NCBI GenBank assembly: GCA_020744425.1
Contig: JAGMUV010000031.1
Coordinates: forward strand, 310,001 to 374,000
From: Dactylonectria macrodidyma
Taxonomy: Eukaryota > Ascomycota > Sordariomycetes > Hypocreales > Nectriaceae
Length of the DNA: 64,000 bases
Reading direction: 5' to 3'
Part shown: piece after piece, positions 1 through 64,000 of the stretch
Layout of the letters: each line of letters begins with the position of its first letter
Position numbering within the stretch: position 1 is the stretch's first letter
Notes under the pieces: model-generated
Databases searched by the model: none
What the model was told of the DNA's origin: nothing
Seen by the model: only the letters and a program-made list of their open reading frames with translations
Made by a program: the position numbers and the translations under genes

Positions 1-2235
1 CCCAATGCATCTCCTGTAGCCACTTGGCAACTTGGTATCACTTGCCACATGACAATTTTACGGAAGATATCAGCAAGCGTTCGGCCATACGAGCAGCCGG
101 TATTCCATAATCTTAGTCAGGTCTTTCGGCACGAGGTTAAAATTCGGGTGATTAGTGTTGCAGCTGACACCCATACACCTTCGATGTGGGTTGCAAGGGT
201 GTGAGCGCTAACGACGAATCGTTCTTGCTTGGCTGCGTGGCGTTCTCCCTGCATGGTTTGAGCGGTTCTGGGCGTCCCGGGATGAGCTTTCAGTTGCCCG
301 ACTGCATTGACTCGTTCCGACGAGTAGGAGCGAACAGCATCCCACTTCCCGGTTCTGGAAGGTCTATCGCATCTGACACCATTCTGTAGCTGCGGCGAGA
401 CCTCATGGTCCTAGCTTACTTGTTGTTGGAGGGCAACTGCCCACCACTCAAGGGGCACAGGGTTTAGTTGCATACACGCCATTCCACATTAGTCGAAAAC
501 CTATCACGCCTGAACACCTGAACAGATGCAGTAGGCAAGAGCACTTGGATGTTCCTCCCTGTCCGTCTGTTTATTGCACGACAGGCTTGTATTGTACGTA
601 GACGCAGTTTTTCAGCCGTAATTCATGCTAAAATCATAACCGAGTCATACCCTTCATCTAACTAGGCGAATACCCATTTCCAGAGCGCTGAGTATGTTGT
701 CGTGTTTCAGCGGTCCAGACCCCTGTCTACCTAGTTAAGCTGCTACCACCTGGCATGGACCGAACTCGAGAGTGACAGATTGGAGGAGCAGGGAAGGGTA
801 AGACTCGACGACTCGGCTACAGCTACGTCGAGGACGGAGGACGCAGATCGGCTGTCGACTGAGCCTGCTTGAGCCTCCAGAGCCTTCTTTAGGGAGGCTC
901 TTCAAGAGCATCTGACATCTATAAGTGGTCGTGATATACCTAAATTCAGGTCCAGATATTCATATCAGAATCACCTCCATCGTCTCTCATCCCTCTTGGG
1001 CCTTTGTCTTATCTACCAACGTTGTTTGCCATTGTCCTTCCCGTACCTGCTCCTCTGGCCGCCCCTGGCATTCATCCATTTTCGTCTCCAACTGGAGTGT
1101 TTCCAAGACCCCCAAACCTTTCAAGAGCCTCGACGCATATCGAGCACATTCGTGCCATCTCATCTTTTTTACTCCTATTATTGCTGCCCCCACCCTAATC
1201 GGTTTCAGTCTCCAGGCGAGTGACCCCAAGGTCTGGAAACGGGTGTGCCGATCGCAGCCCTTAGCATAAAGCCCATCCATGCACGGCGGGGCCAGCTCCA
1301 ATCCACGGCAGTCCGTCTTGCCTGGGTCATCAGCTGACGGTCCCAGGACGCCGGACGGGCCGTGCCACTGTGGCTCACACGCTAAGCGCCTGGTGACAGT
1401 GCTAGATCAGCTTGATACGAGAATGGCTACGAACAACTCATCCACCGCTTCGGTGCAGTACGTTGATGCTACGCAGTACGGAGCCCTATTTGTTGATTAG
1501 AATCGTTCATACTGTAGTCCTGCACACCCCTTGTTCCCCCCTTAGATGCTATTGCCTATATGACGATCAGCTAACGGCTGAGGTTTCCAGGTCCAGGGTT
1601 GCAAGCAACACCAACTCCACAACCTTGAATGGAACCTCTATCCCAGAGGACCAGGAATACAGCCTCGGACGCTATCTCAATCCCTTGCGCTACGTCCCAC
1701 AATCTCACCCCGACACGTATCTCCGGACCCCCCCTGGGTTCGCAGCGTCGTCTTACGGCAGTTCCCAGCGTCAAAGCGTCCATCGCATGGCCCAAATCCT
1801 GAGCACGGTTGATTCCCAGCTTCATCAAACTCCCTCGTCGTGATGACGTTCTACAAGGGTTATCCCCAACGCCAGACAGCTTGTCTCGACTGCAAGTCAG
1901 GGGTCCGGGGTCCGTTTAGCATCCTTCTCCTCGGCATCTTCCATTCCTTGGCTTCCTCGCCTCCCATTCCCACGGGTCGTAGGGCCCTGACTAGCGTGTT
2001 TACGGCAGATCATTAGTCCCGTCATGGTTTCGAAGTCTGTGTTTTGTCCCATGATTCGCTGCCGACAAGGCGCAAGGATGGCAGAGGACGCTTATGGACC
2101 GGACGGGTGCCTAAGCTTGTTGTGTCTGAGTTTTTTTAGTCGAAAGCTGTCGGGGCTGGTGCGTGGATTGGCTCAAGCCATTGTGGGGGAGTACGGTTGG
2201 ATGGATGGATTTTATTTCGCCCGGAGGGAAGTCCC
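1..2235. other. No gene recognised; degraded sequence
   Basis: I find no convincing gene here. Overlapping short frames have no consistent codon preference. One plus-strand stretch near 1280-1500 looks faintly protein-like (it includes CHCGSHAKRLVTVLDQLD) and ends at a stop near 1498. It could be a relic of a fungal regulatory protein, but I cannot name it. The remainder, including the thymine-rich run near 2128-2140, carries nothing I can support. Confidence 0.4.
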
Positions 2236-2342
2236 TATAGGGCCTTGACACAATCTAGTTCACATTTCAGGACATTTGGTACCTGACACCCCAAGCCCCA
2301 CGGATCGTCGTCTCATCGCTTGCTGCTCAACCTCATCGCTGC
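2236..2342 (+). repeat. 107-bp dispersed repeat, copy 1
   Basis: This segment is the reverse complement of 22752-22858 over exactly 107 bp with no gap. The six differences are all transitions. It starts TATAGGGCC and ends TCGCTGC. It lies at the edge of hAT debris and may be a terminal or subterminal part of a DNA transposon family. No open frame is present. Confidence 0.8.
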
Positions 2343-2475
2343 ATGCATACATGGGCAAACCGTTTAAACGGTCGAATATTTCTCAAACGTTTGAACGGTT
2401 CAAAAATATTGCAAACGGTTAAACGAACGAATAAACGATTTATACGAACGAATGAACGATTTATGACGGTGAGAA
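2343..2475 (+). repeat. AAACG-rich subterminal repeats
   Basis: Degenerate direct and inverted copies of AAACG/CGTTT motifs occur here, including two neighbouring copies of CGAACGAAT(A/G)AACGATTTAT near 2425-2465. Such arrays are typical of the subterminal regions of hAT elements, and hAT coding debris begins just to the right. I see no gene in this stretch. Confidence 0.5.
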
Positions 2476-2493
2476 ATATCCACCGCGCCTGCT

Positions 2494-3840
2494 CTAATAC
2501 CAGTCGAAATAATGCCCACTATCATCGTCAACGTCCTGAGAATCACCCTCCGGCCGTGGGATTCCGATTAGACCCATCCCATTCTCATGCAGAGGCCGTA
2601 TGAGTCCTTGACGCAACCAATTGCCCGTACATTCAATCAACTCGATAGTTTTGCATGTGATTCGTAATATATCCCATGAACAAGTTCTTCTTGCCCCAGA
2701 AAACGTCCTCTCCGGCTCCGATGACTCTGCTGGGATAGAAAGAATGCAAATAGCCATGCGGCTAAGTTTCGGATACCGGTACTGCTTTCTCTGCTGTGGT
2801 TGACACCACCACTCCAGAGGCGTACAATCCGGAGGGATATCTGTGCATCAACGTTGATGAAGCTAGTGAAATCATCCCTAACACTCGCGTTTATAGTCCT
2901 AACCTCCAGCTTCTTTCATAGTATCGCGAGTTGATTTGGCTTCTTTGCCAGCGGTGGTGGCATCGACGTGGGGGTGGAGGGATGGTCGCTGGGTTGCTCG
3001 TAATTAAATTCCTTTTGCCAGAATGCTGTGGCCGAGGCAATAGTATCTTCATGCCATTCCTTTGGCCAGTTCTGCTTGATATACGCGATGGGTTTACGGG
3101 GATCAAGAAGGAGAGCGGCGGCGTATACGGGAACCTCGTCAGTTAGGCGGTAGTACTTAGAGAGGACAAACCATCCCATATCGATGGCTCGAACCATCCG
3201 TTCGTCGGAGTGTTCAGACTGATATATCTTCTGATACAATGTTAGTAATCGACTTGATGTGGATAGATTGAAGGGTACCTGTTGTTCTTCGTAATGGAGT
3301 AACAACATATCCATCCATCAGCATCAACAATTGTGAGATAAACGAGCCATCTCCCTCTGCATACAATGTTGCTGAAGCAAATGGCTGAAGAAACGTATGT
3401 GCTTTGCCTAGCAACTCCCAACCTCCAACTAATAGCCGATTATCTCCGATGGCCTCTTCGTGATCAGACATGAAGGACTGGATTTTGTCCTTTTTTCTAA
3501 TCGCATGATCAATGACCTGATACCAGGACGACCAGTGGGTACGATTATCCATCCCTAAACGCAGTCACACTGCCTTATCCCACGCATTCTGGTGGAGGCT
3601 TGATGACCTTAGCCACACAGCTAAGCCATGAAGCTTGCGTAATGCAGGGACATTCTCAACGCCGCTAAAGTCGTCAGCCGATATCACGGACGTATTGCTA
3701 GCCGTGCTGCCCTTGCGCTTGTGCTTTCTCGCCAGCTCTCCGTTCTTTCTCTTTGCTGTATTTCGTTCGGCGGCAGCCTTCTTTCGATGACAGGCTAGGA
3801 CCTCGGAAAACTGGGAGAGAAGCTCCTCTCCTGTCAGGGC
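2494..3840 (-). pseudogene. hAT transposase relic (C-terminal half)
   Basis: Three minus-strand pieces in different frames follow the order of a hAT transposase. At 3840-3570 a lysine-rich piece ends in RKLHGLAVWLRSS. At 3552-3214 comes MDNRTHWSSWYQ, the equivalent of the DN.TRW motif. At 3314-2916 there is a LLDPRKP segment. At 2757-2640 a dimerisation-domain piece reads LSIPAESSEPERTFSGA. Stops and frameshifts separate the pieces, so no working protein is possible. The N-terminal BED zinc finger and the first catalytic part are absent. The family assignment is good; exact ends are uncertain. Confidence 0.75.
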
Positions 3841-4270
3841 TGGTTACACACAAGGGAGTGAAGAGGGCAGACACGCTGCAAGATAGCAGCTAGCTAGTAG
3901 GGATGATACTGGTGACTGTATTGATCTCTGACCCCCTTTTTGCCTTCTTCCTCTAGTAGCTCTTCTTATAGCCAGGTCTAGTATCCCTCCTTCCAATACC
4001 CTAGCTAGCTAGCTGTAGCTTAGCTGCTTAGGTCTAGCTAGTTTGATTGGTCTTCTTAATCCTGAGACTCCGGCCCGGCCGGGTCTCTCGTAACCCGGTC
4101 GGAGCTCTCGGATCCGGCCGGTTGCGCTTAGCCCGTGTTTCATAACTCCCTCAGCCACTTGCTAGCTGAAAGCTAGCTGTGGCAAACCTGCGATGTAGCT
4201 GCGACCTTGTGGCTGTTAGGCGCGGCCGCCACTGTGTGACGGTGGATTTCTGCAGTTAGGGCCCCATAGA
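3841..4270. repeat. Low-complexity spacer, AGCT-rich
   Basis: The stretch contains CTAGCTAGCTAG runs near 3890-4040, then a GC-rich block of CCGGCCGG/CCCGGTCGG motifs at about 4070-4135. I see no gene. It separates hAT debris from pogo debris and may include the decayed ends of either. Confidence 0.4.
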
Positions 4271-4276
4271 CCCTTC

Positions 4277-4873
4277 TTGTGGCTTTTGGCCTCTGACACC
4301 TATTTGGGCTCGGATGATACACCAAAGACCATCCGCCAAATCCGTGATCTTGGCAGGAACAAGTCTCCTGGAAGTCGAAAACGATATGCTGTAATAGCCA
4401 GAGGCTTTGAAGCCCAAGAACAGGCCATTGCAGCACATGCCGGCAGAATTACTAGTCTGGAGGAAGAAGTGGCTCGTTTGAAGAGAGGGAAGAAAAGAAG
4501 AGCGATTCCTAACCCTAACAGACGGATTATGGCACTCGGCGAGGCTCTGATACAAGATAAAGCTATTCCCGAAGTTGGAGATCAAGGAGCGTCTATTTTG
4601 GTGGATTCTGAATCGGAGAAGGTGGTGGTCTCAGACACGGAGACAGCTTCAGAGATTGAGGTCACGGCCGCACCTGAATCTCCTCAAATAACCACCAGGT
4701 CTGGGCGGCTTGTAAAGAAGCCTAAATAGGAATAAATACTTCAATTCTCTACAGAATGATATATTTTTTATGTTTATAGACTCAAAATTGGATTGAAATC
4801 GAGTTGGCATAAAAAGTAGATTTTTGGTGGGAAGGCGATTTTTTTGGTGACCGAAAGGGGGGTGGTGCATGGT
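4277..4873 (+). pseudogene. pogo transposase C-terminal fragment with element end
   Basis: From about 4295 the frame reads SDDTPKTIRQIRDLGRNKSP and continues to a stop at 4729. It is clearly homologous to the tail of the pogo transposase at 49857-50627, sharing DTPKT..IRDLG.NKSP, FEAQE, TSLEEEV..L.RGKKR and AIPNPN. The DNA-binding and catalytic domains are missing. Downstream, an AT-rich tail leads to a block ending GTGGTGCATGGTA at 4873. This resembles the terminal repeat of the complete pogo element (..TACTGCATGG|TA), so 4873 is probably that copy's 3' end. Confidence 0.75.
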
Positions 4874-4909
4874 ACGTGCCAGACACTTGCGTCGACACAT
4901 CCACTGGCA

Positions 4910-5180
4910 AGTTGTCGACCTAGCACCGATACACAAATGCAGACATTGAACAAAAGATCAGCGTAGATTGAGGACTAAAAACCTGAGCTCCCCCTATCTC
5001 AAAGGAGCGACGAAAGTCGGTCTCTTATACCTGTGTTCAGTCTGCCGATCTCATAGGCACCAGTCGTTAGTGGTGGTGTAGCTTTCACGCTGACCGTGAA
5101 GCTATTCACGATGGTTGTGATCCTTGCCCTTGACATCCTCCAACAGTAAGCGAAGGTCTCCGGAGCTTGACACAAGTATT
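4910..5180 (+). repeat. Relic of MULE terminal region
   Basis: Two blocks match the MULE derivative near 52.2-52.5 kb in the same order. TGTCGACCTAGCACCGATAC at about 4913 matches 52237 onwards. CAACAGTAAGCGAAGGTCTC near 5140 matches about 52500. The sequence between them is diverged. This is an old copy of the same terminal sequence. A pogo fragment abuts it here, just as a pogo element sits inside the better-preserved copy. Confidence 0.6.
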
Positions 5181-6097
5181 GTATGTTAATGCGGAAAATC
5201 CTGACCGTATCGCTAAGATTTAGCGTGCTAGGTACTGTACCGATTCTAAGCCAGGTTGGCTGCGCGACCTGACGATATTGCTCCAATCAACCTATCGATT
5301 CTAATGGGATAGATAAGCCATGAAACAACGTCCATTGAGGGAAAGGATAGGTTCATCCTTAGCCCGGGTCGTCACGAATGGAGAACCGTAGTCTTCGCGT
5401 CATGGAGTTCACCATCCAAGAGACTGAAAATCAGGCAACTGTTCATGCGAAGTTGGAACGGTGCAAATTGTCTCCAAGCATCCTGGAATCGTCAAAGAAA
5501 CCACTCTATTTCTTGTATGTAGTAAGTGGCTCGATCTACTGCGACGCAGTGTTATTGGAGACGAATACAGAGAGGATTGCGGCGTATGCAGCGGAAACAA
5601 CCATCATCTCCAAATTGGACGCCCTCAACATTACTGTCACTAGGCATGCAAATACCACGATGGAAACCGAGATGTCACGGCATCACCCTGCCAACTGCAC
5701 GTGACCCACACTCTGTACATATCATTCGCCCATTGTGGCATCTCCATACTTCCTCCCTCAAGGCACAACAGGAGACGCAAACCGCAGGCGGTCTGCCCAG
5801 AAGAGCCTTGAGGAACGAAGTTAGAGACGAAAATCGGTCGACATACCTTAAGCAAATTTTATCATTTTCAGCTGACATGAATTTAGTTGAAGCAAGATCG
5901 GCAGCTCGGCAGTTATAGCGTCGTTGCAGGCTTGACTGTAGGTGGGGTGTGATTGGCATGTCGAGATCATGAAACATATCTCCGGCTCTCTATAAAACCT
6001 CATAAAAACCTTAATAGCAACCCGGGGTGGAGTCATGTTACTAGCACTCACTCTCCTGAAAGCTTACGATTAGAAGTATTGTAGTCAATTCATTTAA
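5181..6097. other. Unassigned region
   Basis: Short open frames occur on both strands. None is convincing. A minus-strand frame at 5977-5675 contains a cysteine cluster (CVSCCALREEVWRCHNGRMI followed by CTECG) that could be a zinc-binding relic, but I do not recognise the family. A string near 5803-5835 resembles the reverse complement of 22375-22415. I see no promoter or RNA gene. Confidence 0.3.
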
Positions 6098-6637
6098 TTG
6101 CAAGATATAGTATCTATAGCCCTCTCCCATATCTTAAACATAGCGACGTGCCCGGTTCGGTTCCAATTTTCCTGCAATAATATCCCCGAAGGTCTGAATT
6201 TTACTCACAAGATTTCAAAGAGTCTCATCAGGCCCCTATCCCATGCCCGGCAAGATGACTCATACGCCTATCGTTTTCAATGTGCAGTGCTGCCTTTTTT
6301 GAAAGAACACGAACCGGTTTGCTGCGCAGCGTCTAATCCGTTTTGCGGAATTTGCGGATCACCTATCGCAACCGTTCTGCAGACGCCAATGTCCTTTCTT
6401 CACAAAGAGGGTGATCCCTACGTTGGGGTTCTTATCAGCGGCGTGTGTAGGAAAGGCGAATGCGAAAGCCAGACGCGACAAGCCATCCAGGAGGAGATGT
6501 TCGAAGTTAGGGCAGGGGCCGAGGCTCGGGTGGGAGCCGTAGTTTGCGCAGTGTGCGGAAAGATGGAAGGGATCAGGAAGTGCGGGCGGTGCAAAGCTGT
6601 GGCATACTGTGGCAAAGAACACCAGAAGGCAGATTAG
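6098..6637 (+). pseudogene. MYND-type zinc-finger protein, truncated in its finger
   Basis: The frame holds a cysteine-rich segment (CCAASNPFCGICGSPIATVL) and then a MYND finger beginning CAVCGKMEGIRKCGRCKAVA and continuing YCGKEHQKAD. MYND fingers are protein-interaction zinc modules that normally continue with a Trp, His and final Cys. Here the codon expected to be Trp is TAG (6635-6637), and the following in-frame residues read KTYRGAC, with Tyr where His is usual. Both changes are single transitions, so the last zinc ligands are lost. The upstream start is uncertain. An unrecognised splice around the stop is possible but I see no good sites. Confidence 0.6.
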
Positions 6638-6674
6638 AAGACATACAGGGGAGCGTGTGTATCTTAGGACGAAG

Positions 6675-6701
6675 AAAGTGACTAAGTAGGGGAGTCACTT
6701 T
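6675..6701. repeat. 9-bp perfect hairpin
   Basis: AAAGTGACT and AGTCACTTT form a perfect 9-bp stem around a 9-nt loop, just after the MYND frame and 113 bp before the stop of the OB-fold gene. It could be a terminator-like structure or a transposon end. No CTRR motif follows at the spacing expected for a Helitron end. Confidence 0.5.
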
Positions 6702-6813
6702 AGAAGAGTCGCCTTACAAGATCGAGAGTCATGGCTAGGTATAGGACAGTAAGGTGAAAGGGAGAAATAAATTCAAATGCAGAGGCGCCTGATACTATAG
6801 CAGTAACCACTGT

Positions 6814-7891
6814 CTACTCTCGGTCAGTATATTTCCTAGGGGGGTGCCGGCTGCGATGCGGCCGTGTTCCACCATCAAGACTGGGGGAAGGGGCTAATGT
6901 GATCGATGATTCCTCAGCATCAGCTATATTAGCTATAGTCAAAGGAGATGGGGGATTGGGTGAGGCTTTTGCGCTGTCCGCTGTGTGCGGCAGATGGAGG
7001 CGGCCTCTTGTCACTTCTTGCGAAGTTGGATTCCCGTAGGATGGCTCCGCAACATCGCTGGCGCCCTCGGAGACGCGCTGTCTCTTTGAAGGGGTGGATG
7101 GGGTGGCCCGGCCCTCCCAGCGAGCGGACCGCTTTGAAGGCGGAGTAGCGGTCGGAGTCGGCGTGGGCGGGGGAGCTTGGGCAGGCCTTGGCATGTAGGC
7201 CAAGTCAAGGACACGGAGGGCCAGTTGATTGGTGTCAGTAGTGCGACCAGCTACCTTGGCGGTAATGCTCAGGAGAGCTCCAGGTGATGGTGTTCTGACT
7301 TTTTGCCACCGCTTCGTATTTTCAAAGAAACAAGCCACGGAAAACGGGACCGGAGATGCCTTTGAGGCGTCGTACACGGATGTTTCAACGGTGAAGCGGC
7401 GAGGCTCAGAAGGGTCGCTGGTGTTGTCACTGGGTGATGGCACGGATCCGATGACGGTCACCATCGGGCACCACTGCCCTGGTAAGTAGCGGCGATACTC
7501 GTCGAAGTCAGAGACGTCACCAGGGTGTCTAGGAAGGTCAGGCCGTGTGAGACCGAGTGTGAGTCGTGACGTACCTCGACAAACTGAGGGCCTGGACGCT
7601 GATCTCTAGCGTGCCGCCCGCGGACTGGGCGGCGGAGAAGCGGCCGTCGGCATAGAAGAAGGTGTTAGGGGCGTAGAGCTCCCGCTCTTCTCGCGTCAGA
7701 TAGGCATGAATGCGGGTGCGGATGGGGTTTATGTCGATGTGAGAACTATAGAAGCCGTCCTCATCGAAGATATTAACTTCAGTCTGGATTTCCACGTAGT
7801 TAGGTGCGTTTTCCCGACCCGGGTCGTCTGTAACGCTGTCAACAAAGTCTCGCAAGTGGATAGTATTCGAGAAGGTTGCCTGCCGAGACAT
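6814..7891 (-). CDS. Putative OB-fold (ssDNA-binding-like) protein
   Basis: The gene has two exons, 7891-7575 and 7528-6814. They join through a 46-nt intron (GTACGT donor, CCTGAC branch, CTAG acceptor) to give 343 codons. The join restores a smooth frame reading SLSRHPGDVSDFDEYRRYLP followed by GQWCPMVTVIGSV. Residues about 1-230 look like alternating beta-strand segments, with ENTKRWQKVRTPSPG and ITAKVAG giving an OB-fold impression. The C-terminal third is Pro/Ser/Arg-rich and probably disordered. I infer a replication-protein-A-like role only from this pattern and from position: the gene diverges from the Helitron Rep-helicase gene, with a piggyBac element between them. A host gene of unknown function is the alternative. 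Confidence 0.6.
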
Positions 7892-7941
7892 GACGAATAG
7901 AGGTTGAAGGTGAAGTAAGTTGTGGAAAAGGGCAGGAAGTC

Positions 7942-7967
7942 GGGGGGGGGGGGGGGGGGGGGGGGGG
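7942..7967 (+). repeat. G26 homopolymer
   Basis: An uninterrupted run of 26 guanines lies between the OB-fold gene start (7891) and the left piggyBac terminus (7985). On the transcribed strand it is a C-tract in the 5' leader or promoter. Its length is likely to vary and may be affected by sequencing error. Confidence 0.9.
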
Positions 7968-7984
7968 TTAGTATAGGCGGCTTA

Positions 7985-8023
7985 TATCCCATCAACTGCC
8001 AATGGGCTCCATTTTTGCCAAGG
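7985..8023 (+). repeat. piggyBac left terminal inverted repeat
   Basis: 39 bp beginning TATCCCATCAACTGCC, perfectly inverted at 10208-10246. Confidence 0.9.
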
Positions 8024-8103
8024 GCGGGGTAAAGCCAATCAGGTCTTATAGGCCCACTAGAATAATCGAATCATATACTAAGATTAAAGGTACCTCTATT
8101 CCC

Positions 8104-10081
8104 CTATAGATTTTGGGTATGCCAAAGGTACCAACAATCTCCATCAATACATAGCGGTACGTTACAGTCTAAACATCCCTTTCGAGTCCTTTTTCGCTGT
8201 TGCGGCTGCTGAGTGAGGCTATTCCCAGATATGTCGCCTAGAGCCTGGCGCCTTAATGCTTTCCTACTACCGCAATAGGAGCAAGGTGAATTAGCCCCCC
8301 TTGATCCCTTGCGATGGTGCTGCCAAGGAATAGACGTTTTCCTCTTATCTGAAGCCCGCTGAGGTCGTGAACGTCTTCGACCTCCTGCTAATGGTCCAAA
8401 CTGTTGAATAAGCTGGGATGCAAGCAGTCGCCGCCATTGGTACTGGTTCTTGACCTTTTGCCACTCGGGCTTGCCCCAGAGCTGCAGGAAGAAGCTATTC
8501 ACAACGATCACTTCTAGCAGGAAATTCCAAGCAAGGGCTTGCCAGCCTCCTCGACGAATAGGGCGGCTGTATTGATAATAAGACCTCATCTGGTCACTTA
8601 TATCAACCCCATTCATCTTATGGTTATATTCGTCAATTGCCTCAGGCACCGGGAGGTTTTTCCGGACGTCTGGGCCGAAGGCTTCTTTCCGGGCAGCCCG
8701 CTTTCCAGCAGAGCTTCCGGCCGGCCGGCGCCGGAGACGGATAACCTCCCGGCCGTCTCGGAAGACGGTTGTCAAGAAGAGGACAAGGGCGTTATCCTTC
8801 CAGGTGAATTGGTTGACCTATGAAGAGACAAATTGATCAGTATGGAGATATCTATAGAAAGCAGTTTGCAATACCATACCTCCCCATCTAAGGTAGGGAT
8901 GCAATGGATCTGACCCCAAGGAATACCCTGGCCTTCTGCTTCCTTCTCGGCGATGAGGATCTTATCTATCCCACTGTCTTTCCGGCAGGTCCCGGAAGCT
9001 CCGACCTGCTGCTTCCGGAGGGCCCGGAGAAGCCGTACGGAAGCAAAGAGATTGTCTAGGAATACGTGGTAGACTGCAGCCGGAAGTAGGGTAATAAGTG
9101 TCGTTACAACCCGTTGCGTTGGCGTTAACGGGTCCCACTTTGCGGCAGCTGCTCCAGCCTTGCTGCCTGCCGGCCGGGCCTGAGGGACTAGTCCGTATGG
9201 GCCCTTTCCGTGTACGTGCCAGAGCCACCGGAGGCAGTAGCCCGATTGGGCAAGGATCCAGACCTTGAAGCCGGTTGGGATCGGTTTCGTCGGTATTGTC
9301 GTCGTCTCTAGTGACCGGCCGGTAAATCGGACCATAGCCTCGTCAACGGTAAGGTCGGAGCCAGCCGTATAGAAGGAATCTCCGGTCTCTTGGATATGGG
9401 CCGACCATTCGTTAACCTTCCGATATATATCCGGCATCAGGTCCCCGGCTTGGGCGGGGGCCTGGGCCCGGGCCTGGCGTCGACCTCCTGACTGGCTAGG
9501 CTGGAACTCGGAGGTGTCAAAAACCCGGAGGTGTCGGAGTAATAGCTGAAAGCGGTTCCGGGATATAAACCGAGTAAATGGATAGATAGGATCTTCCTTC
9601 TCTGCTGTTGAGTCGACCAATACCTTGATATTTCAGATTCGCTATGTATTCCCATATAGATTAAAATACCTAAGAAAAGGTAAATCTCATCTACAGAAGT
9701 CTTCCGCCATACGTTCACTCTTGAAGTTCTAGCCCGGGGGCCTTCCTTAGATAGCGGCGCTGCATTCGTCCATTGCACCCACCGCTCAATAAGGCCCCGG
9801 GGAACGTACCGGAAGAATAAGTCAAGCGGGGCTGCCGGCAGCTCCTGTATCTCTCGGGGTCGGGCCGGCACGTCAAAGGGTATAAAGGAGCCCGCCGGCC
9901 CGCGCTCGACAGCCGGAGGTTCGTGGGGCCGGACTGTGCTGTTATCGCACCGCTCTGGCGTACAGTCGGCAGTGCAGGCGACGGCGAGGTCTTCCGGAAG
10001 GATCTCAACCACAATACAGCTCCGTACGGAAGCAACGGAAGCACCGGAGGCACTGGAAGCATCAGAATCACTAGAAGACAT
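8104..10081 (-). pseudogene. piggyBac transposase (DDE_Tnp_1_7), frameshifted
   Basis: Reading from the ATG at 10081 (MSSSDSDASSAS), the protein shows the N-terminal piggyBac region ending MGIHSESEISRYWS. The DDD core follows: D in TVDEAMVRFTGRS, D in HVFLDNLFAS, and D in NGVDISDQMRSYY. A C-terminal cysteine-rich domain closes it (CSYC.., then GCLDCNVPLC, then CWYLWH). A 62-nt intron at 8818-8879 splices cleanly (LDGE|VNQFTWKD). Near 9610 the frame changes by one base between YWST and TAEKEDPIYP. The only GT..AG pair there would give a 19-nt intron, too short to credit. All catalytic residues remain visible, so the damage looks recent. Transposase of this type cuts and pastes DNA in the nucleus. 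Confidence 0.8.
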
Positions 10082-10207
10082 CGCAGCATTGAACAAAATG
10101 ACGGTTTTGGTGGTGGCAGCAGGTAAGAAAACATAGGTGCAAATGATGTTTCGTCATGTACCGATTGAAGTGCGGAGTAAAAGTGGGTACAATAGTGGGT
10201 ATTTTGG

Positions 10208-10246
10208 CCTTGGCAAAAATGGAGCCCATTGGCAGTTGATGGGATA
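10208..10246 (-). repeat. piggyBac right terminal inverted repeat
   Basis: Perfect 39-bp inverse of 7985-8023, ending GCAGTTGATGGGATA. Confidence 0.9.
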
Positions 10247-10559
10247 GAGGAGTAATTCCAAATTCTTGATACACCACCTTCGTCGAGCCTTCAGGGGCTG
10301 TGACGGATGTGGTGTTAGAGGAAGAAACCTTGATATATGCGCAAAGCGATTGGCGAAGAACAGAACGCGGCTGACATTGTAAAGTCACTACGGTTTCAAG
10401 GCAAGACGGCGCCTGTCTCTGCATCTCAGGATGGAATGGTTTCTGAGCTTCTACTGGAGCAAAGGATCAGGGGAGACCTGGGGTGAGACGCAGAGAACGG
10501 ATTCTCGGACTAGGCAGGAGCAAGGCCCGGGGTCGGGTGGTAGGAGGTCATGGAGAAGG

Positions 10560-10600
10560 TGACAGGATTATTTATTTGGGGCCCTGCGTCGTATTTTATG
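10560..10600 (+). promoter_or_regulatory. Probable TATA region of Rep-helicase gene
   Basis: An AT-rich GATTATTTATTTGG at about 10565-10578, then GTATTTTATG at about 10591, lies 70-85 bp before the ATG at 10650. It is the only TATA-like sequence in an otherwise GC-rich upstream region. No experimental support. Confidence 0.3.
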
Positions 10601-10649
10601 CAGCGTGGCAGAAATAATGACATAGAAGAGCTAGTAAAGGCGATTCGTT

Positions 10650-13600
10650 ATGGAGAAGGAGAGTCTAGTCGAGCAGTTCCGTCGATGGGATGCGCGCAAT
10701 CGCGAGAACGTGGCGCTTGCCGGCTTAGGAATCCGTACATCGGCGGACATCTTCGAGGCTGCACAGCGGCAGTTCCAGGAGGCTAGGACAGAGAGAAACC
10801 CGGTGCGGCAGGGGACGGTCGACGCTTCGGCGCTATCGGGTCTGGGTATCCGGACGTCGGCGGTCATTTTAGAGGCGACGCAAAGAGAGTACGAACAATC
10901 GAGGGAGGAGAAGAGCTCCCGCCGGCAGCGGACTCGGAGGCCGACGGTGGCGTCGTCGGGGCGGGTCGCCGGTGAGACCGAGGAACCGGCGGAGCACCGT
11001 GCTCCTGCCCCCAGGCCAAGCCGTCAGCAGGGACGCAAGAGAGCGGGTCCTGGCGGGACCGACCAACCAGCGCCGAAGCGTACCAGAACTGTACGCCGTC
11101 GGGAGAGGAGCGAGACAGAGCAGGCGCAAGATCTCGCTAACGTCATGCGGGCACTGGAAGAAGAGTTCGCCGAGAAGGAGCGACTGTCTAGCCAACAAGA
11201 ATGGTGTGAGCCCGTGCCGCACGAGAGGAAGGTGAAGACGGTGCAGGACTTCTACAAGGCGTTCCATGACGTGAGGACGTTGCCGATCCTCACTTGTATG
11301 CTCTGTTACTGCAAGTATGGCAGGGCCGAGCTGGAGGATGTGGGGTGGGACCAGTGGACAGCAAGTCCCATCGAGAAGCGTGACAACTCTCCATTCAAGT
11401 GCCTCCGGTGCTTCCCAGTAGGGAAGAAGATTCCTGGGTGCGCGGACTGTTTGAGGCACCTTGAGAGAGGTGTGTTGTCTCCGGCAGCGCAGCTACACAC
11501 GCGGCTAGGATGCGAGCACATGTTTCCTGACGAGCTGAAGGGTCTCACCCCGGTCGAGGAGAAGCTGATTGCGCTGAACTCGTGCTACGGCTTCATCACC
11601 AAGTATAGCATGCCAGAAGGACACAGGCAGAGCGTAAGGTACCCGAAGCATATCAAGGGGCACATCACGGTATTCCCCAACAATGTGCAGGAACTCGCAA
11701 CAAACGTCCTTCCGCATCCGCTGCTGAAAGTTCTGGATGAGATCCACGTGTCCTGGCAGGGCGCAGAGAAACCAGCGCCGAGGAATCTCTCGGCATTGCT
11801 GTCGGTGCGGCGTCGGGTGGTGGAGAAGGCGCTTGTGTGGTTGAAGAGACATAATCCCCTGTATGCCGATATCGATATTGACAGGGAGGAATTAAGTAGC
11901 TGGGAAGCCCCGCCGCACGGCGTGCCTCCTCAAGTGTATGAGCGGTTGGAGCGGAACGAGCCCTCGGCTTGGGAGAAGGCACGAACAGGGCAGGTCGTCC
12001 CACCGACAGACCGCGGCCTGGAGGACGAGGGAAGTGTGGATATCCGAGAAGTCCTGGAGACGCTGGGCCAGGGGCACGATTTAGAGGTCAGCGGCAACGT
12101 GATGGTGGAGCCAGGCGATGCAGATGACGAGGATGGGGCCGGCGACGAGGAGCTCGACGGCGTCGCCGCCCCAGTTCACGAGATCAGCGCTTCCGGGATG
12201 TTCGCCGTCGATGGACGACCGGACGTCGCGGACGCGGAGAAGTTGCGATATGTCCGTGACGCTTTGGGTCAGCAAGGTTCCCGCGACGAAACGGGGCCCA
12301 GTACATTGGCAGGATCGGCCGAGGTACGGCATGGATACGCGTCCGAACCTTACGTTCTCATGTCAAGGGGTGATGACTTTGCCGATTCTTTTGAACCACG
12401 ATTCTTTGCAAAGACATTTCCGACGCTGTTCCCGGTCGGTAGCGGGGGTCCAAGGCAGGCGGAGGAGAGCACCGAAGAGGCGGCCACGGGGGTGGACGGA
12501 GGCGAAGTGGAGGCCCGGGCGCGGAGTCTCGTCTCGTCCCGGAACATGACGCTAGAGACATGGGCCAAAGTGTTACTCCAGCGCCACGGCGGCCGGTTCG
12601 CAACACATCACATCTTCGCATTTCTCGTCTTCAACATAGGAGTGAGGTCGAGAAATCGTCGAGCCAGCATGCTGAGCGTGACAAGGAAGAACTTCCCGGA
12701 TGTGGAACGCATTGTACACTCGCTAAGCCCGGAGAGGCTGGAGGCGGCCAAGGTCGACTTGGAGGCGACCGGGAAGACGGCCGACGAGGTCGTCAACCAG
12801 TTATTGAAAAGCCTGTCGCTGTACGGCTTTCGCCAGCCGATGTCGAGGGAGAGTCGTTTGAGCATGCGGCGAAAGATCAAGTCCGAGATCATTCGGGATG
12901 GCATCCCGGCCATCTGGTTCACGCTGAGCCCGAACGACATCACAAACCCGGTCAAGCTGAGGCTCGCTGCATATCGGACGAGGGATCCGGACGAAGCCGA
13001 GGCCTTCCTGACGAGCCTTGACCTGGCATACAAGCGGACACGGCTGGCGATCTCGGATCCCCTCAGCTCGGCAATCTTTTTCCACCGTGAAGTGTCCATG
13101 TTCTTCGAACACTACGTCAAGACGGGAGAGGACTCGGTGTTTGGGCGCATCAGCAGGTACTTTGGGGCCATCGAGACCAACGAGCGCGGGTCGCTCCACG
13201 TCCACGGACTCCTCTGGCTTCATGGAAACATGCATCTGAGTTCAATCCTGGAAGATGTCGAAGGGGAGGATCAGGCTGCATATCGGGAGAGGGTCATCCA
13301 GTACGTAGACAGTGTCTTCACGGAGGTTTGTTCGCCATAAATCTGCCGTACAGGACAATATTGTTTAACGACGTTGTAGGACCTCGATCAAGAGTCTTTC
13401 TCGACCACTCAGGCGGAGAGGTCTGTGACGTCGGACATATCGTCGCTGCTGGGGAACAGCCAGCAGTTCGCGGCCGCATTCAACGACGAAGCCAACTTCT
13501 GCGCCGGCGCCACCCAGATCCACACCCACAGCCCTACGTGCGTGAAATACTCCATTCAGGGACAAGGGAAGCATCGGAATCCGTGCCGATTCAAGGCGCC

Positions 13601-16600
13601 GTGGAGATTAGCGGAGAGGACGGGGTTTACGAATGATGGAGTGTTACAGATCCGGCGGACTCACAGCATGGTAAATCGATGGAACAAGTCCATAGCGGTA
13701 GGACTTCGACATAACCACGACATCTCATTCATTGCGACGCAGTGCAAAACCATGGCCATCGTGTTTTACGTAACAAATTACGCTACCAAGGTCGAGGATC
13801 CGGTATGGAAACGGGTGGCCGCGGCAGCAGATCTGCTCCCCGTCTTGAACGAGTCGGCCACTGAGAGGCAGTCGAACGAGGTCGACCGAGGCCAAAACAA
13901 AACGCGGCAATTCTTAATGAGGGTTGCAAACCGGATCTTCACGGAGCGGGCGTTGTCGCAGGTCGAAGTCGTTGCTCACCTGTTGGGCTACCCAACGGAG
14001 TTTGCAAGTAACCACGCCTGGGCGTTCCTGAATGTATCATCACTCTACTGGCATGTCTTCCGACGCTGGCGCCACCTGCGACGCGAGAGCAGCATGGAGA
14101 TGGCGGACGATCCGGTCGAGGAGGCGGTGCTCCTGGAAGAGGCCGGAGAAAGGATCTCGTTCGTGCAGGCATACCCGCACCGCGGCAGGCTCCTACAGGG
14201 GCTGTCACTGTATGACTATATGTCGATAGTCAAGTTGAAGCGAAAGGGCAAAGGCGCAGGCGCTTGGGGGGAGGTACAATTCGACAGGTCCTGGCCCCTG
14301 TCGCAGACGTGGGTGCAGGCGCTGCGAAAACCCAGCGACCATGCTGTCGTCTGTTTCGATGGTTACCTGAGTACGGACTTTAGCGACGAAGGCGAGGTCT
14401 ACTATAAGAGGTACGCAGTGAACACGCGAATAGCTTGACACGTCTTTCCGAAGGCTGACGGTGCTCTGGTAGGGCGGCAGTCCAGCATCTCGCAATATTC
14501 GTCCCGTGGGAGTCGTTCTTGTACGAGAGGTCGGGGGACATCAACGCCATCTGGGAAAGACGAAAGCAGACTCTGCCGCGGCGGATATCATTCGTCGCAA
14601 ACAACATCCAACTACTTCACCGGTCGGCCGAGGACGCGAAGCGCGATGCCAGGCAGTGGGCCGCCCAGTCCGGGGATGGAGAACCCGGCGCTGACGCAAT
14701 CAGACCAGAGTCGGATATAGGAGGCGGTCACGAGGGACCTGAGGCAGTATACCGCTCGGACAACGTCGGTACCGCAACGCGATTGCTAGATGTATTGAGG
14801 CAAGCGATAACAAAAAAAGAGATCACAGCCGGGTCCACCGAGATCACGACAATCGTACAACAGCTGAGTCGGTTCCAGCAGTCGGCTCTGCGTTCCACAA
14901 ACGAACTGCGCGGCACGATTGTTTCCGAGGGAGGGCCGAAGACATTGAGCACTCCAGAAGGGTCGTCTCTGGGGCCCTTGCCAGGGCAGGAGCGGGTTAG
15001 GTCCATCAAGTCGCAGCAAACGAGCGCCTCTAGAGAGAAAGAGAAGATGATTCAGGGAATACAGAGCCAGCCCGATAACAACACAACCGACCACAGCTCA
15101 GCTGTGTACAGCGTACTAAATGGCTTCGGGGAGCACGACGTCCATCTTACGGCTGCAGATTCGGAGGCCTCGGGCCTGTGCGTGGGCCCATCTGCGAGCA
15201 TCCAGTTTGGCCCGTCAACGTCGTTCTCCGAGACAGGGAGGCAGCTGGCCCAGTCGTCCACGCTCAACCGAGAACAGAGCATCGCCCTCCAGCTGATATG
15301 TCGCCAACTGGACCGCGTTTACCGCGACGAGAGCGGAACCTCTCAGCTCTGCCAATTTATCGGAGGTGAAGGTGGCACTGGAAAGTCGCGCGTCATCGCC
15401 ACCATCGCCGAGCTGTTCGCAAGCAAGGGAATATCGCATCGTCTGCTGGTAACGGCGACCTCGGGAACTGCCGCCGCGAACATTAACGGAATCACTATCC
15501 ATTCCGCCTGCGGATTCTCGAAAGATACAGCTCCGCGGGGAGGTCGGGGCGCGGACATCGACGGGTTCGCGGGGCCCAGCTCGGCAAGTCTCCGAGTCGA
15601 CGGGAGAAGCACAGCGGAGTGGCAGGAGAAATGGCTGCTGATCGTCGATGAGGTCAGCATGCTCGGCGCGCCGACCCTGTACATCGTGAACGAACAGCTC
15701 CGCAAGCTTCGGGGGCGTGCTCACGACTTCGGCGGGATTCCCATCGTCCTCTTCTGCGGGGACTTCCACCAATTCCGCCCCGTACAGGAGAGGTCAATCC
15801 TCCTCCCAAGTGCAGCCATTCCGTGGGACGAAGAAAAGTCGTTCAAGGCGGAGCAGAGGTACCAGCACGACACGGCGCACGCCCTATGGAACAAGTTCAC
15901 CACAGTTGTCATGCTACACGAGCAAGTCCGTGCCGCGGGAGATCCACAACTTCAGCAGGTATTGAAGCGGATCAGACAAGGCGTGCAAGACCAGTCTGAT
16001 GTAGATTTCCTGAACCGCGCGTGCTACAAGGAGGGCAGACGGATCCCATGGGAGTCGGGTATCACTGTGGTGACGCCGCTGAACAGAAACCGCTGGAACC
16101 TGAATGTCGAAGCGACACTCGCCTTCCAGAGGCAACGGCAGGGCCCGGTCCGAATTTTCATTTCTGAACATAAGTGGAAAGCTGGCCAGCCGACAGAGGA
16201 GGAAGCCATCATGATGCTGAGCCACGGGGACGACAGTGACATACCAGTGCCAGCCGTCTTCATCTTCGTTCCAGGCATGCCCGTCGTCATAAACAAGAAC
16301 ACCCACCAAGGCCTGAAGCTGGTCAACGGAGCCGGGTACACCGCCATGGACGTCATCCTCGACAAGGCGCATCCGGGCCACCGGATCAACGCAGAGATCA
16401 TACTGCACTTCGGCCCGCCGGCAGGGATCGTGCTATCATCGGAGACGACGAGGGATTTTCACTTCGTAGGCATGCCGGCCGGTACCCTCCTCCTAACGCC
16501 CATCAGCACCAAGATAGACTGTCAAAGGAAGCGTCCGTGGCAGAAGCACAGCGTCAGCCGGCGGGGGTTACCATGCGCAGCGGCTTTCGCCTGCACAGAT

Positions 16601-16894
16601 TACAAGGTGCAAAGCAAGACATTAGACCGAGTGGCGCTTGAAATTCGGGGGACGAGGACGACGAAGATCGACGGCGAGGCGGTTCCGACGCAATGCGACC
16701 CTTACAGCTTGTATGTGCAGCTATCGCGGTGTCGGACACTGGATGGCATCATGCTCCTATCCAAGGCAAGAGAGAGGGACTTTGTGGGCAATCGAGTGCC
16801 TGACGACATGGTCGCTGCTGAGGAGAGGCTGGAAAAGCTGAGCGAAGTCACTATTAGGGAAGCGGATCGTTGGGATTGGGGGGTTATGAATTGA
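10650..16894 (+). CDS. Helitron Rep-helicase (RepHel)
   Basis: Exons 10650-13325, 13380-14410 and 14473-16894 join in frame to 2042 residues without an internal stop. The introns are 54 and 62 nt, with GTTTGT..TAG and GTACGC..TAG ends. The N-terminus has two copies of a 39-residue repeat (GLGIRTSA at 25 and 64). Next is a cysteine-rich DUF6570-like region (about 215-430). The Rep nuclease has the HUH motif (H850-V-H852 in GSLHVHGLLWL) and the two-tyrosine YVTNY motif (Y1022, Y1026). A Pif1-type helicase has Walker A GEGGTGKS (1534-1541) and Walker B DE at 1628-1629 (LLIVDEVSMLG). These parts carry out rolling-circle-like transposition: nicking and ligation by Rep, 5'-3' unwinding by the helicase. 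All key residues seen are present, so the protein may be active. Confidence 0.95.
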
Positions 16895-17041
16895 GGTCGA
16901 GGGAGAAGAGGAAGAAGAGACGTCAACACGCAGGCCGTATTAAAAGTGACGTTTTAGATTCCGACGCGGGGCTCGCGTGGTGTGGAATGACACGAAACCG
17001 ACGCGGGACCACGCTCAAATTCACGTGACCTAGAAGTCAAG

Positions 17042-17050
17042 GGTGAAAAG
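17042..17050 (+). repeat. 9-bp target-site duplication, left
   Basis: GGTGAAAAG abuts the left end of the RecQ-bearing element and is repeated exactly at 22348-22356. Confidence 0.9.
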
Positions 17051-17192
17051 TTACCTCAGCAAGCTCAGACCCTCTGCTCGGGCGGCGGCTATGCGCGCTT
17101 ACTAAAGCACGCTAACCCGAACGGGTAACACCTTCACAGAGGGCCTGAGCCCAATTTCCACATTTTTGGTGGCGTTGTCGTTCGCCGCTTTG
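17051..17192 (+). repeat. 142-bp terminal inverted repeat, left
   Basis: Identical base for base to the reverse complement of 22206-22347; divergence starts abruptly at both borders. It contains an internal small hairpin (ACCCGAACGGGT). Confidence 0.93.
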
Positions 17193-17381
17193 GAAGCTCT
17201 GTACGAAACAGAAACAGCTTAGTGCAACGGCCCTCTGGGGTGTCCCCCCGGGGAGAATAAAAACCTACCTACCTACCTTGTAATCATGCGCGTTCGTTCT
17301 TGCTCAACAGAAAACTTGCATGCGTTTGCAGTCAATTGTCAATTTGTGCCACCATTAATACATCTGCATACCACTCTAGAT

Positions 17382-19891
17382 ATGACATTCGAAGCTTCGT
17401 CCACTACGGCCACACCAGAAGGCAGCACGTCTGGCTCTTCGCTGCTGCCACCCGTCAACAACCACCGCAGACGATCACCCCGCTCAGATGCTGAGAAGCT
17501 CGATATTGTATGCAATTTTATGCGAAATGAGCTCCGTTGGGGTGTTGCCGACCTTGTCACGGCATTAGCTTCCTCTGAAGGTTCTAATAATACTCGTCGA
17601 AAGGCTGCATTCGTAGCAGCGGCCTACAAGGACTCTGAGGTCCTGAAGTCCTACTTTCGCGATGCGGATCAACTGTGGGGTGACGGCAGGCAGTCTATCA
17701 TCGAGGCGTTGGATCTGGGCGACAATGAGCTACGGAGAGAGGTGGAAAACCTAGGAACTATACCACCATTTAACAAGTTCGATCCAACCTCCAAGAATGG
17801 AGACTTCGACGCGCTCGACATGGACCAAACCCTAAATACGATACACAATGAGGCACCTCTGTTACTACAGCTTATCAGAGGCATCATGGCTCCTGAATCC
17901 CGGCGGAAGTATCAGCGCCAAAAAGAACCAGCTGCTCGAATTGTCGCCATCATATCAATCCTCTGCTTCTCGCAGCGCCAAAACACCTGTACCGGCTTTC
18001 AGACGAACCTAGGCCTCTACCTCCATTCTCAAGGTGTGAAGCGTCAACAGCTAGAGCTCCTCGGTCAACTCGGACTTGTCGTCAGTTACAACACCGTCAT
18101 CCGAGCCATCAAAGAACAATCAACTCGGGCTGCGGCACGAGTAGAGGGTATGGGGCAGAGTGACGAGGCCGTGACGTCGTACGATAATTTCGAGGTAATG
18201 GAAGGCGTCAAGGAGCAGCGGGTTGATCATCAAGGTACCTTCCATTCTGTGACGACGGGCCAGGTCATTCAAGGCATTGAAATACCGCCTGGTGGACTGC
18301 GACAAGATATGCTTGATTCTCAGGCGGAAATATGCGCCAGTGACGTCTTCCTGGCCCCCGGGAATCGGGATGACGGTATTAATCGTCAGGTATGTATTGA
18401 TCCATCATGCCCATGGCTTGGTGTTGAACCGTCTCGCAGTAGATATCACGATACTTTTCCTACGAAGCTATCAACACGATCTTCTCGAACGCCATCCCGG
18501 ACGCTGCAAAGAAGCAACGTCCAGCAATGCCCGTTGTCGATGTTCTCGAACCTGTCAAGACTGTCCATTGCTCCCTTGGTCCTATTCCTCATGACGAGAG
18601 CAGTAATGCTGGCAATATCCTGATTCTTGAGAATATCTTTCAACATCAATATCACCTACCCGATTCCGCCTTTGAGCATCGTTTATTCCTCATCTACGGT
18701 GACCAGAAGACCACGCAGCGGATTCGTTCGATCAAGCAACGCAGGGAAGAAGCTCAGCGGCCTTGCGACAGGCTACAATGGGCGCTGCCAGTACCGGCGC
18801 TCTTCCACCTCCGTATGAACTACCTCTACATGATATCCAGACTCCACTTTGGCGGTCCTGGCAGCGATCAATCCACGTTATATGACGCCATGAACTTCTG
18901 GACAAGGAAAAGGATCTGCAAATCCAGCGCTGATTTCTACGCCCTAGAGCAGCTGATCATCCATAGTTTCCAGGCTAGAGTGTGCGCTTTGCTCTGGAAT
19001 ATGCTTGCTCAGTCTGGGCAGGGGATTGGCCTCGAGTTCGAAGACATCGCTCGAATGCTGGCTATTCACGATGCTGGAACCTTCTCACAACTCTTGGATA
19101 GGATCGTCGATTCTTACGGCAAGTATGCCCGCTCGACTGATGACGAGGAGCTTCGGAACCACATCCTGTTCTTGCAGCACACTCAGACCTACCTGCTTCT
19201 GAAGTATTCAATCAAGCATGCCGATCTCGGCCTCTTGCGCCGAGCCATTGACCGCTGTTGTGTGTATTTCCATGGCTCAGGGCAATCGAGATATGCGTTT
19301 GAGATGCTGTACCTTCAGCGTCTCACGTCAACGCGTGCTGCCACCCCGGAATTACAACGCGCGATACTTGCAAACGGGCTTGTAAATCGCCAGGGCAAGG
19401 CGGATAGCTGGTATGAGACAGACAGGCTCGTGGAATTCCACAATGGCACTCTCAGGAAGCTACTCAACGCCAAACGTGGATCTTCTCTTACGCTGGATTA
19501 TCTCTTCGAGCACTGTGCTCTAAATACCGACTTCTTTGCCACTCTTGCCAAGCAGACAGAATCCTTTTACGGCATTCATCGGAGTAGCAAACATCCAGAG
19601 AAATCAGCGGAACGTGACATTAGGGTGATGGCTCAACGCTTATCGCACAGCGGGTCAATTGCTCTGCACAGTGGACGGACGGTTAAGCATAAAGCTACTG
19701 ATGTGTTGGCAGAAGGGGCAATGTGCATTGCCGGCAAATCGATAGCCAAGTTCAACAGAATGGCATGCAGCGTCGACTATGATTACTTGGAAGGAGACGA
19801 AGATGAACTGGGCGATGGACAGGAAGACGAAGATGAAATCGACGAGGAACTTGGCCATTTTTTTGCAGTTTATCATGCCGATGAGGAGTAG
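17382..19891 (+). CDS. DUF6589-like putative DDE transposase
   Basis: Two exons, 17382-18389 and 18443-19891, are joined by a 53-nt intron (GTATGT..GTAG) to give 818 residues. The join reads DDGINRQISRYFSYEAINTI. The frame stays open up to an ATG at 17286, but the extra 32 residues look non-protein, so I chose 17382. Conserved features include SYNTVIRAIKEQS, the acidic SYDNFEVMEG (D268), FHSVTTGQVI, and IYGDQKTTQR (D423, a GDQ-type motif expected of a second catalytic aspartate). Near the C-terminus, a segment reads SWYETDRLVEFHNGTL. The tail is acidic. I did not assign the third catalytic residue. In context it should act on the flanking 142-bp repeats. Confidence 0.8.
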
Positions 19892-19912
19892 AAGGGACTG
19901 ATGTCTCCTGAT

Positions 19913-21873
19913 TTATCTATCGAGTTTGAGCTTTCGGAGCGTTGCTTGAAGGCATGCGTCCTGTGTCACCTCGAGGACCTCCTTGCCGTACGCAGCTAGA
20001 TCACCCCATTCCCCGTTGACTGCGTGTGCTAATGAACCAATAGAAGTAACCGCTGCACCCGTTCTTGATATCATGTTTACAGCTTTATCTGGAAGGATAA
20101 GCTCAGCTGGTGCAGCTGTGATAAAGGTCGGAAATAAGGTGCATGCCGCCTTTGCATCTCGCCACTCGACCAAAGCCAACTTCACCGCTTCGGTGATGTG
20201 CTTTTGAGATTGAACGATCCTGACAGGCCTCCCAGCCTTGCTGGAAGGTATCTTGACGTCGTCCCCTGCGCATTTGCTACAGCAAGAAACTGCCTCTGTC
20301 GGACGAGTGCATAATGCGCGGTTTTCGCCGAAGAACCTGAGTATGCCTCGCCGGATGCAAGTTGAACGATTGATTAATTCCCATATGCCTCGTGGTAAGA
20401 CGGATCGCTTCTCGCGCTCCGTCATCCCCTTTTTGAAGGATCGAAGCGGCAAGTGTTCCATACTCTCCCCAAAACACCAGGCAGGAACTAACCAGACGAA
20501 CTTACCGCAGATTGCCTTACCCCGTGCAGCTCGGCCGGCACGCTGCAATAAAGCCCCCATGCTGGGTGGGACCCCCCACTGAACGACGAGTCGGATATCT
20601 GGATTATCAATACCCATTCCCATGGCATCTGTGGCGACGATGATGCGATGCATTGAGCTATCCAAGGCGCTCTCTGTGTCAGGCTTTTCGAACTCTGTGG
20701 ATATACGCCTCTTATCAGGTTCTGCAAGCTGTGAATGATATGCCTGGACGGCATTGATGGCTGCCGTCTTTGAACAGCCTGCCCGAACGAGTAGCGTTCT
20801 CAGTGCCCCGACCACCTTCATGATCCGCGTTATCGAGTCGACATAGACTATGGTCTTCTGAATTGTCTTGCAACAGGCACGACTGTCAGATCCTGCTCCC
20901 ATCCGTTGATGTCGAGTCCTTGTTAAGAGTGCTTGAGCAGCAGCTATACCGGCGCTTTTGAATGCCTCTCTTGCCATGCTCTCCCTTCTCTCCTTAACAG
21001 CCTGCTCAATTGCCGCCTGCACCGGTTTAACAAGGAACTCTAGATCGCGGAAACCGTCCATCCGATACTGAAATGCCTGAATTTCGAATGTTATGTTGGG
21101 TCTGTCAATGGAGGTTCGTTGAATGCGAACGGAAGGGTCGAATCCGCTGAGATCTCGAACCTCAGCCAGCGTAACTGGATCAAGCGTCGCAGAACATCCC
21201 AGCCAAGGCACAGACCTACTGATCAGATCTCGCAGCAAAGCCAATCCGCTGTATGAACTCCTCCAACGCAGACCCCACTCGCTGACCACGTGTAATTCGT
21301 CGATAGCCACCAATACGAGATGATCTTGAAAGGCCTGGTCGTATAGGACCTCCGTCTTGAACCTCTCTGACAATGCAATTTCTGGACTCAAAAGCACTGG
21401 GCCCCTCTGTTCAGCCGTGATGTTCGGTTGGCAACTGTCGACATGGAAGTCCTACCGTGCGTGTATTTGCCGATTCGGATCTCATTAAGCAACGCGGCTT
21501 TATTTGACTGGCCGTTTAATACGCAAGGCCTGCAGTTGGGTATTCGAGCAATGGACTTGGCCTGCGGTGAAGATCAGTTATTTCATTGTTTTCCCATAAT
21601 TGTCTATGTGTCTCGCCACCGACTAACCTGGTCCTCTTCAAGCAGATTCAAGGGCATAATCATGAGACAAATGCCGCCTCGCAAGGCCGGAATAGCTTGG
21701 AATACGGCACTCTTGCCCCATCCGGTAGGTGCAATCAGGATTAGGTCCTGCTGGTCGACAGCGAGTCTTCGTATTGCTTCTACCTGGCCGTCCCGGGGAG
21801 GGAAGTTGAGGAGGTTTGCCAATGTCGAGGGCAATGACTCAGGATCAGGGCAACACAATGGGGTATGTAGCAT
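19913..21873 (-). CDS. RecQ-family ATP-dependent DNA helicase
   Basis: Three exons, 21873-21628, 21561-21456 and 21396-19913, are separated by 66- and 59-nt introns and give 611 residues. Both joins restore helicase sequence: LLEEDQ|AKSIARIPNC and GKYTH|VLLSPEIALS. SF2 motifs appear in order. Walker A is APTGWGKS (48-55). The DEAH-like box is DELHVVSEWG (150-159). These are followed by GCSATLDP, IVATDAMGMGIDNPDIR and QRAGRAARG. A RecQ-type zinc site follows (CIRRGILRFFGE..C..CCSKC). There is no HRDC domain. It sits tail-to-tail with the transposase inside the same inverted repeats, suggesting it helps process replication or excision intermediates of the element. That role is inference. Confidence 0.88.
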
Positions 21874-22205
21874 CACGATCAGTAGCGGAGATTTCTATGT
21901 ATCCCCAACTATAATTTTCAAGAATAATTGAGGGCATCTTTGCTGTTGTCATGGAACGGGCTGGGCCGTTGATATATATTCGGCTAATGTCGATACCCTC
22001 GACGCCACTAAATGAAGGCAAAGCTCTGCGCAACCCCTGAGCTCGAGTATGTAGCTAGGTAGGCAGCTCCACGCGAGCAACTTGTTGGTTTCCAAGCACG
22101 CTTCTGGCTGAATAAGCCCCGTGCCCCTTTCATGTCAGGCGTACGAGTAATCAGTCGATGAAACAGATGTTGAAGATGGCGAATGATACTGCGTTTCGCA
22201 AATTA

Positions 22206-22347
22206 CAAAGCGGCGAACGACAACGCCACCAAAAATGTGGAAATTGGGCTCAGGCCCTCTGTGAAGGTGTTACCCGTTCGGGTTAGCGTGCTTTAGTAAG
22301 CGCGCATAGCCGCCGCCCGAGCAGAGGGTCTGAGCTTGCTGAGGTAA
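22206..22347 (-). repeat. 142-bp terminal inverted repeat, right
   Basis: Exact inverse of 17051-17192, followed directly by the second GGTGAAAAG at 22348-22356. Confidence 0.93.
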
Positions 22348-22356
22348 GGTGAAAAG
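22348..22356 (+). repeat. 9-bp target-site duplication, right
   Basis: GGTGAAAAG, identical to 17042-17050. Confidence 0.9.
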
Positions 22357-22751
22357 GCGGGGGCATAGAACCTTTCGTCTCTTCGTTCGTTCCTCACTTC
22401 GTTCCTCAAGGCACTACGTTGTTGACCCATACCCACGTTCGCCCCGTGATAGTTTGTGCCTTCCTTTATGGCTGCGCCGCTATCAACCTTCGATTCCCCA
22501 GTTGCTTCCCCGATATTAGCCAGACGACGAAAAGTGGAAGCCAAACATGCAGGCCGTACGTGCGGCAATCAAATTTGCTATGGCGACAAACAGGCTCGAT
22601 GCGGATCGGCGGCATCGGCAAACTAACCTCTAGCGTGCGACTATACTAATAAAAAGCAGCCTCGATTTTGGCAGACCGTGCTTCAGCTGCCGAAGATAGG
22701 ATGCTGAACACTTGCAGGATTTGGCCTTCAAGCAGGCCTGTCATGGAACAA
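22357..22751 (+). other. Displaced right flank, possible Helitron 3' end
   Basis: Before the 5.3-kb insertion this sequence followed the Helitron coding region by only 156 bp. It holds no gene. At 22597-22617 CGATGC and GCATCG form a 6-bp stem with a 9-nt loop; CTAG follows after 12 nt at 22630-22633. This layout fits a Helitron 3' terminus, but the next base is C rather than T, so I treat it only as a candidate. TTCGTTCGTTCC direct repeats occur near 22383. Confidence 0.35.
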
Positions 22752-22858
22752 GCAGCGACGAGGTTGAGCAACAAGCGATGAGACGACAATCCGTGGGGCT
22801 TGGGGTGTCAGGTACCAAATGTTCTGAAACGTGAACTAGATTGTATCAAGGCCCTATA
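22752..22858 (-). repeat. 107-bp dispersed repeat, copy 2
   Basis: Inverse copy of 2236-2342 without gaps, differing by six transitions. It marks the right border of the mobile island, about 20.5 kb from the first copy. No gene within. Confidence 0.8.
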
Positions 22859-23271
22859 CGACCATTACGATTGATTCCTCATTGAATTTCGAATTACCTC
22901 TTGGGTGAGGCCTACCCAACGCCTATAAAGCCGATATCGACGTGGATCCCTCACCATCCTCCACATTCCGTCTCTCCCCGAGAAGCTGTTCCGGTCCATT
23001 ATCGCAATCACCGGCCAAAACCCACTCCGTGGCGTCGCATCGTCTGGTAGGTTCAAGCCCGAGTTCGTTTAAATGACATCAGCGAGGTTCATATTCTCGA
23101 AAATCTTCCAGGCCTCTTTTCCCTTGACTTCTCCCTTATTTTTGTTGAATATAGGTCTCAACAGTCTTCTGGGGTGTAACCCGTTTTTATTTTGACAATT
23201 TTTTCCTTTTCTTCAATCACATTCCACGAACCTCAACCATTACTGATCAGTTGGTCAGATCCACAGAGGGT

Positions 23272-25023
23272 ATGGCGTCTTCGAGGATGGCGAGGAGCAA
23301 CTGGCAGAGCTTGGCCCGGCCTCGTTCTCGATTCCTCTTTGGCCGAGATGGTGCTGTCGCCTCTTCCACCTCTCCATCAACGCCCGCTCTGCCCGCCACC
23401 ACGAGGCTCGCAAATGCCCAACAGCCCACCCAAGAAACGACCGACGACTCCGACGTAAAGGCAACAACAGACGTAGAAGGACCCAAAAGGCGTGAGAAGG
23501 TCGTCGTCCTGGGGTCTGGCTGGGCTGGGTACGCCCTGGCCCGCGATCTCGACCCGGCCAAGTACGAGCGCGTCATCATCTCGCCGCGCTCCTACTTTGT
23601 CTTCACTCCGCTGCTGGCATCCACTTCAGTCGGCACCCTCGAATTCCGCTCCGTCCTCGAGCCCGTCCGCCGCCTGCAGCCGGACTGTTTCCACCAAGGC
23701 TGGGCCGATGATGTCGACTTTGCCAACAAGACCATCAGTGTCGAGACGAACCCAGATGCCGACGAGATCAACTCTCGCACCCTTCCACCCGCCACTCGAC
23801 CCTCACCGCAAAACCTTGAACGAGACAGAGGCTCCTCAGCCGTGTGCATTGTCGAGACCCCTTCCTCCGGCTCCGTCAAGGAGACTCTCACCAAGCGTAA
23901 GGGTGAGATGATCACGGTCCCCTACGACAAGCTCATCCTCGCCGTCGGCGCCTACTCCCAGACCTTTGGCGTTCCCGGCGTCCGTCAGCATGCCAACTTC
24001 CTCCGCGACGTCGGCGACGCCCGCTCCATCCGCCTCCGCGTCCTACAGTGCTTCGAGCGCGCGGAGCTCCCCTCCACCACCGACAAGCAGCGCCGCAAGC
24101 TGCTCCATTTTGCCGTCGTCGGCGGCGGTCCCACGGGCATAGAGTTTGCCGCTGAGCTCCACGACCTCATACACGATGACCTCGCTCGCATCTACCCTGA
24201 CCTCATGCCATTTGTTGGCATCACCGTCTACGACATTGCGCCCAAAATTCTGCCCATGTTCGACAAGAAGCTATCCTCCTACGCTATCGACACCTTCCGG
24301 CGCCAGGGCATCCGCGTCAAGACTAAGCATCACCTCCAGGGTATCCGTCCGGATGAGGACGGCAAGGGTGGCCTCAAGCTCAAGATCCAAGAGTATGGTG
24401 ATGATGAGGTTGGCGCAGGGATTGTTGTTTGGAGTACGGGTCTTATGCAGAATCCCCTTGTTGCCAAGCTTGTCGCAAAGGAGATTCGCGCCCCCATCAC
24501 CCCGGAGGAACAGCAGCAGCGGAAGCAACAGGCCTGGCATATTGTCAAGGCCGAGAGAAGCGGCGGTCTCGTCATAGATGACCACCTCCGTGTTCGCATC
24601 TCCACTAGGCCTGCCCAAGACATCGTCGCCAAGAACAGTGACAACGCCCCCTACCACATCCTCCCCGAAGTCTACGCCATAGGCGACTGCGCCGTCATGG
24701 AGCGCGAGGCCCTCCCCGCAACCGCACAGGTCGCCTCACAGCAGGCCAAGTACCTGGCCAAGGCTCTCAACAAATACGGCTCCTGCGAGGCTGTTGGTAA
24801 CGAATCAAAGCCCTTCATTTTCCGCAATCTCGGCATCCTCGCCTACATTGGCAGCTGGCGTGCCATAGCCCAGAGTTCGTCCGAGGGCCTGATGGGTAGG
24901 CTAGCCTGGATCCTATGGAGGGGTGCTTACATTACCCGGAGCATGAGCATACGAAACAAGATTATGGTTCTGGTTCACTGGATCATGACTTGGCGTTTTG
25001 GCCGTGATATTTCGAGGTTCTGA
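23272..25023 (+). CDS. Alternative (type II) NADH:ubiquinone oxidoreductase, mitochondrial
   Basis: A single exon of 583 residues. It oxidises NADH and reduces ubiquinone at the inner mitochondrial membrane without proton pumping, bypassing complex I. The Arg/Ser-rich N-terminus (MASSRMARSNWQSLARPRSR) fits a mitochondrial presequence. The FAD-binding GSGWAGY lies at 81-87, and the NADH-binding VVGGGPTGIEFAAEL begins at about 282. YAIGDCA is the conserved second FAD motif, and the C-terminus (RNKIMVLVHWIMTWRFGRDI) fits the amphipathic membrane anchor. No EF-hand is visible, unlike some external isoforms. I chose the ATG at 23272; no earlier in-frame ATG exists. An acidic/serine insertion (about 160-215) lies between the two dinucleotide folds, as is common in fungal forms. 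Confidence 0.93.
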   Translation: MASSRMARSNWQSLARPRSRFLFGRDGAVASSTSPSTPALPATTRLANAQQPTQETTDDSDVKATTDVEGPKRREKVVVLGSGWAGYALARDLDPAKYERVIISPRSYFVFTPLLASTSVGTLEFRSVLEPVRRLQPDCFHQGWADDVDFANKTISVETNPDADEINSRTLPPATRPSPQNLERDRGSSAVCIVETPSSGSVKETLTKRKGEMITVPYDKLILAVGAYSQTFGVPGVRQHANFLRDVGDARSIRLRVLQCFERAELPSTTDKQRRKLLHFAVVGGGPTGIEFAAELHDLIHDDLARIYPDLMPFVGITVYDIAPKILPMFDKKLSSYAIDTFRRQGIRVKTKHHLQGIRPDEDGKGGLKLKIQEYGDDEVGAGIVVWSTGLMQNPLVAKLVAKEIRAPITPEEQQQRKQQAWHIVKAERSGGLVIDDHLRVRISTRPAQDIVAKNSDNAPYHILPEVYAIGDCAVMEREALPATAQVASQQAKYLAKALNKYGSCEAVGNESKPFIFRNLGILAYIGSWRAIAQSSSEGLMGRLAWILWRGAYITRSMSIRNKIMVLVHWIMTWRFGRDISRF

Positions 25024-25429
25024 GGGTAGTCTTAACTATTTTCATCCGTGGACTATTATTCCAAGTCTTCAATGAAGGGGAGGGGGCAGACAAAACTCGC
25101 TCAAAGCGAAATGTACGGTTAGAGGATGAAACGGAGCTCTCTCGCTTAGTTTGTTCTTGTATAAAGACTTGACTGAGTGGCTATGTACCAGTAGTGTAAC
25201 AAATTATAATAACGCCTTACTGCCAAGCAATGATACACATCAATCCGTCGATAATATCCGCCTCACCCAGGGCAGAAAAGCTGGCACGCGCATTTCTAAA
25301 TTTTACGGCCTGATATGGCTACATATTGGCTTACACATTGCAATTATGGGATTGCACGGCGGCCATTACAATTAAGCGTTCCTTACGGAGAATAGACAGC
25401 ATGTCCTATCAACATCACAAAAATCTCGG
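25024..25429. other. Downstream region of NADH dehydrogenase gene
   Basis: AT-rich presumed 3' untranslated and intergenic sequence. I see no further gene. Confidence 0.4.
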
Positions 25430-25689
25430 CTATCCCTTAGACCGTGGTAAGGCAACACTTGATCCATAGTCCCCATAGAGGCTCGGGAGATCAACGGTAC
25501 GCTGGTTGACTTCAAAAAGCTAGGTGGCTACGGGACAAGATATGTACTGTGATGTAGATCCCTAACAGTCGTGACTTCTAGCACCATACAAAATAGGTGG
25601 GATCACATGTACCCGGTCATACTCTATTTTCGTTGGTTTGAATCCCTGCTTCTAGCGTAAGTGTTGCCTTACCACGGTCGAAGGGATAG
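25430..25689. mobile_element. 260-bp MITE flanked by TA
   Basis: Ends 25430-25460 and 25659-25689 are 31-bp inverted repeats with one mismatch, starting CTATCCCTT and containing GACCGTGGTAAGGCAACACT. The outer TA dinucleotides fit a TA target duplication. There is no coding capacity, so it is a non-autonomous miniature element. Its TATCCC end resembles the piggyBac termini at 7985 and 10246. Confidence 0.85.
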
Positions 25690-26285
25690 GTCTACATTTC
25701 CTGCGGGGAACATCTAACCCATTATCGTGCCCTATTGTGTAATTTATCCCTTTAGTTATAAGTTATTGCATTTTCAGAGTATTATCGGTATTGACAAACT
25801 CCGCCAACAGTGTCATTCCGAGAAAGAAACATAATGATATGCTGCCATGGCCAGTGGCCAAAAGCAGTCCATCTGTTGAATACTGGTGAAGAGGATGCCG
25901 GCTAACCGGAGGTCCGAACTACCGGTCGGAGAGCTGTCTCAGCACTGTAACAACCTCTCAGTTAGGTCATCACTGAACAGATAGAAATAGGGTTCCAACC
26001 CAACTATCTGACAAAAGAAAAAAATATACAATTTTCACCCCAATATCTGACACCATCCCCTTCTTCTATTCTTTCATATCGCGTATGTACCAGGTTTTCC
26101 GTTCCAGCTCATAAGTAGCGATATTCGTCTTTACCATTACATCCTAAGCTATTACATTGCCAACTACCATCGTGCTTTCCGAGTCCGCTTCTTGTATCCT
26201 GTTAGTGATGGTATGAGGTCTTTCGTGGTACGCTCCTCCGTGCGCAAGACAGGTACCAAACACTTAAGTGACTCATCGTCCATAT
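25690..26285. other. Intergenic, nothing recognised
   Basis: Contains two ATCTGACA motifs near 26005 and 26045 and no convincing gene; the 3' part should include the untranslated tail of the GPI-protein gene. Confidence 0.4.
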
Positions 26286-26840
26286 TTACAGATTGACGAA
26301 AATAGCGGCGCCACCCATAAGAGCACCAAGGGCGACAGCAGCGGTAGGCATGGCACCGGTGTCATCGCCAGTGGTAGTGCTCACCACCTCACCAGTGGCG
26401 GTGGCAGTCTCAAGCTCGTCGCTGGCGGATTCGAGAGCCGAGCTGAGAGACGCGGCAGCGGAGCCGCTGGCAGTCTCGAGGGCGGAGCTAATGCTTGCTG
26501 CCTTGCTGCTGATGCTGGCAGCGGCACTGTTGTCAACTGACTTGGTAATAACAGTAGTCGACTCGGTATCCGTGGCTGAACCAGTGACCGTGGTGGTGGC
26601 GTCGTCGGTGGCGGTAGTACCGCTCACTGCACTCGAGACAATGTTGCTGATGCTCTCTATAACACTAGAAGGGCCGACGGCGGTAGAAATATCGTCAATG
26701 ACAGAGGAAATGGCATCTACTTGCGCCTATGTGGTATAACAAGTTAATAAATGTAAACCAGGTACGGGAGTATTGGTGGCTGGGTTTACCTTGGCGAGGG
26801 CAGCAATGATGGAAGCGAGAGCGATAGCGGAGATTTTCAT
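26286..26840 (-). CDS. Small Ser/Thr/Ala-rich GPI-anchored surface protein
   Basis: Exon 1 (26840-26790) encodes MKISAIALASIIAALAK, a clear signal peptide. A 63-nt intron (GTAAAC..TAG, 26727-26789) leads to exon 2 (26726-26286), for 163 residues in total. The middle is rich in Ser, Thr and Ala with repeated SAAASISS/SSALE blocks, likely O-glycosylated. The C-terminus ends in a hydrophobic stretch (PTAAVALGALMGGAAIFVNL) after small residues, which fits GPI attachment. No cysteines are present, so it is neither a hydrophobin nor a CFEM protein. Role: cell-wall or surface protein of unknown specific function. Confidence 0.8.
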
Positions 26841-28568
26841 GTTGGCGATGGTGCTGATGGCGTATGACTACTGAGTATGCAGCTTAAATGATATAGTGAG
26901 GAACGGATGTGATACGATACAAAAGAGAGAGGTGCGCACTATATCTACTTTAGAAGCTTGCAGCACGAATGCTGCTTGCGGCGCTATTCCTGCCTACACC
27001 GAGCTATAAAGTATATTCGAATCACCCTTTCATGGCATAGAACGGTTGCATACTGGCTATCTAGGTAACCAAGGCTGTGCGGGTTCATTCTTAGCTTGTC
27101 GGAGTACTCGGTTGAACTCCGATGCACGTTCGAGACAACCGAGGACAAGCCGCCTGCAACATGTCGAGACCTGAGGTCCTGTGTGCACGCGGGTGGAATT
27201 TGGAAAGAATCAGCAGGGTAATGCACAACCACAGAGAGAGGAAATATGCCGGACCTGCGGTTGCATTTCCTGGTTTTCTTCGATCGACGCCATTCAAAGC
27301 AAGGGCAACAGATGGAAATTGCCGGCAGTGGTGTGGTGGTGAACACCACCGTCAATGCAAGGCGTCAATGAAGCAACTTGGAAGGGCTATAAAAGGCTGC
27401 GAGCTACGCGTTAAGCCACAAGCGATTGGTGTGACAGGAACAGACGAGGATTTGGCAAAAGCGACGACCAGGCAACGCAACGCAATCGATGACGCACACG
27501 ATGAGATTGCGAAAGAGTGGCGTCATGATGCCAACATGTACCCGTAAACCTGCATCGGATTAAAAAAAATCTGGAGTCGGCTACCGCTTCTGCGACATGA
27601 CTGGTGTGACAGCCTTGGTTGATCGCGGCTTGGCGGCTTGGCTGCTTGGCTGCTTGGCTGCTTGGCTGCTTGGCTAGAAATATCAACCAGGGTTGCAATC
27701 CTTCGATTCCTTGGACTATGCCATCTACGATTCTGGGCATTTTGGCCTGCTGTCAAAGCTGTCGTATTAAACACTGCCTTTTAATATTGAAAAATTTTGT
27801 TACACAAGGCAAATTTTGGAATTGACATGACCTGACACATGCACATGCACATTGTCGGACACGCAGGGGGTCACGGGCTGCCCGAGTTGGTGTGATCAGA
27901 TGGATGAGAAATGCCGTGTATTCAGCAGCCGTTAATTTTGGCTCATTCATTCATTGAATCTCTGTTCTCTCTCCGAGGTTTTTTTCTTCCTCATTTTAGG
28001 CGTGAATTTGTAGAAGTCGCTTGAACATGCCCATCTCACGCATTGCGCGAGCTCACTGTACCTTGTTCATTGTGTTCAGTTATATGGCCGATTGCGTTAT
28101 CCAGAGCCACGGCTTTTTTCACGTGCCGGGAAGATCGAGGGCTGAATTAATGAAGGAGGGACATGAATTAACTGGCTTTGCTAGAACCATTGCGCCATCC
28201 GATCGCCCAAGTATGGAATCACGCTCCTGTGACAGTACTGTTATTGGATAAGTAGGTTCTGGGCCGTACCTCCAGCTGTCCATCCCTTCGGGATATCACT
28301 CACGGGCACCATCATTTAATCCGTGGTCTTCCTCAACAGCAACCCCACTTAATGCTCCCGCGATATCTTTGTCTTCGTTTTCGCAGCTATAGATGATGCT
28401 GTCGAGGGATTGTGTGTGAGTGTCAACCCAGTCACCATCACTTACGCGGCTGGAACTTCCGGGGCTGAAGTATCTTAATGACCGCAGCACATCTTGAGTG
28501 CGCGAAGGCGCATTGGATGTATCGGACATGGATCTGATCCAATTAAAACCGCGAAAAAAATAGTGACA
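26841..28568. other. Intergenic with short-repeat array; no clear gene
   Basis: Upstream region of the GPI-protein gene followed by about 1.7 kb without a gene I can support. A minus-strand frame at 28529-28296 (MSDTSNAPSRTQDV...) is acidic and serine-rich and could be a small exon, but nothing around it confirms this. Confidence 0.35.
27628..27675 (+). repeat. GCTTGGCT octamer array
   Basis: About six tandem copies of an 8-bp GCTTGGCT/GCTTGGCG unit. Related CTTGGCTTG runs occur at 32125-32245. Confidence 0.85.
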
Positions 28569-29120
28569 TTAGCTAACAGGCATTTTTTGCCTATGATAGA
28601 AGTACCAACATTTAGGCTTTTTACAAATAGCTACGTTACAAGTCAGACAACCCCACATTGTTGATGTACCTATCTTTTTAGGGGCTCTTTGTCGGGCCCG
28701 GCTGTTGATGCTATTCGCATCTAGCTGTTGCAACGGGCCCTGTTTTCTAGGGCGTTGCTGACTTCTAGGGCCGATTTGAACACCCTGACAGGCCAGACAT
28801 CGGGCCTTTTTTTTCCTATTGTCAAAGATATGCTCTTCAAACGGCGTGGTGGTGTTCCCAGCACGATATCTTTGTCTGGATGAGCCTACAAGGAAATCGC
28901 GGTCCGGGACACGTTAAACGGTTCAAATTGGCTGCCTACGGCGTCTGTAGGATTGATATCTGGTCTGTAGGTGCTATCGGCGTCTTGCTCACGGCGGCTC
29001 CTAGATACCTGTAGCTGCATTAGATATCTAGCTTCCTTGTTGACCCGGCTGCTCCTGCCGCTGCTGCTGTGGCCGCGGCGGCGGCGTTGTTCAAGGCCTT
29101 TGACGCTCAATTGGGGTGCC
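28569..29120 (-). pseudogene. Orphan piggyBac-type cysteine-rich domain gene, frameshifted
   Basis: The frame starts MAPQLSVKGLEQRRRRG at 29120 and runs to about 28915. There a one-base shift is needed to continue as VPDRDFLVGSSRQRY. The rest ends in a zinc-type domain: CLACQG, then GCLTCNVAICKKPKCWYFYH, stop at 28569. This matches the C-terminal cysteine-rich domain of the piggyBac transposase at 8104 (GCLDCNVPLC..CWYLWH). The catalytic DDD part is absent. The N-terminal half resembles no transposase region I know. It may be a domesticated or decayed remnant; a 27-nt GT..AG intron at the break is too short to believe. Confidence 0.6.
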
Positions 29121-29450
29121 ATGTCTATGATGTAAGAAGTGGCTGAATTAGATACATAGAAAATTAGCTGTGGCGGCTTTTTAAGGTCCCTCAATGTATT
29201 GACGTTCTTGTGGGGCGGCTACATCCAATGCGCCTTCGCGCACTCAAGGAGATAGTTATATCTTCTCCATTGAAGAATTGAGTGTATCAATTCCAATATC
29301 TCTCCACTAAATTTGGAGAGGATGAGATTACATCAAAATGATATCATGGACTATCTCTACATAAAGGCCATCCCAGTCGACCAGAGCGTAGTACCAAGAT
29401 TGTTTCATTCTGATAAACCGTCTATTTTTCTTCTCATTACCTTCCCAACA

Positions 29451-30524
29451 ATGGCACTGCAAGCGTCTTCTCGCCTTTTCAGCACCAGCAGGCTGGCGTG
29501 GAGGGCAACCAGTGGATCCTGCAAAGTTTCGACCAGGCCATTTACGACGACAAGGCCACTTCAAATCCCTGGTCCAATTCTTTTGGAGGACAAGAAGAAA
29601 GGCTTCGGCTTCGTTCGCCATAATTGCCGCCCACCCAAACCGAGGACCTTGGGCGTTACGGAAATCCGAGGTCCATATTACTCTGCGATGGGAAAAAGGT
29701 ATTTGCAGGATGTGCTCGAAACGTAGGTTTCAATCACCGTCCGTTTACTATGCGAATTACTAAGAGAATTTTAGAATGGGGCATCACGTCGATGGGCTCA
29801 AGTTTGCCGGTGGCTCGTTCTCGTTGTTCCCAGAGGAGAATTTGAAGGATTTAGTTGAACTTGCTCATCAATATGGGGTGTATGTTTCTACTGTAAGTTC
29901 ATACTAACATTCAGATGCCTGCCAAAACTATGCTAATATAATGTTGACCAGGGTGGCTGGATGGAACATGTTCTGCTCCAATCTGATCCTCAGTTGGCAG
30001 TAGACCGCTATCTAAAGAAGTGCAAAGAGCTTGGCTTCGATGTCATCGAAATTTCCTCTGGTTTCCTTTCCATTCCCCAAGATGATTGGCTTCGCCTCGT
30101 CGACAAAGTCCACTCTGAAGGGCTCATAGCAAAACCCGAGTGTGGGATCCAGTTTGGCGCAGGAGGCGATACAGCAGCTTCGGAACTCGAATCCATGGGC
30201 ACGTCCGACCCGTCTAAGATCATCCACATGGGCAAACGATTCATTGATGCTGGTGTCGAGCGCATCATGATCGAGAGTGAAGGCATCACAGAGAACGTGA
30301 TAAAGTGGAGAACCGATGTTATCCAGCAGATCCTACGGGAGCTTCCTCAGGAGAAGGTTATGTTTGAGGCGGCGGACCCTGCAGTATTCAACTGGTACAT
30401 CCGTGAATTTGGCACGGATGTGAACTTGTTTGTCGATCATTCACAGATTGTACAACTCTCATGTCTTCGGGAGGGGATCTGGGGAAGGGCCGATACGTTC
30501 TCTTCAGTTGTTAACTACAAATGA
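29451..30524 (+). CDS. ComA-like (phosphosulfolactate synthase family) protein
   Basis: Exons 29451-29722, 29775-29892 and 29952-30524, with introns of 52 and 59 nt, give 320 residues. The joins read VLET|MGHHVDGLKFAGGSF and GVYVST|GGWMEH. The family's (beta/alpha)8 enzyme adds sulfite to phosphoenolpyruvate in archaeal coenzyme M synthesis. Visible family signatures are GVTEIRGPYYSAMG, DGLKFAGGSF, GGWMEHVLLQ, GFDVIEISSG and MIESEGI. The first 40 residues are rich in Arg, Ser and Thr and lack acids, so a mitochondrial import signal is likely. The reaction in fungi is not established as far as I know. Phosphosulfolactate synthase function is therefore a family label, not a demonstrated role. 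Confidence 0.85.
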
Positions 30525-31160
30525 GGTTCGAAAAGAACCGCACGTCTGTGGCCGCGTGTCCTTTTATTTTCAAGCCAACGCCCCCTGAGCCCACATCCAG
30601 GTTTCGCTGATCCTTGTACGGGAAGTGTATCATGATGCAGAGTGATGTAGATGTGATCGTGCGGCATTTACTGAGGTCAATAGCCACTGTTGTCATGCCG
30701 CAGGCCCATGTTGCATCATTGAGTAGTTCTCGTCCATGCACCGTGGGCACCCGATTCCACCAGACAGACTCCTCTCGCGTCAAGGTTGAAGAGGACCACG
30801 AACCATGCAAGGCGTTTCGCCATCTTCATATGATATGCTGTAATGAGATTTTCCACGTATTCTAGAAGACTTGAGAGATCCTTGCAACAGAGACAGGAAT
30901 GGATCTGCAGGATGATACAGACAAAGAGTACTTTTGTGAGGATGCCTTGGCATGTTTTGTCTAACAAGCTGACCAGGTTGCCTTACTTGACTCATGCTAT
31001 TCGATGGCTGGATCCCCTCCTCCAATTTTGATTTATTGTCTGGAGCTGGTATCACTCGCTGCTGCTCTCTGTCAGTAGCTTTTCAATGGTTGGCAGCCCC
31101 CTATGAGGTCACCGTAATGTATAACCAAGCCTCTCTCCTTAATTATCCTCCCCGGGGCTG
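30525..31160. other. Intergenic, nothing recognised
   Basis: Presumed 3' region of the ComA-like gene; no coding stretch or RNA gene that I can support. Confidence 0.4.
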
Positions 31161-31690
31161 CTAGGTTATCCTGCTGAACAGTGCCGTGACTCCATATAAC
31201 GTATGCCGGTTCCTGCTCCTAGCATCGCCAAAGGCAACGTGAATCTGCCCCGGAGCTTCCTTCAGTAGTCCCTTTACCCTCGTCTTGTGTTTCTCTAAGT
31301 GTTGAATTGCCAGCTGCCGAATAGTATGCCTCGAGATGTGGGCGCCTGTGACCTTAACAGCAGGGTTAAGATATTCGAAGATGTGCCGTGGGTGAGGGTT
31401 TTCGGCTTGTTGGAAAGACTGTTGACTATCGACAATCCAGTTGACAACGAGCTTTTAGAAATGTTTTCGATCAAAGCGTTTAATCAGGTTGTCAACCAAG
31501 GACTGTTCCTTTGGGTCGTCCCGGCTGAGATTGAGGATATCTGTAACAGAAGAGAACATCCTCTTCCCTCCCTTCGTCGCAGAGGGCGCCGGGCGTTTCC
31601 CTGGTAGATCCCAATGACCGTGGGACTTCCATAGGTGATGTTCAGCATTCTGTGTACCTCTGGAATCGTAGGATTGCGGGTTATTGCTTC
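31161..31690 (-). pseudogene. hAT transposase relic (N-terminal part)
   Basis: One continuous minus-strand frame matches the N-terminal half of the intact hAT at 34489-36965. It includes the BED-finger tail GTQNAEHHLWKSHGHW, RFDRKHF, WIVDSQQSF, RHIFEYLNPAV and GQIHVAFGDARSRNRHTLYG. An in-frame TAA at 31455-31457 stands where the intact copy has Gln (KQHFQRM against RKHF-stop-KL), a CAA to TAA transition. The copy ends abruptly at about 31161, before the catalytic core, so it is truncated. Confidence 0.8.
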
Positions 31691-31739
31691 TGACGGATAC
31701 GGGGCATAAAAATTCGTCGTCTTAGACTGGATCTCAGTA

Positions 31740-31999
31740 CCGTATCCCCATACCCAAGAGGTGTGAAGTGCCACGTTCGGGCACTTTGGGTCGAGAAAAC
31801 CACCCTTGACCATTCCGAGAAGACATTTCTGCGTACAGTACTGCCGACCCTGCTCGCCGCCGCCTCCGCACGGCCGTACCGCCAGTCGCTGGCTCCACCT
31901 AGTTACTTGTCTCGTATTTAGTCCGGTTGGCGTAGGCATATCCGGTGGCTTGGGCGCCGACTCGCCATCGGATGGTTCCCGCCTGTCGTCCGTCCTCAA
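31740..31999 (-). pseudogene. Fragment with YCTQKCLLG..LDPKCPN motif
   Basis: The minus-strand frame contains QYCTQKCLLGMVKGGFLDPK followed by CPNVALH. I associate this cysteine motif with large fungal hypothetical proteins that often have kinase-like domains. After it, sense is lost and the frame runs into the neighbouring hAT relic in a different phase. It is a gene fragment stranded in transposon debris; the family name is tentative. Confidence 0.4.
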
Positions 32000-32124
32000 C
32001 GACCCCTCACCAATCTGGCTCTCAGTAGTTCGACGTGTCCTTTGTGGGGCAAGGTCGGCGACCGATCGACGCCCTTGTAGGTGGTAGGTTCATAACCAGG
32101 TGACAGGGTTCGCAATGAGCCAAG

Positions 32125-32250
32125 CAAGCCGCCCTAGAAGACCGGCTTGGCTTGATTGCGAGATTCTGAGGAAAGCTTGGCTTGCGAAGTCAACAGCTTG
32201 GCTTGGCTTGCGAGGCTTGGAAAGCCTTTTAGGCTGGCAAGCCCCCAGGC
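32125..32250 (+). repeat. CTTGGCTTG-type imperfect repeats
   Basis: Interspersed GCTTGGCTTG and GGCTTGG motifs, about eight in 125 bp, related to the octamer array at 27628. No gene. Confidence 0.5.
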
Positions 32251-32307
32251 TTCTCAGAAGTGCCAGAAACGTCCATTTCTCTTCAATCTTGCCCCATTTG
32301 AAGTAGG

Positions 32308-34307
32308 TCATCTAGTTGACAAAGCCCCAAGGTCTCCCAGTCGAACGCGCCTGGCCCAGTTCTTCAGGCATTGACAACACCTGATTGTTGTGTGGTGTTG
32401 GCAGTGCCTTTGCGAAGAAACTTGAAGCTTTGCAAGGCTGAAGCACCTCTCACATTCTGAGGACATGGCTGGAATTGATAAGAAGTCTATTGCCATTCGA
32501 TAGAGCCTCGGAAACCTTGTCTTTGTAACGGGTCAGGCCCACTTGGCTGGCGGCTCTGCCGCCAAGCCCGAATCCTTCTCCACAGCGCCATCGAGTTGAT
32601 TCTCGAATCTTCTATATTAAAGAAGATATAACGCGTCTTCATGCACCCAGTTTGTATTTAGATTCTTTCCTTTCTTCATCTTGAAAGTAAACAGCATGGG
32701 GACTAGTTAGTTGAATCAACTCGCTAGAGGCCTTTCACAGTCTTCCTTTTAATCCACCAGTTAAACAGACGGCTAGACTCTCCTTCGCTGTCTTCGTCGA
32801 AGGGTTGCGGGGATCAGAAAGGTAGTCCTCTATTTCGTTAGTTGGTCGGGGCTGAAGCTGTTGATAATAATTAGGCTTATATAACCAAGGAGCTTTAGTC
32901 TTCTTGACTTGGCTCCTTTCTGGACGATCCTAGGTCCCTGCCACTACTTTCTCAGAATAGAGCTCATTAAATAGAGCCCTGAAGTCTGCCAGAATTCCCT
33001 CTTTGCGGCCTGGGCAGTTCATCTCGATCCAACGAGCTTTGTGCTCCGGGTGCAATATCATAGCAGCCCAATAGACCCCAGTCTCTTCCATCAACCGCCT
33101 ATACTTTTCGAGCTTCTTAGAGGCGTATTCAAGGGAGTATTGGATATACTTCAGGCTTGGATCAGTTAGTTCAAGCTCCTGAGGGGATCTTGTTGCCTCG
33201 GGAGTGCTTTGACGCCAACTGGCTTGTCGTTGAGAAGGCAAGTCCACTTCGTAATCTTGAAGATAGGTAGGCGGCCCAACATTACGTTGGGAGCGTCTGG
33301 GCATTTGGGACTCGTCTCCTTCAACCACAATACAAGACTGAGCTGAATCTGTGGGTTCAAAGGAAGGTTCTTCCAGAGAGACCTCAGGGATAGGGAAAGG
33401 GACGCCAACAAGCCGTTCGCTATAGCGCAATTGCATTTCCTTGAGGTGGTCTTGCAAGCAGTGGGTCGTGGAAATAACCTCTGCGAACCTTGCCTCCCTG
33501 CCTTCGAAGTGTTTGGTATAGTCCACATAGGGCTTCAGAATTTCGAGTATTTCAGAGAGAACAGCCCAGTCCTCACTAGTGAGGACATCTTCTTCAGGGA
33601 TTCGTTTATCAGCCTTCTCATCACCTCTGCTGATCATACAGAAGGTGGAAAGGATGTCCCGAAGCTTGACAGCGTGAAGGTCCATGAGGAATGTCGAATT
33701 CCACCGCGTATCGTTGTCCGCTATCACCATCAATCCCACTACGTCCTTCTCGATTAGCCAAAGCCCCAGCTCTCTCAATATTTCGGAACTGATACGGCCA
33801 CTAGTAATCCCTAGGAAGGTGTCCCTCCGTTGAGGAGACCGGCGGATGAAATGGACAGTGTTATGGAGCTTGCCAACTGGCCCATACTTCCTCCATTCCT
33901 TGATGAGCCTGATCTCAGTTTCCACGTCAAGATTGTCCTTGTTGTAGGCTGCGTCGAACATATCGGAAGATTCTCCCTCGAGAAACGCCTTCGCAGAGAG
34001 GTTGAGGATGTGGCCGAAGCAGCGGATTCGAACTTGCTTTTTGAAGCGTTCTTGTTGTTGATCTGTTAACTGGGGCTTTAGGGACTTGACAATGGCCCTG
34101 ACGGCAGTATCGCAAGAGTCTGCGTTATCAGAAGTCAAGAAACCAAGACCTTTGGTGATGTCATAGTCCTCGAAGATTTGGAGCATGATCCGGGCTAGAT
34201 TCTCACCACCGTGGCTGCCCTCAACTCGCTCCAATGATAATAGACGTACCTGGAGCTTCCCAAACGCGTCTACAAAGTGTGCTATAATGGAAAGCAAAGC
34301 CTGGATG
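32308..34307 (-). pseudogene. hAT transposase relic, 5' truncated
   Basis: A long minus-strand frame (34307-32930) carries the middle of a hAT transposase: LGFLTSDNADSCDTAVRAIV (a catalytic-type D), CFGHILNLSAKA, RKYGPVGKLHN, VIADNDTRWNS and WAAMILHPEHKARW. A TAG at 32930 ends it, but homology continues (TNEIEDYLSDPRNPSTKTA near 32800). The dimerisation motif appears at 32496-32308 in another frame (LSIPAMSSECERCFS). The BED finger and first third are gone because the neighbouring hAT element begins exactly at 34308. It belongs to a different hAT lineage from that neighbour. Confidence 0.8.
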
Positions 34308-37300
34308 CAAGGCTCGGAACCACTACACCCACTCACATTTGGACCAAGTAGAGTGGATGTACGATTTTGTAGGCAATTACCTAGTGGATGTAATACATAT
34401 TCGGCCGGAGTGGAATGGACGTACACACGTGGATTTATAAGTGGATTTATAAGTGGATTTTTGAGGCTATTCACAACCTCGTCGGTGCCTATTCAGCCTC
34501 ACTTTCAGAGGTTGACACTAACTCTTCAGCCTGTTGCTGCTGTGATAAATCGTCAACCTCGCTGGCGCTGTCCTCGCCCTCCAATAGCCATTTTGACTCA
34601 GCAAGCGCCAGCTCGTCGTCGCTTAGAGTCGCAAAACCGGCATCCAGCTTACTTTCAACGTGTGACTTAAGCAATGGATCCAGGTCCTTGATAAGGCCAG
34701 CACGGTACCAAGAGCGTAAAACCTGACAAATGGCGATAATCTCAGCATCTAGGTCAGTTCGCAACCCCGAGATCATCTTGCCAGCAGCTGAAAATAACCT
34801 CTCACACTCGGCTGACATCGGTTGGATTGTCAGGAAGTCCAAGGCCATCCTGGATAGCCGAGGATATCTACTTTGCTTAGCGATCCAGTAACCAATTGGA
34901 TCACGAACGTCGCCGTCGCTGACCTCACGATCCGTCTGCCACGCTTGGTACTCATCACCAACAATAGCTGCTGCGGAGGTTGGTGTTGAGCTTGGCAGAC
35001 GGCTGTTCTTCTCGAAGGGGTTGAAAAACCGAGGTCTTTTTGCTGGTGGCTCGTCATCGCCTCTGCTGCTGCTGGATCTAACCTCGAAATGAGCGTAATC
35101 AGACAGCCAGACGTCGGCAACCATCTCTTTTGCCTTTGCAACCCAACTAGGCTTATGAGCCCAGGTTTCATCAAACCAGTCCCAACGATAAGCTGGATGG
35201 AGCTCTATTGCCGTATAGTAGATGGGCGTCTCGTCTAGCCGCCGATAATATTCATCCAGATTATCCCAAGCAAGGTTGATTCCGATGCGGAAGTGCTCGG
35301 GATCAGGAAAGTTAGCAGCAAGCTGCTTATATTCTTCCAGTGTGTTAAGCAGCAACTCATAGCCAAGCACCACGTCCCAGATATTGCCATAGGAGCCGGT
35401 CCAGCCTTGCTTACGCCTGCGGATGTGTCCATCACCCTCAAGCGTCTTTACCACGGTCTGAAAAACAGTCAGAATAGCCTCCAAATGGTAAAGAACCTCC
35501 CAGTCTTTATCCGTTAGCTGATTCTCGTCTCGGAGGATGCGTGGTTTTTTCGCCAATTTGGCTTGTGTCACTCGGCCAGTCTTTTTAGACCGATTTTCGT
35601 CCTCCCATTGCGCCTTGTACTTGATCAGTAGGAGTTCGATAGAGGTTTTTAGTCGTAGAGCCCTGCGGATCATGTAGAGTTGTGACAGCCAACGCGTGTC
35701 GTTATCGACAATTAGCTTGAGTGGTTTCTTCGATCGGAGTTTGAGGGTGGTGGCGCGATCAATTTCGTCCTGTTAGATATACCAAATTAGTATGAGACGA
35801 ACAAGATTTAGTGAAAACCGCTTACCCTCTGGACCTCCTTGAACAAGTAAATTAGCCGATGGCTAATACGCACATCAACTACGATGTTATGTAACTTGCC
35901 AACTGGTCCTTTTTTGCGCCATTGAGCGTATTCGGTATCAGATAACGCTTCTGCGCCTGATAATTGCTGCTCGAACGCGCCGGCTTTTTTGCCAAATAAG
36001 AGCGCCTTGGCTGACAAGTTAATTGTGTGGCCAATACAGCGTCCTCGGCGTAGTCGGCCATCGAACCCAAGTTCAGCACCAATAACCTCCATTGCAGTAT
36101 CGTTGTTTTCAGCATTGTCGAGCGTGAAATAGCCAATCTTCTCTGGACTTACGCCAAGAGTGAGTAGGACGTCGAGAACCTCCCCACCGATCGTTGAGCC
36201 GAAGTGACGATGAGCCTCTGGAACCCCAATCATGATTTTGCATGGTCTATTCTTCTCATCTCTGAAAAAACAAGCAATGCCGTAGAGGGCAAGCTTATTT
36301 CGAGACGTCCAGCCATCAAATGAGATATGAATCGCTCCAGGGGAGTTCCTCAGCACCTCGATAACCTTCTGCTTGTGGCGGTTATACTCTTGAATGATCT
36401 TATATCGGACAGTCCTGGCACTCAAGTTGGCGCGTTGGATCGAAACGGAGGGATTCAAATAGTCGAAGACTTCTCGGAGGATGGGGTTCTCGGCGAAGGA
36501 AAAGGACTGGTTGCTACTGACGATTAATTCGACTAGCATACGCTGAAAGTGTTGCTTATCAAAGCGTGAGATGAAGCTATTCGCGATATTCTGTTCCGTA
36601 GGCTTGTTGACGTCCAGTTTCAGAACAGAGGCAATAGTCGGCTGGTTCGATTTCAGTGCGCCTTCGGATTTCAGCTGCGCTGTGCTCTTTTTCTCTCCCT
36701 CTGGTGCTGGTGATTTGTGCTCACGCCATAGATGATATGCCGCGTTCTGGAGACCTGAAGAGGTAAAACTCGCGATAATGGGACGATTTCTGAGGACACA
36801 GTCCTTGCAAGCCCATTTGCGTAAGCCATGACGTTGAATATCATAGCCAAAGTCCCACAGCCAAGAGCTAGTATCACGAGCGCGTTCTGACCAAGTCCAG
36901 CCTCTGAAATGGCGAAAAAGCCGGTCTTCGAGGCGGTGCTGTTGGCCTGGCTGGTTGGCTGACATCGTCAAAAAATTATCTCTTGCAAAAACAACAGCAG
37001 GAAATCTGTTGAAAACGCCTCAATAGGGGCAGTTTCTCGTATGACGTTTATAAGATTAGCTGGGAGGGGGGATCGACCTTGGCTAACTTGGGTCTCGGTA
37101 CCTCGATTTACTAGGCAATTATATACAAAAATAAGTACTATGGGCCGTGCAAGCTCAGGGAATATCCCACTATACCTAAATCCACCTAAATCCACTCCAT
37201 TACATCCACTTTCAGGTCCGAATGTAGTGGATTATTACGTAAGCTGAGCGCGGCAAAGTGGATGTAATAGAGATGGGCCACTTATATGTGGTCCACGTGG

Positions 37301-37328
37301 ATATGCAGTGTAGTTGGTTCGAGCCTTG
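34308..37328 (-). mobile_element. Intact hAT transposon, 3.0 kb
   Basis: The ends are imperfect inverted repeats, CAAGGCTCGGAACCACTACA on the left and the inverse of CAAGGCTCGAACCAACTACA on the right. Subterminal GTGGAT/ATCCAC motifs are abundant on both sides. The single spliced transposase gene is undamaged. The 8 bp outside each end differ (CCTGGATG and GAGCCAGG), and the flanks belong to two different older elements, so no target duplication survives. A deleted relative of this family sits at 52556-53909. Confidence 0.88.
34489..36965 (-). CDS. hAT-family transposase
   Basis: Exons 36965-35826 and 35769-34489, joined by a 56-nt intron (GTAAGC..AACAG), encode 806 residues. The join reads KEVQR|DEIDRATTL. 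Features in order: BED-type zinc finger region (CKDCVLR.., GLQNAAYHLWREH); the DGWTSRN segment with a candidate catalytic D; LDNAENNDTAM; CIGHTINLSAKALLFG; VDNDTRWLS; and the C-terminal dimerisation domain MALDFLTIQPMSAECERLFSA. The tail is acidic. I chose the ATG at 36965. hAT transposases excise the element via flanking hairpins and insert with 8-bp duplications. Every hAT block expected is present, so this copy could be autonomous. Confidence 0.9.
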
Positions 37329-38644
37329 GAGCCAGGTTTCCTGCGGATGCGGATTTTGTCGTTGCAGCTCTGGGCTGCCTTGTTGTGCCTGCGGGCTGAG
37401 GTGCCGCAGTTTAGGGTTATGTTGGCGATGGAGGTGGGCTCCTATTTGTCGAAATACAGCTCTCTGTTCCCTTGTCAGTCGGCGTGGCTTCGCTTGGGGC
37501 GAGCCGGGCACTTGGTGAAGTCTGCCATGTGAGGTCCAACGCAGTTGGTGCATTGTCTTGGCGCCGTGCATTCATCGAAACTGTGATCCGTCTTACCACA
37601 GCGCTTGCAGCAAGCCCGTCGATCGCAGCTCCGCGGCGCATGGTAGTCCCAGCAGACGTCGCATTGGTTCGGAGGCTTCGTTTTGACGATGAGTCTGGCA
37701 GGGCGGCTGCTGTCGAACAGGCGCCAGTATCTTCGGTGGGTTCAGGGAAGGATACGAGCAGAGTCCTTGTAGGAAGGTCATCTGGGTTATGTCGCGAGGC
37801 GCGTATGCTGATGGGTGTCAGCGCGGTTTGGGAGACAGTCTCGTCCTTGACGGCGACGTCGTACTCGTTGCCGTGCAGGTCTGTCAGACGGCGGGGGCAC
37901 TCCGATACCACATAGGTGTACCATTTCTAGCCGAGTTCTACGGCTGTGACTCAGAGGCCGCCCTCCCATTCAGCTCGTCATTCGATTAAGAGATCACGTG
38001 TGGCTGAGTCAGTCGCACGTATGGCCCTTCCAGTATTGACTAGTTGTTTGTTGTTGACGCGCTAATGTCGGGGGAGCGTTGTTCGTGGCAGAAGACGTGG
38101 GCCCAGTGGGACGGCGCTCTAGGTTCGCAGCAGCAATGCTGCTGTAGGTGGGCACGGGAGCAGATTTGGCGTCGGCAAGTGCCTGGTTCCAGAATTCCAG
38201 GAAGCTCTGGGGAAAATGCTGGACAAAGCTCCGCTCTGGTCCAGAGGTGAATCGCTGGGCTGTCTCTTCGAATGATTCGCAGAAGGCTTGGAATACCGTC
38301 AGCTTGGCGTTGTATGTCTCCACCTGTTCGCGTGCGAGCCTGTTCGCTGATTCGAAAATAGAGAAAGGCCTGTTTCCGTCTCATGAGTTGGGGCCCGGCA
38401 GATCAGGAAAATTGGCGTGCTGCGCTCCTTCCGTAGTTGCTGTGTAGGAGGCAGCATTGAGCGGCGAAGAGGGGATCTGAGCCGCCCTCCCCGAAGGCGG
38501 GCGAGACACCGATTGGACGGTGCACAATATGCGAGCTGTTTCGGAGGAGGGCGGCACGAGCTCCTCTGGGCAAGATTGAGCGGGGGTGTGGGCGCCCAGA
38601 TCGAACGGATCTGGGGCAGGCGGGCTGGAGGTGGCAGATGCCAT
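37329..38644 (-). pseudogene. LINE (Tad-like) gag/ORF1 relic
   Basis: The ATG at 38644 starts MASATSSPPAPDPFDLGAHT. Homologous pieces continue in shifting frames (FCESFEETAQRF.. at 38323-38009) to a block of zinc knuckles at about 37480-37660: CDVCWDYHAPRSC, CKRCGKTDHSFDEC and CTNCVGPHMADFTKC. CCHC knuckles of this type are typical of fungal LINE ORF1 proteins. Several stops are TGA or TAG in contexts where a C-to-T change from Arg or Gln codons would explain them, as RIP produces. The element is cut off at 37328 by the hAT transposon; no reverse transcriptase is present. Confidence 0.7.
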
Positions 38645-40070
38645 CGCCGCCGCGGAGGGCTCCGCAAACCGGAGTTGAACGATTTACAGTGCACTTGTTA
38701 AGCGAATGGATGTAAATTAGACATTTTCTTTAACATTCGCATGCAAGAAAGTAAGGATACAAAGGAAGGCGCTTGGATTAGTGGGCAAGGGCCGGCCCGC
38801 TTGATCTAGGGCGACAGCCGCTGCCAGCTTCGCGTGGCCGCCGGGCTCCTACCGCTGTTTGTCAGCCTGGGCGGCTTGCGGTGAGCACACCTAGCCACAC
38901 TGGTTACTCGAAGAGGGAAGGGAGTAAAGCCAACCGATTAGAGGGAGTAGGTGGAGGCCAAAGCGCGAGAAAACGAAAGTTCACGCTATGCTGGTAGCTC
39001 ACGCCTGGGACGCTAGGAGCGACCCAAGCTACGAGAGCATGACATCATCAGTCAATCAGTGCCGTTCTACAATGCCGACAGCTTTTCAGGCCTGAGGTTC
39101 GAAGCCTTGTCAAGGAACTGCAAGGACAGAGTGAACTTGATAGGAAATAGTGACTATTAAATCTCGGGCTGACATTGAGATTAGCGCTGGTTATATAGTG
39201 CCTAGCTGTGTCCGAGCCTAAGATTGTTAATGTGAAACAACGTGCTTCCAAGTCCGCGCATTGAACAGAACAATCCGTAGTTATCGCTTGGATCATGTTC
39301 TAAGTCTAACCGGTGAAATTAACCTCTCGGGTGACTGGCCGCGTGAATACCACGGTGTCTGCCCGGAGCTTTCCGTGTCGACTTAATGCCGATTCATCCT
39401 GGTGCCCTATGTGCCCTGGGAGGGGGCTTCTTGCTGGGTTGTTGCACTGCGGCGTACGGATAAGCGGTTGCAGAGGCTTCTTCGCAGCCAGGGCTTGCCT
39501 TGTCGCTAGGACTATGACGAGGTGACAGGCTTTCTTGTGCGACAGGGGTAAACTGATGTGAAAGAGAATTGGTTTTCCAGGGAGCCCCATGCTCGTTGAC
39601 GCTTGTTTCAATTTCGCTTTTGCGATCGTGGTCCACTGCGTCACTGCCAGTTCCAGTTCAGAGTAAAAGACAACGCGACCTGAAGAGAGACGGGACTCAT
39701 CAGGCTGGGCTGGGCCGGTGCGCCGAAGGTACGAGGCCAAAGTACCGCCCGTTCTCTTACACTGGCAAGTTAAATATCATGATCCATGCCGAACAAGAAG
39801 CGACCGGGGACCCCGCTTCAGGTACCTCAAGCCACACAATCTCCACTGACGTATCTATCTCGTACGAGAAGCCCAAGGCCTACGCCCCCCACGAAAACGG
39901 GGGCGTGTGTCTTGCCAAACACCTCCACCTGGCGTATGGCGGGGCGCTTATCACGTCCTTGGGTATGGAGGAAGCCTTCAAAAGTTGTCGGTCAAAAAAA
40001 GCAATGACCACGCTATACTAGGGATAAATACAAAGGGGTACTTAGAGCACACGTGAACCCACTAAACGCT
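38645..40070. other. Unassigned; possible LINE 5' region and debris
   Basis: The first 300 bp are GC-rich and may be the LINE's 5' leader. From 39300 to 40020 several frames stay open but none resembles a family I know. No RNA gene seen. Confidence 0.3.
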
Positions 40071-40280
40071 ACCGTATCGACTCAAAAAGATTGAGGATTC
40101 CCTGTGGGCCAGAGGACCCTTGCAAATCCAATCTGATTGGATAAGATGCTAACACTGTAAGGTTCGCACAACTAACGTGCAGCTGTTGAGTGCTACGGAT
40201 GGCTTCTTAACCAATTAGATACTATGGAACAGGGGTGTATAGACCCACAAGAAATCCTCAATCTTTTGAGTCGATACGGT
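40071..40280. mobile_element. 210-bp MITE flanked by TA
   Basis: Inverted ends of about 29 bp (ACCGTATCGACTCAAAA, then GATTGAGGATT, with one indel) lie at 40071 and 40280, flanked by TA. It is non-coding. The TA duplication suggests mobilisation by a Tc1/mariner- or pogo-type enzyme. Confidence 0.8.
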
Positions 40281-40594
40281 ATTAGAACGTAGCAGAATCT
40301 AGTCGCTAATTAAAAAAATAACCATGCACTATGGTCCCTACAGTTATAAGGAAGTTAGGGAGAGTCCCTGCTGTAGTCAATCCTCGTGTGATGTATCGAA
40401 AAGTAGTCACAGGGGTTAAAGGATGTGGCATTCATTAGCGTGGCCGAAGACTTTTGAAGGCGACATTTGTACAAGGCGTGAAGACACTCCCGCACTCCCC
40501 TTCTCCCTGTCCCAATGGTGCCCTATATCTTGCGCCCTGGGCTCCTTCACTTCAGATTACCTTTCACTCGGCGGCACAAACACCACCGACCGGC

Positions 40595-41170
40595 CAGGAA
40601 TATAAGAAAGGCAGCAACCTCCCTCTTCCCCACGAGGAAGTTGATCATTCTCACCATCGATTCATCAAGAAACTATTTAGGTAATTACTCACCATCGCCT
40701 CTTTCCAGCTTGTGCTTCCTTGTAACACATCTGGCGTCACTCAACTCTCTCATACAACTACTATCACTACTGCTCGATACTACTCGACACTCAACACTAC
40801 CAAACATCACGAACTCAGTCAATCGTACTCGGCTCTCTTCACAACTATCCGAAGCTACTCAAGCTACACCACACCACAATCAACATGCTTGCTCAGCGAC
40901 CTTCGCAACTCCCTCCTTGCCCCGGTCCGCCTCCCAGCCGCCCTCTGCCTCCTCCGCCCAAGTGAGGCTAAGCAGAGGGACAACTCCAGCGACGGTCGAA
41001 CAATAAACTTCTCTCGTCGGCTCAACCTCAGGGAATCATCGGCTTCCGCCTCCGCCTCTTACAACATGACTCTTGGCTTTGACCGGTTCCAGCAGGTGCA
41101 GCAACCTCTCGTCCTCGGTTACACACAAATGGACAAGGTTCGCTCGGGTCTTGCCAAGTATCACATCTAG
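40595..41170 (+). other. Possible small host gene, exon structure unresolved
   Basis: A TATA-like AATATAAGAAAGG near 40600 is followed by a C/A/T-rich leader typical of fungal 5' untranslated regions, with a possible leader intron (GTAATT..CCAG at about 40680-40708). An ATG lies at 40884 (MLAQRPSQLPP). Codons in another frame near 41040-41170 read SYNMTLGFDRFQQVQQPLVL and end DKVRSGLAKYHI-stop, which looks like true protein. The frames connect only through an intron or frameshift that I cannot place. Product unknown; a short, perhaps mitochondrial protein is possible. Confidence 0.35.
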
Positions 41171-41784
41171 GGATGGTGATCGATGATGAAAGCTCTTCCT
41201 TTCTCAAGCTAATAAAGGGCTAAGGGTTGGTCTTAAATACAGCAGGTGATCATCCGCTGAACGCTCTATATTTTTAGTGGTATTAGGGACAAGATAAATA
41301 CAGTCAGCGGACTGGAGGCGCTAGAATATAGGGCTTCTTGTAGCGCTAACGCTTGCATGATGTATCTAATGTTCTTCTCTGACAAGAAAAAGCAATGTGT
41401 GGCTTGCACGCGAGCGAAAACTTTTGAAATGCTCCTCCGTACCAAAATCAGGTTTTTGAAACGCCCCAGCGCTAAACCAAAACTTTGAAGGAAGGCGGCG
41501 AATTGCGTTGATCCTGTCCATGATGTCATAATGACGTAATGCCGCAACGAAGGGCTCGATATTCTCGGTACAACTTCAATAGTTTGACTACTCGGCTATA
41601 ATGCTCCCCTCGGAACAAACGAAAACGGGCCATCAAGGCCGGATTTATCCATGTTGACACCTTCAAGGTCAATCCTTTGGGGATCAACGGCGAACAATGG
41701 GAATGATTGCCACAGATGATAGACATCGAATGAGATGGGCCTATAGGTAGTGACGAAGGTATCGATTGGGAAGTCATCGTCTAA
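41171..41784. other. Intergenic, nothing recognised
   Basis: Short frames only, with no family resemblance or strong motif. Confidence 0.35.
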
Positions 41785-42825
41785 TTAAGAATGGTTTGTA
41801 TGAGGATTTAGGTGGTGTTGATTAATGACGCATCGTGTGGTTCCCCTCATGTACCTCCTCATTGATAGGGGTGGTGTGGGGCGGGGTACTCGCCGGAGCT
41901 CCTCGACATTTGAAGGGATATATTCTTGGGTTAAGCCAGAGGGAATGTCTTGCCTGTGCTTGTGATGCCAACTAATGACAGACAAAGGCAGGTGAAGGCA
42001 ATTGGTATTGAACGTCGCGTCGGTTTGCATGAGGAATCCGCTGACGAATCTCCTACCAAGGCGAATCTGCTCAGAAGAACAAAAGAGGTGCTCGAGTACC
42101 CGAGCTGTCCGTCGTCCTTGATCGTCGAGGAGGTATTTAAAGAAGCAACGAACGCAGAAGTCTTCGAATTCCAAGCAAGTGAGCAAGAGGTCTAGCGCCT
42201 CTTTACTACTGCGCCTCCCTTCAGACCGACTCAGATTGTAGAACTCTTTTGCGGAAAGGCAATTGCCCAGACCATGTTGGTGTCGACTCAGTAGCTGCTA
42301 GGCCGGCAGCTTGATGTGCCAAGGCCAACTCGACTGCTTCAGCCCTGCCTCGGATACAGGATCTATGGTAGGCGTAATGGAAGGGGTTTTGAAGTGGCGG
42401 ATGCGTATGATATGTGGAGGTGAAACCGACTATCCAGCCTTTTCGCTCTTCTACCCCTCCATGACCGCTCCGGATAGTTTTGTAGGACACATAAAGGCTG
42501 TAGGGACACTCCTTCGCCTTGACGTATGTGAGCTCCTTTTTCTGTCCCCTCCTTTTGTGACAGTGTCCAGTAACTTTCGCGTGTTTCGCGTCTTTTTACC
42601 ATGGTGAATACAGTCCCCTTGGAGACGGTCGCGTGACTTGCTGGCAGTGACGAGAGCGAAACCTTGTGTGAAGGCATAATCTTGGAACCAACGAAGAGCT
42701 TCCTCTGGGCTGTTCGCTTCGTCACCAGTGACAGGAAGCAGATGCTCTTGCGAAAGGGCCTCTAAGGCCTCGTCGAAGGCAGAGCGGACGTCATTGGGAA
42801 GGGAGTCGCGGTACTGGACCTCCAT
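41785..42825 (-). pseudogene. Mutator-like (MULE) transposase relic
   Basis: From 42825 the frame shows the FAR1-type N-terminal domain: SPEEALRWFQDYAFTQGFAL, then VTASKSR, then HHGKKTRNTRKL and SHTSRRR. After stops and frameshifts the homology resumes with RTARVLEHLFCSSEQIRL and FLMQTDATFNTNCLHLPLSV, where DATFNTN corresponds to the start of the catalytic MULE domain (D.TY.TN). The rest of the catalytic core and the C-terminus are missing or unreadable. Several independent breaks exclude activity. Confidence 0.7.
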
Positions 42826-43751
42826 TGGGCTTGCTTTTGCTTCGAAAGTGATGCTGGATCTCCATCGAGCTTGTTCAAGTCACGGACGCGATTCTGACGA
42901 GGTTCTTGTTGCGACACGCCTGGCAGGGGACTTACAGCACCATTTCCTATTAAGATCTTAGTCCAGAGGCGGCGTCTGTTAACCCTTGCTTAGCGCAATA
43001 ATCCCTGTCATTTGACTGTCCCGACCTGTCTGTCCGGAGCCATTCCGAACGACGATTAAGCCCAAAGTTCGGCAATGGATGATGTTGATGGGCCGGATCA
43101 ATGATGAGACTTGTGGGTTGATGTGACGAAGCTACGTGGCACGACCTTGAGTACGTGATTGAGCAGCTTGCACTGGCGGCGATAGAGAGGTGGCATTGAA
43201 CTTTGGTAGCGAGCGATATGAACAAAGAGGACTTGACTCACATCATGACGCATGGCAGCTGAAACTGCAACGTGTCTTGCCGAGAGTTGACAATGAACAA
43301 TAACTCAAAAGAGCAAACATTCGCAGGAATTTTACAGCAAATTTGCAGCACATATTTACCAGCACCGCCACTCGACGTGTCAGGGATCTCTTGGGCTGAT
43401 TGATTCACTGCAACTCGCCGGCGCGCTTCGGCCAGAACCCCTGTTGCCGCGGCTACACAAAGGGAAACACAGGATGATTTAGTGGCCCCCGCTCCGTCCA
43501 GCAGCGCTCTCAGGCACAGCCTAAAGGGCTGACAGCACCTGTTTCGGCTTTCTTTGTCTCCTGACTTTTTTTTCCCCTTTTCTCCCACCTACAAACCCGA
43601 GCCAGCCCCTCACCAGCTGCTGACGAGTGATTTGTTGGCGCCTCTCTCACTGAGTTCAATTGCTTCATCTCCCGCTCTCTCTCGCTCGTCTATCGATAGG
43701 ATTATTTACTTCAGAATCAATCTCTCTCTCTTGGCCACGCATCAGACCGCG
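42826..43751. other. Upstream region of CCCH-protein gene
   Basis: The left part is probably decayed MULE terminus. From about 43560 the sequence is C/T-rich (TTTTTTTTCCCC, CTCTCTCTCTTGG), typical of a fungal promoter and leader for the gene at 43802. No further gene seen. Confidence 0.4.
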
Positions 43752-43808
43752 ATGCGGGCCGGCTTTAGACCCCAAAAAGAGCACGTGCTGGGATTCGGGA
43801 AATGGTGA
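43752..43808 (+). promoter_or_regulatory. Upstream ORF overlapping the CCCH-protein start
   Basis: An 18-codon frame (MRAGFRPQKEHVLGFGKW) ends at TGA 43806-43808, overlapping the main ATG at 43802 in the string ATGGTGA. Such an overlap would oblige ribosomes that translate it to reinitiate or bypass, and could damp expression. Whether the transcript starts upstream of 43752 is not known. Confidence 0.5.
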
Positions 43809-45406
43809 CTCTGGGCGACGACGCGCTCGATCAGGCAGCCGAGAGGCTCGCCGAGTATCGCAGCAAGGACAGCCTCGCCGAGATCCTGGAGCAGTACGCG
43901 ACCCTCATCGAGAGCTACAAGCGCCTCAAGAGCGACTACGAGGAGGAGCGCGAGGGGCGAGAGCGCTATAAGCAGCTGGCTCGCGGGCACGAGCGGAACC
44001 CCTTCGCCCTCGTCATCGTCGACGGCGACGGCTATGTCTTCGACGAGTCCCTGATCCTCGAGGGCGAGGAGGGCGGTATCCGAGCAGCCAAACAGCTCAA
44101 CGATACCATCAAGGCGAGCCTGCGCCGCAAGGGCCTCGAAGGCTGCGAGGTCATGGTTCGCGTATACGCAAACCTGGTGGGCTTGTCCAAGCACCTTAAC
44201 AAGAACGGCCTCTGCGGCGCCGAGAAGCGCTCGCTCGCCCCCTTTACCGCTGGCTTCAACCGGTTCCACGGCCTGACCGACTTTGTCGACGCCGGCGAGC
44301 TCAAGGAGAATGCCGACCACAAAATGAGGGCCATGTTGCGGCTGTATGCCGACAACGCCCAGTGCAAGCACATCTATTTCGCCGCCTGCCACGACGTGGG
44401 CTACGTTGCCGACCTTACTCCCTATAGGGGTAACACTGAGCTATTCACCTTGGTCCGCACCTCGAGCCTGCGACTCCACAACGAGTTCCTCAAGCTTGGG
44501 ATGAACACCGAGGAGCTACCTGGCGTCTTCCGCACCGTCGGCCTGATGCCCTACCCCGTCGCCGGCCAAGCTCATAACCAAAAGAACACATCTCTGGCAA
44601 CAAGAAACCTGTCGGTAGATATGTCCACAAATGCTGCCATGCAATCTATCTCGGCAAACAACAATAACAACAATAACAATAACAACAACAGCATGCAGTG
44701 CACCTTCTACGCAGCTGGCAAATGCAAGTATGGAAACGGCTGCAAGTTCCTGCATCTCGATACCAAACAACACCCTAAGTCCGGCTATAATGGCCAGTCA
44801 CCCTCCCATATGACTGACAGCTGGAGAACGGGTAACAAGTCCAACGACCAAATCAACTACGACTCTTACCCGCAAACAGCACCCAAGGATATGTCGATGC
44901 TGCCAAGGCACATCGACATTCCCACGGGTTTCGTCGCCATCAACATCAACGGAGACCGTCTAGACCCTTACATCCCTACGCCCTCGAGCAACACCCTTAA
45001 GCGCTTCAAGGCCATCTCGGGCCCTACCAAGCTTTGCAACAAAAAACACCTCAGCGACTCGTGCTTCGACGAAAACTGCGAGTACGACCACACGCCGATC
45101 CCGGGCTACCTGAAGCCCGTCCTCGAGCTGATGGCGCGCACTATGCCGTGCCCCCAGCGCGGAGCCTGCAGGAAGCTCAACTGCATCTACGGACACGTCT
45201 GCCAAAAGGCCGACTGCAGACGCCGCGGCGGAAAGGCCCCCTGCCGCTTCCCCTTCAACATGTGTACTGGTGATTTCGAAATGACGAATCTCGTTCCCGC
45301 CGCCATCGCCGGCGCAAATGGCGAAGACACGCATAGCACTGGGAGCGTCGGTATCCCCATCGAGGAGTCTGAAGATGGTGTGAGCATACTCGATGCTGCA
45401 TTCTGA
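43802..45406 (+). CDS. CCCH zinc-finger protein with N-terminal DUF7923-like domain
   Basis: An intronless frame of 534 residues. An N-terminal coiled coil (about 20-60, LEQYATLIESYKRLKSDYEE) precedes a globular domain with FALVIVDGDGYVFDESLI and IYFAACHDVGYVADL, which I relate to the fungal DUF7923 domain. An asparagine run follows (11 N, encoded by AAC/AAT repeats near 44660-44690). A canonical CCCH finger comes next: CTFYAAGKCKYGNGCKFLH. Further Cys/His clusters lie near the C-terminus (CNKKHLSDSCFDENCEYDH; CPQRGACRKLNCIYGHVC). CCCH fingers usually bind RNA, sometimes DNA; the partner here is unknown. An overlapping upstream ORF precedes the ATG. Confidence 0.9.
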   Translation: MVTLGDDALDQAAERLAEYRSKDSLAEILEQYATLIESYKRLKSDYEEEREGRERYKQLARGHERNPFALVIVDGDGYVFDESLILEGEEGGIRAAKQLNDTIKASLRRKGLEGCEVMVRVYANLVGLSKHLNKNGLCGAEKRSLAPFTAGFNRFHGLTDFVDAGELKENADHKMRAMLRLYADNAQCKHIYFAACHDVGYVADLTPYRGNTELFTLVRTSSLRLHNEFLKLGMNTEELPGVFRTVGLMPYPVAGQAHNQKNTSLATRNLSVDMSTNAAMQSISANNNNNNNNNNNSMQCTFYAAGKCKYGNGCKFLHLDTKQHPKSGYNGQSPSHMTDSWRTGNKSNDQINYDSYPQTAPKDMSMLPRHIDIPTGFVAININGDRLDPYIPTPSSNTLKRFKAISGPTKLCNKKHLSDSCFDENCEYDHTPIPGYLKPVLELMARTMPCPQRGACRKLNCIYGHVCQKADCRRRGGKAPCRFPFNMCTGDFEMTNLVPAAIAGANGEDTHSTGSVGIPIEESEDGVSILDAAF

Positions 45407-46193
45407 GTATCTCGGCGCTGTCCAGCCCAAAAGATTGAAAAATAAAGAGACACTTCCCTTGCGAAGCTGTTGAGACTAGAAACGCAGTAGTAGCAGTTAA
45501 GCTAAGAGTCTATTTCAGTTACTGAGTAAAGACTTGAAACTACGTCGCAGCACACAAATATATCTCAACGTGTTTCCCCCCCTCATGACATGCTAGCAGC
45601 TCTTTGTGATGTTTGTAGTCGGCTGTGTTGTGTTGTCCATATTTTTGTTGCACAAGTGTCGCTATCAAAGCCAAACACCTTTCTCTCCGCGCGGATTGCC
45701 TTGGCTTCCCTGCAATCAAGATGACTCATTACTTGGATCTACAAGATCCCTTTTAGTGAACTCGTTTGGCGAGCGCTAAAAACTCTCCAGCGTGCAGACA
45801 AGTGGATATTTAGCCTCACTAGGTCGGTAGAGGGGGCTGGGGAATGGACCTAGGTGGGGATTGTACCAACCACTCAGTGCATTTGTCTAGGTTCTATCTC
45901 AAGTCAATGATGTGATGTGACAGATGCTGTGAAGTCATTGAATACCGTGCGGTTAGGTAATTCCATCACAGAGATGGCATTTAACAGAGGGTGGGACCCA
46001 AATCTGATGATTATATTGATCTAGGTTGCATCTGGCCGCATCTTTCCTGCGAGGGTCAATCTTGCACCCTCTCTGTCCAGTTGAAACCGTCCACCTCCTA
46101 ATTCCAATCCATTATGTAAGACCTCCAAATTGTGTTGATGTGAACTACATCATCACCTAAACTCCAAAATGAACATAGGGAACCCAGAGCAGA
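45407..46193. other. Intergenic, nothing recognised
   Basis: 3' region of the CCCH-protein gene and AT-richer spacer; no gene or RNA feature seen. Confidence 0.4.
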
Positions 46194-47497
46194 GCTCCTA
46201 ATAGTCCAGACCAAAAACTGTACTATTAGTCCAAACTGCAGTCCAGACCAATAGTCCACGGACTATTGGTCCAGTTTGCGTCTCTCGGGCTAAACTGACG
46301 GTCCAGTCCGCGTCTCTCGGACTAGACTGACAGTCCAGTCTACGTCTCTCGGACTGGACTGATGGTTCAGTCTGACTTCTACCAGACCGACCAGTAGTCC
46401 AGTCCGAGGGTCGCAGACTAACAGTCTGACTATTAGTCCGTCCAAGATTCGGGGTGCCTTAGGCAACGTTTTCCGAATCTGTGGCCTGCTGCAGAGTGCC
46501 AATTCAGCAACTACGCGATCCAACGCGTCCAACGGCGCCCAACGCATGACACGCGTTTGGAGAAAATTTCGACGCGGTGCTAAGATATGTTAGCCGGTAC
46601 AACCCAGCACTGCGTTCGTCTACGGCAAACCAAGTATCTTGCAACTGAAACCATCGGCCTAACAAGATCCCAGAATTACATGTTTCGACCTGTTTAACAG
46701 TAACCTAATTTTATAGTTTCGAATGGGCTACCTTACCGATTTCCAGGAAGAATATCTGCAACGTGAGAGATGATGAAGTGCATGTTATCTGAGGAGCGAA
46801 AACCCGCCCGGTGGCGTTAAGATATACCAGCCCCGCCATTACAGGTAGGTGGCATGCACAGTATCCCTTATCCGGCGCATGTAGGGTAGGTTCGCTTGCA
46901 GTAACACGGATCTCAGCAAGCCAATTGAGATGCTAGTAAACACGCAGGTCCCTGCGTCAGAATCATATTTCATACTAGTTACGATATAGTCACCGAATCT
47001 ACCGTGCTGAGAGCTTCCGTCTGGTATCAATTCCATCATGATCAGAGATATATTCCCGAATCATCGAAAGACCGTCGAAAGACCGATATCAGTGACGTGG
47101 CGCAGTGAGCCTATGGTTACCGTCACTGCGAAAGAACGGCCCAAAGCCCAGATTAAGCCAAGTCCAGTCCGCTTGAAAGATGTTTGTCTCTCAAGCATTT
47201 TCGTCCACTCTCGCTGTCCCATGTCATATCGGGTTTATCGACGCAGACGGGAGTCACGTGTCTGGACTATTAGTCTAGGCCGCAGTTTGCACTGCAGTCT
47301 GGTCTGATGGTGACGGACGGACCGATAGTTCAGTCTGCACATCTCGGTCAGACTGCCAGTCCAGTCTGCACATCTCAGTCAGACTGCTAGTCCAGTTCGA
47401 CCAAAGTCAGACGGACTGCTAGTTTAGTCTAGCCAAGTCAAACGGACTAAATGGCCAGTCTGAGGCGTCCAGACGGACTGATTGCACTATTAGGAGC
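46194..47497. mobile_element. Non-coding element with AGTCC/GGACT subterminal repeats
   Basis: Outer ends GCTCCTAATAGT (46194) and ACTATTAGGAGC (47497) are 12-bp perfect inverted repeats. Inside each end lie about 230-260 bp packed with AGTCCAG, GGACTGG, TCTCGGACTG and TATTAGTCC motifs in both orientations (46200-46450 and 47265-47480). The 800-bp centre is ordinary sequence without a gene. This is the layout of a fold-back or MULE-type non-autonomous element. No clear target duplication is visible. Confidence 0.6.
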
Positions 47498-48465
47498 GCT
47501 GACCCAGAGATATTTCGCCCCATTGTTATGATTGCCTCCACATGCCCGGCCGTTGGGCATTGTCGAGGAGTTTGTCAAAACCAAGAGCCCGGCCCGGGTC
47601 CAAACTACGACAGTCAAGATGGATTGTGACAAGCATGTCGCCGGCCAGTGAGCGGTGGAGGCAACCGAATGGATATTGACGCATAGCAGATTGGCGGCTA
47701 GCTACGACATCTACGAGGTCTTGCGCGGACCGTTTGAGTTTGTATCTGTCGAAGAGGCTGTTTGCTAGATATTGTTCTTAGGCCCATGTGTGATAGAGTC
47801 CGCTAGGATTGCATCAAATTTTTGCAATGCTCTCGCCTGCCAGCTAAATCTCTCCATCTAAGGACCCACCAGCAATCACTCAGTCCTCCCTCCAGTTCCA
47901 GAAGGAGCCAGTCCAAGAGTCGGAAGCCGCCCAATACAGCTCGACGCACTGCTGAGTCATCCACGTCCACTACAGTACCTATGCAGCCGGGTTCCAGCGA
48001 GTCCCGCTGGGTAGAGACGTATGAACGCAACGGGAAGGTCTATTTAGGAATGCAGAGGGCAAGGAAGTCAAGACCGAGATCAAGGACTGGATGGAAGAGA
48101 CGGCAGCAGACGGAACACAATGTTCTGTAACGCACAGTTACAAGAAGATTAAAATCCGGGATTGTTTCACCATCAGGGATATGGCCTCCGACGCTGAAAT
48201 CACCGGCTATAGGGTCAAAAAAGAACAATGCAGTGAGTATCTTGGCCTTTTGCCCCAATTCTTTAACCTTCCTTAATCCACTCTGGCCACTCTTTCTGAT
48301 CTTCGTTTTCTCTTTCTGTGTATGTTGGCGCATATCTGCCGGAATACCCGAACTAAGAGCTTGCTGAAAATGGACTGGGAGCATCAAAATACCATCGCCT
48401 AGTAACTTTATCACCACATTATGGCTGAGCTTCCTGATACCCCAACATCCATTTTTGACCTTTGA
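47498..48465. other. Unassigned region
   Basis: A plus-strand frame at 47822-48130 is Ser/Arg-rich (ESRWVETYERNGKVYLGMQR) and coding-like, but I recognise no family. It may be another transposon relic. Confidence 0.3.
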
Positions 48466-48590
48466 TAAAACTGGACATTTGACAAAACTGGGATTTTGGT
48501 AAAGCTGGACGTTTGGCAAAACTGGACATTTGACTAAAACTGGGATGTTTGACTAAAACTGGAGCCTTGACTAAAACTGGAGCATTCAAC
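48466..48590 (+). repeat. Degenerate tandem repeat, AAAACTGGACATTTGAC-like
   Basis: About seven imperfect units of 17-20 bp, each with (A)AAACTGG followed by a TTTGAC-like half. No coding potential. Likely a minisatellite or element subterminus. Confidence 0.7.
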
Positions 48591-48729
48591 TCTCGAGCTT
48601 GATTATTGACCCCCAGGCTTGAAAGTACGGAAGTCCATAGGGGGGCACAGTTCCAAAACCCAATTTGTGGTGTTTTTGGGTAGGGGCACACCCACCGTAC
48701 GGCCCCATTTGAAGCATTATCGCTCCCTC

Positions 48730-48805
48730 GGCGGCTAATACATCCGCGCCCGGGCGCTGATTTAATTTCCCGCGCCCGGGCGTGGCAGGCCTTCTCAGGG
48801 TCACC
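48730..48805 (-). repeat. Diverged relic of the MULE terminal palindromes
   Basis: ATCCGCGCCCGGGCG...TTCCCGCGCCCGGGCG mirrors the arrangement in the MULE termini at 49450-49496 (ATCCGCACCCGG..ATTGCCGCACCCGGGTGCGG). It is an older copy 0.7 kb from the intact one. Confidence 0.5.
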
Positions 48806-49091
48806 GCAAGGCTCATGCCTGGACCAGGTCAAGAACATTTTTTGCTAGAATCATCGTCTCTGATTGTCATTAGCAATTGACACAAGTCACAAGGTCTTAT
48901 CTATCCGTATAAGCGGTTCAGCTCTTCAGTATCTCTGTCAACCTGTGCCCATATAAAAACTATCTAAAAATTCATAAGATACCTTTTATTATTAACTATC
49001 TTATATTACTTTTTAAATATTTATTTAATTGGGTTTTTTAACATAAATGTAGCTTGCTATCTCGTAATTTTGGGAGCATTTCGGGGGTTGC

Positions 49092-49260
49092 TGTGAGCGA
49101 ACGATCATGTGACTTTCATACTTTATGAATAGTCTCACTTTATGAATATTGTGTAAATAGCTTTAAGTCAGAGCTTTCCTTAGGAATCTCTTTCTCTCCT
49201 TGTAAACAATCATTTTGCCCAAGTCGCACTCGACCTCGTTCGTGCTCTTGTCCCGTCACA
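49092..49260 (+). mobile_element. Solo LTR 1 (169 bp)
   Basis: It begins TGTGAGCGAACG and ends CCCGTCACA, with perfect 5-bp duplications GTTGC at 49087-49091 and 49261-49265. It differs at about five positions from the second copy at 50985-51153. No internal retrotransposon sequence remains, so it is a recombination product of an LTR retroelement. Confidence 0.9.
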
Positions 49261-49437
49261 GTTGCCTTAGCAAGGACCTCAATTGGTGTGCGGTGTATTT
49301 TTCGACCCGCTTGACCGGGCCTTGACCTAGACTTGTGCTACCCTCTTTTCGACGGTGAGTGCTTCCTCCGACTCAAGAAGGGTGCGCAAAGTCCTCACCA
49401 AAAGGGTCTAGATCCATGACTGTGGTGTGAGAGCCAA
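49261..49437. other. Short spacer, nothing recognised
   Basis: 177 bp between the solo LTR and the MULE left terminus; no motif of note. Confidence 0.4.
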
Positions 49438-49856
49438 GGGCGCCCGCTACATCCGCACCCGGATGCGGATTTAGAATTGCCGCACCCGGGTGCGGCAGTT
49501 ATGTAAGCATTCATCACCCACCACACAACCGCGGTTATTGGGATTGTGTCAAGCTCCGGAGACCTTTGTTTACTGTTGGAGGAAACTTATTAAGATAAGG
49601 TCGCTCATTCAATAGTGTCACACGGATAGGGGCTATCCGAACCGGATAGAGAGTATCCAAAGGATCAAACACACAGCAGTCTCAGCTCTAGGAGCAGCTA
49701 CCATGCAGTACCCACCTACCGGTAATACCCACCTACCGGTAAGCCAAAAAAAAATTTCCCCATACAAAATTCACATTTTCAACCTCATGGGAAAAACTTT
49801 ACAAAAACTGTACAAATAAATTTATTTCCAGAATTCGGGTTAGAACTGAATGAATT

Positions 49857-51764
49857 TTAATATTTTCTCGGTCTTTTTACTTCGCGGCCGCTGCGGGTGC
49901 GTACGACGGGTAACTCTTCCGCCTCCGAATTTGAACTTCCATCCTCTTGCATCCCTCCCACCTCAATCACATCCTCAACAGCCCCTGTCTCTTCAATTGC
50001 CTGGTTTGGCTCGGAAGTAGTTTCACCAGCCACTAGAGCCTCGGCTACTGTCATGAACTTCTTGTTGGGATTGGGTATCGCCTTCCTCTTCTTGCCTCTA
50101 CTCAACCGGCCGACTTCCTCCTCCAGACTGGTAACTCTTGCGCTCAGCGAGGCTATCTTTGACTCCTGGGCTTCAAACCCTTTCGATATCACAGAATACC
50201 GTCTTCTGGTTGAAGGGCTCTTGTTCTTTCCCAGATCTCTGATATGACGGCTGGTCTTTGGCGTATTATCAGAGTCGCGTTGTCCGTCACTGAGGCCCTC
50301 TGATGCAGGCGTAGTTTCCTTCTTGTCTGGCTGAATCTCTGGATGTATGAGGGCTTTCCGTCGTGAAATTGGCCAATTCCCAGTCACTCTCCAGCCTGAG
50401 AGTATGTTTTTCTTAGTCATACCCACTTCCCTGGCTTTGGCATAAGCCTTAATGAAGTTGACCTTATCCACCGGCGCAGAATCGGTCAGGCTTGCCAATT
50501 TTTGGAGTTCTTTGCGATATGCAGCTTTGGAGGCATTAAAAACGCCATTATCCAGCGGTTGTAGGCCGTGAGAGCAATGAGCCGGCAGGTAACAGCAATA
50601 TACGTTGTTCAAGAAGCAGGTAGCCATCCGCTCATCCAGAGTTTTAGGTCAGCGGCATTTATGATTCAGACCAGGTAGATACTCGCAGATACATGACTTC
50701 CATGGCCATCTAAGATAATAAGTCTGGCATCAGAATCATCTGCCGGCTGGGTTTGAGGTAGATAGACCTCTTTGAGCCACTCAACTGCGATGTGGTTGTC
50801 TGTCCAGCCGTTTTCAGAAGTGATATAATACCAGTCGGCTATCTTCTTGAACTCGTCGATAAACCAATGCTGCTGAAGTCCCTTGCCTTTGAAAATAATC
50901 CCTGGTTTCAGAAGACGGCCATCTGCTGCCACGGCTTCGATAAAGCTAGTCCAAGCGCGGGACTGAGAGCCTTTGAAGAAGGCCTGTGAGGGAACGATCA
51001 TGTGACTTTCATACTTTATGAATAGTCCCACTTTATGAATATTGTGTAAATAGCTTTAAGTCAGAGCTTTCCTTAGGAATCTCTTTCTCTCCTTGTAAAC
51101 AATCATTTTACCCAAGTCGCACCCGACCTCGTTCGTGCTCTTGTACCGTCACAAGGCCCTCCTCTTGGGATCGCTACTGCCGATAACCAAGGAATCCAAG
51201 CCTGTATCCGGAATGTATTAGTGAGTTTTATGACAAAAACGATAAATACTCACCAAATCCAGCCATGATACCGCCCTCATCAACATTAACTGTGTTCTCA
51301 GGCATGACCCAGCCATACTCGCTTTCCCGGATATCAAAGTACCAATTGACGGCCATTGGAGTAAAAGAATTGAATCTCGATGCCTCCTGACGTTTCCCTA
51401 TCTTCGTCTTTATGGTCGAATGTCGTTTCATGAACCTGGCTACCCAGTGTACACCGATAGGCCTTTCCCGGCCTTGTTGTCTCAAGAGGGCCGCGACGGT
51501 GGCGCGAACATGACTGTGGGATGGAGCATAGCCCAAGGCCTCTTGTCTCAGTATCCAGGTGACTAATCTGGACTCCTGAGACTTGGATAACAGCTGGGCA
51601 GGCTGGGTGACCTCGGACTTTGACGGTAGGCCTCTTAATCGGTCTGAGAGAGTCGTCTGGGGGATGTCATGCTTCTGGGCGGCTTGGTTCTGGGAGAGAC
51701 CGTTATCTGTGACATCCAGTAAGGCTTCGACAACGCCATTCTCTGTATAAGACATTCGGGGCAT
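49857..51764 (-). pseudogene. pogo transposase, split by a solo LTR
   Basis: From the ATG at 51764 (MPRMSYTENGVVEALLDVTD) come a psq-type helix-turn-helix and a CENP-B/Tc5-type helix (LVTWILRQEALGYAPSHSHV). The DDE_1 core follows, with D in TVNVDEGGIMAG, D in LIILDGHGSH and D in LQPLDNGVF. A 52-nt intron after IMAGF (GTGAGT..ATACAG) reads cleanly into GLDSLVIGSSDPKRRAF. The LTR with its AGGCC duplication lies inside that last phrase. A second intron of about 66 nt seems needed after DGHGSH near 50680-50617; its exact acceptor is unclear. The C-terminus is a lysine-rich coiled coil. Without the LTR the gene would look complete. Confidence 0.8.
50985..51153 (+). mobile_element. Solo LTR 2 (169 bp) inside pogo
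   Basis: TGTGAGGGAACG...ACCGTCACA with perfect 5-bp duplications AGGCC at 50980-50984 and 51154-51158. Same family and length as 49092-49260. It interrupts the pogo transposase exon. Confidence 0.92.
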
Positions 51765-52072
51765 TTTCGAGGTGATTACGGAAGGTTAGTGCAGATAAAA
51801 ATTCGATGAAACTTGGTGGAAGCCGATTCTTGAACGAGGCGTTTTTAGAAATTATACATTAGGCCCATGCGACCAAACCGCTTCTGTAATGTAAAAAGTA
51901 ATATCATAATATAAAACAACATGAAACTCTCAATAAGACACAGCTTGTTTCATGTAAATAACTTCGATTTTGGCCAAGCACTGTGCAAGTGAAGTTGGGC
52001 ATTTTGTATGAGGAAATTTTATTTTTGCTTACCGGTAGGTGGGTATTACTGGTAGGTGGGTACTGCATGGTA

Positions 52073-52177
52073 GCCTCTAGGCTTCGCCCAAGAATTGATA
52101 GCCGCGAGAAGACACTCGCGTGAGTCGTATATGCCTTCCGGTGGGAGCACATCGTCAGGAAATGCTGCTTGGGCCAT
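52073..52177 (-). pseudogene. MULE transposase start fragment
   Basis: The 35 codons from ATG 52177 read MAQAAFPDDVLPPEGIYDSR, then ECLLAAINSWAKPRGY. This matches the opening of fungal MULE transposases (PP.G.Y.S...L..AI..WA...GY). The gene stops at the TA where pogo inserted, and its continuation is not on pogo's other side, so the deletion preceded the pogo insertion or removed the rest. Confidence 0.6.
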
Positions 52178-52555
52178 AACAATTGCGTCTGGGAACTGCT
52201 GTGGTTGTCGGCAGCGGCGGCAGCAGCAGCAGCAACCTGTCAACCTAACGCCGATACACGAATGCAGACATTGAACAAGGATCAGTGTAGATTGCGGACC
52301 ATCTCTTCTAGCTAAGGAGTGTCTAAAAGTTAGTCTTATATAGTTAGAGTCAGTTATTCCTAGCGAGTGTGTTTAGTAGCTGCTGCCAGAGCTGAGATTG
52401 CTGTGTGTTTGATCCTTCAGATACTCTCTATACGGTTCGGATAGCCCCTATCCGTGTGACACTATTGAATGAGCGACCTGATCCTAACAAGTTTCCTCCA
52501 ACAGTAAACGAAGGTCTCCGGAGCTTGACACAACCCCAATAACCGCGGTTGTGTG

Positions 52556-53909
52556 CAAGGGTCGGACCCACTACACTGTAAATCCACGTGGACCACAAAT
52601 AAGTGGCCCATCTCTATTACATCCACTTGTCGGCGCTCAGATTACGTAATAATCCACTACACTTGGACCTGAAAGTGGATGTAATGGAGTGGATTTAGGT
52701 GGATTTAGGTATAGTTGGATATTCCCTGACCCTGCACGGTCGATAGTACTTATTTTTGTATAGAATTGCCTGTTAAATCGAGGTACCTAGACTCAAGTTA
52801 GCCAAGGCCGATCACCCCCACAGCCAATCTTACAACGTGATACGAGAAACTGCCCCTATTGAGCGCGTTTTGAAAGATTTCCTGCTGTTGTTTTTGCCAA
52901 AAAAAATTTTTTTTGAACAATGTCAGCCAACCAGCCCAGCCAGGCCAACAGCAGCACCTCGAAGACCGTCTTTTTCACCATTTCAGAGGCTGGACTTGGT
53001 TAGATCGCGCTCGTGATACTAGGTCTTGGCTGTGGGACTTTGGCGTCATGGCTTACGCAAATGGGCTTGCAAGGACTGTATCCTCGGAAATCGTCCCATT
53101 ATCGCGAGTTTTACCTCTTCAGGTCTCCAGAACGCGGCAAATCATCTATGGCGTGAGCACCAAACACCAGCACCAGAGGGGAGAGAAAAGAGCACCACAC
53201 AGCTGAAATCCGAAGGCGCACTGAAATCGAACCAGCCGACTATTGCCTCGATTTTCGGTTTGAAACTGGACGTCAACAAGCCTACGGAACAGAATATCGC
53301 GAATAGCTTCATCTCACGCTTTAATAAGCAACACTTTCAGCGTATGCTAACAAAGCAGATATCCTCGGTTATCCGGGATGGCCTTGGACTTCCTGACGAT
53401 CCAGCCGATGTCAGCCGAGTGTGAGAGATTATTTTCAGCTGCTGGCAAGATGATCTCGGGGTTGCGTACGGGCCTAGAGGCTGAGATTATCGCCATATGT
53501 CAGGTTTTACGCTCGTGGTATCGAGCTAGCCTTATCAAGGACCTGGATCCATTGCTTAAGTCACACCTTGAAAGTAAGCTGGATGCCGGTTGTGGCACTC
53601 TAAGCGACGACGAGCTGGCGCTTGCTGAGTCAATTGGAGGGCGAGGACAGCGCCAGAGAGGTTGACGATTCATCACAGCAGCAACAAGCTGAAGAGTTAG
53701 TGTCAACCTCTGAAAGTGAGGCTGAATAGGCACCGACGAGGTTGTGAATAGCCTCAAAGATCCACTATAAATCCACTTATAAATCCACGTGTGTACATCC
53801 ATTCCACTCCGGTCGAAAGTGTGCTACATCCACTTTGTAATTGCCTAAAAATGGTCCATCCACTCTACTTGGCCCAAAAGTGGAGTGGATGTAGTGGTTC
53901 CGACCCTTG
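52556..53909 (+). mobile_element. Internally deleted hAT derivative with 8-bp duplication
   Basis: The ends (CAAGGGTCGG.. / ..CCGACCCTTG) match the intact hAT at 34308. A perfect GTTGTGTG duplication lies at 52548-52555 and 53910-53917. Coding remnants match that hAT's two extremities: EDRLFHHFRGWTW..CKDCIL..GLQNAANHLWREH, and MALDFLTIQPMSAECERLFS. About 1.65 kb is missing between FQRML and the segment before PMSAECER. The remaining frames are also shifted. It is non-autonomous and could be moved only by a relative's enzyme. Confidence 0.9.
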
Positions 53910-54001
53910 GTTGTGTGGTGGGTGATGAATGCTTACATAACTGCCGCACCCGGGTGCGGCAATTCTAAGTCCGCATCCGGGTGCGGATGTAGTGGGCGCC
54001 C

Positions 54002-55044
54002 AGCACAAGGCTACGTACTGTACGTAAAACTTAAGCCTGAGCATCAAGCTTGGCTTCGGAGAATTGGAGATTTGACACACGAAAGAATCTTGGAATATCG
54101 AGATGATGGCGTACGCTGTGTCATTCCTTCAAAAGCCAAGAGTATGGGGGCGAGTATTGACACCAGTCAGCTGCCACTGTGCCCCGCTCCTTCGCTGTCA
54201 ATTACCAGGCATCAACCCTAGCAGCATTGGGATCAGCGTGAAATGCTTCCGTAAGTCCGAAAAGTCCGTCACTTTTTGTTTCGTAATGACGCATGGTATG
54301 CGGAGTGCAGCGTGGGCTTACGACTCAATGTAACACACGGCACATGGAGGGAGCCAACATGGGAAGCCAACAGACCCTCACCCAGCAGTTACCCAAATCC
54401 CGGCATCGGAGAGTGACGGCGCTGGATTCCGATGCTCTGTTCTCGTGCTTCACGATAATCACAAATAGAGTAACACAAAGATCCATGGCTTGAACACAAA
54501 GTCCTTCATTGACTTTCCCAGCATAAACTCACGTCAGATTTGAGAAACAGCCGGGCATTCAGCCTGATGACGGGCGCTGGGATAGCCTTCCAGATGGGTT
54601 GCACTCGGTGCAAAAGCCCCCCTCTATTCTTTGCGGAGTTTTCATTCCCCGAGACATCTTGATCGGCATTCATATCATGCCGTCCAATTAGAGCTGATTG
54701 CGGTGAATAAGTATCAAGCTTTCTAAGCACTTACTCTCCACGTTAATCTTACTACCTTCCCGTAATCGCTTAGAGCGGATCGCAGATCTTGACAAGTTTG
54801 AGAGCCTCCTCCGCATCCCCGCATGTGATGACCTTGCTGGCTTGTAGCAGGCATCAAAGTATGCGGGCGTCGATACGCGCCTCGGCACGGTTGGATCGTC
54901 AACGAGGGGAAAAACAAAAGCCATTCCCGTCCCCAGACTGTATTTGGGGTACTTTTTGAACCCCAAGATCCTCGATCTCCGTGGAGTCAACCGCGCACCG
55001 TCCGCGCCATTCATGCTTTTAACAATACGCTTTCACCCTGCGCC
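54002..55044. other. Upstream region of transporter gene
   Basis: No gene recognised. The last 200 bp should hold the transporter promoter; I see no clear TATA box. An adenine-rich spot lies near 54912. Confidence 0.4.
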
Positions 55045-56700
55045 ATGACGGCTGATAGCAGCACAACGCCGCCGAATGAGCGGGAGAAGCCGACGACGGT
55101 AGATGTTGAAAATGTGGCGCCTGAGTTATCTGGTATCAAGGCAGAGCGTGCTGCGCTTCTAGCAACCCTGCCTGACCCTGATGCTGGTAAAAGTGAAGAG
55201 GAACGCCGCGAAATCGTTAGTTGCCATGTATTTGACTACCCGTAATGAAGCTATTACTAAAGCATCTCTAGGACCGAAAGTTGATGTGGAAGGTTGACCT
55301 ATGGCTTATGCCCTGGCTTTCTCTGCTCTACCTGCTCTCATTCCTCGACAGAACCAATATCGGCAATGCGCGCCTCGAAAACATGGAAGAAGAGCTGGGC
55401 ATGGTGCCAGGCAACTACAACATGGCTCTCACCATCTTCTTCATCAGCTACGCTCTGTTTGAACCCATCACCAACGGCCTCCTCAAGCGTCTGACACCTC
55501 GCATCTTCTTTACGGCGATTATCATTGCCTGGGGCATTGTTATGACACTTATGGGACTGTGTCACAACTACCCGGGCCTCTTGGCAGCTCGATGGTTCCT
55601 AGGTGTCGCCGAGGCTGGTCTGTACCCCGGAGTCAATTACTACCTCGGCTGCTGGTATAAGGGCTCCGAGATTGGCGCTCGCGCTGCCATTTTCTTCTCC
55701 GCGGCTGCCCTCGCTGGGTCATTTGGAGGTCTTCTGGCTGCTGCCATTGCACAAATGGACGGAGTGGGCGGCAAGTCTGGCTGGGCATGGATCTTCATCC
55801 TTGAAGGATTGGCGACTGTTTTCATCGGCATCTTTTGTTGGTGGATGGTTTTCGACTGGCCTGACACAGCCCGTTTCCTTAACCAGGATGACCGCATTCG
55901 CGTTCAGCGCCGCCTCATCATGGATCGCCAGGGCAAGACTGCCGAAGACTTTGACAAACGCCACATCTGGGCTGCGGTGAAAGATTGGAAGACATATGGG
56001 TATATGGCCATTTACATGGGCTGCCTGACGCCCTTATACGCCTTCTCCCTCTTCCTTCCTACTATTTTGCGCGGCATGGGCCACCAGGGGACTCGTGCAC
56101 AGCTGCTCTCTGTTCCTCCGTATGCTTGTGCGGCAACGGCCACTGTCATTGTCGGCTTCGTGGCGGACCGAACGCGATGGCGAGGATTTTGCAACATCGC
56201 CACTGTTTGTGTCGGTATTATCGGATTTATCATGCTCCTAGCTTCTTCGAAGCCCAAGGTGCAATACGGCGCTGTCTTCCTAGGCGCAATGGGTACGTTT
56301 TGGAAGCTGCTCCCTCACCCTGGTATTTCCTCGCTAACTCTGGACAGGAATCTATCCCACGGTCTCTAATACTGTCTCTTGGGTTAACAACAATATCGAA
56401 GGCTCCCTGAAGCGCGCCATCGTGCTTGGCATGGTCGTCGGTTGGGGCAATCTCAACGGTGTTGTCTCGTCTAACATCTACCTCGACCGTGAGAAACCAC
56501 GCTACTGGGTTGGTCATGCCACCGTTCTTGCGTACCAGATTGCCTTCCTCCTTGGCGGTTCTATATTTATGCACTTTGCGCTTCGCTGGGAGAACCGTGC
56601 CCGCAGAAACGGCAAGCGGGATGCGCAGTACGCTGCTATGACGGATGAGCAGAAGTGGATTAGTGGCGACGTCCGCCCTGACTTTATGTATACCCTGTAG
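55045..56700 (+). CDS. Major facilitator transporter, DAL5/TNA1-type anion:cation symporter
   Basis: Exons 55045-55215, 55272-56292 and 56348-56700, with introns of 56 and 55 nt, give 514 residues. The joins read RREI|DRKLMWKVDLWLMPWL and GAMG|IYPTVSNTVSWVNNN. It is predicted to have twelve membrane helices. Family marks are the helix-1 loop FLDRTNIGNARLENMEEELG, the AARWFLGVAEAGLYPG motif, and VNNNIEGSLKRA in helix 10. The family moves organic anions such as allantoate, nicotinate, pantothenate or biotin precursors with protons across the plasma membrane; the substrate cannot be read here. The N-terminal 60 residues are polar and cytosolic. No defect seen. Confidence 0.92.
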
Positions 56701-57788
56701 TGGAGGTGGCTCATTGACAATTGGATATCGGACACCAAGATCTATGACAGCTTGGTCAACATGCGATGGACTTGTTTTGCACAAGTAGAAGCATGTGTGG
56801 AAACATCGGCGCTTGGACTGTTCCCTGGCATAGACAGACAAGCTCAGGATAAATGCTGTACTCGCTCACTCATCTCTTCTTCGTTTTCGTTGTGAACGTG
56901 CGTAGCCAATGATAGTAATAATGCCTACGGCAGCGGCTTGTAAAACTCGTCGCCTATATCACTTGTGACAAATCTTCACAGCATTTCCGCTTCTCATAAC
57001 CGGAACAAAGCACCAAGACTACACTGTGGAGAATCAACCATAGGGTCATTTATAAGTGCGGCGACTGAGCAACGGGTAGTTGAAAGGGTGAAAAGGGTTA
57101 ACCTTTCAGCTGGCTTTTCCTGCGGGGAGAATGTAGGGGCTGCCCAGGAAATCATCGCCACTCGCCATTGAGCGACATTGAGTTTGATGCTCTGTGGTAT
57201 AATACTCGCCAGGGTCGTTGTTTTAAAGATCGACGCGATGGCTGTCTAGATGCAAAGTGTATATATGGCCGCCCTCGACTAACGCTAGGGCGAAGATGCA
57301 TGGAAAACCTAAACTGCCTTATCAAGAGTGTACATTCATGTACGTGAGTAATCGGTGTCCTTTGGCTCAGTCGTCTAGCGTTATATTCTTGATCGTGTGT
57401 GTATAGACATGTAGCTCAAAGAGAGCTGCGGTTGGCTTGCTTGCATATGAGCAGGTATGTGCGTGCTGGATTTGAACCTGTTTGCACGATGCCAAGCCTT
57501 CGCCGCTCGGAAAATGTATGCATTGCGTTGGGTGCCTTGTGAATGCTCTGTGAATTATGTCCAGTGAGCCCCTGTGCCGCACTTCCGCGCATACCACAAC
57601 TCCGAAAGATTCTTCCTTCCTCTTGCTATCTGGCTCGAGGGATTTTCTACGAGTTGACTTGGGACAAATATATTATGCGCTCGTTCAAGGCGCAGCTTGT
57701 TAGGCCTGCCTATATCTACGTCGCCCTTGAACTTCTTTCCCCTTTCCCCCAGTCTCAAGCTAATTTTTTTTGACCAATCTGTTTGCAA
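56701..57788. other. Intergenic, nothing recognised
   Basis: 3' region of the transporter gene and about 1 kb of sequence with only short frames. Confidence 0.4.
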
Positions 57789-58065
57789 TGGCTCCTGAAA
57801 CAATTTTGTCCGTCCTTTCTAAACAAAACCCTACTCTCAAGCCGTGGTGTAACGGGCAGGGACCTAATACAGTGATCATGCAGACGCCAGAATTTGAACA
57901 CTGAGAACCTTGACGTGAATTCAACGTCAAAACTCTTCGGGCCATCTACAAGAACGTCGTCCAAACTCCCTGGCGGGACGCGCCGGGCGAGGTCAATGTG
58001 TCTGATTTTGATGCCATGTATGGAGATGAGTATGGATTTGAGCAACAGGTTCTTAGTCGAACTAC
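57789..58065 (+). pseudogene. Unidentified gene relic
   Basis: ATG 57789 opens MAPETILSVLSKQNPTLKPW, and after a stop (near 57902) coding-like sequence resumes (FNVKTLRAIYKNVVQTPWRD, then DFDAMYGDEYGFEQQ). The two parts suggest one broken protein. I do not recognise the family and assign no function. Confidence 0.35.
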
Positions 58066-58233
58066 GATACCTATGGTGAATGCCTCCAGCCCCATTTCCG
58101 AGGGGTGCTGTTGGATAACTCAGGTATCCTGCTGTTATAGCAATTGCTCTTTCGGGCGGGTGAGACGTCAAAACCGTGATGGTTAACTTGGTGTTTTACT
58201 TGATGTCTAAAGAACAGAATCTAGGCTAGGTAA

Positions 58234-58254
58234 TAGGGCCACGAAGTGGCCCTA
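58234..58254. repeat. 9-bp palindrome hairpin
   Basis: TAGGGCCAC-GAA-GTGGCCCTA forms a perfect stem with a 3-nt loop. It is followed by CAACGCACCCAAG direct repeats near 58395-58420. Function unknown. Confidence 0.6.
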
Positions 58255-58916
58255 TATCTAGCAGGGAGGCACCTGCACGTGCCCTTACAGCTGTTACTAG
58301 CTGTGGTCTACACACGTGGGTGCCTACGATCCTGGCGCTAGCCCTGGCAGTGTTAGTGATATTCCAACAGGTGCCTTAAATCAAGCCTGACCAGCAACGC
58401 ACCCAAGCAACGCACCCAAGCCAGCACCCATAAAAATGTCGATTGCAGAACTTGGTCATTAGCCCTGGTCTGTTTCAATTTGAATTAGCATGCGTCGGAA
58501 TAGCCTCATCTCCAGCGATAGGTTGAACTCACGAGCGGTGCAGAAGCGGGAGTTTGCCTCGGCCAGGGTTTACGGTGGCACCTTAGGGTGGAGTCGGCAA
58601 AAACCGCAAATGCCCAAAATCCAAAATTCCCCACAACACCAACACACCAAAATCCAATTACACGATCGTACGTAAAACTCATACAATTCAATTATCATAC
58701 TTAAATACATAGTCGGCTGGTCTTCGCTTCGCTAAGGACCTCATGTGAGATAAGTGATCCATAGCTACTGACCCAGAACACCACGTGAAGGTGCCAGCCA
58801 TCGTTCTGGTGCCTCCACACAAGGTTATATAAACCAGGGCTTCATCGGCGCTATCTATGTGCAAGGGAAAATGCTGGTGTGTTTTGCGTACAGGAAGAAA
58901 AGAGAAATACACATTC

Positions 58917-59649
58917 CTAATCAAGCTGAAGAGGGTCTTCAGCAGTACCAGCACCAGCGGATCGGTCATAAAGGTTAGGGACCAGATCCATCTCATCATC
59001 GTCGTCAGCTTCATCTTTGACTTCAATGGGATCGGCCTCTCGAGACCCGCCAGCAGGGAGGGCCAAGGGGGCAGCCGCAGCCTCGTACGAGATGCGCTCA
59101 GCTACTCGACCCCACGTATTCTCAACTTCATCCCGTTTGGAGCACGAAGCAGAGCGATCCGGCCATTTGCAATTGCCGCAGCAGCCACCGAAGTGACCCG
59201 GAAGGCGATTACAATGGGGGAAGGGGCTTGCGTACGAGCCGTGGTCCCTCGCCATCTTGTGCAAGCACGAAGAGCATGCCCGTTACCTGTTCCAGCCGAA
59301 TTCGATTCCTCAGAAAGGTCACGGGACGACCAGGCAAGGCAAGGATAGCGCGCTGTACCTAGTGCATTCTTTGTGTACGGAGCGAGCTGTTGACCTGAGA
59401 TGTCAACCCAGAGGAGGCGAGTGTCTTCTGGCCGTACTGGAGGGAGGAGAAGACGCTGAATCGATATATTAGTAAGCGCTTCATACGAGCGGTGAGGCAA
59501 ATGACTTACTGGCCCGCCCTGCTGGTGCTGCTCGGCGTTGTTGTTGTTGTTGTTCCTGCAGAGGTGTGAGCCCGCGGTCCGAAAAGAGGGGGCAGCGCGG
59601 CAATAAGGGCAAGGGACGAAGAGGGAGGAAGAGGCTCGTACGCGTTCAT
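58917..59649 (-). pseudogene. DUF3716-like fungal protein, frame uncertain
   Basis: A possible first exon starts at ATG 59649 (MNAYEPLPPSSSLALIAALP), and a 54-nt intron (GTAAGT..TTCAG) lies at 59456-59509. The conserved end reads CLHKMARDHGSYASPFPHC, then CCGNCKWPDRSASCSKRDEV, then an acidic tail ending ADDDDEMDLVPNLYD. This cysteine pattern resembles the fungal DUF3716 zinc-like domain. Between them (about 59260-59400) the likely RLEQVTGMLF segment is in a different frame from the cysteine block, and a TAA blocks direct continuation. I therefore suspect a frameshift, or a splice I failed to find. Confidence 0.45.
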
Positions 59650-60315
59650 TTTGGCTTTATTGAAAAGAAAACATTAGCTTTGGATCAAATGAGAGGCAAG
59701 GCGGTCTCGTGCGTACAGCGGCGACGGCGGCGGCGGCCGTGGTAGTGATTGTGGTGAGGAAAGAACGAAGAAAGAAGCCTCGCCATTTCAGAAGAGATCA
59801 CAGCCAAAAGTGAATGCACGTAGAGCTAGCAGTATCAAGCAATGCCATATAGTTATTTACTACCATTCACTTGATGCTATCGCTACGGTATTAATGGCCA
59901 GCAAGCTAATTATCATGTTGCATCTAGGAGATGGAAGTGATCATGTGTGTGAGAAGCCCTTGCTATTCTTCCTATCTAATGAGGGTCTTTGGGTCAGTCT
60001 TATAGATGAAGAGACTGATGATGACCTCGGACAGCCAAGACGGTCCGGATGCTACGGACTATTTGACTTTATCTAGCTATCCACCTGATCATAGGAAAAG
60101 CTAGGCTTGTGACGAAGCTGATGACGAGGCCAGTGACGAGGAAAGTGGCTGTAGAACCTTATGATAAAGGGCAGAAAGCTTGACTGTTGTCATAGCTGCA
60201 AAATCCGATATCCCGATATGTGACATATCAGCCTCAGCCTTATAGTGGATCTCGGCCTTATCGTCTCCGCACCTTGAAATGCGTATGGCATAATTGCTTT
60301 GTTTATTTGCTTTGC

Positions 60316-61206
60316 TTAAAAATCTTTTCTCTTGCAATTTCTTACCTTCATCCCTTCTTTTCTTTCTTCTCTTTTCCTATGATCGTTTTCCCGTTTACGC
60401 GTACGATGGTATCGCATGTTGCTGCTAAGCGATGCCCAAAGGAATAGGAAATTAGGTCCTGGGACTGAAAAATCCGTACGATGTTTGAAGTTGCCCTCAC
60501 GCCGCTTTTGGACCTCTTCCGGAAAGACATCTCGATAGAAGTCATAGAGCCTGTTTTGGGAAATCAAGATGCCTGCCTTCTGTCGTACGTAGTTCCATAG
60601 ATAACCTCTTCCAAAGCCTCGGATTGCTTGTGTTCGCCGAAGGTCAGTCTCAAGGAAGTCAATTGCCTTCCGTAATGCCTCAGTACGTTCTTCAGTCGTA
60701 CGGAAACGCCGCTTCATTCCATTATCAAGCCGGATCTTCTTAACTTGGAAGGGTGATAACTGGATTTCGTCTTGATACTTTAGATCACGAATGATTGATT
60801 GGTCACTATAACCATATTGGTAGAAGTAAAATCGTACGCGATTGACTGTTTCTTCTGGGACCTGGAGCTTTCGGAAGAGCCCCCAGGCTGTAAATTGCGA
60901 TCGTAGACTTCGCTCACTAATTGGGGGTTGTCTTCGTACCCTGAGGGCTGTATTGACTCGATATAAGATATCAGAGTGTGTTTCTCCAGCCTCAAAAGCC
61001 TCAAACATATCCTCAATAAAGTCATCGAGGTTGAAAACGACCTGCAGCCTGACATATGAATACAGCAAGGGGCCTATTGGTAAGTATCGTCCAAGACTGG
61101 CATGTTGGACCCATGAGCTGGCCCGGGGGGGGGGTTGGCGCTCCGTGGGTCTCATGCAACTTGAGACTGACACACTGACCATCATCATCTTCGCTTCGAC
61201 AAGCAT
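60316..61206 (-). pseudogene. N-terminal part of a fungal integrase-core transposon protein
   Basis: The frame shows helical segments I associate with fungal proteins that carry an rve integrase domain: YRVNTALRVRRQPPISERSL, QYGYSDQSIIRDLK, VKKIRLDNGMKRRFRT, IRGFGRGYLWNYVRQKAG and then SVPGPNFL. In the family the catalytic DDE domain starts right after this GPNF motif. Here the frame breaks into basic nonsense (RKRENDHRKREERKEG), so the catalytic domain is absent. It is a truncated relic; the exact superfamily is uncertain. Confidence 0.5.
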
Positions 61207-62814
61207 TCAGCGGATCCATACATTTTCGTGCTGCAGCAGGGTATAACTAGGGCGGAGTCTGTGCTCCGTACAGTGTTCTGTGCTGTCCGTAACCGCTGCG
61301 GGGGGTGGCTGAGTGGAGAAGATCGGCAAAGAGTTTGCGGAGACAGTGACAGATGTGGCCAGGCCGCAGTGGATAATCTCATACTACGTGGACGGTGCAG
61401 TTTCTTGTGGGGCAACTTTAGAGCTTCTCCAGATTTGAATGGTACTATCAGGTTGACTTGGATTTCAGTCCTAGCTAAGGTATCGATGGGCTAAGTAGAG
61501 GGCTTGAAGGGCTTGAAGGGCTTGGAGGGCCTGGAGAGCTGTCATGCAACGTCGTGTCAAGTGGGCCGTCGAGTGCCCAGTTCGCTTCCGGCGGCGTCGT
61601 CGTAAGGTTCAGCTCATCTCCGTCCGGAAGAAAGAATCACTGCAGTCCGATGGTGGGGGTTTGGGGAGCTGGGGAGAACATCAAGGCTTGGGACGCACTG
61701 GCAAGGTTTCTGAACAGAACTAGCAAGGCTCTCGACGCCCGGCTGGTACCAGTGGGTGTGCTTCATGATGCTGGTCATGCCCATGCATACATTTCTCGAT
61801 GGGCTGCTGCGGTACAGGAGAAACACTGAAACAGGGATGTGACACGCTGGCTGGTTTGCTGAAGTCCGGTAGGCTTCCTCTCCCTGCAGCAACTCAAGCT
61901 AGGTGGTTCTGGGACTGAGAAGACTCGGAACTGCGGGACCCAACAAAACTCTGTTGGTTCATGGCGCGACGACTGCCCTGCAATGCGAACGCTACCGGTG
62001 CTGTGGGAGCTCACCAAATTAACGCCTGAAGCGACATGCCGCAAATGCAGGAGGCTGGAGAAAGAAAAGGGTATCCAGGAGGCCGGTAGGGCAGCTTTTC
62101 CCGGTAGGGCACATTGTTATTCGCCTGGGTGAAACGGCAAGGGCGGTTTTGCTTTCATGTCTTGCCCTTTGATCATCAGCTGGATAGCTCAGCTACTACG
62201 TAGAACTTCTTCATGGCATGAGGTGTTTGCACCACTTCCCGCACTGCAAATCAGTCCTTGCTTTGCCAAGATACTACCGGTACGGCAGTCATCCCTTGGT
62301 CGACTGGCAGCCCATTATAAGTGACTGATACGTACGTCGTACGTAGTAAATGCCACCACCCTAATATCATCAGGGGCTTTTCATATGTCCATGCCCACCA
62401 GCCAACGCAATAAGCGCGATCATAATCGTTAACCCCAAACGCCTTGGAGTTTAGCAAATTTCATTTTTGCTATCCCAGCCCCGGTTCACAGAGTGAAATA
62501 GACGGCATCGGGAACGCCATGCCGAGCGGTTTCAAGCATCGGTACTAGGCGGCTGAGGGCCCGTCCACGCCCCAAGTCCCTTTCACAGTTGCCGTGCATG
62601 CCGCCTGACCCCGTCACTCGAGATCGATCCATACTCGCAGATTTGAGAAACTGAGTGGGCCATTCAAGGTGAAGATGGCCTGAGTTCGTCTGTGGGTGGC
62701 AGTGGGGGAAACCCACATGGCATTAGAAGCCCTCGTTTGCATTCAAGTATTATCAGATTGCCTGGATCCGTCTATAGGAGCCTGCCCATGTTAAGTATCG
62801 ACAATCAAAAAGGT
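61207..62814. other. Intergenic, nothing recognised
   Basis: Contains GGGCTTGAA direct repeats near 61500-61540 and several short frames without family resemblance. No RNA gene seen. Confidence 0.35.
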
Positions 62815-64000
62815 CTAGTTAGGAGTGATGGCCTTGCGTTCAATATCCACCCGCCATGTCTGCTCGACAAGCACCGTCTGGCTGGTGTGGCTTTGGCCAT
62901 CCCACGAACGGCCGGCTTCACATGCCGTCGTGGTAGTGGGGGAAGTAGCCTTCTTCTTGCTCCCCCGATCTCTAGACTTGTCCATGTCGATCATTTCGTA
63001 CTTTTGTCGCCGGTGAGAAGCGTTGGTGGCTATTGTGGTGACAGTAGAGATTCCGACAGCGGCATTCCCACGAAGACGGCTGGCTTGACCAGTGCCATAC
63101 CCGCCACTCCTGCTTCTGCTGTTGCTGCCTCCGATTCCCGGAAGTTCGCTAGCCTTCATTTGTCCCGAATCCAAGCTGTCCATAAACGGCTTAAGATAGG
63201 GGATGCATGTTGTCATGACGCTCATGCACTGAATGACTTGTATTATGACGGTTGATCTCCACATGGAAAACATGGGATTATTCGAATCGGCCGCGCGTTT
63301 GTAGTAGTACATGTGACACATGGCGGGAGGGATAATTCTTTGCCGAGTTAGCTCAATGCTGTCCCAATGCACCCCTTTCATCGCCGTGTAGGAAAAGGGC
63401 AGGAGAATACGTACAAAATGCGGCTCCCAAAGACACCCATCACTAAGATTTTCTTGGACGTCGACGTTTTCAATTTGATGAACATCCTAAAAAGGATACC
63501 CGTAATGGCAAGATCTGTCACAATGTTGAGTCCATCCACGTAGACCCAGAATGCAAACTGTTGCAGCTGTCAGAAGAGTCTGCCATTTAGCAAGATGCAA
63601 TCCAAATACGTCACCTACCTGATTGAAGCACTGACCATTGATGTAGTCCCATGGCTCTGGAAGAGAACACTTGAACGCTGCGGCCAAGATTGAAGATAAT
63701 GCCCAGAGGCCAATGACGCCTTCAGTGATGAAGAATGGGCGTCTCCGTTCTCGGGGCGCCATATCCCAGATTGCCCTCGTTGCGGAGAGTTTGGCCAACA
63801 GTAATGCGAGGATAAATAAAATGTCGGCAGCGTATGAGCCCTGTCGCGAGTGAAAATGAGTTAGTAGCCCTTGGACTTTTGGCACCTGCAGAACCGGTCT
63901 TGTTCATACCTTGAGGATGAAGGAGATCTGGTTTGTGGTAAGGACGTCGATCTTGCCTAGGCCATGGGAGCCTTGAGCGATGACAGCCATCGACTGTGCA
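62815..64000 (-). CDS. PTH11-like fungal rhodopsin-domain membrane protein (5' end outside window)
   Basis: Exons read from the window edge: 64000-63910, 63840-63619, 63557-63415 and 63337-62815. The introns are 69, 61 and 77 nt, all GT..AG with in-phase joins. Together they encode the last membrane helices of a seven-helix protein: SYAADILFILALLLAKLSAT, then AAFKCSLPEPWDYINGQCFN, then FAFWVYVDGLNIVTDLAITG, then a MWRSTVIIQVIQCM helix followed by CIPYLKPFMDSL. A polar tail of about 110 residues follows, Ser/Arg/Lys-rich and presumably cytosolic. PTH11-type proteins are plasma-membrane receptors or sensors in filamentous fungi; the ligand here is unknown. The N-terminal helices lie beyond 64000. 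Confidence 0.85.

Follow-up and report, generated by a model that had tools for sequence, protein, structure and literature searches.

A probably autonomous, recently mobile AcademH-like DNA transposon with its own RecQ-like helicase in Dactylonectria macrodidyma

Helicase-bearing transposons and the element in the window

AcademH, a lineage of the Academ superfamily, was reportedly described by Kojima in 2020 (Mob DNA 11:15). In the other Academ lineage the nuclease is XPG. According to PMC10045372, AcademH carries a helicase where its sister Academ lineage has a nuclease, and the duplications measure 9 or 10 bp. Excerpts of the same paper and of PMC10799480 place AcademH in Ascomycota, Basidiomycota and Mucoromycota, and the latter names DEAD and Helicase_C domains for both AcademH and KolobokH. 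KolobokH, of the Kolobok superfamily, has a gene for a RecQ helicase and is restricted to fungi as far as known, whilst Kolobok elements make 4-bp TTAA duplications and one rhodophyte Kolobok has its RecQ gene on the complementary strand (passages of PMC9587614). Helicase-bearing and RecQ-bearing transposon lineages have therefore already been published and the general kind is known; an initial annotation of this locus, which spoke of an under-described system, overstated the case.

The window (the whole stretch of 64,000 nucleotides that was analysed) contains a transposon of 5297 bp, at 17051-22347, in which two genes lie inside terminal inverted repeats. Its features are as follows.

17042..17050, no strand: left target-site duplication GGTGAAAAG, single copy in two empty sites
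17051..17195, + strand: left terminal inverted repeat, beginning TTACCTCAG, with two subterminal arms, CTCAGACC (first base 17064) and GGCCTGAG (last base 17149)
17196..17278 (limits approximate), + strand: short repeat ending AAACCTACCTACC, just inside the left repeat; query 150-209 matches the genome in many places, and the repeat is probably the truncated 3' tail of a LINE-like element
17382..18389, + strand: transposase exon 1, with candidate catalytic D268 (YDNFE) (frame, alignment)
18443..19891, + strand: transposase exon 2, with DUF6589 (PF20231), candidates D423 (YGDQ) and E667 (RLVEFHN) and the stop codon (profile match, alignment)
19913..21396, - strand: helicase exon 3, with DELH box, Helicase_C, Zn-type cysteines and the stop codon (domain match, alignment)
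21456..21561, - strand: helicase exon 2 (frame, splice sites)
21628..21873, - strand: helicase exon 1, with start codon and Walker A motif (TGWGKS)
22203..22347, - strand: right terminal inverted repeat, ending CTGAGGTAA (repeat comparison)
22348..22356, no strand: right target-site duplication GGTGAAAAG, single copy in the empty sites

The terminal repeats are 145 nt each with a sole mismatch at position 143, so that the perfect 142-bp repeats noted in the initial annotation are confirmed within them; the element starts TTACCTCAG and finishes CTGAGGTAA. Two empty sites elsewhere in the genome (contigs C76 and C23) match each of the two flanks at 60/60 positions and contain a single GGTGAAAAG each, and the borders and the perfect 9-bp duplication recognised earlier are therefore exact. 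In the search with the window copy's flanks alone, 26/26 candidates were scored; among eight joined flanks, three (window copy, L031, L035) were used in the genome searches for empty sites, with L041 set against the L031 flank.

In common with AcademH, the element carries a helicase beside its transposase and is flanked by a duplication (here 9 bp) of 9 or 10 bp. A helicase in place of a nuclease also fits the domain scan, as matches in the open reading frames and helicase model scanned were confined to DUF6589, DEAD, Helicase_C and, weakly, Cas3-like_C_2. Half of the duplications counted in this genome, however, read 8 bp. The likeness is one of description (helicase, duplication length), and membership of AcademH is on this basis likely; helicase and 9-bp duplication, as set out in PMC10045372, likewise favour the earlier proposal that a helicase-bearing Academ lineage is the closest relative. 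KolobokH, too, is a DDE transposon of fungi that carries a RecQ helicase (PMC9587614), but identity with KolobokH is exceedingly unlikely and was rejected because the duplication is 9 bp and not the 4-bp TTAA of Kolobok; moreover, the helicase of the window element is a separate, convergent gene.

The DUF6589 transposase and its companion helicase

The transposase gene (+ strand, exons 17382-18389 and 18443-19891) encodes 818 aa and the helicase gene (- strand, exons 21873-21628, 21561-21456 and 21396-19913) encodes 611 aa, neither with an internal stop. They converge, and 21 bp separate their ends. For both genes the splicing was predicted from frames and GT-AG sites; several helicase intron choices preserve the frame and the one chosen fits RecQ relatives. 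With splicing so predicted, the initial reading of two spliced, undamaged, convergent genes holds, and open genes and exact borders together support an intact transposon.

A profile check of the 818-aa protein against DUF6589, suggested at the outset, gave a match to PF20231 with E 1.9e-70, and the assignment of this protein as the transposase is supported. Its predicted structure has an RNase H-like fold, interrupted ahead of the final acid by a helical insertion. The candidate acids, counted over the filled rows of alignment A3 (81 rows, P0007 numbering), are D277 in 16/16, D429 in 46/47 and E672 in 47/47. Structure prediction supports a DDE transposase with an all-helical insertion as in the P, hAT and RAG enzymes, with D268, D423 and E667 as candidate cutting residues. 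The likeness to the P element, hAT (Hermes) and RAG1/Transib is one of predicted fold, RNase H-like with a helical insertion; Pfam gave no sequence kinship of DUF6589 with any of them, and to our knowledge none of these elements carries a helicase. MuDR/MULE elements have long repeats and duplications of about 9 bp; a Pfam scan of P0007 matched DUF6589 alone and no MULE domain, a lack of match that a MULE affiliation would also allow. A search for DUF6589 by that name found no paper in the literature collection covered. Named matches in the protein search were all fungal, with no named animal or basidiomycete among the 7992 candidates scored, so that absence says little.

The helicase has DEAD and Helicase_C domains in Pfam, and its best NCBIfam match is recQ_fam (E 6.3e-44, 150.5 bits, below the curated cut-off of 219.8). 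A RecQ-type SF2 core is supported also by structure matches, the 42 matching PDB sequences being headed by RecQ, WRN, RecQ5, BLM and RecQ1. After the core lies a cysteine cluster, putatively of the Zn-binding type, in which C464, C489 and C490 are invariant and C493 nearly so (alignment A4, 25 rows). Neither RQC nor HRDC was matched by Pfam at E<=0.001 in the helicases of the window, L043 and P0061; some true RecQs lack both.

Other copies and the place of the helicase

A second copy in the genome, with a duplication and an empty site of its own, differs from the window copy at 1/5297 bases, and movement has therefore been recent. Both copies are on contig C25, as a segmental duplication would have it, but their flanks are without similarity, their duplications differ and precise empty sites exist for both; on these grounds segmental duplication in place of transposition was rejected and has virtually no chance of being correct. 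Among the genome loci examined, exact direct repeats of 6-9 bp lie outside the ends of 16/30 TTACCTCAG...CTGAGGTAA pairs, as against 0/300 shifted controls. Setting aside L033 1899-7624 (which covers two elements) and L037 7706-8349 (whose repeat contains the end motif) leaves 14, with duplications of 8 bp in seven and 6 bp in one. For the window copy and L031, comparison with empty sites confirmed a length of 9 bp, as did comparison with the paralogous L031 flank for L041; most other copies have 8-9 bp.

The DUF6589 elements of this genome fall into three families (A, B and C), and the search for further copies recovered ends of the same kind. A convergent transposon-type helicase, not always intact, was never missing beside the near-complete DUF6589 copies (14/14, all three families), with identity to the window's helicase of about 46% in family B and about 35% in family C. 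Purifying selection is indicated by helicase dN/dS of 0.17-0.31 in 14/15 usable comparisons, calculated on stop-to-stop frames that include a few intron codons; the remaining comparison, L043-L045, gives 0.525 at dS 0.007. The L034 rows (0.298, 0.464 and 0.222) were excluded: its identity to L033 is 99.7% across 4123 bases, after which L034 ends, so that its helicase frame contains foreign residues. An earlier reading of L033/L034 as a chimera, which had rested on a helicase-frame dS of 0.08, was dropped. Transposase and helicase diverge in parallel across elements, in a count that retains L034 and an F. solani pair (transposase like L039, helicase like L037; not one element).

In a tree that includes 22 sequences chosen among the 120 helicase matches listed of 206, the transposon helicases separate from host Sgs1-like genes with 97/90 support, which answers the phylogenetic check first proposed, and from bacterial RecQs too; the window helicase falls among homologues from the fungi Metarhizium, Fusarium and Ilyonectria robusta. 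Telomere-linked and Sgs1/BLM-like fungal RecQs share the RecQ-type SF2 core but are host genes and lie apart in the tree, where the telomere-type sample is one partial row on a very long branch.

Could the helicase be a host RecQ captured as a passenger, with no part in transposition? Transposons do capture genes, this genome has RecQ paralogues and in family A dN/dS is higher for the helicase (0.20-0.30) than for the transposase (0.14-0.16); transposase rows of little weight are L039-L041, which extends beyond the stop codon (605 codons), L043-L045 and L033-L034, with dS of 0.003 and 0, and the three (0.24-0.49) that involve L046, a fragment of 272 codons. Capture is nevertheless very unlikely, and was rejected, given the strict pairing across families so diverged, the purifying selection and the tree. 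Because of the same pairing, selection and separate clade, the helicase is almost certainly integral to the transposon, as the initial annotation had held.

Subterminal arms and a possible role for the helicase

What is new here are the TTACCTCAG ends and, in most, a subterminal inverted repeat with covarying arms; we know of no fold-back ends as a feature of AcademH. The repeat (CTCAGRCC/GGYCTGAG) forms a pair spanning about 60-90 bp, and 7/30 distinct termini are without a second arm within the range searched. There is close to an even chance that the arms are simply two oppositely oriented transposase-binding sites that never form a hairpin. CTCAGRCC is nearly constant across all families, several pairs adjoining the motif fail (8/23 at pair 6-27, for example), pairs with two-sided change number 6/9 against 5.3 in shuffles (208/500 reach 6) and the window's own arms score 5.0 against 4.5 when swapped, a bare advantage. 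Beyond the motif, however, the arms change in step, with 29 two-sided cells against 12.7 in shuffles and covariation of 0.314 against 0.155 (0/500 reach either). The better match of own than swapped arms over 12 unlike termini (0/20000) points the same way, and shared descent can inflate both results.

The element is likely an autonomous, recently mobile, helicase-bearing (AcademH-like) DNA transposon, a claim that excludes the helicase's exact step. We propose that in each end the transposase would bind both the inverted CTCAGRCC/GGYCTGAG pair and the TTACCTCAG terminus, make staggered cuts and join the element to the target strands at points 9 bp apart. The helicase, travelling with it, might open up or remodel either the ends, which are foldable, or the product of strand transfer, which would allow cleavage, gap repair or release from the complex to be completed. 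That it acts on the ends is a tentative suggestion, to which the end architecture lends a possible job, and opening or remodelling them is the role we favour; with covarying fold-back ends, the processing of replicated or hairpin intermediates suggested earlier is plausible.

Alternatively, the helicase may serve survival in the host, for example in element replication or in countering RecQ-linked silencing, RecQ helicases being tied to posttranscriptional gene silencing in fungi (PMC4522978). The selection data do not distinguish these roles, but a shared reaction better fits a helicase that is strictly paired with the transposase and diverges in parallel with it, and a host-survival role is unlikely. 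The stronger proposal, that the ends are covarying DNA fold-backs that need their own RecQ-like helicase to open or resolve them, is rather improbable; if true, transposition would proceed via an end structure that depends on a helicase, whereas known DDE elements cut and paste without one. Material for testing the role of the helicase is present in this genome: a near-identical recent pair, each copy with its empty site, as well as three diverged families and short non-autonomous derivatives that share the same ends. For the uncharacterised Pfam family DUF6589, these results provide a likely function, as the DDE transposase of helicase-bearing transposons.

The element and its surroundings

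The window (310001-374000 of the 718612-bp contig C25, in a genome of 77.3 Mb) holds the following transposon-related features:

8772-9620, - strand: IS4-type (DDE_Tnp_1_7) gene or remnant of another transposon
10650-16894, + strand: Helitron-like genes (Helitron_like_N, DUF6570, PIF1 helicase)
17051-22347: element, 5297 bp
Transposase gene of the element, + strand: 2 exons, 818 aa, open
Helicase gene of the element, - strand: 3 exons, 611 aa, open
34489-35673, - strand: hAT dimerisation region, gene or remnant of another transposon

The initial annotation had described two undamaged convergent genes between perfect 142-bp inverted repeats, flanked by a perfect 9-bp duplication, and this description stands. 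The gene ends lie 21 bp apart, with exon structures inferred from reading frames and several intron choices allowed for the helicase. In Pfam the 818-aa protein is a DUF6589 protein (PF20231, E 1.9e-70), whilst the 611-aa protein comprises DEAD and Helicase_C domains. The inverted repeats run to 145 bp with a sole mismatch at position 143, and GGTGAAAAG is present at both outer borders.

The Helitron-like genes lie upstream of the element and stop some 150 bp short of it; the element may have gone into a Helitron or a site beside one, and the flank is repeated on contigs C23 and C76. Close to the left end and within the element, the window copy (17196-17278) and a second copy, at locus L031, both carry a short repeat ending AAACCTACCTACC; it occurs at many places, loci L019-L025 among them, and resembles the truncated 3' tail of a LINE.

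Copies, families and insertion sites

A DUF6589 search identified 22 places in the genome, 14 of which span at least 355 of the 410 profile positions. By sequence, copies fall into family A (the window copy, L031, L033, L034 and L035), family B (L037-L041) and family C (L042-L046), the helicases of B and C being ~46% and ~35% identical to that of the window. Both ends were located for 12 of the 14 near-complete copies, starting TTACCTCAG and finishing CTGAGGTAA, with one end missing in each of L034 and L037. Short derivatives of 425-443 bp have the same ends as full elements.

Contig C25, which is repeat-rich and possibly an accessory contig, holds four of the 14 near-complete elements, L033 and L034 among them, and one more fragment. 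L034 matches L033 at 99.7% identity for 4123 bases and then stops within the helicase gene; beside it lies the repeat family into which L031 inserted. At locus L033 the element and a 426-bp non-autonomous derivative together occupy 1899-7624, the derivative lying immediately past the element's right duplication; GATCAAGT is common to both, implying that one inserted at the other's target duplication. L045 (1250-7989) is nested, with an inner family C copy duplicating ATTTGCTC and outer ends with TGATCAAG.

The search for empty sites found uninterrupted counterparts of the window site. With one GGTGAAAAG kept, the joined flanks match C23 (99% over 151 bases) and C76 (100% over 135), ungapped at the junction; the 60-bp flanks match at 60/60 on each side at both sites, and GGTGAAAAG is single in each. 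Between L031 and the window element there is one difference in 5297 bases, and it explains the stop in the L031 helicase. The flanks of L031 are unrelated to those of the window copy, and it carries a separate duplication, TGAATAGTC. Many uninterrupted places match its joined flanks, three of them at 99% over 270 bp, and at one such place both 60-bp flanks match fully with an overlap of exactly 9 bp. Similar comparisons gave overlaps of 9 bp for L041 (against a paralogous L031 flank) and 8 bp for L035 (against two sites). Exact direct repeats of 6-9 bp lie outside 16 of 30 end pairs, compared with 0 of 300 shifted controls; setting aside two leaves 14, of which six are 9 bp, seven 8 bp and one 6 bp. 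No duplication was found at the element borders of L038, L042 and L044. Taken together, the flank and empty-site matches, the duplications and the single base difference of L031 show that insertion is precise and that at least one movement was very recent.

The helicase as part of the element

A genome search for the helicase found 39 places, host helicases among them. A convergent transposon-type match lies within 4 kb of all 14 near-complete DUF6589 copies (15 of all 22), and a single helicase fragment, on C27, lacks a DUF6589 neighbour. Not every partner is intact, with stops in L031 and L042 and termination within the gene in L034. The helicases of L043, L044 and L046 in family C have a C-terminal extension (frames of 851-873 aa), which in L043 has no Pfam match.

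The initial annotation had named a RecQ grouping with the single-copy host gene and missing from all other copies as a result that would count against its reading. Besides the partners just described, a 37-row tree argues otherwise: a 97/90 branch parts the transposon helicases from host and bacterial RecQs, in a tree for which the program warned of long branches. The transposon side also takes in homologues from Metarhizium, Fusarium, I. robusta, Penicillium, Elaphomyces and Hygrophoropsis, and metagenome rows; opposite are three Sgs1-like host genes, a further host RecQ, two bacterial RecQs, a contig-end helicase and two metagenome rows. The genome's three Sgs1/BLM-like RecQ genes are L047, L048 and L049, the last of which is divided between frames of 926 and 616 aa and may be broken. 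Close to the beginning of contigs C35 and C60 (L051 and L052; bases 3600-6200) lie helicase frames that are putatively of the telomere-linked type.

Both genes have low dN/dS (NG86; L034 rows dropped from helicase comparisons), with 14 of 15 helicase rows at 0.17-0.31.

dN/dS of the two genes
Family A (window, L033, L035): transposase 0.14-0.16; helicase 0.20-0.30
Family B, L037 against the rest (dS above 1): transposase 0.095-0.106; helicase 0.17-0.21
Family B, closer pairs: helicase 0.27-0.31
Family C, L043 against L044: transposase 0.11; helicase 0.20

Transposase and helicase identities run parallel across 13 elements or species (r 0.957; 0 of 5000 permutations). In at least three cases homologues of the two come from equally sized contigs of one source (5085, 4877 and 4867 bp), which suggests, without proving it, that they sit on the same contigs.

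End architecture, mechanism and relatives

In the usual layout of a terminus, TTACCTCAG is followed by CTCAGRCC, which starts at positions 13-15, and by the inverse of that motif, which ends at 74-104; this second arm is present, in the range searched, in 23 of 30 distinct termini. The fold of the window end has a z of -3.0, with 24 ends spanning -0.8 to -7.2. Beyond the motif, own arms match better than swapped ones (72.0 against a mean of 48.6; 0 of 20000 permutations, 12 unlike termini), although own arms do not stand out individually in the window element (5.0 against 4.5) or L033 (3.0 against 3.5). In the 23 arm pairs, pairing holds in 75.4% of cells (64.6% in shuffles), two-sided changes number 29 cells (12.7) and covariation is 0.314 (0.155), each reached in 0 of 500 shuffles; the tally of pairs that change on both sides (6 of 9, reached by 208 of 500 shuffles) and that of pair types (12, reached by 409 of 500) are not above shuffles. 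Because relatedness inflates such counts, we take these statistics as support for maintained pairing and not as proof of a hairpin.

In the mechanism we propose, a DDE transposase would move the element by cut-and-paste with a 9-bp stagger, and the helicase would open the folded ends, remodel the transposase–DNA complex or clear the gapped product. For AcademH, the longer duplications have already been suggested to relate to its helicase (PMC10045372).

The element is probably of the AcademH kind: the presence of a helicase, the 9-bp duplication, the absence of a nuclease and the range of hosts all agree with that lineage. KolobokH, a fungal lineage that also bears a RecQ, has TTAA duplications (PMC9587614) and is excluded by the 9-bp duplication seen here. 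The window element is thus a well-preserved new example of an already published kind of helicase-bearing transposon; its end design was not found in the literature searched. For DUF6589, the element provides a likely function.
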